From the NCBI RefSeq assembly GCF_026151205.1, contig NC_087073.1, positions 4,919,001-4,983,000 of the forward strand: a DNA stretch of 64,000 nt, read 5' to 3'. Shown one piece after another: positions 1-64,000 of this stretch. The notes beneath the pieces are model-generated. The model was not told the origin of the DNA. It saw only the letters and a list, made by a program, of their open reading frames with translations, and ran no database searches. The first letter of the stretch is position 1; every line of letters starts with the position of its first letter. The stretch comes from Bolinopsis microptera. Its lineage: Eukaryota > Ctenophora > Tentaculata > Lobata > Bolinopsidae. Position numbers and translations under genes: made by a program.

Positions 1-3000
1 TCAGGACGGTCTGGCTTTAAAATCTCTCTTATCACGATAAACCGCTGTGGGACTCGAAGCCAATTGTGAACTCTCAGAGTCTGGGGATTATAGTCAGGTT
101 AAATCTAATAATAATATCACTGCTGCTTGACAGATCTGTTTCATTAAAATGACCAGGGTGGTATTATGTTTGGAGTGGAGACAGCAACGAAAACTTGCTA
201 GATTTAAAGAAATTGAGGAATTTGTGTGATTGCGACGTGATTTTGACAGGTCTGTACTGTGTAATGGGTTAGTTATTTAACTGACGTCAATATTTGACCT
301 CGAAGTTTGAAAGATAACGTCTCCATTACCTCGGTGTGCTGAGTTTTGGCGGGAATGTCGATGGGCAGTGTTGCAATGGGTCTGGGTTGATCACTGAAAC
401 CTGTCATGTTGTACAGAAGTCCAGTTCCGTCTGGTAACGGGAAAAATATCGAGCCCTGGTATAAATAGGTTTTGTTAAATTAAACGAGAATGAATAAAAA
501 TGAAATCCGAAAGATAATTACTTTTAATAGCTGGACTTATGAAACCTTCTTGGTGATGGCATTTTTTAGGTAATGAAATTTCATCAAATTTTTCCGATTG
601 ATAGTTAGCATCATCAACAAGCCGTTATCCACTTTTTACTATAGGATGTGCCCGGCCCCGCAAAACTGCAGTGATGTTACTTAAAGCACCCAGTTACTAC
701 CCAGTCGTTTGATTCGAATATACGCTGGAAAATCCTGGCGATCGTGAGACGAGACTCATTCTAAACAAACTTAGAACTCGAACCAACATGAGCTAAAAGT
801 TCAGACTCTGAACTTGAAGCTAAAATAGCAACCTTCAGAAACCAGACAGAGCCATTCACCCCCAAACGCAATATTATAGTACCTACAATCAACTAATTGG
901 GTTCACTAACTGTACTCAATGTTCAACAGTCAACAAGGGAAAGACACCCACGAAGTCTGTAATATGGGAGCTGTTGTAAGAGCTGTTTATCTATAACTGT
1001 AATGCACTTTCAGAGCCACCCTAACGCCAACGGTTAAAGCGTTATCATCATCAAGCGGGGAAACGCGTTTTATGTGAGAGCTGGTATCATGTTGATGTTG
1101 CAGCGACCACGCTCATTTGAAACAGTTTATATGGGTCTCGACTCTCGATCGATGATACTAAATACCTTTAATCTCATAAAATCAGTATTTAACTCCAGCT
1201 GTTTGTATCTCCTGGTATGGTATCATCCAGCATACCCATTACCCAACTCCCAGGAGTTAACTTCGTATCGTTTATAGCTTGTTTGATCAAACTTGTGAGG
1301 CGGGGATGCTCTTCCCGATTTAGCGTTTGCCAGTTCATTAGCCGAAACCTTTTTTAATAAGACGTTATGATGTTACCTTGTCATATTTCTTACCACTCAA
1401 GGACTAAGTAAATGGTGGCGAGATTCCAGGTGTTAGCCTTTAGCCATTCGTCTTTTAACATATAAACGTATTTGAGGTAGAATATGTCAAGACATCTCAT
1501 CAAACGAAGAGATCATTTTTGTTGTTACCCAATTGTTTGTGGGAATTTTAGAGTTGAAAACACACTTGTTTAGTTGATAGACACACAGCATCTGTTATAT
1601 ATATATATATTAATATTAATATATATATATATATATATTAATAGCCTATGATAGACTTGAAAAATGGCGAGGAGGTTGCGCACAACTCCGATACAGTATC
1701 ATGGCGCAACGGAAATCTATCACAATCGTAAATCGCTGTCATGTGTCAGAGCAAGATTGCGTTACCTCTCCGGCAGTCTCAAGTCTGAGAACATGGGTAT
1801 ATCATGCTTCGTAAAACCTACTTTGCCAGTAAACGATCACCTAAATAGTGATCGAGATCTCTGGAATGGGTTTTCACGCACAACAGGGCGTGACGATTGT
1901 GTCTCGGTACCTTGATCTATATAACGGCAACACTAAAAGCATAATCAATTCAACTAAAAACATCAGCAGCTTTGATTTTTAGGTTCCGTTAATTACCACC
2001 TGTTTTATTTTATACGTCTCGATTTCCATTGTAAAATGTACATTACTACAAACCGGTTATTGTCCTCGCTTTTATTTCTCACTTAGGGGTCAGCCGAGGG
2101 GGGAGGGGGAGAGAGTTTCCAAATGATTACGCTAGTGTAATTTTAACACAATAGCTATGTGTAAAATTGATTACGGAGGGGGGAGGGAGGGTTACAAATA
2201 GGTGAACGACCCCTTATGGTTAGAACAGGAGCACCAGTTTAATGCAATATCGAGATTCTATATTTACTTGAGGTTAAAGTCTAATGGTTATGATGTTTGA
2301 AATATTCTAACTTTTATTTTATCCACCCTATTTCGCTGAAGTAAAATCATATAATCGCTCTATGACTATTGCAAAATCATTCGATACAAACTTTCGTAAG
2401 ATTGAGAAGTATGTACAAGATTCAATAAATGTATATTAACCAGTTCACTGTTCAGGAAATGTTGATATTCTGGAAGCTAGTGTTCATAGAGGATGCCCCT
2501 CTTTACAACAAAGACTTCTCAGCTCACCTAGGAGAGTCAGTTCCAGGAAATACAACCTATGTTCCCACCAGTACAGACAGGATGATAAACCTGATAGCCG
2601 GAGTGGTCTTGATGGTGTGCTTTGTGGTGTCGTGTACTCTTAACTACGTGGTCTACCGATTCAACAAGCTCAAACAATCTAACATTACAAACTTCCTGTT
2701 CAAGAGCCTGTCCCTGGTGGACCTACTCACCACAGTCTACGCTCCCTGGCTGTATGCAAGTCTCATGTTCTCCTCTGAACTGTATCCCTGCAAGAACAAG
2801 TTGGCCACATTCACCCGCCAGCTAGTCTGCATCTTGGGCTGCACCTCGCAAGTCATCACCTGGATGCTGGCTGTTACCCGCTTCTTCAGGGTCATACTCC
2901 CTTTTACCATGGTCTGCAAGAAGTCTGTTCTGATCTACATTGCAGGGTACAGTGCGCTGATGGCGGTGAACAGCACGTGCTCGCTGGCCGTGCAGATGAG

Positions 3001-4201
3001 TGGAGCTGAAGAGAGAGGGACCATGATGTCGATCCTGGTCCACACCTGCTTCTTGCTGAACCTGGTTCACTGCAGCACTGGAATCATAACATCTGTCATC
3101 ACCTCCGTCTATCTGCTCTGGTGCACCTACCTTCAAGCTCTGACACTTCAACAGACATTCCAAGAGCACTGCAACAGCAGCGTTTCTATGATACGACAAA
3201 GAATGCGGAGTTGTGTAACCATCCTGCTGATGAACATTCCTTACTTAACCTCCATCTGCTTCATAATCTACGCGAACGCCAAGCCCGGACAAATCAGTTT
3301 CCACGACGTCTTGTTTGGGTTCCTGCCCATCCTTACCTCCACATTGAACCCCATCATCGTGACAGCCAGGAACTACGAAAAAATTAGAATGGCCCTTCTC
3401 CGACCAAGGAGGGCGTCAAAGTCGAGGAGTTACATGAGGAGCATTGAGGACGGAATGACGGACACCTCCAAAGTGATAATATCCCCAAGAGCGCTTAAAG
3501 GAAAATTATCTCCTGTAAAAGGAAATACTAAAAGCAGTGTTTCCCCGGTGACGGTTAAGGTTTCAATAAAGAGACAGAACATTAAAAGACAAAATGCCAG
3601 GAAACATATTGGTTATTCAGTAGAGATGAGACCGTCTCCCACATTGAATAGATACACTCACGATCATACTACCACTGTATCAGTTAAGACAACTTTTCGT
3701 CATAAATCTAGTGTTAGAGAAATGATGAAATTTTAGATTTATCAAGACAATGATGTAGATCTCAATTTATAAAGATTTCGACAAATTCATAATACGTTTT
3801 TGGAATTGAGTTTGAAAACATCCATATTTTTTTCTTTGTCATCTTTCAAAGAGTTAGCTTTCCTTGATGTTTTTGAACGACCTTTTAAACCCAGCTGTTT
3901 TTGGATAACTACCCAGACACGATCGTTTAAATCATTTAATTCGAATTGTTATCGTGTTATTCGATAATTTGTTTGTTAATCCATTTGTTAATTCATTTAT
4001 CAATATCTGAATTCCTGTGTTTCATTTCGTTCCACAGAGACACATTTCAAGACCAGGGGAATCGATGAAACAACGATTACGGCCCAAGCTAAAGTAAACA
4101 ACTCACATTGTGTTTTCTGTTTTCGGTCGTCATGGTTAGAGGATGATAGGTAACTTCGTACTGTCTGTGTTGTCCTGGTTCCACCACCAATTGTTCGGCA
4201 C
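1..4201 (-). CDS. HYDIN: HYDIN exons 58-60 (C-terminal region, incomplete)
   Basis: Exons: 4107-4201, 330-455, and 1-80 (cut by the window). They lie below both receptor genes and are too short to appear as long open frames. Exon 58 reads AEQLVVEPGQHRQYEVTYHP followed by LTMTTENRKH. Exon 59 reads SIFFPLPDGTGLLYNMTGF. Exon 60 reads VHNWLRVPQRFIVIREILKP. In my memory of vertebrate HYDIN these motifs follow one another directly after the exon 57 segment, in this order. Phases 1, 0, 0 fit exactly. Intron 57/58 is 8697-4202 (about 4.5 kb) and intron 58/59 is 4106-456 (about 3.7 kb). Roughly the last 300 residues should lie left of base 1. Confidence 0.93.
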
Positions 4202-7200
4202 CTAAAAATACCAAACAGGTTATTGATGATAAATATATTATAGGTTATTGATGATTTAATAATTAGTTAATAATCAACAGAAAATCCTGGAATACAAAGT
4301 TCTGTCCTACACAGAACAGTTGAGTCTCGTCTTGGCTATTAAGATCTAGAGAGAACTTTTGTGAGAGTTTCCAATAATGCATAAATTCGTTGGAATACCT
4401 ACCACTCTATTTAAATTTATTTAAGTTCTTGGACGCCGACCCATAATTCCATGCCGAATATAGCAATATTTGTTGCTAAATATGTATTCAATATCTATTT
4501 GCAGATTTGATCAATCTGAGCAGTTTAAATATTTTAGGAAATCCTTTAAATTTCTTGAAATAGCTCAAATTTAAAAATATCAGATTAATTGAATTCTGAG
4601 TAGATTCAGACTTTTTAAACGGTGGATAAATGGCCTTCATTTATTAACTCCAAAGCCGGAAACTTTACAAATTCAGTTCTGTGCGAACGATACTACAAAC
4701 CATCAACATATTCTATGTGAATATAATGAACAACTTTTTAAGAGTTGTAACTATAAAGTGTAGCAACTTATTTTCTAAATAGATGTTATTACTGAGTTCC
4801 CATGTATTGAGATATTAATATTTAAATCAGTTAAGAATTTAAGAATTGCATTTAAGTTAAATTGTTTAAATCGTCGAGACAGTTTGATAAACTATCAGAA
4901 TTTTGCGCTGGTTGATATTGCCATTCGTCTAAAAACTAATACATACGTATTTTTTTGCTTAAATCAACCTGGTAATTGTGACCTGACAATAAATTCCCAA
5001 TTTTCAGCCATTTAAGACGCACCTTCCCCCCCCTCCGTAGTCCGTAAGCCATTTTAAACATAGCTAGTATAGAAATAGAAATTACGCTAGTAAGCGTTTC
5101 CAAAACCCCTCCCATAGGTCTATGTTGAATCGGCTAACGTAAGTTCGATACCTAGGAGTAGAGGTTGGGTTTATGGATACGGTTGGGTTGATCATGATAG
5201 AAATTAGAAGTTTCACTCATAGTAATTAGTTAACTCACTTTCTACTTCCTTGGCGATAAAAATGCCTTTTAAAAAGTGCAGTGTGACGTGGTACCCACTA
5301 CCCACTTAATTATCTGCCCCTGTTGAAGCTTAATTCCTGTGAGAGAATTGGAGACCCCATTATTATTCTATGTCCAAATTCTCGTCTGTAGGCTATATAT
5401 GATCGATTGTTCTAGAAGTTTATAGAGGTTATAGAGGCGATTACTGTCATAGTCCAATGAAGTGCAAGATATTGGAGAAACTACCTTAAAAGATTGGAGG
5501 GACTAAAGTTACTACCACTTTCAAAATCATGATTGAAAGTACTCGAAGTAATTCACGAGAGAGTTGGAGGACCTCATCATTCTCGTCTGTATGCTATATA
5601 CTTATATATATATGGTGGATTGTTCTAGAATTTTATAAACGTTATAGGGTAACCACTATCATATTTCAGTGAAGTGCAAGATATTGGAGACACTACCTTA
5701 AACGATTCAGATGTCTTGCAATTGCAGTTAAGCGTTATAGTGATTAAGATTTGAAGAACAAAAGTTACTACCACTTTCAAAATCACGATTGAAAGTACAA
5801 AGTAATTCTTATGAAAATAAGATAAAATCCACTTCATATGTTCATCCTTTTGCAAGACTTGACCAGCTTAACCAAGGTCATTGGAACCCGTCTAACCCTA
5901 AAGTGGTGTCAAGAATCAAGAGACTAAAATAATTATTACCTATTTAATTCGCGTTTTTGACACCACTTGGAGGTCCAAATTTTGGGCTCTAAAACTCCTA
6001 TTTCTTGGCCAATTTTTTATTTTTTCATGCTGATTTGAAGGCCATTAAAGCATTTGACCCAGTCAAAAAAGTTTCAGTTGTATATCTTTTACGGTTTTTG
6101 CGGAAAGTCGTGTTAAAGTTGATGCCGTGGTGTCAGTAAAATGGCACAGATAAATATATATATATCGTCTCGCTTTATATATAGTAAGATTAAGATTTGA
6201 AGAACAAAAGTTACTACCACTTTCAAAATCACGATTGAAAGTACAAAGTAATTCTTATGAAAATAAGATAAAATCCACTTCATATGTTCATCCTTTTGCA
6301 AGACTTGACCAGCTTAACCAAGGTCATTGCCATCAAAAATATTTTCGTATATCTTTAAAAAATCAAAACATGTTCTGTCCTGTATTTTTGTTTTATTTGT
6401 TATATCGCACCATACTTCGGGATTTCTAATTATACAATATAGAACAATTGAATACTTTTAGCAACAATGATGAACATCTCAAATGATGAAGTTGTCATCT
6501 ATAATGCATTTAAATGTTTTAAAACTTCAAATATATCATCCTCGACTGCTAAAATAACTCATTCCTCTCGGAAGTTTTCGGAAAATATTTGACAGAGGAT
6601 TTCCTGCGAAGATCAAAAACACGACAGGGTTCACCAGTGAAGTTTCAAGGGGCTGTAAAGTACATGTACCGAACAGGACTATAAAATTGGAAACATCGGA
6701 AATGTTGCCATGAATACCATCAGTTGAGACGGTGTTGATCAGAATCAAGTAATGCAACATGAAACTGATGTTTGTAAAGTTCATAGCCACGATCTTAAAA
6801 CAAGACCGCCGCCATGAAACCCGAGCGATCTTCAGAGGGGCTCCCCCAGGAACCACCACAATCCCTCTGAGAGCACTACGAACAGGAGCTCCTCTTAAAC
6901 TCTCTCTCTGAGTACCACGTTTGACTAACTCATAGATAGTTAAAAGGGAACAGAAGCTGGATACCACAGTCAGGATTACGCTAGGAAAAGTCATGATGGC
7001 CCCACTGATAGCAACACTGCTGGACAGGATGCCGATGCTTGGTTGGAGCAAGTAAGGGTTCCATCTGCAATCATTGTGAAAAGAAACGTACCCGGATACA
7101 GCCAGAGTGTAAACACTAATAAGAGCTAGAGGGGTTACCAGGTAGATGCGTTTCACATGGCTAAACGGGTACTTAATCTGAACAAATCTGGAAATAGCCA

Positions 7201-10200
7201 GCACACCCACCACTGATATGGGCATGAACCTCAGAACCAAGCAAGCACATCCCAGGACGCGATCTGAAACCGCACACTTGTCAAGATTTTCAGGATCTCC
7301 GGGGAAGACAAGTTCTGAGGGGGAAGTGCTGAAAGCATGTAGGGCAACCACTACAGGCTGAGTTATCCCTGTTAATAGGTCCAGGAGAGCCAGGATCCTG
7401 AAGAGAAAGGTAGCTGGACAGTGGGGCTTGAAGTGGTTGTGGAGATACATCACCAGGTTGAGAGAAACACAGAGGGTACCAAAGGTGAGGACCAGTAGGA
7501 ATATGATAAAGTCTGGACTTGAAGTTCCTCCCTGGCTTAATAACGACATTCTTACTGTAACTGCTGAACGGATTGAACATTATATTGTTGTTCCTTTTAA
7601 TTTCCCATGAGATGAGTACGAAAAAACAGAGTGACTAATCAAATTGCACATAAAAAGGGGAGAAGGGGTTAGTCTTGTGATTTTAGGAGCCAATTTGGTG
7701 AATATACCCAATATAGAATAAATAAACGAACGTGACAAAATAAAATTATCAGTTAACAGAATTGACGTCACGATTATTGGGATCAATATATAATTTTTTT
7801 AATTTAGAAAAATTGTCAATACGTATATAAAATATATTTTCTTATAAAAAATGTATTAACATTTATATCGAGACAATTAATGCTCATGTGTCATGAATAT
7901 TCTAGAACATTTTATAGAACATTTTATAGCTGGGCGGTGGCCTACATAAATTAATTTCACGTCTGAACTAATTTAATCGTGACGACCATACTCAACCCTA
8001 GAGGGCTTCTGGAAACTTTAAATCGTGGCGCTGGCTAGTAATATAATTTATTAATATAAAGAGTATATCAAATTTTGGGTCCATTGAACGAACATCAGTT
8101 GAAATGAAACGAACAGTCCGGGTTGTACAACAACAACAAACAGAAATTTGAATTCTGATAAATTTTTCTTGATGATATCATCGTAATAGTAATTAACATT
8201 AACTTAACGTTAAGGACGCCGTTAATAATCTAATAGTGAACTCCGTTACGGTCATTGTAATATACGGTCAAACGCTGTTACTAACCACTGATTTCTTTCT
8301 ATCGATTGAAGGAAATCAGGTCAAATAAATAAACATCCGTGTATGATCGAGCGAATGGGTGTTTCGGTTGTAAAATGCTGAGTAATACTAATTATAGCTA
8401 TAGTTTAACTGGATAATTGCAGCTTCCGCCCCAGAAGCCGTGCAAAAAGATGGCTCCCTTCGACGAGAAAAGTAAGAATGTCACATATATGAGAAAAACA
8501 TCATAATTTTAAATTTTGTATACCTTTTCTCAAATTCAAACGATAAATTTTGATCACTGAGAAGTTCCTTTAGTGATTTTTTTGGATCTGATAGTCGACT
8601 CCACGGTAGGCGATCAATTAAGAATGAAAATAAAATTGGTCCGAAATCATATTCTCAATGCAACTCTATTTGAAGATAAAGGATTTTTAAAACCCACCTG
8701 AGAAGTGTTCTCCTTCAATAACAGGACCAAGAGTCCACAGAGTTCCTGTCTTATTGTGCAGAGTCAAACTTCTTGTTTCTTTGCTCCTTACCGAGCACAC
8801 AAAGTTTAGTACCTGAGTAATTGTAAAGAAATTAGCATTTGATTTGTACGATAAATACCTATGTATAACAGTGCTCAAGAAGTAATCTAATAAAAAGGAA
8901 GATAGTAATTGTAGTTTGATGAGGCAATAATTGTACCTCCTTAGTAGGAGTAGCAGGGATACAAGAACCAGTCATGGTAAGGTAAAGTCGTGTTCCGTCT
9001 TCAATATCACATATCAAGTTATCGTAGCGCACGTCACGTTCGTGCTTCACGGGGTGGAATGTGATCGTGAAATCCACGTGCATCCCCGTGGCAACGTATC
9101 CCTCTACCGGTGAGATGGAGAAGTCGGGTGCGAAGCTTGTCTCGTCCCATCTGAAGCGAGCACCTATGTCTCCTGTGTTGTACATGACCAACTTGCGCGT
9201 GCTCTGTGCACCACGGACAACCGCACCAAACGGAATGTGTTCAGTGTCAAGCTCTATTCCCACAGCCTGGCAGCTACCTTGTATGGTAAACAGTGGCACT
9301 GATATTCCTCCCACACACTCCAGCATAACCTGTGTGAGTTGTGGGGTTGGTTCTCTGGTTAGTTGGTTATAACATATAATAGGCGTTATAACATTTGGAT
9401 ACACCCTTCTTTACTTTGCAGAGAGTTATAAACCGGCAGGTTTAAACGCCCATCTTCAAAATTTAATCTACAATTCTACAATTCTGCATGTTACTAATCG
9501 TTTAATATTTTCAATAAATAAGCCGAAACAGTTTTGAATATTTAAATATTTCTGCCTAGTGGCTAGCAAAATGACTATCTGGTACACATGTAATCTCTTC
9601 TGCAGATTCTAGTGAGGAAGTAGTTAAATCATGTGATCGTAGCCTAACTACCTTAAACTTAAAGAGTAAGCGTCTATAACCATGCCAAATGACGTTAAAA
9701 TGCAAAATAATAATAAAGATTATGGTAAAGTTATAGACGTGTCTAATTGAAATTTCTAGAATTTTCAACAAACTCTTGAAATATCCTACCTCTTCACTGA
9801 AGTAGGGCACTCTGGTGGTTGGTGCGAATCTAACTTGGACGTCTAGTGTAGACCCCTTAGGTTTCATGGTTATCTCCATGGCGGGGTTAATGCTGAGCAC
9901 GCCGGAAGGAAGTGCTGCATTAGGCGCCGCCACCAGTAGGAATGACACTGGTGCCAGAGATTTGTTTACCAGAGAGACGGTCCTGGTGCAGGTCTCCCCT
10001 ATCTGGAGGGCCCCGAAGTTTACTACTTTCTTTTTAGGAGTCACCACGTCTACCTGTGATAATTGTTGACATTATTTATTAACATTCTTGGGAGGAAAAG
10101 GAGCTTTTAAGCTTTTAGACGTTTAAGATCAGTGCTCTGTGGCACGATATAGTCTCAATGGCATAATATCATGTTATGCAATATGCCTATCAAATGTTTT

Positions 10201-13200
10201 AATACGAACAAATATTATGATTATTTTGATAAACAGCTTCCGCAGACAGCTGACATATAATATAGGACAAATTTCCAGATTTTTATGTTTAAGCAACCTA
10301 AAACAAAGATCAAGTTGAGTATTAAGAATTAATGTCCAATAAAAATGTACCAACCCGGAGTTCAGTGCCCTGTCCGCCTATAACAACCTCAACATGGCTC
10401 AGCCCGTTAACCAGGAAGGTAACAGTTTCACGGTATTTCATGATCTGACGAGGATAAAACGAGAAGGTAACTTCAGTCCGCTTTCCTGCCGGTATCACAC
10501 ACGGCTTGCTCGTTACCTCGAGGAACGCATTAGATTGGTACAGACAGTCTATTGAGATGTCCCGGATGTCCTGGTTTGTGACGATCAGGGTGGTTTTCTG
10601 GTGAGACATTCCCGGTTGGTAGAGGAAGCAAGGTCCAAAGTTGTGGTGTTTGAATGAGAAGTGTAGGTCAGGAAGGATTCCTGCTCCAATCAAGCTGATT
10701 GGAAACGGTCTGCCGTTCTTTATCTGTAAGGATGTATTTGTATCATGATAATTATAAAAAATATAGATTTAAAGTTGTGTTCCTTTCACGTTTTGAAGTC
10801 GCCTCTAAAAATCAGAGTTCGGTTTAAAAAGAACACGCACAACGTTAACCTCAGTTCTTAAACCTCTGAAATTTTTGTTACAAAACTCACCTCACAAACA
10901 GCAGAGACATCTCGGAGTGTGAGCTTATGAGGCGGACAGAACGCGACATCACAGAATGTTCTGGAGCCAGGTTTAACAACCCCAGAGGATGGGCTAACGG
11001 TTATTATTGGGGGAACTTTCCCGAATCTCGGTGGGATGCTCAGCTTCCAGTCGTAGAGGCAGTCGAACTTCCCACTGTTTACAAGGGTTACCTTTTGTAG
11101 GCTCTTTTCGTTTAGCTGCACCTGTTAACAATATCAATGTTTTTGATTCGATTTATTGATTATTTACATAATGTAATATAATATAATATTATATTTTAAT
11201 ATTAAACTAATAATTAGTTGTTGCTTGGTTCCCCAGAAAAGTTTGCAAGTGTTTGATCACTTTTATTGAATATATTATCTGCAAACCCAGTGGTTAGTGG
11301 GAGACGAGACATGACGTAATCTAGATAATTAAAATAATTTTGTATCTATTTATGAATTTATCATCAAGTCGAAGACAATTTATTGCAACACAATTTCAAC
11401 GATATTAACCGTTTAACCGTATAAAGATATACAGTAGGTAAGTTCTTAAACGAACAACTTTAATAAATCGATTTTATTGGGAAGCAAATTCTCAAGTTTG
11501 ACCTACCTCACCAAAGTTGACAATATTATTGGTGTTGCCAGGAAGTAAAGTCAGTTGGCTTCCTTTATCGTCCTGTACGGAACAAGCCACTTGCATCTTA
11601 TACCCCTCTCCCTTAACATTTATCTGAAGTGGTGACGGCTTCTTCTTGACATCCACTATCAGGTTGTAGTTGAATAATCCCTCCGCATGTGGTTCAAATA
11701 TTATATCCACGGCTAAACTGCAAAACAGATCCACGTTAATACTATATATGATAAATAGTATATAATAAATACTATATAATAAAATTATATAATAATAAAT
11801 GCCAGCTTGTCTGCCAGTAAATATTTGACGGGAAAAAATTTAAATGACGGCTGTTAAAATTATTGCTCTTCCAAGTTGAGATTATTGATTAATACCTTGA
11901 TTTAGGAGGGATAACAGCTTGCATTGGCTGGACCTGAAGTACTGCTGTAGAAGAATGAGCGGTTAAGCATTTCTCGTCAAACGCCACCGCAAAAGGCGTC
12001 TCCTCGTTGTTTATAATGTGACAGCGCTCAACAGCGTGTTTCTTGAGAAGCAGTGATTTGAAGTTGATCTGAAGGAAGATGTTGATTTATTGGTGGTTCG
12101 ATTTTAAATTGGTGATTAACACTGGCATACATTTAATGAAAATCATCGATATCAAACATCAAATCAACTTTAAATCGTTCTGTCTCAAGTTTCCATTAAA
12201 AAGTTTTAACAGGTTTCAGCTTTAATCGAATACACCGTCAAACTTATATAAACTAAGCTTAAAGCTGATTTACAATGAAACGAACCTGACTCTTGTCGAT
12301 AACGACTCTTGGTTCCTTGGTCTGACCAACCACCAGAAGAGGAACACTAAGCCCGAGAGATGGGATAGTGAACCGCCAGAACGATTCCACCAATTCCAGG
12401 GAGGATGGGGTAAACTCGAAGGTAATTGTTGCCTTCTTACCATGAGACACGAGTCCGTTTAGTGTTTTACACTGAACTTCGTTTCCTAGAATTGGCGGAG
12501 ATATGATTAAAATAAGAAATAAGTGGGTGTCTGAATTTTGGCTTACGTCATAATATGTGTAATGTCAATGATCGATATTGTCAATTGTCATAAATCTTAA
12601 TAAGGGCGATAAATATTAAATACCCGATTTTTCTCCACCCTCGTTGATAATTGCAAATTTCCATGTTTCCGAGGTAGGGTTGAGAATATTAAAAGAAACA
12701 GTATTCAACACGCTGACACCACAGGAGGAGAACTCAATGACACGGGTGGCTTGATCTAAGGAAACACCAGGAGGAGATCCCTTGGGTCCCTTCAGATCTG
12801 GCTTTCTCCTGTTTCCAGTGATGTAGTCCGATTCTTCCAGCTCGAAGTGACAGAACGGCATTAGTCCGGTACCACGCAGCATTATCTGGGGTTGTATTCT
12901 ACCCTCCGCCAGATTTGATATCCTGTAAAGTTAAAATTTAGATGGATTGTAGCCGCCATAAGCATCCCATTATTCAGCAGAACCCATTTTAAAATCTGGA
13001 GCTAGAAGTGCATAAAGTCATTAATACTTATATTACGTTTCAATATTCGATATACCTTACGAGACATATTTATTATTTATGTTCGACATAATTCCGGTGA
13101 CCTAAATGATTTGGGAACGAAAATATGGACATTTTTACCGAAAACCGCCACATTTCGTACCCCAAATTAAATCATAGTATTCGGGGATTTTTTTCATGTC

Positions 13201-16200
13201 CTTATTTTACAAAAATGAAACCCAATATTTGAGAAAATTAAATACAAAAATCTTCTCTGATCAGCTGTTTCATCTTGTAAACAATTTCTCAGGAGCCTTT
13301 GAAAGTTAGCCTCGACTTAACTTATAATCCTCCAGAGGGTATAGGAGACCGACAGTGTTTGTTATCTTCCACTAATCCCGAAATTTCACTATCACATAGT
13401 GACAGAGCTTGCTTAGTTTTAATGGAACGTGTCCAAAATCATTTTTAAAGCAATTCATGATAGAATACTAGTGTTCGTTAATTGTTAGATGAATCATATT
13501 TATAACTTACTATATTGATAAGTTGATAGTAAATCGATAAACTTATAATTAAGGAAAATACATGAAACATATCAGACACTGTTTTGCAGATGACATTGCT
13601 CTGATAGCAGATACTGTTAAGGAGGCAGAGATGCTGATGCTAGAAGTAGAAAGGGTTGCTGCTACAGTGGGACTTAAAATGAATGAAGGGAAAACCAAAT
13701 TCATTACTCAGAACATCGAGAACCCTGATACCATCAAGTCCCTGGGTAACAACACAATAGAGCACGTGGAAGACTTTACCTATCTTGGTTCTAGAATCAG
13801 AGACAGTGAGAGTGATATCAGAGTTAGGAAAGGAGGAGCATGGGGAGCATGCCACACTCTCAAAAAACTTTGGAAATCTAATCTTAGAAAGTGTAACAAG
13901 ACCAGAGTGTTTACAGCACTAGTCGAGTCGGTGCTTCTATACGGTTCCGAGACTTGGACTATGACGAAAAGGCTAAAGAAGATGGTTGATGGTTGCTATA
14001 CAGTATACACGAATGTTAAGAATGGCCCTTAACATCAATCAATATCGAGACCATGTCAGCAACCACAGCCTGTACGGTGATCTTCCCAAAGTCAGCTCCA
14101 AGATAACCCAACGAAGGCTCAGACTTGCAGGTCATGCTCACCAACATCTGGAGCTGACACTGAACAAACTGATCCTCTGGAAGCCGAGTCATGGGCATAC
14201 TAACAGGGGGCGACCTTGCTTAACACTACTAGATAACCTAAAAGCAGATACTGGGCTGAAATCAGTAGATGAGATAGCTAGACTGATGGAGGACAGAAAG
14301 CTATGGAGAACTGTTGTCAAAGGATCTCGGGAATACTACCCGCCTTAAGTCAAGTAAGTCAACATGAAAAATAATTTGGGGAAAATAATGATGGTGACCT
14401 AAATTTTGTCCGAAAAAATTGTGTTTTTTTCGAAAAACCACCGACTTTCGTACCATTTAAATATGTCTCGTAAGGTATTGAATATTTATATAAGTGCACT
14501 AACCGCCTCCAAATAATTTACGTAAAATAACCATCAAAATGACTGGCCAGTTGAAGGCGAGGCTCTCATAAAATAGTTACTAACCTGCAGTCTAGCCATC
14601 CCTCACTGGTCACACAGTCAAGAGGCGAGTATGTGACCTTGAATTCTTGCTGCTGGCCCACCAGCACATGACCAGATGTCGGCTCTATCATAAATGGGGG
14701 CTTCTCTATATCTGTTTCTGTCAGATCACGACGGCGCTGCCCGGCAGCGGATTGGGGCCGCTCTGCGTTGGCATTGGACTCGAAACTGACCTTCTCACAA
14801 CCATTTTTACCTGATAGTAAAATTATGAAATAGGAGGATGAAAATTTGTTTATAAAACTCCTACCAATTATCTGATCGTCCAGTGTGGTAGTAAGCATTA
14901 TTGTGCATTCACAGAAAGTCAGATTCTGTTATCAAGAAAATGAAGAAATCTTAACAATTCCTCAGACAACAGTAATTAACATACCAGATAAAGACCAGTG
15001 ATAGTCCAACAGGATATTGCCGTTGTTGTAGATGTTGAACTTGAACACTCTGCTTTGGAACATTAGAGTGTTTGAGAATATGATCTCCTCACAGTCGACA
15101 CTGAAACTAGCAAAGTCTGCTGTAGCACTTGCACAAAGTGGCAATTCACGTGCTGAGTCATCAATCGTCGTATTTGCTGGTTCTGGCTCAGTTTCAACCA
15201 CCTTCTCCTTTTGAGACTTGTCTTCTACCACTGGCTCTGGCTTAGGCTCAACAACTTCAACTTTTTCAGCAGCTTTCTTCTCTTTCTCTGCTTTGGAGTC
15301 TTTCTTGGTCGCTTTTGAAGGAGATGCAACTCTTTCTTCATCGGCAGTAGAGCCGAGAGATTTCCTGGGTTTCTTTGATATCCACCTTATTATCTTCATT
15401 CTGTCATCCCAGTCGGCAACTTGAGCTAAAGGCTGAGGGAAAGTTATTTTCACCACTTTGCAGGGGATAGCTTGGTTCTGGAAACTTACTGGTTCTCCAG
15501 CCTTAAACTCAGCAATTATGTCTTTGCTGCACCTCGGATGCAAGTGGCCAATGTTCGGTACGAAGGTTATGTTGGCTTGAGGTCCCCATGAGAATCTGTA
15601 CGGATCTGTGCTCGAGTGGTTGGTGAGGGTGAATGTCATTTGATGAAGCTCGTTGATAGCACAGTCACCGAAGTTCAAGTGCACAGCGCCAATATCGGCA
15701 GTCACTGACTCTAGAATGTTGTCCTCGGCAAATTCAGTGCCCTGTTTGCTGCTGCCTCGCACGTTATCCAAAGTTATGTCATCTTCGTATCCCTCGCCGA
15801 CAACCAGTATTGTACTGTCTTCAAATCTGTAAACATTTTTTGTCGATCAGTCAAATGGGTAAAATCGTTGTAAATTATAAAGTTTTTGGTTGCTATGGAA
15901 ACAAGTCCCCTAGCAACAAAAAGTGCTCGCAGCAACACTTTTTAATCAATCACATTGCGAACGGAGTTCGCGCGTTACGTTCATAATATGACCGCGCGCG
16001 TAGTAACGATGTTTTGAAAGCAAGGAGCATGAATACAAGCTGCAAACAGTTTTTTAGCAAGCAACATTCGCTCCGAGATAACGTTAAATTAATGAACATC
16101 CCGATACAAGTCTGTCTAAAGCTGATTCAACCGATAGTTTCCACTTTACCTATTATCCTCTACGATGATCTTAATCTCCGCATTTAGTTTGGAAATGTGA

Positions 16201-19200
16201 ATGCTCCTGCAAACCACCTCGAATGTCACTTTCTCCTTGGAGTGTAACTCCAGAGTGACGGGCCGCCTGATTGGAGTTAGACCAGGAAGGAAGTAGCCGT
16301 AAGCGGAGGCTGGTTTCTCCACCACTCCCTCCGTGATCATATCCAGAGTTTCATCAGGAGCGTACAAAGTGAAGGAGGTGTCTGGAACATGCATCTCAAC
16401 CAGAACCTGTTAAATTGAGTATGTGAGGGTATTGAAGCTGACTTCAAGAAGATTTTTATTAAAATACTCTATTAAAATCATACTGGCGTGCCCACTGTAC
16501 AAACCTTAGTTGGAATATTGCCAGTATTCTCAATGACGAGCGGTTTACTCTGACTTTGTCCCAGCAGTAAACGACTGAACTGGATAACAGGCTGGTTCTT
16601 CTTGGTACAGGTCACTGGCTTGACGATACTTATGGAGGGCAGGGTGCCCTCTCCTTGGATGTCAAATGTCAGGTTCCTGTCTTTTAGAGGAATGCTCTGG
16701 TGTAGACCCTCTGCGTTTATCTGAAAGTGGAGAGAATGAGCACACGAGTATTTATTTACCCTTAACAGACAAAGCTGTCAGTTTAATCTTAAACCAAACT
16801 CTTTCAACAACAACAAATTCTACAGAAATCAGATTACAATGTTAAGTTGCAAAAAGAATCCCGCCAAAAGCTCAGAATCACTCCAAATTCCGGAAACATA
16901 AAAATCTCACAGCCAAAAACCAACCTCTACAATAGCGTTGTAGTTCTGTATAGCAGAGGGAGTGAAATTGACAGTACAGTAGACATGTGAGTAGGGTTGT
17001 ATGGTGGTCCGGGAGGGTGTGATCTCGAACACGTCGCTCCCGTGACTACTACTCTTGCTCATCTGCTTAGTTTGAGGCTGCCGTACTACGCACGAGATAT
17101 CACATGGCACCTGGGAGGTTGTGGAGTCACTTGATCGATCTGGAAAACCTTAAGTATTCAGTTACAGTTTTTAGTAAGATATGTATTTCTTTAGCGATCC
17201 TAGTTGGATGCAATTTTGTAGAGTTATTGTAAGACAAACCATTCTTGAATTTAGTATCTTGAAGCGAGCACACGCTTTCTGTCCGACCACAACGTAGCTA
17301 AACAAGAACTTGTTCTCCTCGATAAGGTACACGCCAACATCCTCTTTCTCGGGCTTGAACTGAACAATTTATTGTAAGCAATTGTATAATTACTTATCTT
17401 ACAATTACAGGATTGACCGAGATCAACACAAAGTAGATGCCGCACTGCGGAGCTGGCAGTGTTAAATATTGAGCTATTCCTTAGTAGTAATAGTATTCCT
17501 ATTACATAACATTGTGCGATCCTATTACATAACATTGTGCCATCCTATATAGCTAATTTTCAATTGTGATTTTGGGTTCTGTGAACAGATATAATATAAT
17601 ATATAACTATGTGAACAGAGATAAGATATATCACTTAAAAGCTAGTATCTTACATTTGGGCCTTTCGAGAGCGTGAGAACATCACTGTTGGCCACAATAA
17701 GATGCTCCTCAAATATCGTGTTCATATCCTGTGTGACGAACCCAGGTATAACTACCTCACCGCTGAGTTTATAGTAAACTGGAGGCTCAGAGGGGGCCCT
17801 GTCTGACACGTCAATAGCGAGCACTTCCTCGCATCTACCGGGGTTTTCAGCCAGACACTCCACTGTTACTAGCTGTTGGCCGTTGGAGCTGATGGTCCCG
17901 CTTGCTGGGTATAAGTAGAACATTCCGAACTGCGCACGCACGTTTCCACCAACTATCTCCTGGCGACGCGTGGTGGACGGTACATTACTAAGACTGTCGC
18001 TGCGCTGACCTCGACCTCTGGTACCTGGTGGTTCAAGGTTCGGGTTATTGAGCGATAGCATTTATCCAACTTTGGTCAGCATAGCATCAAAAGAATTTCT
18101 TTCTTGTCGCCATAAAAATGAAGCTAAAATAAATACAAATAAAATAACCTAGCATAAGTTGGGAAGATGTGCGACCAGATTCTCCCTCTCTTGTACTACC
18201 ACGCTGCTTGTTATTGGGCTTCTGTCCAATAAGTCCCTTGTTGCTCACTTTCACGATACTGTACCGGAACTCAAAGTCACCGTGGTTCTCGATTAAGAAC
18301 TGTCGTTGCTTCTTGATGTTTATTATCATCGGTCCAAAGTTGACGTCTTTTAGTGGGTGGATGGCGAATTTACTGAACACCGACCTGGAAAAGAAGCAAA
18401 TGCATTAAACGATCGTCATGGAACGAGAAATACCGACAACGATTGAAAATACTTTATTGAAACACAAAATGATATCGGGATCCTAAAAGATGCTCGTTTA
18501 TTAACGATTACTCTTTAATCTTTGACTAAACAAGTTATTGTTGGGAATCCAGTGAGATAAATGAATAGTGATTTAACATAAACAACAACAACGTCTTACC
18601 TAGCACTAAGTTTAACGGGGATGTTAGCGATAACTCCGCCCTGGTTACCGAGATGCGGCTCAATAACTTGACACTTCAAAATAGGCACGTCCTTGATGTT
18701 GCACTCCTTTTTGCTCTTGAATATGACGTGCACGGTGGTTGGTTTGTCGTTGGGGAAGAGTTGACCGGAGGGTGGGTCTACTTTGAACAGTTCCATCGCC
18801 TCCCTCATTACTGGGTCAGAGGAATCAAATGTGAACCTGGAGAGGAAAATAGTTAATGGATATTGTTCGTTGTACTAATAAATAGATTTTAGATTCATGT
18901 TGCAGAGTATGATTTGTATGATTTGTCTTTAATGAATTAAAGCCTTTACCAGACAGTTATTAAACAGCTGTTTAAGTAACTAATATCTAAATTAGCATGA
19001 GATAATACTTGTCTGGCATTATAATATTGCTGGTAATTTCACCTGAAGAGACACCTATCCTATTAGAAAGAGCTATATCGTAATCCTAATTAAGCTCCAT
19101 GATAATTTTTTTTAAAACAAAGTTTAACTTTTTTTCTCCGCTTATTAATTTTACCGGGGTAAGCACAGTGCTCCAATGCTCTATCTTACAGTGGTCACGA

Positions 19201-22200
19201 TCTTTTCATTAGTGATAATGACCACAGCCCCCTACAAAGAAGAAGAAGATAACAAGCAGAGATCCCTGTTGTCTCTAACAACCTCTCCTGACAGCAGCTC
19301 AATTATACACGATTTAAAACAGCGTGAATAGCCAACCTTATATGAGACGCGAGCACGACCTCTCACGTGGACTGTTGCTCGTAACTTTATGCCGTTATAT
19401 TTGTGTCGACTCTTAAGTTTATTTTATAATGTGACGACAGCAGGTTTGTCTGATTATTTGTTTCTTGCTAGCTGAGATGGAGCACAAACACCGTCGTAAG
19501 ACTCCAAAAGTTCAAGTGAGTTAAAGATTTTAGATTTTTTTAAATAAAAAGAGTGTTTTTTTTGGTTACCTATCTAAAAAATTTATAAACCAAAGCAATC
19601 ATTATATTCTTCTTCTTCGTAGGGGGCTGTGGTCATGATTAGGATGACCACTATAAGATAGAGCATTGGAGCCCTGTGCTTACCCCGGTAAAATATTTAT
19701 AAGTGAAAAAAAATGTTAAACTCAATACATAAGCCGCCAGCCTTGACCTGGTCTCTCTTACAGTGTAGGCCGCTGGTTGGGCACCAAGCCAAGATAAACT
19801 TCGCCACCCTACACACTGACACGAAGACCATCTACTCGATCTCCTCAGATAACTCGCTCCGTATCTGGGACTTTGAGGAGTGCTCACTTCTCAGCAACAA
19901 GCTCATAAAAACAGGCCCAAGGGACGGTAAAATAAAGAGGATCACAACTTCGTCTCGTCACGTGGCCTGTGTCACTAAAACAGGGACTCTACTGGTGCTG
20001 GATATAGATGACCTGTTAGACCAGCCCCAAAGGTGCCGGATCACAAAGCACCGGCTAGGACGCGCTACCTTTAGTCAAGATGAGAGGAGGGTTCTAGTGC
20101 CGTGTAGTGATAGAATAGCGTATGTGTACGACGTGAACCGTAACGTTATAGTGCAGAGACTATCGGGACATGGTGACAGTGTTACGGGCGCTGTGTTCTG
20201 TAATGATAGTAGATACTGTCTTACTACTTCATATGATAAGAGCTGTATTTTGTGGGACCTTAGAGTGGCAAAACAGATAGTCACCACGCTCCATCTACCT
20301 TTTCCCGGACTATCTGTTGGTTGCTGCAGTAACGGGCTGATCATTGTCACGGGGATGTCACGTGACGTGCACGTGTACGACCTGGGCCTGACCACGCCCA
20401 TGTGGGTGTGCAAAGGCCACACAGCCTGGCCTAACCAGGTGTGTACTACAGATAACGAGTTTGTTTACACAAGTGCTGACTACGATAGTATCGCTGAGAT
20501 AAACACTATGACTGGGAAGTTGAAGGTTCTGTGTTCTGTTGAGTTGGAGACGATTTATAATATGAAGTATTCGGAGACTTTAAATACATTGAGATTGTGG
20601 GGATACCGCATGAGGATGATGTCAGGTAAGGTGGACAGATTAACTTATTAAGTTAAGTTTTATTGTGAAATAGAAATCAATTAACTTACACAATCTGACA
20701 ATCGGCTACCTGAACGGTACATCGAGAATAATCCGATAAATACGGGCTACATATTGCAATAAATTGAAACCTAAAATTTCAGGACTTTCAGAAACGCATC
20801 AGCGAAAGAAAAGGCCCTGAGGTTTAGCCAGCTCGATCTACGGAGAAACACCATAATACACGACATGGAGGTGATACAGAAAACAGAATTCATCAGGCAA
20901 TGGCAAAAACAATCACAAGTAATCTCCTCTTCAGCGGCCCAACACGGTTTATATGCTGATAGAGTAGGAGTTAAAGACAGCTACAGTACTACTCCCAGTA
21001 TTAGCGGGATAAACGCAACGTCCTTCAGTTTAACGTTAGACAGCGATATGAAGAACAATCGAGAAAAGGAAACTAACACGAAAGAACACGTTACAAAGAA
21101 TACTGAAGAGGATGATGAAGACAAAGATGAAGAGAAAGATGAACAAGATGAAAAGGAGAGTGAAGATGAAAAGGAGAGTGAAGATGAAGCGCCAGTTGCT
21201 CCTTTACGTTCAACCAATAAGATCCTAAAGAGAAGAGACACTGCCATTGTTCTGACAAGTTTTCAAAATTGGCGCCGTGAATAAAGACTTACTTGAACCC
21301 AATTTCGTAACGTCCCCTATTCTTGAGGGTACAGGTCTGTTTTGCCTCGTCGAACACCTTCATAATGCCGAAGTCCAAACCACCGTCAGCTCCCTTCGGG
21401 AAACTCATGTCGAGAGCAACGTCGTAAGCTTCAACTTGGACTTGGATGTTCTCATTCTGTACCAGACCCATGATCTGATCTACATCAGAAATCTGAAATT
21501 AATTCATTGTTATGTCAATTATCAGTACGCTGATAGATCAATATATATGATAAAATATATAAGATTAAAAATCACGTTTTATAGATTAATCTAGATGTTA
21601 AATAAACCAAAATATTTACTTAGAATAAATTTAACTCACCTCTATTCGTATGTTCTTCTTGACGTTGATGACCTTGACAGCTTTGAAATGAAGCTTCACT
21701 TCACACTCCTGGCGGGGGTCGATAACCCCGTGATCACTGGACAGGGAGAAGTCATCACCTAGGTTCTCCATTCCGTTAACACGCCACGCTACTGGAAGCA
21801 GGGTGCTGTTTCTTATAAACAGTGATCTTGTGTCCTTCCTGCAGATTTTACTTGTTTATATTGATCAGAGCAAGCGGGGTTTTGACTTTATTTGATAGAA
21901 AAAGACGGAACTGGACGACAAAATACTGACTTGTAGGCTAAAAAAATAACACAGAACATAAGAATCTGGAACAATATTAACCTGTGAATAAGGACTCTAT
22001 CAAACTGCAAAACTTTCTTGTCCAGTTCCACCTCAGGTCTGACACCGATACAGGAGATGGCAAATTGAACTGGTTGAGGGTTTTCTCTGATACAGCACAC
22101 CAGGCAATCTTTAAACTCGTTCGGAGTTTTAGGGTAAGCCCAAACACTCAACTCCTGGAAAAGTAGTGAGTTACAGGATAGTTGTTAGGATGAAATGCCA

Positions 22201-25200
22201 TAATGTTACTCAAAAGCTTTGACTGAAACTCTGATATATTCCTCAACGAGTTCAACCACAAAATATTTTTTTTATAATCGGTAATAAAAAATAAAACAAA
22301 AGTTATAAGCAACACGAAAGCTTATATAAAATTTGACTTTCTTTATCTATTTATTCAATAAAGCTATTAAAAGTACCTGAGCCTCTCCAGGTTTTAGTTT
22401 CATGTTAGGAGGATCCAGAAGGTAGGTGGTAGCGTTAGCATCGTTCTGGAAACAGAAGGAAACCTCACTCTCAAACGGTGACGTGTTCACAACGTTAAAC
22501 TTTTCCATGTTCTCCGGATACCTCCCCTCTTTGTACCTTTGCGGATATTTCGGGTTAGTTTACCGAGAAGAAACCGTGATATCAATTTAGCATTTTGTTT
22601 TAGTTTATATCGAAGGAAAAGATGATAAAAAGAGTTAAAATGGTTCATGTGTCTGAGCACATTTAGCCATTTTTTACAAAACAATAGAAACATGTTAGTG
22701 ACGATCGCAATTTTCCAAACTTGTATTAGACCAACCTGTCTCTGTTTTTACCGCAAAGAAGCGGTCCAAACTCGTATGTATCCTCAGATTGAACATATTT
22801 CTTGTGAATGATATCCTCTTCTGATTTACTCTTTCTGCGGTTTATGAAGACCATCTTGGGATCGGTACTGATTTGTGGGAAGGCGCACACTCCTCTACAA
22901 CAAAGTGTGTATCTTTGACGAGTTCCTACTGTCTCAAAGTTCAGCATCTGAGAAGAAGAAAATATGTCAAACACGAGTGTATTTATACTGTTTCGAGCAG
23001 TTACACTTACAAGAAAGAAGACGTGCCATAAACATAACACGTGCCATAAACACGCTCAGAATCAAGTATGGATCTGGAATTAAAAGAAAGATATTGGCAG
23101 GAGCAACTCCATTTTCAGGAGAACCGGTAACGCTAAACCAGTGCATATGGAACCCCTAACGGATGTGCTAGGAAAGAATGACCTTTGGTTCGCAAATTTT
23201 CCACATTAGCTTCATGATGTTGATAGCAAAAGCACAGTGTGGCAAGGCAAACGTTTCGATGTCTCAAATTTAAGATATCTGATTGGTTCATCCGGCCAGG
23301 TAACGCAGTTGGTTAATCATCGGCTTTGTAATCGTGAGGTTGCGAGTTCGAATCCCACTGCCTGCCTAGTCGTGGGGTGAGCGTCGTTGACGCTCTGCTA
23401 AGGATCCCGAGTGGTCTATGTAGCCCCACGGTTCACTCAGCCGAATGCTCGAGAAATCGGGTGTGAGGGTTAAATGAGGAGCTGTGCTTGATCAACACAG
23501 CGAAGCCTCGGGCGAAGAAAGTGTGGCATAGTGCCTTAACCGTCGCTGGCCTTAGGAACGATCCTTCGGCTTCTTGTAAAGCTCTTCCTTGAAAGTGCTG
23601 GTTTATATTGTAATGCAGGTAATGCCGAAGTAAAATAACAAAGGTGGTCGACTCATTCGATGGCCTTGTTGCGTCGCAACGAATCCTCATAAGATAAGAT
23701 AAGAGATAAGAGATCCGAGTAAATCTAAACGTTCCAATTGGACCCCTTATATGAAACGTGATCGAGATAGAACGTGATAGAGATAGCAGCAGCACGTGAT
23801 CGAAATGGAAGCTTTTATATCCAGTCAGTCGATGAGCACCGAGGAAGATAAAAGAGCAAGATAACGGAACGACTATCTACGACCAATCAGCATTAAGAAG
23901 GATAACCACGTGACCTCTTGTTAGCCAATCAGCGTCGGGTACAGGACAAGATAACTGTGTCATAGCAGCAAGGGTAAACTCCTAGACATGATGCCATTTA
24001 AAAATACCACGCTTATTACATCTAAAATAAAACTAATTATATAATAAATCTTTAGGTTCACTAAATGACTAATTATTGTCAAAATATGATCATTGGTTTG
24101 TTGGTTTGGCAGAGAACTATAATACTGGGTACGATAACAGTACAACAGTATTTTGTGATCACGATGATAAAATTTGAGTGGAAGATTCGTTTATAAATTC
24201 CAGAAAATTTTAGATTTAAGACAGCGTATCCCTAAAAGCATATACTGAACAAGGTAAAGAGTTGAATACAGAAAGCTCTTGAGAACCTAATTTATTTCAC
24301 GTAGTTGTTCGCATGATTATAACTGTGCATTTCGTAATAATAGTCATAAATGAATCAAGTAGTTTAGTTGTTACCTCATCAAAAGTTCCCAGGTCTGTAG
24401 AGGTGAATCTTAGGCGGAGGGTTATATCGCTATTAGGGGCAATTACCCATCTATGCGAGGTGAGTCTGAAATATTGAGTCATGAGATTCAATATTCAATT
24501 TTTATTAACCACTGCATTGTAAAATTTTAGGACCATCAGCGACAGGCTAGTACTCAGTAAGTGGATTACCAATATTGTTGGTTCATACAACGATTTTGGT
24601 TTTATTTAACTTACAGTGGATTCTTGGGAGTGCTTCCAGTGGACTCAGCCACAGAACTAGGACGCTCCTCGACAGAGATGGGAGACGGAGCAGTGGTTTT
24701 AGTTCCCTTGACACCCTTAGGAGGTTTAGGAGATGTTCCTCGTCCCCCTTTACCTTTCTTAACTGATACAGGTTCCTTCGTTTCAACTGACAGTGGTGGG
24801 GTGGACACTTTCTCAGCGTCTTCCGGTTCTTTCTTCTCTTCTTTCTCCACATTCCTGCATATTTATTATCAAGATCCTCTCATATAACACTTATATCACG
24901 CATACACTAAACCTTCATATATGTTTCTAAGTATATATAGAGCTGAAATGTTACTTTACTATACAGTAAAGTGTTACATAACAGTACAGTGAAACTTATT
25001 TTTGACAATGGGCCTACTTACACGTCGTCAGATGAAGAGGCCACGAATACGAAGTGCTGAAGGGGTGGGTTAACATCTCTTCTCTTAACGGGTAGTCTGG
25101 TTACAGAGAATGTGGCAGGTGGTGGAATGGGAGGTCCGTTAGGTCCCAGACCCAGTGCGTCTAGAATCTCTTCCACAGTCGGCAAACCTGCTGCCATGAT

Positions 25201-28200
25201 TTGGTGAGAGACGTCTTCATCATAAGTTCCTGCTTTGATCACGAAGAGGGGCACGCCGATCTTCTCTTTACTTTCATCGTCTTCAACGTCCTCGGAGACG
25301 GTTGATCCTACTGGTGACTCTGGAGGTGCTGGTGCACTTTGTACTGCTGACTGAGGGGATATAATGTATGAACACATTGAGATCCTATTGTTGGAAAAGG
25401 GATCCATAATAAAATATAAAACTCTTATTTAGTGTTCAATGCATGCTAATTGTTGAAATTTTAGTGTAAATTCTGAACAATACCAACCTTGGTGTCCTGA
25501 CGAGTAGCTACACTATCTCTGCTGTCTTTCTCCTTAAATTTCCTCTTGCTGCTTCCGCTACTCACTGGTGGAGCTGGAAATGTATCTACGGTTTCAGAAT
25601 TTAGTCCTACTTTAAGACCGTTTTATTGGATACGTTGTTTTTTGGGAAAAACAAACTTTTGCTTGACGATGATTTTCACTCAAAATAAGCCCAATAAGGC
25701 GGCTTGAAATGAAAACAAGAAATAATTGAACATCGCTTTAACACAAGAAATAGTACCTGCGTTGGGGTCCTCTTCAGGAATATCCCCATGTTTTCTGTAC
25801 ACAACACCGTTGATCCTGTCCCACTGTCCGATCATGTGATGCAGCTCGTCGTTTGCTCCGTCATACACCTGGAACCGGTGGAGCAGTTTCTCAATCCTCT
25901 CGTCTTCAGGCTGGGCCTCGTCTCCACTGCCGCCCTGCTTGCTGATATCACACATACTGGCTCCTCCAGCTGCTCCTGTTGGGGTCCTCTTACCCATAGC
26001 ACTCTTCCGTCTACAGGAACATGGTGTGTGAGAAGGAAATAAAAGTGAGTCGTGCTAATTTTAATGAAGGTCATCCTTGGTTATAAAACACTTTTAGAAC
26101 TTGAAACAAAGTCTCAAGAAAACCACTGCACGTGCACGCGCGGCACACATACCACACATACCTCTGTTTGGTAGGAGTCTCGCTACTCTCCGTCTTCTCA
26201 ACAGGAGCCTGACTGCCGGTGTGAGATGTCCTGGACTCGGACCTCTCTGCTGGAGCTCCGTTCTTACCACTGTCTGGCCGTGACGTCTTAGCCTGCTAAT
26301 TAAATGTGAGTCCCCTTACAGTGGCCTGTGGGTGAGTTTTGAAGACGTTGAACAGTTCATAATGACAGCAGATGTAAGAGAATTACATATAAAGATATAA
26401 CCTGATATATACTATAACTTACTTTAGTAGTGGTAGGTCTGTCTTTGGCAGGTGCTGGAGCGGCGGCAGGAGCTGGAGCTGCACCCTCCTTCTTAGGTGC
26501 ATTGCCTCCCCTCTTACGTCGTGTATTCCTGTTAACGACATATTATTATCATTATTGTGCATTCTTATTTCTTTTCCAACATTTAAACAGAATATTTTTC
26601 ATTATCTGCTCATAATTTGGTAGAAATCTACTGAGATTATTTACTCTTCTAAACAAAATTTTTTTTAAAACACGTACTTCTCCTCTTCTTCCTTTATTTT
26701 GTCTTGTTCAGCCTGCTCCTGTTCGCGTCTGATACGCTCAGCATGGGCCTCCCGGTCCTTCCGGAGTCTCTCCCGCTGTAACTTCATAACCTGTTTAAAC
26801 TTCAGTGTCTCATTACAAATCGCATGCACTAAGCAATAAAAACAGCGGAGTAGCAAATACCGAAATTAACGATCAGCAACGTTTTATTTCAGCAGGATTG
26901 TGAAAATAGCAATAATGCAATGATTTAAAAACTAGTTTTCGTGCATTTATTGGAACCTTGTGATCATAGACGGCTTTCTCTTCCTCCTCGAGCGCATCAT
27001 ACTCATCCTCCGACAAATAATCTACTTCTATCTCTTTTTCCTCCGCGATTCGCTTCTCCTTTGCTTTTTGGGCAGCTTCGGCAGCGATTGCTTCTTGTCT
27101 GAGAATATACCTTAAAGGTTAGCGTTAGTTCTCCAAGTTTCGAGGTTTATAGCTAAGGTTTAATGTTGAAAGCATTTATAAATCGTTAAGGTCAATAATG
27201 ATCGACATTCGACATCCTATTAGCTGATCGACTCGAAGAAAAATAACGTTATTCCAGGGCACTGACTTGTTAATCATCTCGTCTTCAGTGATCTTGAGGT
27301 CGACGGTGTAGATGTATGGTCGATTACCCAAGGCCTTGAGGACTACTTGGGTTGTTTGTGCCTCATTACCAGTCCACTTACAGTTCAATCCATCAAATAC
27401 GATACCGTTCTGGCAATCAGACCACTTCAACCTGGGGGGAAGAGAGCTAGACTCTAGAGCATATAAAAACATAGATTTAAATTATACAATTGACAAAATA
27501 ACGCTTTAAATGTTTAGTATAAAGTGAACTGAGGTCTGAGACAAGGTTAAAAAAGAAATACAATTTGTCTGAGGAACCTGCTGGCTAGGATTTCCGCGAC
27601 AATATCGTCAGGAAGAGCACAAGGGAAGGGGGTGACGTCCTCAGGCTTCACCTCCAAAGGAGAATCAGCAGGAGCCTGCACACTCTCCTTCGTAGTGGAT
27701 GTTGCCCCACCTTTAGGAGCGGCTGCGGCGGCTTTGGGTGGACCCGCAGGGGCAACAGCTTTGGCTGAAAGGTTCGTTTTGTACATGGGATTGAGGGGGA
27801 TTAGGGGGAAACTCAGCTTTGTTGGCTTTCAAAGCTCAGCTTGCAAACAAAGCAAAAGGCTATCTGATTATATAAACAAACCTTATCTACAATTATTATA
27901 CATGCGGGCTTTTAACGTAAACGTGGGCTCCAAAAAGTGCTTCTGCTTCAAACGGTGAAAAGATTTTGTGACCTAAAATTTGTGGATGAGGGTTTGATGA
28001 CGAAGTTTCTGATCCGTTAAAATGTGGATCCATGAATCAATTTGGGTGGTCTAATTTTGATTTGAGGAGGACTGATCGTATGGAATATAAACAGCACATG
28101 CAACAGCGATCAGCCTTGCGCGATTGCTCTTTTTTTGGTTTGAAAACATAATGAGATCATAATGACTTACACATACGCCTACCTCCGCCCTTAGCGGCCC

Positions 28201-31200
28201 TACCCCCCTTGCCGTCGATGGCAGATTGAGCAGCAGCATCCTCCTCAGCAGCAGCTTGTTTGGCGTTGTGACAGAACTCTCTGGCTCGGAGTCCTGCTTC
28301 TAGAGTCCCAGAGACGATGGCATCGTAGATCACCGAATCCAACTCGATGATGGCAGCGTTGTAAGCCGTTGAGATTTCCTGAGTTTTTAATAGATTGAAA
28401 CTTGGTTCTTGATGTAATGAGTTCGTGATAGAATCAGATACTTGCTAGCATATGAAAAATTGTTGTACTATAGTTTTGCAAATTTTATTAAACGAACCTT
28501 GGCTTGGAATGTTTTGCCACTAAGAGGAGGTCCAGTTATGATGACGTTGAGTCCCTTCTTGTACCTAGCTGCTTTCCCCTCAGGACTGAGATCTATACCC
28601 AGGTACCTCGCTATAGACGCAGCTGCAGGGGTTATCTCTAAATCACCTACTCCATCTCCTGAAAACACTTGATATCCAGTTACTGCAACCTGTTACCACT
28701 ATCAGATTCCTCTTATAAATAGGTGTACTCACTTAACGTTTACAAACATTATGTGATAAAATCTCAACCGTCAAAACTCATAATCATATATTTATTATAT
28801 AATATTAAAAAATCAAATTTATTGTCTGCGCTTCAGACTTATATAATATATATATTCTAGTACCTGTTGTTTTGTCTGCGTCCTCCTCGACTTGTCCTAG
28901 TGCAGATCCAGTAGATGAGACACGGGAGGTGACCCCGGCTGAAGTCCTGCCTCCTGGCCCGGTTACTGAGGGGGCCATGTCGGGTACTGGTTCTGTTCTT
29001 TGTCCTACTCCCGGCGCTAAGGTGAGTTCTGTCAGCAATTTTTGTGATATTTTTAATATGGTTAATGGTTATGAAGTTTAGCAGATGATATGGATATCTG
29101 AATTCTGAAAGTATTTATTATTTTGAATAAACTCGGCACTTTCTTCAAAGTGGAATTTGAAGAGCCACTAACTTGGAACTCCTTGAGAATCTCTATCATT
29201 AGCAGGATCAGCTTCAGGATGATCAACACTCTCATCAGCTTCCAGAGTTGGAACACTAACAGGGTCAGGTTCGTACGCCCGGACTATCTCCTCTGGTAGT
29301 TTCTCTCCTGCTGGGCGAGGTGGTAATAACAACATCCCCTGTTCGTTATACCCTGCTGTTCCTCTCAAGATCTGAAATATTTGGTGTTATAGGTAAGTGG
29401 CGGAAATGCAGCTCAGAATAATGCTATGAATTTTAAACAACGAAAATTTTTTAGGGAAGATAATTAAATCTAAATTGGCTCACCTCTTCTTCTTGTAAGT
29501 ACTGCTTATCAAACTCCAGGCTGTACATCTCAACAGCAAATGGGCAAGGATTACTGACAACAACTTCCTTTTCGTCACCCAGTGAGTGTGGTAAGATTGG
29601 ATCAAATGACACGTGACCCATGTTAAAGTCTAGCTTTGGCTCCATTCCGTGACCCATAACCGTCATGGTGATTTTTCTGGTGCTTTGTGACATTCTGATT
29701 GGTATCCTCTGTATGTATCGAGTCTGAAAGGAAAGATAAGCACAATTTAGATATTGAACTGGGATCGTGACATCCTCCTGATTCAATTCCGATCGAACAT
29801 ACAAGATAAGTGACGGCCAATAAGTTGAACTTCAATTTAATATGACACTGAACTGTTGATATTCGGTTGCTTCTTGCTAATTCATATCATTATGGAACAT
29901 GGGAATTTGGAAAATTGGGAACTTTAGATTATTGTATTTGCACTTGTTTCTCTTTCGATAAAGATGCACGACGAAGTTAAATTTTAATGATTTTTTTATT
30001 TTTATTGTGAGAACATTCTTGCACATTATTTGTTTATTTCTCTATTGATGTATAGTCAAGACGTGAGTGTTAGGGCTCTCATTGACAAATTTATGGGTAA
30101 TCCTGTTTTAATCCTGTTCAATACAAGAGTTACAAGAGTTATAAGAGCTACATCAATGTGACAGCTGGAAAATAAACCAATAAACCTTAACTAGGAGGAG
30201 CTAACAAATTCTACGGACTAATCATAATCATAATATCATTATAAACGGAGATCTAACCTCTTCAAGGGGCATAAACTTGACTTGCACATTTTTCCTCTGT
30301 CCTGGTAGAAGATGTCCGGAAGATGGAATGAGCTGGAATTCTTGAGGAGCTTCTTTTTCCATCTTGGCAACTTGCTTTCGTCTGTACATCGGGATCATCC
30401 GTTCTTTCTGATGGGATTTACAACTTAATATGATGAATTCTGGAGTTGGGCGACATTTCTATCAGCGGACAACAGTTTCTGTAGATTCGAGATTAAGTTC
30501 AGTGTGTCATTGTTAGTGCCTAAACTTTGTGAATATGTTGAATTATCTCGCTCTTACCTTCTTTTTAGCGGCACTGCTAGGTCGACTATTCCAACTGCAA
30601 GGAACTTGATTATTGTTGAACAGTTGTATGGTAATAATACAACACTCGCCACATTTCACATCTCCGAAGTCTAGCGTGTCACTCGAGACGAACAAGTCTG
30701 GCATGGTCACGTGTGCCTGCATTCTCAGTGAGAATATCGGCCCTCCTATTATCTGATAAGGAACATATCAAGTTAATTACCTAAGAATTCTTTTATCAAT
30801 CCATCAAATTCAATCATTTGAACTAATCGGACGAACTACTAGAGTACTAGATGCTGAAAAAGCTGATCCGGTCGGAATCCTTCTTGTCTGGTAAACTTAT
30901 TACAGTATTTATGATATAAAAACTGTTATAGATTAACAAGACAAGTTGGAATTTGGATTCTAGAAACTTACATTGAAAGGAACAATTGCAGAATGAACAC
31001 CCTGATCTATAGACTTAGGATCGAAAGTGACATTAAAAGAGAGTGTCTCTCCAGGAGGCAGCTGCCTCACTCGGTCCAGACCAAGGAAGAAACCAGATCC
31101 CACAATTACGGATCTGTCCACAGAAAAGGAAACGGGGAAGAACCCGTTGTTGGTTACATTCAGTGTTTGTGAGCATGTGTTCCCGGCTACAACGTGTCCA

Positions 31201-34200
31201 AAATCTAGGAAGTAGTCAGCCAGATGGGCCCTGTGGGAGGTAAAGAGATTAGATTTTAGCGCAGTTGGCATAGAATTCCTTGGTTTATTCGAAGAAAACA
31301 TTATTTGGTGAAGTTTGAAAATAATTCATGATTTAAAACGTAGTGTGCTTACTTTGGCTTTTTCTTCTTTCCTCTAACAGGTTCCACAGGTTGTGGGCCC
31401 ACAATGAGATTCTCAGCGAACCTCTTCACCATCAGTCTCTCAGCCTCACACTCCAACAGATCTTCAGACGGGAAGGAAGCATTGAGACCTGATTCAGAAT
31501 ATTTAGATGAAGCTTTGCCTGACGGTTTAGAGCGTCCACTCAGAGCTAAAGGTGCACAATTTGGTTCCTCAATATTGAGTGCTTCGTGTGCCTCTGTAAG
31601 GAAGCCAGCGTACATCCCATCCTGATCTCCGTAGCGTGGCAGATCTAACTTGATCCTAGGGAAGACACCCTCGCCCACCACCTGTATCACATCAGGTTCA
31701 AAGTGAGCTACTTGCACTTTGAAGAGTTTGTCGAACTTAGCCGGTACACCCGGGTAATATCTGATAACCAGTTTGCGGCTGGAGAAGGGAGGGATTTGCC
31801 CCATTTCCACCGGAGTGACTGTAAGCTCGCCTGGCTGCGGTTTGCTTCCGTCACATGTGGACATTGTGCTGTAATCTAGTGGGATCCTTCCTTCGTTGAA
31901 CAGTTCAATTTCTGCTACTGCTATTTGATCGTAGTGCTGAAATAATTCTAAATAAGAGATTTTAATAAAACAGCTCTGAACTGGTGAACTTGGACAATAA
32001 TTAGGCATTATAGACATATATAGCTACGTTTTAAACATAGATTACGAAATTCAATATATTATGTACAATCAATTGAAACTGACCACTTCTCCGAAGTTGA
32101 TAAAGTGTTTGTCGAAGGAATACTGGACCAGTGCTGCCTGTCCTCGGAGTTGTATCTTGTACTTGGGGCCTCCCTCCACCTGGCATACAGCCTCCACCGC
32201 ATTATCCGAGTTCTCATGTCCGTAGAAAGAGAACTGTAAGGTCTGACTGTCTCCTGGCTCTATTGTACCGTGAAGTGGCAGGATGTCAAATACCTGGTAA
32301 AGAGAAGTTCTAGCAACCTTACAAAGTTATCATTATTCATTACATTGGTGGTAGGTTGACACTATTTGAATCAATGTTAGTTGTTATAATTCCTAAGAAG
32401 TCAGTTAAGGTTAACGTCAGAACCGCGCAAGCTACCTGCTCGATAGGGATGACAGATTTCTCAAGATCTTTCTTTTCTTCTATTTCAGAAATGTAACCCT
32501 CTTCTAAATCGCTTCCTTCACCGTTGGAAGGAGAACCAGACGACATACTTGCCTGAATAAGTTATTACAGAGTTATAAATTATAAAGAAATTGAGAAGTT
32601 AGAACTATCAATATCAGAAGACTTGGACTGGTAAATTACTGACAAAACTCATTATTGCCACCCCGGTCGGGGGGGGGGGGGGGGGGGGGGGGGACCGTGA
32701 TTTTATTTTAAAATGTACCTTTTCCTCTAAGATGTCCACCTCACCCTGAATGTTGCTGTCCACGCCAATAGATTCAATGTTAGCGTTATTCACGCTAATA
32801 GATTCTACAACAGCGTCGTTGTCAACGAATTTCACTGTGGATTTGATACGGTTACTATGACATGGCGAGTTCAACTGTGAGTGAGAGTTTGAGGGTGCAG
32901 TTTCTGTTTCCGAGAGAGTCGCGTGAGGACGACAAATGTGATCAGTGTTGAGATTATCAGTGCAAGTAGTGCGATCAGCGCACGATGTGCACGTGGTGTG
33001 GTCAGTGTGCAAGGGTGTGGTGAAGCGTGGGGTGACGGATGTGACGGGTGTGTTTGAGCGCGATCCAGCGTGTAAAGGTATTGAGACACTGTTATCAGGT
33101 GTGGTGGAGAGAGCAAAGTGGGTGACTGTAGGATAGGGTGTGCTGAATTCTGATGAGAATTATCGTTAGAATATCATAAGCGGTTTAAAATTAAGGATAA
33201 TATGATGGCTTTCCAATGAATATGGCACAAATTATATAAAATGTAAAAAAGAGAAATAACAGAATAAATTAACTACCAGGTAAAAAGGCGGCTTGTTTCC
33301 GAATGTTGAAATACCACTCGTAGTTAACAGTAAGTCTGGAAGTATTAGTAACAGTCACATATTTGGACATCTCAGTGTCGTTCAAGATGCACCCAAAATC
33401 AATGGTCTGATCCTCGAACTTGAGATTAGGGAAGACCACCTCCCCCATTAGGTTGATGTAGTCTATGTGGGGGTGCTCCTTGTACGTGATAGTCAGTTGG
33501 GAGGTGTGGGACCTACAGATCCAGTCTTCTTCTTTGTAGGATGGATCAAACTGTACTCTCACCTGAAATAGAAAGGTAAAGATCAAACTTTTCTTATATG
33601 TATTATCACAGACTTGTAAACCTTCATTTGATAACAAAACCGCTGTTTTTCAAAGGCCTGGGCTATTCTACTATATCTGTAATCCATCCTACCTTGAGGG
33701 CCTCGTTGCTCTGAAGATGAACAGTTGTCTCCTCAGTTTCATCTCCGTTGTTCAAGCACAGCAAGAAGGGATAGTTCAGCATCAGTTTGACAGTCAGGGG
33801 CAGAGTGCTGACATTTATCATTTGTAGAGGCTGCTCTACTCGCTCTAATCTATCACTGGGGCCCTGGAATCAAACTGTGTGTCAGGCTGACTTTCTTATT
33901 TACAAGACTTTTTGGTTTTTATACAGTATGCAGTTTAGTATGATTGTTTATATGTTTTTAAAAAATTTCACACATCATTATCTAACAGTCAGCTGAATTG
34001 GATTTATCGATTCTAACCTTGAGAATTGTAAAAGCTAAACTCTTTTCAGAGAAGCTGAGGAAAGGATCAATGAACTGAGCGAACAAATCAACTTTGTACA
34101 CCGTTTCCTTGCTGGTACTTTTCCCAATGAGTGCCTGACGAAATAATGTTGAAATTTGTAAAGAATACCATCTTGAACATTACAATTATTTGGTCTAATT

Positions 34201-37200
34201 TTAATAAAACAACAATGTTTGACATTCAGAAGAAGTGGGATAGTCACCTGACAGAGTAACTTCTGTTTGACAGCTCCAGCAGTGCTAGAGAACCCGTGAA
34301 TGGTGATCTCCTCGGTGCTATTAGGTTCAATAACCAACTTGTTGGGGCTCACTGTGAAGGTGGGACGTGGTGGGGCCGGCTCCTGGGGAAGCTGCAATGT
34401 TAGGTTTTAGTTTTGTGTTACTGGTCAGATGAAGTTTGGAGGAGTAATAATTAATGGAATTAACAGCTATGTAATATGAGCTAATTAAAAGAGTGACCAA
34501 GTTTACCTTGGCAAGTTTAACGTTATGCTTTTTGGTAGGTTTAATTCCATCTACAGTCCAATAAAGTACTTGTCGACGTTTGCCTTTGTTCTGCAGTTGG
34601 AACCTGAAATGAAGTTGAAAATTCACAAATAGTAAGAAAGCGAAATAGGGAACAAGAGAGTTGAAAAGTATAAACATTATGAACATTTCATGATAATAAC
34701 AGCTAACCTGTAGTAAACAGGTCTAGAAGAAAACAGAGGACCCAGATCCATGACAGGGCTAATCTCCGGAGAAGCCACGATGGTGGGACCTTGTCCGGCA
34801 GCCACCAGAGAGATAGAGTGACTGGAACTGTCCTCCACGAGAATTGTCAGATTGTCACTGAACCTCACGTTGTCACTTAAGTAGACTGACACGTCCAGTT
34901 CTAGTTTCTGTTGTGGTTCCAGTGTTCCAGTGCGGGGTGTCACTTTGTACGCTGGGTTCTGTAGAAACACATTTTACAGGTCAATATTATTGTTTATTTA
35001 ACTCATTAAGTTGATATAAAGTTGTGCATCTCATATAATACATGATCATACGTTTTGTGATGTTAAATTCCTGTCAAAGTGTTCAGAAGATACAATAACA
35101 ACTTACTGCACGTTCGAGAACACACTCAAAGTTAGCAGGAATGCTACTCTCGTTAGTGAGAACTAATGGCAGGGAGGTTCTCTTCAAGACACCAATCACT
35201 CCAAAGTCAATCTGAGGTGTGCTAATACTCAGTACAGGTCCCTCTCCCACACAGTATAAAGATAACTCCAGGGGAGACTGCTGTGAGCCAATAATCTTGA
35301 AGAATATAGACCTGTGAAGATCATCCAGTCTGGTTGCTTCAATAGTTATAGGCACTTCTATAGTGGAGTGAGGCTGGATTACACTCTTTGGACAGGAACT
35401 GGAGAATTTTATTCCGTTCTGATCTTCGCCCTCAGTGTCCAGGATCTCGTACTTAGCTGGGTGGTCGTCAGGGTTCTTGAGTATCGCTTTCAGAGTGTAG
35501 TGGTGGTGGATAAACGTCCTTTTGAAGTCTAGATCTTGTGTAGTCAATTCAATTGCAGGCACGATACATCTAAAAAGTGAATTGTTAGAACTGAAATACC
35601 CTGTACAGTGTACGTCTCCTATTATTTACTTGTGATATCGTGTAAGAGCATTTAAAGACTAGTATAGGGCACTTTCAAAAACTATGTTAACGAATCTGTC
35701 ACGGGAAAAATTTCAACTTCTAGAAGCTCTCATTTGGTGGATAAACTCAATATTTTGATTAAACTTTTTTTCAGCAGAGGATTTGCGATAGTTCAACTTT
35801 TACAAAAAGAATAAAATGTCTACTATGTCTATGAGCAGAGATACACGCATTTAAATCAGGGCTAATAATGGTGGATATACTTTTCAGAGGGGTTTGGTGG
35901 ATATATCATTTGTTGGCCTGTAACTTTACGTGTGGTTAATTTATGGTGATTATTTCTATATAGAAATAACGGAAACTAAAATGAACCATTATTTAAGTGT
36001 CAAAGCTTACGCTGAGCAACTTACTTAGCTGTAAGAGGAACTGATAGAATGGCCTCCCCAACCCCGTGAACATCCACCACGAGCTGTTTATCGTATCTGC
36101 CAATATTGGTCGGAACAAAGTCTACTTGGAGTCTCTGTTCGTGTCCCGGATTCAGGACACCCTCACACGGAGCTATATCGAACTCGTTTGCTCCACAATA
36201 ACCTTTCTTATCACCGGGCACGTGTTTCCCGTGCACATCATCCGGGATACGTATCCTATATCTCATCACGATATCAGAGGTGTTGGAGAGCGTGATTATC
36301 TTTGAGTTCACGAAACCGTAGCTGACATTTCCAAACTTGATACAGTTTGTGTCAAAGTGGAATGTTGGTCCGATCACGGTTCCATGTACACGTAGCGCCA
36401 ATGTGTCGGGTGCTCCTCTTATAGCAAACTTGAAAGTTTCCGTGAATGTTCCCAAAATGTGAGAAGAGAAAACTATCTTGATCAGTTGCAATTCTCCGAC
36501 TGCAATCTTTCCTTCGCTCGGGTAGAAGTTAAAGAGAGGGCCAAATATCGACTCCGGCTGTATCAAATTGAAATCGATCGGTATGTCACCTTTGTTCTCA
36601 AGTATAACTTCATACGAGTGTCGTGATCCGATGAAAACATTACCAATGTCGATCGAATCACAAGAGAATATGGCTTTAGGCCCCAAACCATCACCGACAA
36701 TCTTGAGTGGCAATCTCGTTTCTCTTCCAGTAATGTCACAATATGCCATTCGAGTGTAGTTTTGAGCTGCTTCTGGTTTGAACATGACTGTAATAGTGGT
36801 AGAAGAGTTGGGCCATATCTCTCCAGACATTGGCTCCAACACAATGATATCATCTGAGAAGAGCATGTTATCATCATTCACAGCGGACTTCTTGTTGTGA
36901 TACGATCTAGTTATCAGAGACATTTCATGTCTCTTAGTTGGGTTAATGATGCACTGGTTTATAAACGCCTGCATCTCGTCTTCCTCATCCTTTTCCAAGT
37001 CTGTAAAACACCTGGAATAAAACTTTATTGATGCTGAGGGTTTGGTATCACACTTGCACTCTTACTTCTTAACTTTGTGCATGGCCTAGCTCCAATAGCA
37101 GCATAATCATTTGTGTTACTGTTATAGTTATTTCAAATTCGCTGCAACTTGAATAAATTCACAGTACAAATTGCGTTTTTCATTAATCACCACCAAGATC

Positions 37201-38575
37201 GGTAGACAGGAACTAACAAGTTAACTTACACATCCTTTGTGTTGTGCTCTTCTGCAAGAGTTGCGAACTTCTTCCACTGATAGTGAACGACAATGTTGCT
37301 CCGGTTGTGAATGGTGATTGCCTTTTGAGTGGACATCGTTATGTACGTAGTCTCCAACTTCAGCATAGTCTTTTCCAGTCTGACATTAGCGTCTGTGGCA
37401 TTTCCACACAAGGCAATTGACACATCCTCACCTAAAATTATGTCACTATTTAATAATTTTAACAACAGCACGTTGTGATAAATTTGAAGAAACTGTCAGA
37501 AAGTTTATGATACAAAATAATGCTTCTAAAGTGAACAAATTCTCAAAATTAAATAGTTATGTAATTGTAAAGATGTTTACCTGTGTCGTATTGTAGGACC
37601 ATGTCTTGCATCTGAGAACCAGTAACAGATGGATTATAGCTGATGTGAACTTGCATGGATCCACCAATACCAAGAGATCCATGAGTTGGCTTCACAGAGT
37701 ATGGATCTGTAACCTTGAATGAGAACCTAGCTTCTCTGCTACCTACATTTCGTATCAGTAGAGTTTTTGTGGACTCGTGTTTCACAGGTTGTGTGCCAAA
37801 GTCAACAGTGTCAGGAAAATCAAGCACAGCCCTTGATCCCATACAATGTACTGGGACTAAAAACTTTTCCCTTTCAGTTGAAACTACTATCTCATGATAA
37901 TAGTCTTTTTGCTCAGTTGGCATAAACTTTATCGTGAAAGTGATATCAATTCCTGGAGCAACCTTTGCACTAGCATTTGGGGGTGTGATAATTTCAAAGT
38001 AAGGTGACTCGACTTGAGAAACTCTAACTGCTCTGGCAACTTTATCATTGTTTCGCAACGACAATGGAAGTTCATATGATTGGCAGGGAACAAATCTTTG
38101 AAAGTGGAGCTCAGAAGGGAATGGTTGAAACAGCGGCTCATCAATCGCTAATTGTGTATCTTTGATATTTGAAAAGGCTGATATGTCCAGTAGTTGGATT
38201 ATCTTGGGGAGACGCATATCCTTGGTCTGCAGCAACCTTTGGTCTGTGCTTAGAGATGTGATCTTGAAATAAGCAGATGGCTTTATCTGAAATAAGTTTA
38301 AGGTTATTCCAAACAACAAACAGTAAAGGTGAGATCTCATTTCATGTTTTATATTATAATATGAAATAGGCACAGGAAAAAAATTCTCCCATAAGCTTAT
38401 TGGTTTTAAGACAAAGTAACTACTACAATCTGCATGAAGAGAACCCTACGAGAAGAGCATTGAAGTGTGAAATAGATACCTTTTTCTTGCCATCTGAACC
38501 TCGAACAAGTGCTGGTCGAGTGCATAGTTGGCTTTTCTTTACCTCGGCAGGAGGTACGGGGTCAAATAATGACAT
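1..38575 (-). CDS. HYDIN: HYDIN, giant axonemal central-pair protein, 60 exons, 3' end outside window
   Basis: HYDIN is a microtubule-associated protein of the central-pair apparatus of motile cilia, built from many ASH/MSP-like beta-sandwich domains. I joined 60 minus-strand exons by GT-AG sites and phase. They give about 14.47 kb of coding sequence (about 4,825 residues) with no internal stop; vertebrate HYDIN is about 5,100 residues. Hallmarks matching the family as I know it include LFQPFPSE and LRNNDK near the start, ITIHNRSNI, a P-loop GPPLSGKT mid-protein, FGPLLCGK, and FFPLPDGTG near the end. The start is the ATG at 38575, followed by 32 codons and a good donor. The sequence runs off the left edge inside the segment that precedes the last few hundred residues. 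Three other genes lie in its introns. Exon coordinates are in the ten block entries that follow. Family assignment is very secure; a few splice sites are inferred. Confidence 0.96.
1596..1642. repeat. AT microsatellite
   Basis: An alternating TA run, interrupted by the imperfect triplet TAATATTAATA in the middle, makes a near-perfect self-complementary tract of about 45 bases. It lies within the HYDIN intron. Confidence 0.9.
2086..2213. mobile_element. Harbinger-like MITE, copy 1 (128 bp)
   Basis: The ends are GGGGTC at left and GACCCC at right. Each is flanked by the same trinucleotide TTA (2083-2085 and 2214-2216). A 3-bp TWA target duplication with GGG-starting terminal inverted repeats is the pattern of PIF/Harbinger elements. 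The interior has purine-rich tracts and an ATTACGCTAGTGTAA core. There is no coding capacity, so it is non-autonomous. Assignment to the superfamily is inference from ends and target site. Confidence 0.65.
2429..3736 (+). CDS. Orphan rhodopsin-like 7TM receptor 1, single exon
   Basis: A 435-residue intronless receptor that should sit in the plasma membrane and couple to G proteins; the ligand is unknown. A short N-terminus with one NTT sequon precedes seven hydrophobic segments: about residues 54-76 (TM1), 87-108 (TM2), 128-152 (TM3), 168-190 (TM4), 200-230 (TM5), 260-281 (TM6) and 292-315 (TM7). TM3 ends TRFFRV instead of DRY; TM7 has NPIIVTARN in place of NPxxY. A Cys in YPCKNK before TM3 fits the class A disulphide position. 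The 115-residue tail is basic with many Ser/Thr. It is nested in a HYDIN intron on the opposite strand. The start is the ATG at 2429; a five-codon upstream reading frame in the same frame (2411-2428) stops directly against it. Receptor 2 has similar TM3 and TM7 variants, so the two may be relatives. Confidence 0.87.
   Translation: MYINQFTVQEMLIFWKLVFIEDAPLYNKDFSAHLGESVPGNTTYVPTSTDRMINLIAGVVLMVCFVVSCTLNYVVYRFNKLKQSNITNFLFKSLSLVDLLTTVYAPWLYASLMFSSELYPCKNKLATFTRQLVCILGCTSQVITWMLAVTRFFRVILPFTMVCKKSVLIYIAGYSALMAVNSTCSLAVQMSGAEERGTMMSILVHTCFLLNLVHCSTGIITSVITSVYLLWCTYLQALTLQQTFQEHCNSSVSMIRQRMRSCVTILLMNIPYLTSICFIIYANAKPGQISFHDVLFGFLPILTSTLNPIIVTARNYEKIRMALLRPRRASKSRSYMRSIEDGMTDTSKVIISPRALKGKLSPVKGNTKSSVSPVTVKVSIKRQNIKRQNARKHIGYSVEMRPSPTLNRYTHDHTTTVSVKTTFRHKSSVREMMKF
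3737..4106. other. Receptor 1 downstream flank
   Basis: AT-rich; no gene seen. It should hold the 3' UTR of receptor 1. HYDIN exon 58 begins immediately to the right on the other strand. Confidence 0.5.
4990..5125. mobile_element. Degenerate relative of the MITE at 2.1 kb, inverted orientation
   Basis: Its reverse complement shares the ordered blocks of the 2086-2213 element: a TTTCC/GGAAAC block, ATTACGCTAG or its complement, TAGCTATGT, TAAAATTG/TAAAATGG, TTACGGA and a GGAGGGGGG tract. The ends have decayed. The two copies lie on either side of receptor 1. Confidence 0.5.
5742..5883. repeat. 142-bp direct repeat, copy A
   Basis: Reads identically to 6188-6329 by eye, offset 446 bases. It starts GATTAAGATTTGAAGAAC and ends CCAAGGTCATTG. 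A more diverged version of part of it (TTACTACCACTTTC) lies near 5510-5550, and the segments around 5400-5500 and 5600-5700 also resemble each other, so the whole 5.34-6.33 kb block has a history of duplication. Confidence 0.88.
5901..5968. repeat. 12-bp inverted repeat (hairpin)
   Basis: AAGTGGTGTCAA at 5901-5912 and its exact complement TTGACACCACTT at 5957-5968 enclose 44 AT-rich bases. It lies between the two copies of the 142-bp repeat. Confidence 0.7.
6188..6329. repeat. 142-bp direct repeat, copy B
   Basis: Second copy of the 5742-5883 sequence. The near-perfect identity suggests a recent duplication or gene conversion. Confidence 0.88.
6536..7549 (-). CDS. Orphan rhodopsin-like 7TM receptor 2, single exon
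   Basis: A 337-residue intronless receptor with a very short N-terminus (about 13 residues) and seven hydrophobic segments: roughly 14-35, 47-70, 97-120, 133-155, 175-205, 250-272 and 288-315. TM3 ends AISRFVQIKYPF, where SRF replaces DRY. TM7 has NPVVFLIF, keeping the NP of NPxxY but not the Tyr. Cysteines before TM3 (DKCAV) and in the second extracellular loop (NDCRW) could form the class A disulphide. The third intracellular loop is basic and there is almost no C-terminal tail. It starts at the ATG at 7549. It is nested on the same strand in HYDIN intron 57/58, so HYDIN pre-mRNA would carry it. Ligand and subfamily unknown. Confidence 0.85.
   Translation of the reverse strand: MSLLSQGGTSSPDFIIFLLVLTFGTLCVSLNLVMYLHNHFKPHCPATFLFRILALLDLLTGITQPVVVALHAFSTSPSELVFPGDPENLDKCAVSDRVLGCACLVLRFMPISVVGVLAISRFVQIKYPFSHVKRIYLVTPLALISVYTLAVSGYVSFHNDCRWNPYLLQPSIGILSSSVAISGAIMTFPSVILTVVSSFCSLLTIYELVKRGTQRESLRGAPVRSALRGIVVVPGGAPLKIARVSWRRSCFKIVAMNFTNISFMLHYLILINTVSTDGIHGNISDVSNFIVLFGTCTLQPLETSLVNPVVFLIFAGNPLSNIFRKLPRGMSYFSSRG
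7550..8697. other. HYDIN intron 57/58, part upstream of receptor 2
   Basis: AT-rich. I found no HYDIN exon and no other gene. It must contain the promoter of receptor 2 if that gene is transcribed independently. Confidence 0.55.
8698..12922 (-). CDS. HYDIN: HYDIN exons 49-57
   Basis: Exons: 12624-12922, 12286-12485, 11896-12068, 11507-11717, 10891-11121, 10355-10723, 9790-10053, 8937-9329, 8698-8812. Recognisable blocks include LKKHAVERCHIINNEETPF (51), VDIIFEPHAEGLFNYNLIV (52), HHNFGPCFLYQPGMSHQKTT (54), KVVNFGALQIGETCTRTVSL (55), MYNTGDIGARFRWD (56) and LTLHNKTGTLWTLGPVIEGE (57). Exon 57 looks as if it ends in a stop at 8687, but the donor at 8697 and the homologous exons 58-60 far downstream show the reading frame continues. 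The intron before exon 49 holds the RT fragment. Confidence 0.95.
13052..14478. mobile_element. 1.43-kb insertion with 20-bp terminal inverted repeats in a HYDIN intron
   Basis: ATACCTTACGAGACATATTT at 13052-13071 is exactly complementary to 14459-14478. The match continues outward imperfectly (CGAATATT against TGAATATT). Just inside each end is a diverged direct repeat of about 63 bases that starts GGTGACCTAAAT and ends TTTCGTACC (about 13096-13160 and 14394-14453). Between them lies an RT fragment. The arrangement looks composite: a TIR element that captured, or was invaded by, a retrotransposon piece. Confidence 0.6.
13562..14348 (+). pseudogene. Non-LTR reverse transcriptase, C-terminal fragment with frameshift
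   Basis: The first frame (13562-14032) begins in the catalytic region with HCFADDIALIAD (the xADD metal-binding box). It continues with KMNEGKTKF, DFTYLGSRI and LVESVLLYGSETWTMT, the usual order in non-LTR retrotransposons of the endonuclease-reverse-transcriptase type. The second frame (13986-14348) supplies the C-terminus (RRLRLAGHAHQH, then NRGRPCLTLLDNLKAD). The two overlap in different frames, so there is a frameshift near 14.0 kb. The N-terminal RT and endonuclease are missing. It is on the strand opposite HYDIN and is surely inactive. Confidence 0.85.
14585..18836 (-). CDS. HYDIN: HYDIN exons 40-48
   Basis: Exons: 18600-18836, 18149-18384, 17654-18024, 17240-17359, 16925-17110, 16505-16720, 16150-16406, 14985-15826, 14585-14810. 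Exon 41 has VNFGPMIINIKKQRQFLIEN and exon 42 has FGMFYLYPASGTI. Exon 47 is the longest (842 bases): an ASH repeat (AVHLNFGDCAINELHQM), a Lys/Glu-rich stretch, and a second repeat (IFSNTLMFQSRVF). Exon 48 has FMIEPTSGHVLVGQQQEF. Two acceptors are soft. Exon 42 needs the AG at 18025, which has a weak pyrimidine tract. Exon 44 needs the AG before 17110 to keep phase with exon 43. Everything else is in phase. Confidence 0.92.
19152..19249. repeat. Inverted repeat arm A (flanks WD40 exon 1)
   Basis: From TTACCGGGGTAAGCACAG to AGCCCCCTAC followed by an AAGAAGAAG tract, this matches the reverse complement of 19608-19700 with few mismatches. Each arm also contains its own small inverted repeat (GTGGTCA and TGACCAC). 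Confidence 0.8.
19477..21284 (+). CDS. WD40-repeat protein nested in HYDIN
   Basis: Exons: 19477-19515, 19764 to about 20566 or 20620, and 20783-21284. The product is 447 or 465 residues. Exon 1 gives MEHKHRRKTPKVQ before a GTGAGT donor. Exon 2 carries about six WD40-type blades: LRIWDFEE, GTLLVLDIDDL, IAYVYDVN, SCILWDLR, DVHVYDLG and a final GHTAWPNQV blade. Exon 3 has a helical segment (ASAKEKALRFSQLDL) then a long acidic Asp/Glu/Lys stretch. The obvious donor at 20626 (AG|GTAAGG) puts exon 3 out of frame and meets a stop. A donor at 20567 (GTATTC) or 20621 (GTCAGG) keeps frame, so this junction is unresolved. The polyadenylation signal overlaps the stop codon. I do not recognise the orthologue. 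WD40 propellers usually act as binding scaffolds. Confidence 0.85.
19608..19700. repeat. Inverted repeat arm B (inside WD40 intron 1)
   Basis: Reverse-complement partner of 19152-19249. Exon 1 of the WD40 gene sits in the loop between the arms, so the pre-mRNA could fold around it. Confidence 0.8.
21280..21285 (+). promoter_or_regulatory. Polyadenylation signal of the WD40 gene, overlapping its stop codon
   Basis: AATAAA starts two bases before the TAA stop (21282-21284). Cleavage 10-30 bases downstream would fall inside HYDIN exon 39, whose 3' boundary is 21293, giving a short antisense overlap. Confidence 0.6.
21293..24465 (-). CDS. HYDIN: HYDIN exons 34-39
   Basis: Exons: 24375-24465, 22736-22947, 22377-22536, 21982-22154, 21640-21838, 21293-21492. 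Exon 34 has RWVIAPNSDITLRLRF. Exon 35 has MLNFETVGTRQRYTL, FPQISTDPKMVF and TYEFGPLLCGKNRDR, one of the most recognisable HYDIN stretches. Exon 36 continues YPENMEKFNVVNTSPF. Exon 38 has TLLPVAWRVNGMENLG. Exon 39 ends GRYEIGF before a GTAAGT donor. The intron between exons 34 and 35 (22948-24374) carries the SINE. Exon 39's donor lies 8 bases from the stop codon of the convergent WD40 gene. Confidence 0.95.
23291..23714 (+). mobile_element. tRNA-derived SINE
   Basis: The head has an A box TAACGCAGTTGG (23301-23312) and a B box GAGTTCGAATCC (23344-23355) spaced as in a tRNA, with a TTTGTAA anticodon-like loop. A roughly 300-base tRNA-unrelated body follows, then a tail of ATAAG repeats (about 23689-23714). 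These are the hallmarks of a SINE transcribed by RNA polymerase III. It lies in the HYDIN intron between exons 35 and 34, antisense to HYDIN. I see only one copy in this window and could not delimit a target duplication. Confidence 0.8.
24615..26790 (-). CDS. HYDIN: HYDIN exons 27-33 (coiled coil, then low-complexity region)
   Basis: Exons: 26678-26790, 26423-26528, 26162-26292, 25757-26010, 25488-25573, 25022-25350, 24615-24854. Exon 27 is a charged coiled coil (RIRREQEQAEQDKIKEEEE). Exons 28 and 29 are Ala/Pro/Lys/Ser-rich. Exon 30 recovers an ordered helix (RIEKLLHRFQVYDGANDEL). Exon 31 is basic. Exon 32 has LPTVEEILDALGLGPNGPPI and HFVFVASSSDDV, which look conserved. Exon 33 is Lys/Pro/Ser/Thr-rich. 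Phases 2, 0, 2, 1, 0, 2, 2 join cleanly. These short exons are the least certain, because low complexity hides homology, but all give open frame. Confidence 0.87.
26957..29028 (-). CDS. HYDIN: HYDIN exons 21-26 (central P-loop / kinase-like region)
   Basis: Exons: 28864-29028, 28498-28658, 28171-28378 (or ending 28183), 27578-27764, 27267-27431, 26957-27098. Exon 22 encodes LNVIITGPPLSGKT, a Walker A P-loop. Exon 23 continues with a helical EISTAYNAAIIELDSVIYDA segment. Exon 24 is Ala/Pro-rich. Exon 25 has LKWSDCQNGIVFDGL and LKALGNRPYIYTVDL, strongly HYDIN-like. Exon 26 is charged coiled coil (YLSEDEYDALEEEEK). Vertebrate HYDIN also has a nucleotide-binding-like segment at this position, so the P-loop is a family trait; whether it binds nucleotide is unknown to me. 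Exon 23 has two in-frame donors 12 bases apart. Confidence 0.92.
29173..31936 (-). CDS. HYDIN: HYDIN exons 15-20 (ASH repeats and linker)
   Basis: Exons: 31353-31936, 30972-31230, 30558-30752, 30258-30407, 29484-29723, 29173-29371. Exon 15 begins HYDQIAVAEIELFNEG and includes GVFPRIKLDLPRY. Exon 16 has YFLDFGHVVAGNTCSQTL. Exon 17 (65 codons) has DLFVSSDTLDFGDVKCGEC, a clear ASH boundary. Exon 18 has FQLIPSSGHLLPGQRKNVQV. Exon 19 has TMTVMGHGMEPKLDF. Exon 20 is acidic, Pro-rich linker. Exons 17 and 18 were placed from splice sites and phase, because they sit in short open frames. Confidence 0.93.
32084..33149 (-). CDS. HYDIN: HYDIN exons 12-14 (Thr/Ser-rich linker, then ASH repeat)
   Basis: Exons: 32719-33149, 32436-32552, 32084-32293. 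Exon 12 joins exon 11 in phase 1 at an AG before EFSTPYPTVTHF. It encodes 143 codons of low-complexity sequence rich in Thr, Ser, Asn, His and Cys, unlike the beta-sandwich repeats around it, and ends in an acidic stretch (EVDILEEK). Exon 13 is acidic (SDLEEGYISEIEEKK). Exon 14 returns to ordered HYDIN sequence (FDILPLHGTIEPGDSQTLQFSFYG), ending FINFGEV. The intron after exon 12 contains the 25-base G run. I infer that exons 12 and 13 are a disordered insertion; transcript support would settle exon 12's acceptor. Confidence 0.86.
32669..32693 (+). repeat. Run of 25 G in a HYDIN intron
   Basis: A pure G tract flanked by CGGTC and GACCG arms, in the intron between exons 13 and 12. On the transcribed HYDIN RNA it is a C run. 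Length may be affected by sequencing. Confidence 0.9.
33277..34958 (-). CDS. HYDIN: HYDIN exons 6-11 (ASH repeats)
   Basis: Exons: 34708-34958, 34507-34603, 34248-34391, 34018-34134, 33693-33863, 33277-33562. Exons 9 and 10 contain no long open frame of their own. I found them by the phase-0 acceptors and donors and by continuity: exon 9 is 39 codons starting ALIGKSTSKE, and exon 10 is 57 codons containing LPLTVKLMLNYPF. Exon 11 carries YINLMGEVVFPNLKFE and IDFGCILNDTEMSKYVTV, a typical ASH pattern of a buried strand followed by DFG and a variable turn. The phases are consistent throughout. Confidence 0.93.
35107..38575 (-). CDS. HYDIN: HYDIN exons 1-5 (N-terminal ASH domains)
   Basis: Exons: 38480-38575, 37581-38286, 37230-37431, 36025-37011, 35107-35569. 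Exon 1 opens with MSLFDPVPPAE. Exon 2 carries the most conserved N-terminal block (FQPFPSELHFQRF, then SLRNNDKVAR) and a TEREKF strand. Exon 3 has TITIHNRSNIVVHYQW, a HYDIN signature. Exon 4 (329 codons) has several ASH repeats with FGNV-type strands. Exon 5 holds a further repeat ending DFGVIGVLKRTSLPL. Phases 0, 1, 2, 2, 0 connect without stops. The N-terminal ASH domains are where the family is most conserved. Confidence 0.95.
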
Positions 38576-39602
38576 CGTTTAAGCTACAAATTTACCTCTC
38601 GCATTTGTACCTAAATTATTGATTCGATTAGAAAAAATCATTATTATTAATTTGGAAAGTAGTCACATAATTATAATAATGAAATACAATAGATTTACAT
38701 TAACTGAAAGGACCTCTTTAAATCTGTGTGTAATTTACAAGGCCTAATTCCTTAACTGTGACATCAAAACTGGAAATTTACTGGATTATATATTTGTAAT
38801 ATGATTGATGTTTTACTCTACACTCGACTCTACACTCGACTGTCACTTGACTTTTTAAAATGCCTATTCGAAACCTTAACCCTAACCCATTCCTTCACAA
38901 AAGCATATGCTGAAACCCTAACGAGAAATTAGACTAACTTCCTTATAGGTCATATCACGTGATCGAGACAGTTTTCGCCAATATCTCGCCAGAGGAACAT
39001 TTTAATCCTATGTCATAGGGGTGATTCTGAATCAGCGTACGAAAACACATCGATTCAAGTTGGTTTAAACTGTCGGGGCCCTTTTAGAACAACCTCGAAG
39101 ATTTACTGTAGACTGATTTGGCACGCTCATAAATAATCTGATGAGTTTCAATAAATTGAGATCCTGCTTCAGCTAAAGTAGCCGAGAGATTATTTCTCAC
39201 TCACTACAGAGCTGTTTCCAGCAGGGGGCAAAACAGCCCAGATAAATAACCAAATATAAACTACATTTAGGGCTTGTCGATGAAGTGGGCCACAATGCAC
39301 AACAGATATAATAATAATAGCCAAATAGAAAAAGGTCTTTGGTGATCCATTGATCGCTTTACCCTTGATTAACCATGAGAACCGGCAATGGACAGCCTCC
39401 AACTCAAGGATAATTCACAAAATATCAAGATCTGAGCAGCAGATGGATCCCACAACGGTGCACAGAAAGTAATATAAGCAGTACACTACTACTAGACTTA
39501 GTAGTAAAATATTCAAACAATATACACATAATATAGCAATGACCCTATATAAAATCAACCCTTTAAGAATTCAAAAAATTCCCTTAACAATCAAAAATTT
39601 TT

Positions 39603-39953
39603 TTACCCTTGGCCTTGTGGCTCCAAGTTAAGATCTAGACTGTTTATATCAACGATGTTTTTTCTCGCACCTCTGTCTCCACGGAGAGAAATCACTGTTG
39701 TTCTGAGGATTTCAAAGCGAAGGCGCTTTCTTATGTATCCTACAGCGTCTGAGTACCTCTGGCCAGTGTGGTACTCCATCTTACTGGCCAGCTTCTTGAC
39801 CAGTCTCTCAGCTTCACCACCCATTCCACCAGAGGTCGACTGTTGATTGCCAATTGATACATGTTTCGTATCCCCTTCGGCGGCGCGCGCTTCGCGCGCG
39901 AAAAGTGGCATGCAACGTATGTCAAATTGCCAATAAACTACTGATTCACTCAA
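39603..39953 (-). pseudogene. Probable transposon-derived ORF fragment
   Basis: A 116-codon frame whose second half, GGMGGEAERLVKKLASKM then a YIRKRLRFEILRTTVISLRG stretch, resembles the conserved tail of repetitive ORFs I associate with mobile elements in invertebrate genomes. I cannot name the family. There is no recognisable catalytic domain upstream; GC-rich hairpins surround it. It could be a random open frame. Confidence 0.4.
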
Positions 39954-40285
39954 TTGAGAAGTCCCATCAGATTTTTCGAATCAATATTTTTAGAGAACAA
40001 CAGCATGAGCAGTCACGAAATTATGCCAGGTTCAACTCAGCAAGGTTTGTGTTTTAAAATTGAAGACTATCAATGTAATATAAAATTGACCTTGACACAC
40101 TTTTCATCCCCTTTTCGCGCACGAAAAGGGGTTGCAAGACCGTCGACGAGTCAAACCCGGTGTACTTGGAAGATTATAAACCTACAAGGTTATGTAATAA
40201 AGAAGAACATAACTATTATTAGTTTCATTCTGGTATTATGTTAGTTTGTCATACGTTGTATGACCCGCCGCGCACGAGTGCGCGG
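39871..40285. repeat. Cluster of three GC-rich hairpins
   Basis: CGCGCGC TTC GCGCGCG near 39884-39900; CCCCTTTTCG CGCA CGAAAAGGGG at 40108-40131; CCGCGCAC GA GTGCGCGG at 40268-40285. All three are perfect or near-perfect stem-loops in otherwise AT-rich sequence. They may be subterminal structures of a decayed transposon. Confidence 0.6.
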
Positions 40286-41166
40286 CTCCCCCTGTATCGT
40301 AGAAACTGTATATAGTAGTGGAAAGTATGTAAATTAGATTCATTTTAACTTGGTTGTCTAGGCCAATAGATTTAAGATAATTTTTAAACTTTAGTAGATA
40401 TATTTTTAATGATGTGTGATGATGGTTGTGTCATTATATTTTGATTTGATTTGATTTCTATAGTGAAACGACCGTGGGGTCACGACGTAATACAAATAAA
40501 GGGGGTACGGGGTGCACAACAACTGAGCTGAGACTAAATTTTCGCTCAAACGTTGTTTTAAAATATAAATATGATCAGTTGTAGTCAAACGTCGCCAAAA
40601 TAAAAGCAAAGTTTGGTTGTAATTGACTGTTTTTGCTTGGAGGACTTCGACGCGCCGCGCAAACTCAATGAAACTAATAAAATCAATGAAACTAATAAAA
40701 TCAATGTTTTAGCTCATTTTACAAAGTCAAATATTTAAAACAATTAAAATTGTATAGTGCTCAATTTGTAAACGACTAGTTGATCTTTGCTATTGGAAGT
40801 TTGCCAAGGACTGGCAGCTAGCGGGGCAAGGAATGCACGGGCTTAGGGGCTTTTGTGCACACCAGAACACTAGCTCGGTACATTTTTGGAAACTAGAAGG
40901 ACTGAAAACTAAAATTGTTTTTGATGGAGGTTGAGGCATGTTTTTGAGAGGGACTGTATAATAGCTTGTGGTAACAACAGGCCTTTACTTTAATAGGATG
41001 AAGTTTTGGTTTTAGGACAGGGAGAAGGCATTAAGAAAATTTGCTCTTTGTTAACAAGGCAGAGGATAAGCAATGTTGGTTATAATATGTATCAATATCT
41101 AGATCTTCGTTAATCAATTTTCACTAAATATTTTTAAAATTTTAATAGGGAGGGGAATTCATCAAC

Positions 41167-41172
41167 TTTATT
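41167..41172 (-). terminator. Polyadenylation signal of the LINE
   Basis: AATAAA on the minus strand about 155 bases after the RT stop codon. It helps to place the 3' end near 41.15 kb. Confidence 0.5.
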
Positions 41173-41325
41173 AAGTACCTATCAAAAATAAATCTTATCA
41201 ATGTAATAGTTAAAAAATCATAAATCATAATCGTAAGTTAAAAACACTTTCTCACTACACTGCGCTCACACACGTTAGTAAGGCAAAGGAAAATGCCACC
41301 CAGCTAATTTTCAATTTCAAGATAA

Positions 41326-44138
41326 TCATTTTGGATGTGTGGACCCTAGGGTAGACTTGGTGTCAAAATTTAAATTAGAGCATTCGAAATCTTTGTTTGT
41401 CCAATCAAGATCAGCATGGTTATGCTGGTTGAAGAGCAGTGATTGCTTCATCCTAGACTTCAGGCAGGCCACACTCAGACAGTAGTCACGTATACCAAGC
41501 TTAGGCACAATTACGTTCCAAATACGAGTCGTTCTGCTATTGAAGTTGTCAGGGGGGTCTGCTTGGCTTAGTATAAGGGTGGGTTTCCTACTTGAGCAGG
41601 TGAAATTTTCATGGAGGGAAATCGGAGCACGGAATTTCATGATTTTATAGAGCTCAAGAAAACAGTGGCAACTGTACAGGTTTTGGACGGCAAGTATTCC
41701 GTGTTCCTTGAACAAAGGTTTGGTGTGCTCTTTCAAGAAAAATTTTTTGTTCAGATTTTGGTTTTCAAACGGTCGAGCACGAGCACAGGTCTTAAATTTA
41801 TCTAGGTATGCCTCCCTGTCGCCAAACAGTACCCTGAGACAATATTTTTGCGCTTTGAATACAGAACTTATATGAGTGTTGGCTGCCCCACCCCAAACCG
41901 TGATACAATAGGAGAGGTGTGATTCAAATAGAGTGTAATACAACTGGCGGTGTAAGAAATCTGGGAGGGAGCAGCGTAGGCGGCAGAGAGTTGATGTTGC
42001 ATGGCTGAGAGAACGCCTAAGTGATTTTATGTGTTCTTCCCAGGTCAGCTTTTCGTCGATGACGACTCCCAGAAACTTAGCAGATGCAACTTGTTTTATT
42101 GGAAAGTTATCAATGGTTAGGGTATATTCAGAATTATTGTCAGTCTGGGAGGACGATGCTGGTTTAAAGTGAATGAAACAGCATTTAGACATGTTGACAT
42201 GGAGTTTGTTTGCTCGCATGTAGGAAGATAAACTAGCTAAAAGAGAATTACCACGCATATGTGCCTCCTTTTTAGATTTCCCAGTCACAAATATATTGGT
42301 GTCATCAGCGAAGGTGAAAAATGATCCCAGACTGGAGCAGTTGGCGATATCATTCATATATAGGAGAAATAAGAGAGGTCCGAGAATCGAACCCTGGGGG
42401 ACTCCAAACTGTATTTTCAAGGCGTCAGATTTCTCACCAACCACTTCAGTATATTGTGATCTATTTGTTAAGTAACTTTTTATAAGATTATTTGCCACCC
42501 CACGTATCCCATAGCCCTGTAATTTTACAAGTAATGTACCATGATCTATTGTATCAAAAGCTTTGCTAAGGTCTATGAATATGCCTAAGACATGATGCTT
42601 AAGTTTTAGAGATTCAGTTATAAGGTTTACTGAGTAATTAACTGCATGTGAAGTAGAGTGTGACTGCCTGAAGCCAAATTGTGATTTAGATATTATACCC
42701 TGTGAGCTAACAAACGAATATATTCTTGAGTAAATGATCTTTTCAAAGATTTTACCAAATATAGAGAGAGTAGAGATTGGGCGGTAGTTTTCTATCTCTT
42801 CAGGGTTTCCCTTCTTAAATACAGGAGTTATTCTACCAGTCTTTAGAACGTCGGGGAACGTGCCATTGGACATTAAGATGTTGATGTATCGACTAAGGAT
42901 CGGTGTAATTACGTGAGATGATCTTTTGATTACACTAACAGGAATATCACTTGCTTTTCCATTTTATCTCATTAGGTGTACAGTCTTCTAACATAATCGA
43001 TTTTTCATTTTTCTTTCCAAGGAAATCATAGAATGTTTTTATAGGGAGAATTGGTAAACCAGAGGCCTCACTGCTACTAAGTGTTTCATTGAGCTTAGGG
43101 GCAATAGAAACAAAGTAAGAGTTGAATCCATTGGCTATGACTCTACGATTCATGATTCGTTCGTTGTTTATGATAAAGGGAGGCTTAGTTTGCTTCTTTT
43201 TCTTGCCCCTGAGCTCATTGATTATCTGCCACGTTTTTTTGCTGTTTTCTATGTTTTTATAGATTTCATTGCAGTAGTACGATCGTTTGGCGACCTTGAT
43301 AATACTTTTAAGCATTCTTCGGTAGTCACTGAAGACTTTATAGAGCAGTACATTACCCTCAGGGTTTCTATTTGTTACAGTGCTTGACCAGTCTCTACAG
43401 AGTTCATGTTTTCTTTCAACTGAGACAATGATTCCATCGGTAATCCACGGTTGAGTTTGGGAGTCCTTTTGGTAACTTTTGGCTCATCAAGCTTACAGTG
43501 TTTATCAAGTGTTTCATTGAAGCAGTCCAAAAACTCATTGAAGTTTACCGAAGGAGTCAAGTCATTCACCTTCACCTCGAGTTCATTAACAAAATTAGTG
43601 AGTTTGGACCTTGAATAATCATAGTAGCGAACATGTTTAAGTTTTTCAGTACTGTTTTCGGTAGGAATTGACGTGAAGGTGAATATAAAGGCATGGTCAC
43701 CAATCCTATCATTCAATACACCGGAGAGAAGTACATGATCTATCTCTGATGTGAGGATATTGTCAATACATGAGTTTTTACAGTTAGGACGGAAGTGGGT
43801 AGCAAGTGATATAGTAGGATACATATTGTTACGAAGTAACGTGTCCTCAAATAGCTGGCTGGAGGTTTGTACATTGAGGAGGTTAGAGTTAAAATCGCCA
43901 AGAATATGGAACTTTTTACCAGACAACTGCTTAGATATATCCTCAAGAGTTTGACAAAAGGTCTCACTACAGCCATTTGGAGGACGATAAGCAACCCCAT
44001 ATGTCAGTTTGTCACCCGAGCTAAGAGTAATTTCAACAAATAAGCACTCAATATCTTTAGTGCAGTGAGATAGATTTTCGATTACTACAGCATTCAGGCG
44101 ATCAGAGACATATAAGGATACTCCTGTTCCTTTTTTCT
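41326..44138 (-). pseudogene. LINE ORF2: endonuclease remainder and reverse transcriptase
   Basis: The frame 44138-43375 starts inside the endonuclease with KKKGTGVSLYVSD and has FHILGDFNSNL (catalytic Asp/Asn), CIDNILTS and GDHAFIF, the closing His motif of AP-type endonucleases. The linker frame lies at 43315-42947. The RT frame ending at 41326 has ITPVFKKGNPEEIENYRPIS, SKAFDTIDH, GVPQGSILGPLLFLLYMNDI and FADDTNIF, i.e. the fingers, the conserved GVPQGS box and the xADD active site, then a thumb region. Single-base frameshifts separate the frames near 43.38 and 42.96 kb (reading continues as RDWSSTVTNRNPEGN and ASDIPVSVIKRS). The upstream part of the endonuclease is beyond the insertion. 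Confidence 0.9.
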
Positions 44139-44146
44139 TATCAGGG
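44139..44146. other. Target-site duplication, left copy
   Basis: TATCAGGG directly before the left TIR of the 5-kb element; identical to 49179-49186. Confidence 0.85.
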
Positions 44147-44365
44147 TAAGGTTTTTTTTTTACATATTTGATAGATTTACAGATCTGGCTTGACAAAAAT
44201 TTTCAGAAAAAATCATGTTCGCGGGAAGCAAAAATCTGATGAGTTTTTTAGGGGGGAGGGGTAGGGGGTTGAGGGGGGTTGAGAAGGGTTGTCACATGAC
44301 GAGAAATTTTTTGCAAAAATTAAACGATCTTTATTTGTTGATATTATTCACCCCTGTTGCCTAGA

Positions 44366-47300
44366 GTGGTGGGTCTGCACTTGAGAAGAGTGGGTCTGGC
44401 CGCTAGAATGGTGGGTCTGCAATCTAGAAGTGGGTCTGGCAACCAGAATGATGGGTCTGTACCCTTAAAGAGTGGTCTGACAACCAGAGTGGTGGGTGTG
44501 CACTTGAGAATAGTGGGTCTGGCAGCTAGAATGGTGGGTATGCAATCTATAAGTGGGTCTGTTAACCAGAATTGTGGGTCTACACCCTTGAAGATTGGGT
44601 CTGACAACCAGAATGGTGGGTCTGCACTTGAGAAGAGTGGTTCTTGCGGCTGGAATGGTGGGTCTGCAATCTAGAAGTTGGTCTAGCAACCAGAATTGTG
44701 GATCTGCATTCGAGAATAATGAGTCTTCACTCTAGAAGAGTGGGTCTGACAACCAGAATGGTGGGTCTGCACTTGAGAAGAGTGGGTCTGGCGGCTGGAA
44801 TGGTGGGTCTGCAATCTAGAAGTTGGTCTAGCAACAGAATTGTGGATCTGCATTCGAGAATAATGAGTCTTCACTCTAGAAGAGTGGGTCCGGCAACCAG
44901 AGTGGTGGGTCTGCACTTGAGAAGCGTGGGTCTGGCCGCTAAATAGTGAGTCTGCACCCTTTAAGAGTGGGTCTGACAACCAGAGTGGTGGATCTGGACT
45001 TGAGAAGAGTGGGTCTGGCAGCTGGAATGGTGGGTCTACAATCTAGAAGTTGGTCTGGCAACCAGAATGGTGGGTGTACGTACACCCTTGAAGAGTGGGT
45101 CTGACAACCCGAGTGGTGGGTCTGGACTTGAGAACAGTGGGTCTGGCAGCTGGAATGGTGGGTATGCAATCTAGAAGTTGGTCTAGCAACCAGAATGGTG
45201 GGTGTACGTACACCCTTGAAGAGTGGGTCTGACAACCAGAGTGGTGGGTCTGCACCCTTGTAGAGTGGGTCTGACAACCAGGGTGGTGGGTCTACACTTG
45301 AGAAGAGTTGGTCTGGCAGCTAGAATGGTGGGTCTGCGATCTAAAAGTGGGTCTTGCAACCAGAATGGTGGGTTTGCATTCTTGAAGTGTGGGTCTGACA
45401 ACCAGTGTGGTGGGTCTGCACTTGAGAAGAGTGGGTCTGGCAGCTAGAATGGTGGGTCTGCAATCTAGAAGTGGGTCTGGCAGTTAGAATGGTGGGTCTG
45501 CAATCTAGACGTGGGTCTGGCAAGATGAATGGTGGGTCTGCACACTTCAGGCTTAAAGATTGGGTCTGACAACCAGAGTGGTAGATCTGCACTTGATAAG
45601 TGTGGGTCTGGCAGCTGGAATGGTGGGTCTGCAATCTAGAAGTTGGTCTGGCAACCAGAATGGTGGGTCTGCACCCTTCAGGCTTCAAGAGTGGGTCTGA
45701 CAACCAGAGTGGTGGGTCTGGACTTGAGAAGAGTGGGTCTGGCAGCTGAAATGGTGTGTCTGCAATCTAGAAGTTGGTCTGGCAACCAGAATGGTGGGTG
45801 TACGTACACCCTTGAAGAGTGAGTCTGACAACCCGAGTGGTGGGTCTACACTTGAGAAGAGTTGGTCTGGCGGCTAGAATGGTAGGTCTGCGATCTAAAA
45901 GTGGGTCTTGCAGCCAGAATGGTGGATCTGCACTTGAGAAGAGTGGGTCTGTCAGCTAGAATAGTGGGTCTGAAATCTAGAAGTGGGTCTTGCAACATGA
46001 ATGTGGGTCTGCACCCTTGAAGAGTGGGTCTGGCAATCACAATGGTACGTCTACACTCTAGAAGAGTGGGTCTGGCAACCAGAATGGTGGATTTTCGCCC
46101 TAGAAGGGTGAGTCTGGAAACCAGAAAGGTGGGTCTACAATCTGAAATAGTGGGTCTGGCAACCAGAATTGCGGGTCTGCATTCTAGAATAGTGGATCTT
46201 CACTCTAGAAGAGTGGGCCTGGCAACCAGAATGGTAAGTCTACACTCTGTCAACCAGATTTGGGGGTCTATAAACTAGAATATAGGAGATATGGCTACCA
46301 GAATTGTGGGTTTGGACAACCCGAATTGTGGGTCTTCACTCTAGAATAATAGGTATGGTGGGTCTACACTTTAGAAGAGTGGGTCTGGCAACTAGATTGG
46401 TGTGTCTGCAATCTATAAGAGTGGGTCTGGCAACCAGAATAGTGGGTCTGCAATCAAGGGAATCAAGATGAGTGAGTCTGGCAATCAGAATGGTGGGTCT
46501 GCACCTTAGGGTAGTGGGTCTGGAAACAAGAATGGTGGGTCAGAATTCTTGAATATTGGGTCTTCACTCTAGCTAAGAGTGGGTCTGGCAACAAGAATGG
46601 TGGGTAAGAATTCTAGAATAGTGGGTCTTCACTCTAGAAGAGTGGGTCTGGCAACCAGAATGGTAAGTCTTCACTCTGTCAACCAGATTTGGGGGTCTAT
46701 AAACTAGAATAAAGGAGATATGGCTACCAGAATTGTGGGTTTGGACAACCCGAATGGTGGGTCTTCACTCTAGAATAATAGGTATGGTGGGTCTACACTT
46801 TAGAAGAGTGGGTCTGGCAACTAGATTGGTGTGTCTGCAATCTATAAGAGTGGGTCTGGCAACCAGAATAGTGGGTCTGCAATCAAGGGAATCAAGATGA
46901 GTGAGTCTGGCAATCAGAATGATGGGTCTGCACCTTAGGGTAGTGGGTCTGGAAACAAGAATGGTGGGTCAGAATTCTTGAACATTGGGTCTTCACTCTA
47001 GCTAAGAGTGGGTCTGGCAACAAGAATGGTGGGTAAGAATTCTAGAATAGTGGGTCTTCACTCTAGAAGAGTGGGTCTGGCAACCAGAATGGTAAGTCTA
47101 CACTCTGTCAAGTGTCAACCAGAATTGGGGGTCTAAACTAGAATATATGATATATGGCAACCAGAATTGTGCGTCTGGAGTCTAGAGTCTAGAATAGTGG
47201 GTCCGGCAACCCGAAAGGTGGGTCTTCACTCAAGAATAGTGGGTCTGGCAATCGGAATGGTGCGTCTACACTCTAGAACAGTGGGGCTGGCAACCAGAAT

Positions 47301-47600
47301 GATAAATCTTCGCCTTAGAAGAGTGGGTCTGGCAACCAGAATGGTAGGTCTGCATTTTAGAATAGTGGGTCTTGACTCTATACCTACTAGAAGAGTGGGT
47401 CTCCTCTCTAGAAGAGTGAATCTGGCAACCAGAATGGTAATTCTTCACTCTGTCAACCAGAATTGGGGGTCTATGAACTAGAATATAGGAGATATGACAA
47501 CCAGAATTGTGGGTCTGGACTCTAGAATAGTGGGTCTGGCAACCAAAATGTTGAGTCTGCACTCTAATAGAGTGGGTCTGGCAACTAGAATGCAGACACG
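44366..47600. repeat. Tandem array 1, ~21-bp GTGGGTCTG units
   Basis: The motif GTGGGTCTG followed by about 12 variable bases (most often GCAACCAGAATG, CACTTGAGAAGA, CAATCTAGAA or CACCCTTGAAGA) recurs every 19-23 bases for about 3.2 kb. The variants cycle in a roughly regular order, so there is a higher-order structure of about four to six units. The open frames across it are a by-product of unit lengths near multiples of three and are not genes. Confidence 0.95.
46240..47097. repeat. 429-bp higher-order repeat, two copies, within array 1
   Basis: The block containing GGCTACCAGAATTGTGGG (46293) recurs at 46722, exactly 429 bases on. It includes unusual variants (GGGAATCAAGATGAGTGAG, TAGAATAATAGGTATGG) in the same order and differs at only a few positions. 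Confidence 0.88.
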
Positions 47601-47810
47601 TAGCCAAGGCGAAGACCCCCGGAAAAAAATTGAACCCCAAAAAAAATAAGCCCCCTAGTCCCCATGGTCGCCTGGTAAGTGGGCTGTGTTTATGACTGTT
47701 TGATTAAACGACACGATTAGATCGACTTTAGCATTTCGTAAATTATTCCCAAATCCCACTATACAATATGTACTTATTCCATTCATGTGACAAGTACTGA
47801 GTTCCCCCCT
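47600..47810. other. Unique spacer between the two arrays
   Basis: About 200 bases without repeat units, including AAAAAAATAAGCCCCC; no gene seen. Confidence 0.6.
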
Positions 47811-48945
47811 AGCCCCCAACTTTGTATTATTGTGATGTCTGAAATTACAAATTTCTATTGCCAAATGTCGTCTGAAACACCCTATTTCTCAAAAATTTTC
47901 CGGGGGCTGCACCCCCAACTTTGTATTATCGCCGTCCTACAAATTTCTTTAATGCCTAATGTCGTCTAAAACAAATAATTTCTAAAAATTTTCTTGGGGG
48001 CTGCGCCCCCCCCCCCCCCAGTCCCCCAACTTTATATTATTGTGATGTCTGATTATTACTGCGCCCCCCCCCAGCCCACCAACCTTGTATTATTGTAATG
48101 TTTGATTATTGCTGTCCCACAAATGTCGTCTGGAACACCCTATTTCTCAAAAAGTTTCCGAAGGCCAGGGCTGCGCCTGCCTAGCCCTCCAACTTTGTAT
48201 TATTGTGAGGTCTGATTATAATTACTGTCCTACAAATTTCTTTAATGCCAAATGTCGTCTAAAACACATAATTTCTCAAAAATTTTCTGATTGGCTGCGC
48301 CCCCCCCTCCCTAGCCAACCAACTTTATATTATTGTGATGTCTCAGGATTATTACTGCCCTACTAATTTCTTTAATGCCTAATGTCGTCTGAATCACCCT
48401 ATTTCTCAAAAATTGTCCGGGGGGTGCGCCCCCCTAGCCTACCAACTTTGTATTATTGTGATGTCTGATTATTACTGTCCTACAAATTTCTTTAATGCCA
48501 AATGTCTTCTAAAACACATTATTTCTCAAAAATTTTCTGGGGGGCTGCGCCTCCCCCCCCCCCGGCCCCCCAGCCCCCCAACTTTATATTATTGTGATGT
48601 CTGATTATTACTGTCCCCAAATTTCTTTAATGCCAAATGTCGTCTGAATCACCCTATTTCTCAAAAATTTTCCGGGGGTTGCGCCCCCCAGCCCACCAAC
48701 CTTGTATTATTGTAATGTCTGATTATTGCTGTCCTACAAATGTCGTCTGGAACACCCTATTTCTCAAAAATTTTCCGAAGGCCAGGGCTGCGCCCCCTAG
48801 CCCCCCAACTTTGTATTATTGTGATGTCTGATTATTACTGTCCTACAAATTTCTTTAATGCCAAATGTCGTCTAAAACACATAATTTCTCAACAATTTTC
48901 TGGGGGGCTGCGCCTTCCCCCCTCCTTAGCCAACCAAAGGAGCTT
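47811..48945. repeat. Tandem array 2, ~100-135-bp units
   Basis: About nine to ten units. Each has the order: AACTTTGTATTATTGTGATG, TCTGATTATTACTGTCCTAC, AAATTTCTTTAATGCCAAAT, GTCGTCTAAAACAC, ATTTCTCAAAAATTTTC, then GGGGGCTGCGCCCCCC and a C-rich CCAGCCCACC. The GC-rich GGGGGCTGCGCCCCC part is itself a palindrome. Some units are shortened. It shares no motif with array 1. Confidence 0.92.
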
Positions 48946-49178
48946 CGCCCCGGCTACGTGTCGAGTCGGGCTACGTGCCCAGAATCGAAAAAACTTAATC
49001 TTTTAATGAATAACGGAACCTTCATTATGAAGTTACGAGATGATAATATAATTGGGAGGCAAAGTGGGTATCGGGCTTGGGGCTCATAATGCGCAAAATT
49101 TGGCCGCTGTCGAGTGGGTCTGCCTAAAATTCACAGATCTAGCTATGGGTCTGAGACATTTGTAAAAAAAAAACCTTA

Positions 49179-49186
49179 TATCAGGG
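49179..49186. other. Target-site duplication, right copy
   Basis: TATCAGGG directly after the right TIR of the 5-kb element. Confidence 0.85.
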
Positions 49187-50340
49187 AATGGTACTTGACA
49201 AAATGTTGTATACGAGGGGATTTGGTATAAGCCTTGTTGGCTTGGATCGATGTTGGTCTCAGCCAATCCAATGACATCAAAATTACACGGGAGGGTCTTA
49301 TGTTCTATTAAAAAGCTGTCAAAATTAATAGCAAACCCATCTATATTGCAAAACAGAGCGGGCAGATAAGCAGAATTTTTATTTTTCTCAGGAAAAAGTT
49401 TGCTGATTGAGTTTGCTAGTTCTTGTTTTGTACATAACGCTTACAGTCTTCAAGTATTGAAGAGAATTTAGCTATGGTGACATCTTCCTGGTTGTTTGTA
49501 TCATAGAATTTATCTGAATCATCATATCTTTGGTTGCTTGGAAATGGGCAATACCTATCTTCTATTGTACTACAGCAATCACTACACATCCATAGACCGT
49601 TTTTGCTTGTAAATTTCGCGGATCTGAAGCACTTAGTATGAATTGTTTTGCTGCAATTTTCACATTTTAAGAGTGGCTGGCCAATATTAATGAATTTACT
49701 GCAGGGGTCGCACACATCTTTGATAAGTTTCATAATCATGATAAACTAAGTGGGATAAACTCCCACTGGTCGGGTGGCCTTCCTTTGTCTTACTCTCTCC
49801 TGTCTCTCCCTCACATACACCCACTGTTTCAGACATCTCACAAATTTAGCAATACCAAGCTCTCCGAGATGGATTTCATCACCATTTCTCGTGAGTTTCA
49901 TAGCAAGCAACCCTTTACCGTCTAAAAAGTGGCCAACACCAAGGTGCCATACAGTCTGGTTAAAGCTAGAGTACAACATTTCATCAACCAAGCTGTTGAA
50001 TGCCATAATGTTTTTATTCATCTTAGGGAGTCTAGACGGTAAAACTGCTGTGACAAACAACTTCGCCTTAGGGCACAGTTTCTGGATCTGCTGGATTTTC
50101 AGGTGGAGAATGTCTACCAGCTGGTGTATATCACCAGGTGACTGCACATTTTCAACTCGTAGATGGTTGGTCCCACAAACTAAGATGACGTTGCTATAAC
50201 CAATGGAGGAGGAGTGTGTCTAGGGGAACGCCTTTGGGTACTAGCACTTGAGGCAGTAGCCATGATGATATGATATCAGAGATATGTCCGGAGTCCAGGG
50301 GGCCAGCTTGGACAGACCCCCGCACCTGAAAGGAGAAGAG
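49179..50340 (-). pseudogene. LINE ORF1 (esterase, PHD-like finger) and endonuclease N-terminus
   Basis: At the 5' end, the frame passing 50330-49746 has RGSVQAGPLDSGHISD, VILVCGTNHL (an SGNH-hydrolase block with GTN) and KLFVTAVLPSRLPK. The frame 49739-49416 has the spacing Cys-x2-Cys, Cys-x2-Cys, His, Cys, Trp-x-Cys-x2-Cys, as in a PHD finger. The frame from about 49415 to 49179 gives CNIDGFAINFDSF and FDVIGLAETNIDPS, the opening of the AP endonuclease with its catalytic Glu, and runs directly into the insertion. The frames are broken relative to each other. ORF1's true start was not found. Confidence 0.82.
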
Positions 50341-53300
50341 CATCAGCCGGTTCATTGTGAGTGATATGAGGTGGGTTTGGTGGGAATATGATTGAATAGA
50401 ATTTTTTCAAGAACTTTCAAAAGAGTGATTGAAGTATTCAAAAATATGTAAATCATTCAAAGGTCAGACACACTAACAACAACAGGACAAACTGGGTTTG
50501 GATGGGGTGATTTGGTTTGAAATTGTTAAGTGTGTAGGTAAAATTGTTTGAGCAGAATTTTCAGAGTAAAAATAAATAAATTCAGGGCAAAAAATTTGTT
50601 GAGACAGGTATTCAGAGAATGCCTATCTTGGAATACTTCAACACTACTATATATTTTTTTTTGGACTAGCAATGGTTTTTTATTAGGTGTAGTGACTAGT
50701 GGTATGTGAACACATGACGAACCGAACTGACAACTCAACTCATTTTCTAGGAGCAGTGATCCATCCTCCCTGAGCCCCCCATCGTCCAAACAAGGTCTCT
50801 AGTTCATTGTTAACATAACCATTGCTAGTCCTCAAATTATTTGTTATATAGTAGTGTTGAAAGTATTAAAACTATCATTCTTACTTTGCATCGAAGACGA
50901 GATTATTATTTGTTAGTGGACATTTTGTCATGTACTTCTAACACCCAAACCCTTAGTATAGTGAAAATATGAGTAGTACAGTTAAAATTGATGGTAATTA
51001 TTAAATAAAAATGTTGTAGCGCGATGCACTACTGGGTCGCGCCGCGCATCAAATAATTCTTCTCGCAACGTATGCAGATCGGCGAAATGCGAAGGATTGA
51101 CATCGTGAATCAAATAAAAATGGTTCATTGACACATAGTTGAAGAAGGAAATTAAAAAATTTAATAAATGTTGTCTGTGGAGTGGTTTATATGTTTATGT
51201 TATAGTGTAGGCGCGCGCGCGTACTTAACCATCTGCAATATATTGTAAGCCAACATATTTAGTTTATGCTTAATTTCTTTATACATTATGTCGCCACCAT
51301 CGTGCCCAATACTTTTAGTGGAGGTCTGATGTAGAACAGTTAATCACCAACTGTGGTATATCAAAAAACATGTTTGTACGCGTGCGCGCGCGCGTACTTA
51401 ACTACCTGGTATGGTACAGCATTGAGATATCATCATAATTCTAAAAGCAGAGGACACCATCCAGTTGCCCAAAACTTTTGGCTATGGTCCCAATACTATA
51501 AAACCTTAGATATGGCCTCAATGTGGTTAAAACATGTTTATTTTGGACCTTCGGTCAACAGAAGCACAAATTAACCATTATTCAGCAACCTCCGAACTTT
51601 TGGTGCCTTATTTTGCTTTGATATTTGATTATGAGACAAAGCTGAAGGATAACAAGTGATTTTAATGATGATGCAACAGAATGTGTGGCCGTATGGCGGT
51701 TAAAACGACCAAAAACACTGATTTTAGACCTTGATTAACCATGCTGGACGCAACAAAGGACTCAGCAATGTTTCTGGTCATATAAATGAGCTGGTAGTTA
51801 TATCTAAATAGTGCAGCATGGCCAGCTAAAGCTTTACAAAGCTAATATGTGCTCTAAAAATGGTTAATTAGTGCAAATATAGGGTATTTTTGAGACATTT
51901 TAACCACCTTAGCTGCACATTGATCGGAATGCATGAACTTCGGGTCAATTATGCATTTGCCAACAAATATGCACTCAATTGGATAGCAAACCATTATCTG
52001 AAGTTCAAATTGTGGTTAATTTTCATTTTAATAGATGCCTTGTTCAACAGCCTAGCAAGTCATATAGCCCTTTTAACCACTTTTACGACAACATTTCTTG
52101 ATAACTTTTATCAAAACCCTTCAAATGTCCTTTGTTGACCAGAAAAAGTTGACTAAAATCATTAATAATGTTTTGATTGGTGGTTAACAAAAATTTTTGA
52201 CGTTTTACATATTTTTAAATTTAAATTTGTTTTCCTTAATGAGTGTGCTTCGTAGCAGATCCAACCTGAATCGTGTTCTGACATGATTCCTGACCTGACT
52301 CCAGATATTGTGAAGATTAGTGGGACAAGGCTTTCTCTGACTGAAGTAGTCCCTCATAGAAATCTTTCTTCTCCTTCTCACCCTCACTATAGATCTTATT
52401 TAGTGGCTTTTAGGTATTTGAGTCACAATTAGGATGTGTGACCCCTTAAGAATGCCCTTTCAAAGGACAAAGGGTGCATACAGCCAAACTGTTGCAACGT
52501 CAAGACAGGCTTCATCAGTGGCGTAACAAAGGGCCCCCCTGATCCCGTCATCTTAGGGGGGCGCCAAATCGTTGTTTGAATGTGGGACAATTTTGAAAAA
52601 CTTAACTCAAGTTCTAGTAAAACTGGACAAATTAGTTTTAGAGGATACGCCGGTAAAATCTCTCAAAAGGGTGTTTCAGGAGCTAAACATGCAGTTTTGC
52701 TATGCTAGTACCTTAGACCTTAGTTGAATTTTTCAAAATTGTTTCTTCTTTCTTTTCTTTCATTTTTCGCCCTACTACTTGAATTGTGTATTCTAAAACT
52801 GTATGTATGTACATCAAAGCAGTATTATAATACTTCTTTCCTTTAGAAGGTAGACTGGAAAAAAATAACTACCAAATCATCCTGCATCTACTTAAAAGAA
52901 TTTCGAACAACAACTTCACTAAGATCGTCAGTTTCTGGTTGGGCATCCGTGTTTAACTGTGTAGAATTATTGGTCACCTGACTTGATAAGCTGATTTTTG
53001 ATGGTCATACCATACTAGCATTGTGTGTTCAGGGTAGAAAGATCCTGCTAAAGAGGATTCTGTGATATAACAGGCCTCTTCTTTTCATTTGTTGGTGATG
53101 TGAGAACAAGCTCTACTTCATCGCAATACGACACACTAATGGGGTAAACCAGATACTTGGCATGTTATTTGAGAGGCTACATATACTGGGATCTAACGTG
53201 CAATTTCGTCTCCCCCAAGGAGCCTGGTATAGAGAATTACTATACAGAAATTTTACTTTACGATTTAACACGAAGACAAGTCTAGCAAAAATAATTACCA

Positions 53301-53854
53301 TTTATATTGGGTTCCTTTTCTTTCTGAAGAAACCCTTCAAGTTCAAAGTTCAAACCCTTTTGTAACCATTGATACAAAGGCCACAATCTTTTGCCAGCAC
53401 TCCAATATCCACCTTGAAGCTGCATTTTATATCCTTGAACTACACAATATAAATTAAAGCATATTTTAGTGTAGACTTTTTGTCACAACAGGACTGCAAC
53501 CTATAGTAGCAACTATAAACAGAACCCCTAATGTCTGCGCTAACACTTTTCTTCTAGTCCTAATATGAGCCTTGTCTCTAAAAACTTAACTGACCTAGCG
53601 TTTCGGTGTGTGCAAAAGCTTTCAGGCACGCGAATTCCTTGCCCCGTTAGTTACCTGTCCTTCCAAAACCAAACTAGCAGTCAAGGACAAAAAGTCATAC
53701 ACCAAATGGGCATTATATTTTATGAATTGTTTTACATCTTTTTATTCTGTAAAATGTGCTAAAATTAAATTTCTTGTTTCATTGAATTTCTTGTTTCATT
53801 GAGTGGTAAAATTGTATCACTTACCTAATGGAATTTCTTAAAACTAGGGACAGG
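50341..53854. other. Gene-poor region between LINE and cyclophilin gene
   Basis: No gene recognised. It contains a MITE-like inverted repeat (50632-50867), two related CG dinucleotide tracts each followed by GTACTTAAC (about 51212-51230 and 51380-51405), and a region (51.4-52.2 kb) with recurrent GGTTAA/TTAACC motifs that may be an old repeat. The cyclophilin promoter should lie near the right end. Confidence 0.5.
50632..50867. mobile_element. MITE-like inverted repeat (236 bp)
   Basis: The left arm (50632-50678) runs AATACTTCAACACTACTATA through GGACTAGCAATGGTT. Its reverse complement, with one extra T and a short indel in the T run, is at 50817-50867. Arms of about 47-51 bases enclose about 140 unique bases. 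No target duplication is obvious. Confidence 0.65.
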
Positions 53855-56800
53855 ATGCCTACCAAGCTCCCTCGATGTTTCTTCACAGTCAATATAGACG
53901 GCATGCCACTAGGCACCGTCATATTCGAACTGTGTGCTGACATATGCCCAAAGACCTGCGAGAACTTCATGTGCCTTTGTACAGGTGATCGTGAGTTTAG
54001 ATTTTATAATTTTCAGAGATGACCGTATCCATCGTAAAAACGTTCCATGAAAGCCCAGCAGTTTTGTATTAACTATTTCCCTATTTTAAATCGGTAATCG
54101 GTAACTTGTAAAGTTTGGCTTCTGTCTATAATTGTATCAATTAGTACACAATTTCTATATTTATAATCTTTATTTTTCAGGAGAAAAAGGGCATGGCAGT
54201 CAAGGAAAACCACTTTCTTACAAAGGCTCCAGTTTTCATAGAATTGTAAAAAACTTCATGATCCAGGGAGGCGATTTCACTCATGGTAAAAACAGGAAAA
54301 TTAGTTGACAACTTATTGTTGAAACAATTATCGAAAACAAATTTGTTAAAACAATTATCTGAAAACTAATTACCGTTATGAGACAGTATTCGACAATTAT
54401 TGTAATCATACAAATTGAGATAATCATGTTAATTATACATATATAATGGTATAATTTTCAATTAACATTATTCCCGACCAGTAATTAAGTCTCTATTCCA
54501 GGCACTGGAGTTGGTGGAGAGAGTATTTTTGGAGGTGTTTTTCCTGACGAAAACTTCATCTTGAAGCACGATCAGAAGTATTTGTTGTCCATGGCAAATA
54601 GGGGCCCTAACACTAACGGATCCCAATTCTTCATGTTAGTTATCTTTTTAAGTGTTGTAATCCACTGTTTTACTACTTGTTACTTTTAAGTTTATTCATT
54701 TGAATTGATTAAATTATAATCAGTTGTAAACATTACACTTACTGTATATTTTTATTTTAATTAGAGTTTTTAACTTCTCTGCTCTTCAGAACGACCGCTG
54801 TCTGCCCTCATCTAGACAAGTGAGCGACAATTTTAATTAAATACAAAATATAATTATGTTTCAACACATGATATAGTAAATAATAAAACTGTGTACCTAA
54901 AATATTATGTTACGGTAATGAATTCAAACCAAAAATCTTGTGAGTAATGAACTGGAGTGGCTGGATGTATAACGACCAACTGTTGTTCAAAAAGCAGAAC
55001 CTAAAAACGAATTGAAGATTAGTTTTCAATTCATTCATCAATGTGATATCAAATTGATATGTTCGCTCCTGTCTTTGTTATCTTTAACACCGTTTGTTCT
55101 GGTTTGGGACTTGGAAATTTCACAAGTTGAAAGATGTGGTATATACTCAGCTTACTTATAGGTTGACTCATATTTTTTGGCCAATTTTATCTAATGTCAA
55201 TGAACGTAAATTTGGCCGAAGTAAGGAAAATTTAACTCTCTTTACCAAAGTTTAATTTTCACTGAAATGTACATTAAAGAAAAGGTGTTTCACTATGATT
55301 GAAAATGTTTTCCAATTTTCGTTTGATTGTTTTGCCACAATCTGGAGTTAACATTCCAACGCATTAACACACAGTTTGAGCGGCCTTTCATGATTCGACA
55401 CCACGCTCATTCCGCAAAAGCATTTTAATTGCGGTGATTTATTAATTTTATCATTGTGATTAAAATGATCTAGCTTTTTGCATTGGGCTCCCGAAACTTA
55501 GAATAGAATCTCGAACACCAACAGACCAAGTATAGGGTAAACTATCCTAATTTCACGCGGTGTTCGAGCTGAAGTAATTTTAGAGTGACCATTAGATCCT
55601 CAGAACTTACAACCGTCCAATGATAGCCCACATGAGAGTTGAGACAATGAAATCCACCCTAATAAGGTGCACTATGGCACATGCATAATTTTCAAAATAA
55701 TATATGTGTTAAACGGAACGCGCGAAATTCATTATGAAGCCGAAAGCAAATACAGTTCAGCACGCTTTGCTTGCGCGCGCCATGCATTGCGCTGCATTAT
55801 ATTTATTAAATTACATATTGCATTGCGCTGAGCTGCATCGAATCCATCATTATGCATCGTTATATGCATGTATGAGTTCGCTGTTTTTATGCGCTGCATA
55901 TCACTGCATACACACGTGCAATTACATGCACTTATACATGCATAAACTGTAGATCTACTGTGCGTCTGCGCAGGTTATTCGCAAATTTTTGTTATATCGA
56001 TTTGGCATCTGCAATCTCGGAGCAAACGGGTGACGGGGTGACTAGAGGCATTTTCTAAAGCCGCTTTCAGAAATTCTGTTTCCATGTTAAGTAGTCTAGT
56101 CTACCCTTATTTCTTCATAATTTGAGATAGTTTGAATTTTCAACTTTGAAAGTAAATCAATAGACAATATCATTACAATTGCTACATTTAAAAGCTTCAT
56201 ATCTCCACGAATACTTCTGAAAATATCTAGTTTAATATTTGCATGTTGATTATATCATTTATCCAATGAAACATGATAATTGCAGTCCAAAAGCACGAGT
56301 GTGTAAGTGATAATTAGATATAGGATAATCTTGAACTCAATCAATGTGTAAGGGGCCATCTACTTAGGACGTCCGCCAAAATAGCAGATTTCCAGACCAC
56401 CCCCCCCCCTCTCCCTGTCCGGGTGTGTCCGAATTTTCAAAACCATCCCCCCCCCCCCCCCCCCCCCCAGACGTCCGGATTTCCAGCTACTTTTAAAAGT
56501 ACAAATAAAACCAACTCAAATTCATTGTTAATAAAATGTGTAGTTACTTAAAATAGACAATAAAACATTTAGTGTCGAACAAGTTTAGCACAGTTACACT
56601 TAGGTACATTTAAATACTCGTTCAAAATACAGGGATCTAAACTTACAGAGTAATTAGTGTCAAAGAGTTGTAATAAATGGGACTTTTTCGTTAATTCTGC
56701 CAAAATTTCCGGACGTCCGGATTTTCAGAAACCACCCCTGTCCGGATTTGTCCGAAATTCCAAAACCACCCCTCCTCCCTATTTGCCGGAGTCCGGACGT

Positions 56801-59346
56801 CCTAAGTAGATGTCCCCTAACACCTCCAGGCTCCATCACAAGAACAATCTAAACAATTTATTCCCTTTGAATAAATATTACATGTAATTACATATCTATT
56901 TCAACTCCAACACAAATTGAACAGCGTGTATATAATCAAACAGACACACGATTTCCCGATAAGATAGAGTTTTCTTAAAATTAAATTCACATATAAACGT
57001 TCCTGCTGGCTATGTCTTATTTATTGTGTCACGGTTGCATCGTTATCTTCCGCAATTCCACTTAAAATGACACATACGCTAGTCCTTGTTCTTCCCAACT
57101 TTGTCCGCAGAGGTCCTAGGATCAATTTTTCAACGAACTCTCCAAAGCTCTTTAACGATATCATGTAGATAAAGAAGTTAGACATGCCGTTGAGGAAGGG
57201 AATGAAGAAGGCAAACCTGGTATAAAACACGAAGAAGAATCCTTGTGTGTTCCTGTTCATATTCGGGTAGAATTTTGTAATAATGGTCTGGTTTAGTGCG
57301 TGAGGTCCGAAGGAGAGGAGGTAAGCTAATCCTATGTAGATAGAAGTAAAAGCGCCTTGCACCGTAACAGTTCCTCTCTTCCTGTGAATGAAAATCAGCA
57401 GAGCAATCGTGGTGACGAAGACGATGAAGCTAGGGATAACTATAATGCAAGCCACGAGCAGAGGGTGAACCCACCTCCAAACAGGAGCTCTGTGGAAAAA
57501 GTGACATCTGTATAACCTGTAATCGAACGTGACACTGGTTTTGTCAACGCAAAGCTGTACTATGGGAATAATACAGGCAATGACCCAAATTACAACAGCA
57601 ATACAGTTAGCCGCCCTTTTACTCCAGTCAATGGACCAAAAAGGAAAAGCAAGGCACGCCAGCTTACTCATGTGCAGGGCACAGATGAGAAGCAAAGCTG
57701 AAGTGAACACCAGAGGGTAGAGATAGTGTTGAATGTAGCAGAACATGTCACCGAATACCCATTTGTCTGCAATCAGAGACACAAGAGTAGGTAGGATGGT
57801 GCTGAGTGCCATCAGGATGTCACTCACCGCAATGTTCTGTATCAGAGTCACACTCACTTTATCCAGTGTTATTGCTTTGTACCGGACGGTGGCCAGCAGA
57901 ATGAACAAGTTCCCGATCAGATTAACAGTGAGAGCTAGGGAGGACCAAGTGATTAGTACATACCTTTCAGCTTTAGTCTTACAGGCGTAAAGAGTGTGGT
58001 TCGAGAGAGAAGTGGCTATCACTTATATCGGTTGATCTCAGCAAAAATAATAGTAAATAATGGTGATTTCAGCCATTTTTATACGGTGCCAATATCCATC
58101 GTTCGTAAAGATATTTAATTTGTCTGAAAATGAATTTATAGTAGTTCTGCCGAACAATTTGCGTAACATAATGACAAATTAGATAGATTTCAGTCTACTC
58201 AAATCAGTCAAAATTGCTCAAAGTATAATAGGTTTGGGTACCCCCAGTTTGAAGTAAATTAGTCAAATCACTAATAGGATGAAAAATGCTCTTAACAATT
58301 TATATTAAATGTGCTTTATCGAGTCTCTGACCTATATTTTGATGGAAGAGACTGTAACGCGTTACATGACACGGTCTCTGGTCATAGCTTATAGAATATA
58401 GATCATATTACATAACGTGATGCGTGACGCGAGTAAAACCCCGATTTACCGCGGAGTTTGGGAAAAGTTCCGAAAAGGAAATGGCCGCGGTAAATCGAGG
58501 TTTGCGGCAAATCGGGGTGCAGTATATCGGGGTTTTACTGTAGTAGGGTGTAGTATGGAGAATGTTCTAGTAAATCAGAAATTACAAATATTGGGAGTAT
58601 TAACCAAATGTATTCACTCAAACTTCTTGAACAGATGATTCCATAGTTTTCTTCATAGCTTTTGACAGCTCAGAGGCGTTAATCTGAGAGTTGGGGTTGC
58701 TGCTGTGAAAACTGCACCGGGAGGAAACGAAACTGCAGTTTACTTATAGTTGCCTAGCTCTTTAGGTTTTGCCCTTACCAATGCTACAAATACAGCTACT
58801 ACTTAGATCTATAATTAATTGTGTTTCATTTGTTCGCAATCTGACCACTTTTGTATAATAATATACAGTTTCAATTCTGCTTGGTTTCGCTTCTGTTTTT
58901 TTGTAAGTTTATATATACGTGTTGTATATGCAATTTTTAGTTTAATCTTCAGAAGGAGTAGTTTCTTGAGCAAATAACAGATGTTCAAATGAGTTCAGTT
59001 TTTGGTTCTTAGATTACCGGCGTAGAAAGAGCAAAGAAGTGGCAGATCATATCTTTTAAAACTTTTTCCGGATAAAACAAATAATCTTTCAAGCTATGTT
59101 TAATACTTTTTCCTTTCAGCTCACATGTAGTGTTCGGTCACGTGATCGAAGGAGAAAGGTATTTGGACCAGATAGAGCTAATGGGGGTAGATACGGAGCA
59201 CAAACCGTTTGCAGATATCCGTATAGCAGACTGTGGAATGGTTTCAGGATACGGTAGAGAGGAGAGTCCTGTATCTCTGCCAGTAGTGGTGGTGCCTGCC
59301 CCGGTTGCTCTACCGATCCCGTCACTTGCACCTCCAGTTGCTACTG
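53855..59346 (+). CDS. Cyclophilin domain exons 1-5
   Basis: Residues 1 to about 170 form the catalytic domain: [35 protein letters not shown] (containing the active-site Arg, Phe, Met and Gln), [18 protein letters not shown], and [16 protein letters not shown]. The ligand-pocket Trp of CypA is His here (SHVVFG), as in PPIG-type cyclophilins, which usually lowers cyclosporin affinity. Exon 1 has two in-frame donors: after 53984 (GTGATC), giving the standard CTGEKG, or after 53990 (GTGAGT), adding Asp-Arg. Exon 5 ends in a Pro/Val-rich linker. Confidence 0.92.
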
Positions 59347-62300
59347 GTTTGTTTGTTTAGTAGCGATTTCGGTTTTGTTTTAAATAAGCTATGCAATGGT
59401 GATCTTATGAAATATAACCTGTTTGGGGGCCAGTAACACGGTCGTTTAAGTGCCCCCACCCCCCCCCCCCTGTTCAACTATTGAACAGAGTAACAGATCT
59501 TGCCGTAATCAAAACACGAATTAACGCCAACTTCGTAACCTAAACTATCTATCAAATGCCTTTTATTTAATTAAGTGGATATCGAGATATTCGCTAGAAA
59601 TTTACGTTAAATATTTTTCAGTCGCTCCGTCCATTCCTTTGCTGCACGAAGCAACTCCTGCTGCAATAGAGGTTGTTAAAGACGATAAGAAGAAGAAGAA
59701 AAAGAAGAAGAAGAAGAAAAGTTCGAGTGATGAAAGCGATAGCTCGAGCAGTGGCAGTGATAGTTCCGATAGTGATGATAGTTCAGATGACTCCAGTGAT
59801 AGGTTGAATTTCATGTCGTAAATAGATGAAAACAATAATTATTCTTTTCTTTGTTGTTCTGGATTCTCAAATTTCGAGATATTACTGCTCAATTGTGAAA
59901 CTTCCAAATCCTATTTTTAAAATAATTATTGATGATCAATATTATTTTCAGTGATAGTGGTAATAAAAAACTCAAGACGAAGAAAAAGAAATTGCTTCGA
60001 ATTAAAAAGAAGTTGGATAAAATGGCCAAGAAAAAGAAGCTGAAGAAGTCACGCGCGAAAAAGTTAAAACGAGTTGAAGAGAAGATAAAGAAGATTGACA
60101 AAATCTTGACTGGGGAAAAGTATGTCACCGACTGACGCGGACAGATTAGCTGTGATAAACGCTTTGCGTTATTATAATATGTTCCAACTTTTCTTCTATC
60201 AATTTTATTAAACTAATTTAACTTTCTAGGCTGACGTCAGAGAACGATTCAGAACAGGAAGAAATGAAGAAATCGTATCTTTATCGCAGTAGTTTAACTC
60301 CTCCTCCGAGGAAGATTAAGAAACCAAAGAAAGAAAAAGTGGAAAAGAAAAAAGAGGAGAAGTAATTAGAATTACTTGTTTCATGTTGTTAGAATAGGTC
60401 ATTGATATTTGGCCTATCAAACTTGATTAAGTTCCATGCAGCATGGCTGACGGTTGTTGCAAATTTAATGCCTTAATAGAGAAGTTCACCTGTCAGAATG
60501 TTTTTGTTATGATTTTATGGGGTGTTATCGCCATTTTCAATTTTATCCGAGAAATTCTAGATGTATTCTATAGTAATATAACGATGACCCTCTCCACACC
60601 TCGCCGTGTGAATAGAATGAAATACTGTCGATCAATTGCTTTCGAGTTTATTACGTGCACCTATAAGTATATAGTGTATATCAGCTATTAAGAAGTTTTG
60701 GTTGCGTTTCTATTAGGAAAAGTCTCTGAATCGGTTGATTCTAACTTATACTTTCAAACATACAACTCAATTCCACATTTTTTCAGGTTTTTGGACGACG
60801 AATTCTTTGCAAAGCGTGGAAAGGTAAATTAAACTCTTTTGGCCTTGTATACAAATAATGTAGCAACTCTCGTTAAAACTAGACACGTGGTTTTAGTTCT
60901 GTTAACAGTTCTGAGTTGTGCTCATATTCCATTTTTCCAGGTAGCTGGAGCGTTTATGGCTCCCATTAGTCAGCTACACGGTCTGGGAGTTGAAGAGTTC
61001 TCCCAGACTGGCCCTACTGATAACATCACTGCCATCGTTAACAGAACTAAAACCAACGTGGTAGGAACCGATCTAATCACTACTAATTATGTACTTACTA
61101 ATTGAGAAGAATGGAAATTTATCATTGACCGTGTAACTGATTTGTCGTTTTGTGTGGCAGGAGATCTTTAACTGTTAGATTCATACAATCCCGTACAATT
61201 TTATTATATTCAACAATCATGTATTCTGGGAATTAGAGAAGATAACACACCATGTAGCCCGGTTTTTGTTTACAGGGTCCCGGGGTTGGAGGTCTTGCGA
61301 AGGCGAAGAAACTCGGTGTGAACCAAGTAGTTATACCGACTCCCAAAGCCGGAAACATTATTGTGGTTCGTTATTTTCACTCCTCGGTTATATTGCCTGA
61401 TTCATCTCGTTTATTCACCTTTACTAATATAATATAACTGTGCTGTCACCTGTAATCGACTAGATGTTAATATTCATTTACATTTTAGAATCCTGCTGAA
61501 GATCAGACAGATGAAGTCAAGCCAGCAAAAAAGAAAACTTCGAAGAAAAAGGCATCCAAAAAGTATGTAAAAGCACTGAATCTGATAAGATAACTATCAG
61601 TTAAAAGGGGCCGGGGTCTTCCTGAAAATTATCTCAACATTGACTTAAGATTGATTAATTGCTAGCAATTACATTACAATTAGATCTTGTCAATCTTCGC
61701 CACGACGATCTCAAAGCAAGGCGGTAACCCAACGGGGAATGCCCCAAGCTCACAATTCTACTAGTTCTAAGAATCTGTCCCTCAGAACAGAGAATTCGTC
61801 CTCTGAAAGCTCCGATCCAAGCTCATCAGAATCAGAATCACAGTCTAGCGAGGAGGAGAAACCTAAAAAGAAAAAGAAGAAAATAACCCCGAAAGAGGAG
61901 ATTAAACCTAAACGGTATTTTACTCAATGATTTAAAAGATTAGGGAACAACCTCGATAAGTTATTTTATCTGATAATACGTATAGAATCATTTATAGCTG
62001 AAATATTACTTTTATTTTTTCGATCGCTTAAATAAAATGTTTTAGAACTTCGTCAAAAGCGAGAAAATCGAGTTCTAAGTCCAGAAAGAAAGAAGAAACA
62101 CCTCCACCTCCCGTTAAAAAGATACGCAAAGTTAGCCCTGTTAAAGTGAAAGCCAAATCAGTCAGTAAATCTCCGAGCGCATCAAGTAGTCAATCCAGGT
62201 CAAACACAAGGTCGAAGAGCCGATCAAAGTCACCATCTCCGGCAAAACATGATAGGAAGCCGAGAGGTTCTGGACGGCAGAGGAAAGATCGAGATCGCAA

Positions 62301-63244
62301 GAAGAGATCAAGGAGTAGGAGCAGGAGCAAAAGTAAGAGCAGGAGCAGGAGCAGAAGCAGGAGTAGAAGCAGAGACAGGAGGAGAAGGAGGTCTCCATCA
62401 GGATCCAGACGAAGACATGATGGTGGGCGCAGCAAGAGACGGTCTAGGTCCAGGAGTTCCAGCTCCAGCGGATCAGATGATGACAAGTAAATTTAACATT
62501 CTTGGGGTAGTTCATTGAATAAAGGTCTTTTTTATTGTGAATCAACTATACCTTATTCTAAAACTTTTAATTCAGTAACTTTTAAATTGGTAATTTTGCT
62601 TCGTCTTCAGATATTCGGGGATTATGCGGTCACGTGGCCGAGGACAAGGCCGAGGACAGGGCCGTGGACAAGGTCGAGGACAGGGCCGAGGACAGTGGAG
62701 GGGTCGCGGTAGAGGAGGCGGGGGCTATAACCCTAACTACCGGAAGTGGGATTCAAATTACAAACCCAAGCCCCGTTTGTACAACTCAGGGAATTCACAC
62801 TCAGGGTTCGCTCCCCGAAGTGTTTGGGACAAGAGTAAGAAGGATGATGACAGGAGATCTAGGAGTCCTAGCCGAAATGATGCCGACAGTAAAATGTATG
62901 ATTTGAATTATTCTTTACTGCATCACAAAAATTATGTCAATAATTTAAGCATGTGTAATTTTTATTGATGTGTGAAAATTCGATTGGTTTCTATTCTTTC
63001 ACAATTAGAGATATCAACTTTTGCATTAAATCTTAAATCAAATTTTTATTGTTTTTGACTCGTACGGCAATATTTCTTGGACACGAGTTTATTGTTTATA
63101 AAGGCCCTTCCATGGCTGTTATTAACGACAGTACCATTCATCAGGAGTTCAGATCAGAATGAGAGAAGGAATGAGGACAGAAAGCAAGGAGATAACCAAA
63201 GTAAGATCCTGCCTGTAGATGACAGTTGCATTTGCTTTGGTTGA
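53855..63244 (+). CDS. PPIG-like nuclear cyclophilin with RS/RG-rich tail, 16 exons
   Basis: Peptidyl-prolyl cis-trans isomerase fused to a long charged tail, like PPIG/NKTR proteins that act in nuclear speckles with splicing factors. Exons: 53855-53984, 54181-54285, 54502-54634, 54790-54819, 59120-59346, 59622-59802, 59952-60119, 60230-60361, 60787-60823, 60941-61060, 61276-61365, 61489-61562, 61684-61914, 62046-62486, 62611-62895, 63145-63244. All junctions keep phase, giving about 827 residues (human PPIG is about 750). I chose the ATG at 53855 ([10 protein letters not shown]) because the cyclophilin fold starts there; an in-frame ATG nine codons earlier (53828) is possible. The final exon either reads to the TGA at 63242 or splices at 63201 to an exon outside. 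A 7TM gene and MITEs sit in intron 4. Confidence 0.9.
54820..57020. other. Cyclophilin intron 4, left part
   Basis: No exon recognised. AT-rich, with a CG-rich palindromic-looking GCGCGCGCC patch near 55770, several TGCAT-rich stretches around 55.78-55.95 kb, and the Harbinger-like MITE at 56.35-56.82 kb. Confidence 0.55.
56352..56817. mobile_element. Harbinger-like MITE (466 bp) with TAA target duplication
   Basis: The left end GGGGCCATCTACTTAGGACG matches the inverse of the right end (CGTCCTAAGTAGATGTCCCC) with one mismatch, and the pairing continues into GTCCG. TAA flanks both ends (56349-56351 and 56818-56820). The interior repeats the motif GTCCGGATTT several times in both orientations and has two C runs. 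It is non-autonomous. The 3-bp TWA duplication and GGGG ends suggest PIF/Harbinger. Confidence 0.82.
57021..58022 (-). CDS. Rhodopsin-like 7TM receptor 3, 5' end uncertain
   Basis: About 333 residues with class A hallmarks: [12 protein letters not shown] (TM1), [10 protein letters not shown] (TM2), [17 protein letters not shown] (the W-x-F-G and conserved Cys before TM3), a second-loop Cys (YRCHFF), and [19 protein letters not shown] (a variant of NPxxY plus helix 8). DRY is replaced by [12 protein letters not shown]6 has LSFGPHALN without the CWxP Trp. Two NxS/T sites are near the N-terminus. The open frame begins with GTG, an in-frame TAA immediately precedes it, and there is no ATG before TM1. 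So either a small upstream exon supplies the start (an AG sits at 58017) or the gene is damaged. It is nested in the cyclophilin intron on the opposite strand. Ligand unknown; it resembles peptide/amine-type receptors more than receptors 1 and 2 do. Confidence 0.82.
   Translation of the reverse strand: MIATSLSNHTLYACKTKAERYVLITWSSLALTVNLIGNLFILLATVRYKAITLDKVSVTLIQNIAVSDILMALSTILPTLVSLIADKWVFGDMFCYIQHYLYPLVFTSALLLICALHMSKLACLAFPFWSIDWSKRAANCIAVVIWVIACIIPIVQLCVDKTSVTFDYRLYRCHFFHRAPVWRWVHPLLVACIIVIPSFIVFVTTIALLIFIHRKRGTVTVQGAFTSIYIGLAYLLSFGPHALNQTIITKFYPNMNRNTQGFFFVFYTRFAFFIPFLNGMSNFFIYMISLKSFGEFVEKLILGPLRTKLGRTRTSVCVILSGIAEDNDATVTQ
58023..59119. other. Cyclophilin intron 4, right part
   Basis: No exon recognised. 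It holds the pogo-like MITE (58.43-58.54 kb) and probably the upstream exon and promoter of receptor 3. Confidence 0.5.
58432..58540. mobile_element. pogo-like MITE (about 109 bp)
   Basis: AGTAAAACCCCGAT at left and its inverse ATCGGGGTTTTACT at right. The right end continues CTG then TA, so the full terminus reads CAGTAAAACCCCGAT next to TA, the usual form of pogo/Tc1-type ends. A second inner inverted repeat (ATTTACCGCGG and CCGCGGTAAAT) adds to the palindrome. The left outermost base has mutated. Confidence 0.75.
59622..63244 (+). CDS. Cyclophilin tail exons 6-16 (Lys, acidic-Ser, RS and RG repeats)
   Basis: Exon 6 has 11 Lys in a row, then a Ser/Asp-rich acidic tract typical of CK2-target regions. 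Exon 7 is a Lys-rich amphipathic segment. Exons 9-11 look globular rather than repetitive ([46 protein letters not shown]). Exons 13 and 14 are Ser/Lys-rich, then a long RS domain ([14 protein letters not shown] type), which binds other SR proteins. Exon 15 has GRGQGRGQ repeats, an RGG-like RNA-binding tail. Apparent stops at 60363 and 62488 fall directly after GTAA donors and are spliced out in this model. Confidence 0.83.
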
Positions 63245-64000
63245 ATCTTTGAATTTGTTGTATTTTATTAGGGTCCCCACTTCCCATAGGATATCAATAA
63301 TTTAAAACTAACACACCTAAATCAGATAGCCCTTCTTACGAATGCAGTCAGGTTATTTTATACAGATTGTATCGAGATATCATGTGGTACCTGGTTGCAA
63401 CTCATAGAAACTAGGCAAAATAGAGTCATACTCTATTGGCCTGCAACTTCGGCAGAGCTATTGATTCCAACCTTCTGAAGAACGTCTTGAAGAATGAGAG
63501 AAGCCAAACATTGCGAACGGAGATTGACGTAGTTTTGTTATGTGTTTTAATATCCGCTTTGTTTTTTATTTTGATGATCCATTTTGTTTATAATATCATT
63601 CTGTAAAAAGATCTCATCCAAATTTTCACGCCTCAAAGTGTATTAATGTGTTTTTATATCGGCCCAAAAATGTCTTATATTGTACAAATATATATCTCAT
63701 GATGGGCTTTCTAAACTTTGATATTATCACATAAAAAGTTAAAAATAATTGTTGACAATCTGAGAGTAGAGTGTAGACGGCTATAATTATAAAAACTGAG
63801 AATCACTCAGTCACTTCAAAGTTTTACCTTCGTGATCACCGTCACATTCGTGATAAATAATAACCAATTCGGAAATTGACGGCATCTTACACTCATAGAT
63901 TTAGTTGGCTCATTTTTTATTCAGGTTCTATTCGAGAAAGGGTCCGGCTCAACGTTGTCAATAATTTCATTGGATGTTTAACAAAATGTTTTTAAAAATG
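63245..64000. other. Right end of window
   Basis: No gene recognised. AT-rich sequence that would hold the cyclophilin 3' UTR or, if the donor at 63201 is used, its last intron. Confidence 0.5.

What the first reader, a model, noticed from the sequence alone, without database searches (positions are those of the whole stretch)
44147..49178. A 5-kb TIR element made almost only of satellite DNA, inserted in a LINE endonuclease
Perfect 18-bp inverted termini (TAAGG, ten T, ACA), an exact 8-bp duplication (TATCAGGG), and an empty-site frame that rejoins to give QVPFPDKKKGTGV show that this 5,032-bp block moved as a unit. Its content is two unrelated tandem arrays and no gene. Satellite arrays carried between transposon termini would spread, or be seeded, by transposition. 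The homopolymer-containing TIR fits no superfamily terminus I know.
Basis: partly seen in the sequence, partly recalled or inferred. Interest (0 to 1): 0.9.

Follow-up and report, generated by a model that had tools for sequence, protein, structure and literature searches.

The report
Jumping element filled with home-grown repeats
This 5-kb block is a gene-less jumping DNA element, one of about fifty very similar copies in its animal genome, whose two long repeat arrays most likely grew inside the element from short ancestors and are carried to new places when it jumps.

Summary
It is a real transposon family: 59 genome-wide matches to a right subterminal 22-mer against 2 for the control, and exact 8-bp duplications in 37 of 44 copies with both TIRs found (47 looked at). 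No transposase was recognised in the copies read.

Corrections. The TIR begins TAAGG, which fits the hAT terminus as I recall it. The arrays look home-grown, not captured: all 40 scored candidates of each array-only search lie in copies of the element. Array 1 traces to 200-325-bp MITEs with 2-6 copies of a 21-bp unit sharing 11 bp with the right end; array 2 is a roughly 130-bp piece amplified inside a nested MITE. Intermediates persist. Two pairs of copies 99.7% identical outside gaps, at different targets, show arrays spreading by transposition.

Not shown: the transposase (no partner at 36 hAT-domain loci examined) or any array function. Transposons with internal tandem repeats are known; the double, nested array and preserved growth series are the new part.

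The parts
44147..49178 (+). non-autonomous TIR transposon, 5,032 bp (main subfamily copy)
44139..44146 (.). left target-site duplication TATCAGGG
49179..49186 (.). right target-site duplication TATCAGGG
44147..44164 (+). left terminal inverted repeat TAAGGTTTTTTTTTTACA
49161..49178 (-). right terminal inverted repeat
44147..44362 (+). left end, conserved among copies
44363..47594 (+). array 1: 42-bp unit made of two 21-bp half-units with GTGGGTCTG core, about 77 units
47593..48979 (+). nested MITE with CAG(A/G)CACGTAGCC / GGCTACGTG(C) ends, of a family common in the genome
   Evidence: boundaries read
47806..48923 (+). array 2: roughly 130-bp segment of the nested MITE amplified in tandem (10 BLAST pieces)
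48980..49178 (+). right end; holds GAGTGGGTCTG (49112-49122) and GGGTCTG (49147-49153), the core motif of array 1
43375..44146 (-). host LINE frame interrupted by the element (weak match to endonuclease PF14529)
41326..42873 (-). reverse transcriptase of the same host LINE

Best explanation
A recently amplified, non-autonomous cut-and-paste DNA transposon, most likely moved in trans by a hAT transposase. Its bulk is two tandem arrays that grew inside it. Array 1 expanded from a cluster of 2-6 inverted 21-bp units in 200-325-bp MITE ancestors; the unit core GAGTGGGTCTG also sits in the right subterminal region. The array block was then inverted, a CAGGCACGTAGCC-type MITE inserted beside it, and a roughly 130-bp piece of that MITE was amplified into array 2. 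One such compound element then spread to about fifty places, carrying both arrays; afterwards units were gained or lost by slippage or unequal exchange. SHOWN: ends, TSDs, empty site, family, conserved layout, copies with few units, array inheritance, unit-sized copy differences. INFERRED: order and direction of events, the transposase and its superfamily, the expansion mechanism.
For: TIR and TSD at many sites; empty LINE site 3 of 3. Layout L-A1-A2-R in one strand sense in the full-length main copies fetched. Star-like ends: 46 singleton against 2 shared variable columns in 12 copies, mean pairwise divergence 2.0% (range 0.2-5.0%), as expected of a burst from one master. C5:12631753 and C9:7642014 are 99.75% identical outside gaps and differ by one gap of 15 bp or more, of 119 bp (about one array-2 unit), with different TSDs CCTTGTAC and CTCTTCAG. 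Gap sizes 42, 63, 429 and 116-131 recur between copies. GTGGGTCTG (up to 1 mismatch, both strands summed): 4, 8, 5, 8 in the four short MITEs, 2 in array-less L119, 27 and 39 in L029 and L118, 68-117 in 8 main copies. Half-units at exact 21-bp spacing in L152; the 21-bp block GTTAAATAGTGGGTCTGGCAA opens array 1 in L029 and L118 but is reverse-complemented in L152 and L154; it is absent from L151 and the window, and L153 was not tested. 11-bp match of unit and right end: 1, 0 and 2 of 300 shuffles reach it for window, L119 and L029. Array-2 unit: one match each in L029 and L118, partial matches in all 8 free nested MITEs fetched (one place each, two pieces in L121), 10 pieces in the window copy. 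The nested-MITE end matches 672 times with up to 1 mismatch against 19 for control; 6 of 8 fetched copies have exact 8-bp TSDs.
Against: No transposase-bearing relative found: none of 16 hAT-domain loci fetched over 6 kb shows a TAAGGTTTT / AAAACCTTA pair (three have a lone match: L104, L108, L112), nor do 20 others checked 1.5 kb downstream show the family's right end. Seven of 44 TSD pairs are not exact. The target bias (T at position 2 / A at 7, symmetrised 36 of 74, p = 0.0014) is modest; avoidance of T at position 1 (4 of 74, p = 1.7e-7) is stronger and is not a hAT rule that I know. L119 (494 bp, no array) may be a deletion product rather than an ancestor; no tree was built, and the direction of evolution is read from a handful of copies (L029, L118, L119, L151-L154).
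Confidence: 0.83

Rival explanations
1. The element captured pre-existing genomic satellites between its ends and now disperses them.
For: Element content is almost all tandem repeat; capture of a pre-existing tandem repeat is proposed for the Xenopus MITE miDNA4 (PMC12628747, passages read).
Against: All 40 scored candidate regions in each of the array-only searches lie in copies of the element; short MITEs already carry 2-6 units; unit 2 occurs singly in L029 and L118.
Confidence: 0.1
2. Same kind of element, but moved by a transposase of another superfamily with 8-bp duplications, such as P, Merlin or KDZ.
For: 8-bp TSD alone does not decide; the recalled P target GTCCGGAC also has T2 and A7; Galileo, of the P superfamily, has internal repeats with extra transposase-binding sites (PMC4079207, passages read).
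Against: TAAGG termini fit the recalled hAT rule, and 4 of 16 hAT-domain loci of this genome gave candidate ends of that form; the P terminus that I recall (CATG) does not match. No search for P, Merlin or KDZ transposases was run.
Confidence: 0.22
3. The TIRs are a chance meeting of poly-T and poly-A tracts.
For: Loose matches to the 18-mer occur by chance in shuffles.
Against: 82 pattern hits against 1 control, 37 of 44 exact TSDs, empty site 3 of 3.
Confidence: 0.01

Closest known systems
Tetris and TIR-220, Drosophila virilis (PMC4079207; passages read)
   Same: Non-autonomous TIR element with internal tandem repeats that share sequence with the element's own terminal domain; 8-10-bp TSDs; no autonomous copy found by its authors, who suggest the Mutator superfamily.
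   Different: Repeats lie inside long TIRs of a foldback element with three complete copies and also form longer satellite-like arrays; here TIRs are 18 bp, arrays are internal and single-sided, right ends number just under 60 and no free array was seen.
Xenopus miDNA4 and Xstir MITEs (reviewed in PMC9659126 and PMC12628747; passages read)
   Same: MITEs with an internal satellite monomer or a variable array that moves with the element.
   Different: miDNA4 is a Tc1/mariner MITE; no second array inside a nested MITE is mentioned in the passages read.
Helentron elements carrying satellite-like repeats in oyster (PMC7492417; search listing with abstract start only)
   Same: Dispersed short arrays carried by non-autonomous mobile elements.
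   Different: Helentrons lack TIRs and 8-bp TSDs (recalled); another transposition mechanism.
hAT MITEs such as Mar (PMC3517528; passages read)
   Same: Short TIRs, 8-bp TSDs, no coding capacity, assigned by TIR and TSD before a relative was found.
   Different: 610 bp, no tandem arrays in the passages read; Mar TSD consensus nnnTAnnn.
Tandem-repeat MITEs of the clam Donax trunculus (title seen in a reference list; paper not held)
   Same: By title, MITEs containing tandem repeats.
   Different: Not read.

Membership tests
hAT superfamily (non-autonomous member) | 8-bp target-site duplication | tested here: met
   37 of 44 exact, 47 looked at; of the short relatives, L152 and L154 exact, L153 one mismatch, L119 one mismatch, L151 not scorable (right TIR degraded)
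hAT superfamily (non-autonomous member) | terminus (C/T)A(A/G)NG (consensus recalled) | tested here: met
   TAAGG at both ends; 4 of 16 hAT-domain loci of this genome (L104, L110, L114, L116) gave candidate TIR pairs of this form with exact 8-bp repeats; L103 gave CTTAG; the other 11 gave none or weak AT-rich or low-match pairs
hAT superfamily (non-autonomous member) | target preference nTnnnnAn (Hermes; PMC10368747 and PMC2803484, passages) | tested here: inconclusive
   symmetrised T2/A7 36 of 74 against 0.304 expected, p = 0.0014, but the recalled P target shares it, and other biases are stronger
hAT superfamily (non-autonomous member) | relative with hAT transposase and the same ends | tested here: inconclusive
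   none at 16 + 20 hAT-domain loci examined, of 150 scored matches and 366 first-look candidates
MITE / non-autonomous element with internal tandem repeats | TIR and TSD at many sites, no transposase gene, internal tandem array | tested here: met
   frames of copies; Pfam on five frames of inserted blocks gave only a reverse transcriptase
P superfamily | P-type terminus (recalled CATG...) and transposase | tested here: inconclusive
   terminus TAAGG does not match the recalled P end; no P transposase search was run
free satellite DNA | array exists outside the element as its own locus | tested here: inconclusive
   40 of 40 scored candidate regions of each array inside copies; 52 and 348 first-look candidates not scored, and only the first 150 or so matches of 513 and 246 were listed

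The most novel reading that the evidence does not exclude
Array 1 is a satellite of transposase-binding sites. Its unit core GAGTGGGTCTG is a subterminal motif that recurs, pointing inward, near both ends of the short MITEs, at 21-bp (two-turn) spacing on the left. Multiplying it to about 70-120 copies would recruit transposase from an unrelated autonomous element and could explain why the long-array form reached about fifty copies while array-poor forms stayed at a handful: selection for mobility building a satellite.
Probability: 0.22. Interest if true: 0.75.

Novelty: new variant of a known kind. Interest (0 to 1): 0.5.

Why it matters
How satellites are born and spread is usually inferred from end states. 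Here one genome keeps a series from MITEs with 2-6 units, through two copies with 27-39 core motifs and one unit of the second repeat, to a burst of compound elements with both arrays expanded. This makes two questions testable: whether arrays inside transposons grow during transposition or between jumps, and whether repeating a subterminal motif raises mobility. It also shows that dispersed arrays in an assembly need not be relics of centromeric or heterochromatic satellite.

Tried and rejected
Autonomous partner: the 1.9-6.4-kb extra blocks in six odd-sized copies (L031, L032, L034-L037) were listed for ORFs; Pfam on five of their frames found only a reverse transcriptase, in L036 (PF00078, 6.2e-29), and nothing for a 259-aa and a 115-aa frame in L034 or the 407-aa and 157-aa frames in L036; the repetitive frames of L032 and the short ones of L037 were not scanned. 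In nine further copies (L029, L030, L098-L101, L128-L130) the longest stop-to-stop frame is 246 codons and was not scanned. 16 hAT-domain loci (6 kb each) and 20 downstream stretches (1.5 kb) gave no matching pair of ends; a lead in L138, L143 and L107 (TTTACCTTAAAT near the domain end) was not a matching terminus.

Selection on the array core: core columns are more conserved than the rest in the window array (0.888 against 0.782, third of 42 shifts) but ranked 13th in L118 and 15th in L029, so the test does not support constraint. Left end: no significant match to the unit (264 of 300 shuffles reach it).

Species: a STING family search found nothing, uninformative because the controls were silent too. 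Size and karyotype fit the comb jelly Bolinopsis microptera: 264.65 Mb, with contigs C1-C13 summing to about 258 Mb (97.5%, my sum of lengths), against 265 Mb and 13 chromosomes (PMC11797021, passages) and 97.23% in 13 scaffolds (PMC10232365, passages); contig counts differ (232 against 346). Inference only.

Literature: searches listed no paper whose title or abstract start describes this element or comb-jelly satellites of this kind. Only listings were seen except for the papers cited as passages; only open-licence papers are held.

Full report
What was checked. The block 44147-49178 is 5,032 bp, begins TAAGGTTTTTTTTTTACA, ends with its perfect reverse complement, and is flanked by TATCAGGG on both sides. 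The window is G000:C2:4919001-4983000 of a 264.65-Mb genome.

It is a mobile element. A 301-base query over the left end found copies at 40 of 40 scored candidates (125 in the first look), 97-100% identical; the right end gave 40 of 40 scored (108 in the first look), 96-100% identical. Apart from the window's own match, these stop within about ten bases of the TIR tip, most at it or 1-3 bases away. The pattern TAAGGTTTTTTTTTNACA has 82 matches and the reversed control 1. I looked at the ends of 47 copies, the window's included: 44 had both TIRs by my regular expression and 37 of these have exact 8-bp duplications; the other seven are shifted or degraded. Three gave no TIR on one side, one of them (L031) because its left end was outside the fetched stretch. 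The uninterrupted LINE site is present in 3 of 3 fetched LINE copies; the natural frame of one of them contains QVPFPDKKKGTGV. A 22-mer of the right subterminal region occurs 59 times with up to 3 mismatches (51 exact, 7 with one, 1 with two) against 2 control hits, which sets the family at just under 60 right ends in this assembly.

Anatomy. Main copies have a left end of about 216 bp, array 1, array 2 and a right end of about 240 bp (measured from the end of array 2, so counting the nested MITE's tail), in that order and on one strand. Eight whole main copies are 3,338-5,412 bp long. Larger ones, up to 11.9 kb, contain later insertions, among them a LINE with a reverse transcriptase (L036) and blocks with TIR-like ends (L032, L034), often with short direct repeats at their borders. 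No ORF of 150 aa or more lies within the window copy; the one that touches it is the interrupted LINE frame, overlapping its first 50 bases.

Where the arrays come from. (a) Array 1. A search with the right end of an older copy (L029) and the subterminal 22-mer turned up relatives with far fewer repeats: L119 (494 bp, no array, TSD with one mismatch) and the MITEs L151 (about 240 bp, right TIR degraded), L152 (324 bp, TSD CTTCATGG), L153 (203 bp, TSD with one mismatch) and L154 (321 bp, TSD CATTGAGC). Two further new hits, L155 and L156, are partial copies that match only the right end. L152 carries six half-units at exactly 21-bp spacing. In the short MITEs they point opposite to those of the long forms, and the 21-base block GTTAAATAGTGGGTCTGGCAA, which opens array 1 in L029 and L118, occurs reverse-complemented in L152 and L154: the block was inverted between the two forms. 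Core motifs (GTGGGTCTG, up to one mismatch, both strands) number 4, 8, 5 and 8 in L151-L154, 2 in L119, 27 in L029, 39 in L118 and 68-117 in the 8 main copies. The unit shares GAGTGGGTCTG with the right subterminal region, in the array-less L119 too; 1, 0 and 2 of 300 dinucleotide shuffles reach this length for the window, L119 and L029.

(b) Array 2. It lies inside a nested element whose ends CAGGCACGTAGCCAGG match 672 times in the genome with up to one mismatch (control 19); among the 100 places listed several form inverted pairs a few hundred bases apart. Of eight such pairs fetched, six show exact 8-bp duplications and two imperfect ones. The roughly 130-bp unit matches once in L029 and once in L118, matches each free MITE partially at one place (two pieces in L121), and matches ten times in the window copy. 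A stricter 24-base motif of the unit was found in L029, L118 and the window copy but in none of the eight free MITEs, so only part of the unit (mostly its positions 39-121) is shared with them.

How it spread. In 12 copies the joined ends differ by 2.0% on average (0.2-5.0%), with 46 singleton and 2 shared variable columns, a star pattern expected of a burst from one source. Two copies on different chromosomes with different TSDs are 99.75% identical outside gaps and differ by one gap of 15 bp or more, of 119 bp; another such pair is 99.69% identical with gaps of 42, 42, 730 and 255. So arrays are inherited through transposition and then change, often by whole units. In the two array-only searches the 40 scored candidate regions each (of 92 and 388 first-look candidates) all lie in copies of the element by my comparison of coordinates; for two of them (array 1) and four (array 2) only one end of the copy was located, and only the first 150 or so of 513 and 246 matches were listed.

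Mechanism and superfamily. The ends, 8-bp duplications and precise insertion mean cut-and-paste transposition by an enzyme supplied in trans. I favour hAT: 8-bp TSD; TAAGG fits the recalled hAT end, and 4 of 16 hAT-domain loci of this genome gave candidate TIR pairs of that form with exact 8-bp repeats, while one (L103) gave CTTAG; and T2/A7 is enriched in the duplications (36 of 74, p = 0.0014), though avoidance of T at position 1 is stronger (4 of 74) and the recalled P-element target shares T2/A7. No partner was found at 36 hAT-domain loci examined out of 150 scored matches and 366 first-look candidates. hAT transposases use short repeated subterminal sites: Hermes BED domains bind AAGT motifs, correcting the earlier GTGGC (PMC10368747, passages), and Herves binds CG/AATTCAT (PMC3143072, passages). 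Internal repeats with extra transposase sites are described for Galileo and proposed for Tetris (PMC4079207, passages). Array 1 may be such a multiplied site. Against this, core columns are hardly more conserved than the rest in L118 and L029 and clearly so only in the window copy, the left end lacks the motif apart from the array, and no transposase is known.

Placement. Non-autonomous transposons with internal tandem repeats are a known kind (PMC9659126, PMC12628747, PMC4079207; passages read). What I did not see in the listings is an element with two independently grown arrays, the second inside a nested MITE, with short-array relatives and intermediates kept in the same genome. Only open-licence papers were searched. 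The genome's size and thirteen large contigs fit the comb jelly Bolinopsis microptera, which is inference.

Noticed in passing
G000:C1:12492896-12493391 and G000:C3:20099850-20099927: The end sequence CAGGCACGTAGCCAGG of the nested MITE family is itself tandemly repeated: 14 exact copies in one direction every 34-43 bp, and three at 31-bp spacing. A MITE terminus turned into an array.
   Followed up: no
G000:C5:12631753-12640664: Two copies of the element lie within 9 kb in opposite orientation, tail to tail; the second has a left TIR and array 2, but no right end was located for it.
   Followed up: no
L036:1105-3645 and 4036-5259: A LINE with an 846-aa reverse-transcriptase frame (PF00078) and a 407-aa frame without a Pfam match sits inside array 2 of one copy; arrays serve as landing sites for other elements.
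   Followed up: partly
L118:1-1516 and 1856-2949: Two strong simple arrays (ACCCAGCT repeats and a 13-bp unit TACCTAGAGTACC) lie beside the older copy near the start of contig C9.
   Followed up: no
window 35083-38373 (-): Three frames with HYDIN/CFAP65-type Ig-like domains (PF22544, best 1.7e-35), probably parts of a large ciliary gene.
   Followed up: partly
window 57021-58022 (-): Rhodopsin-family 7TM receptor frame (PF00001, 5.1e-12).
   Followed up: no
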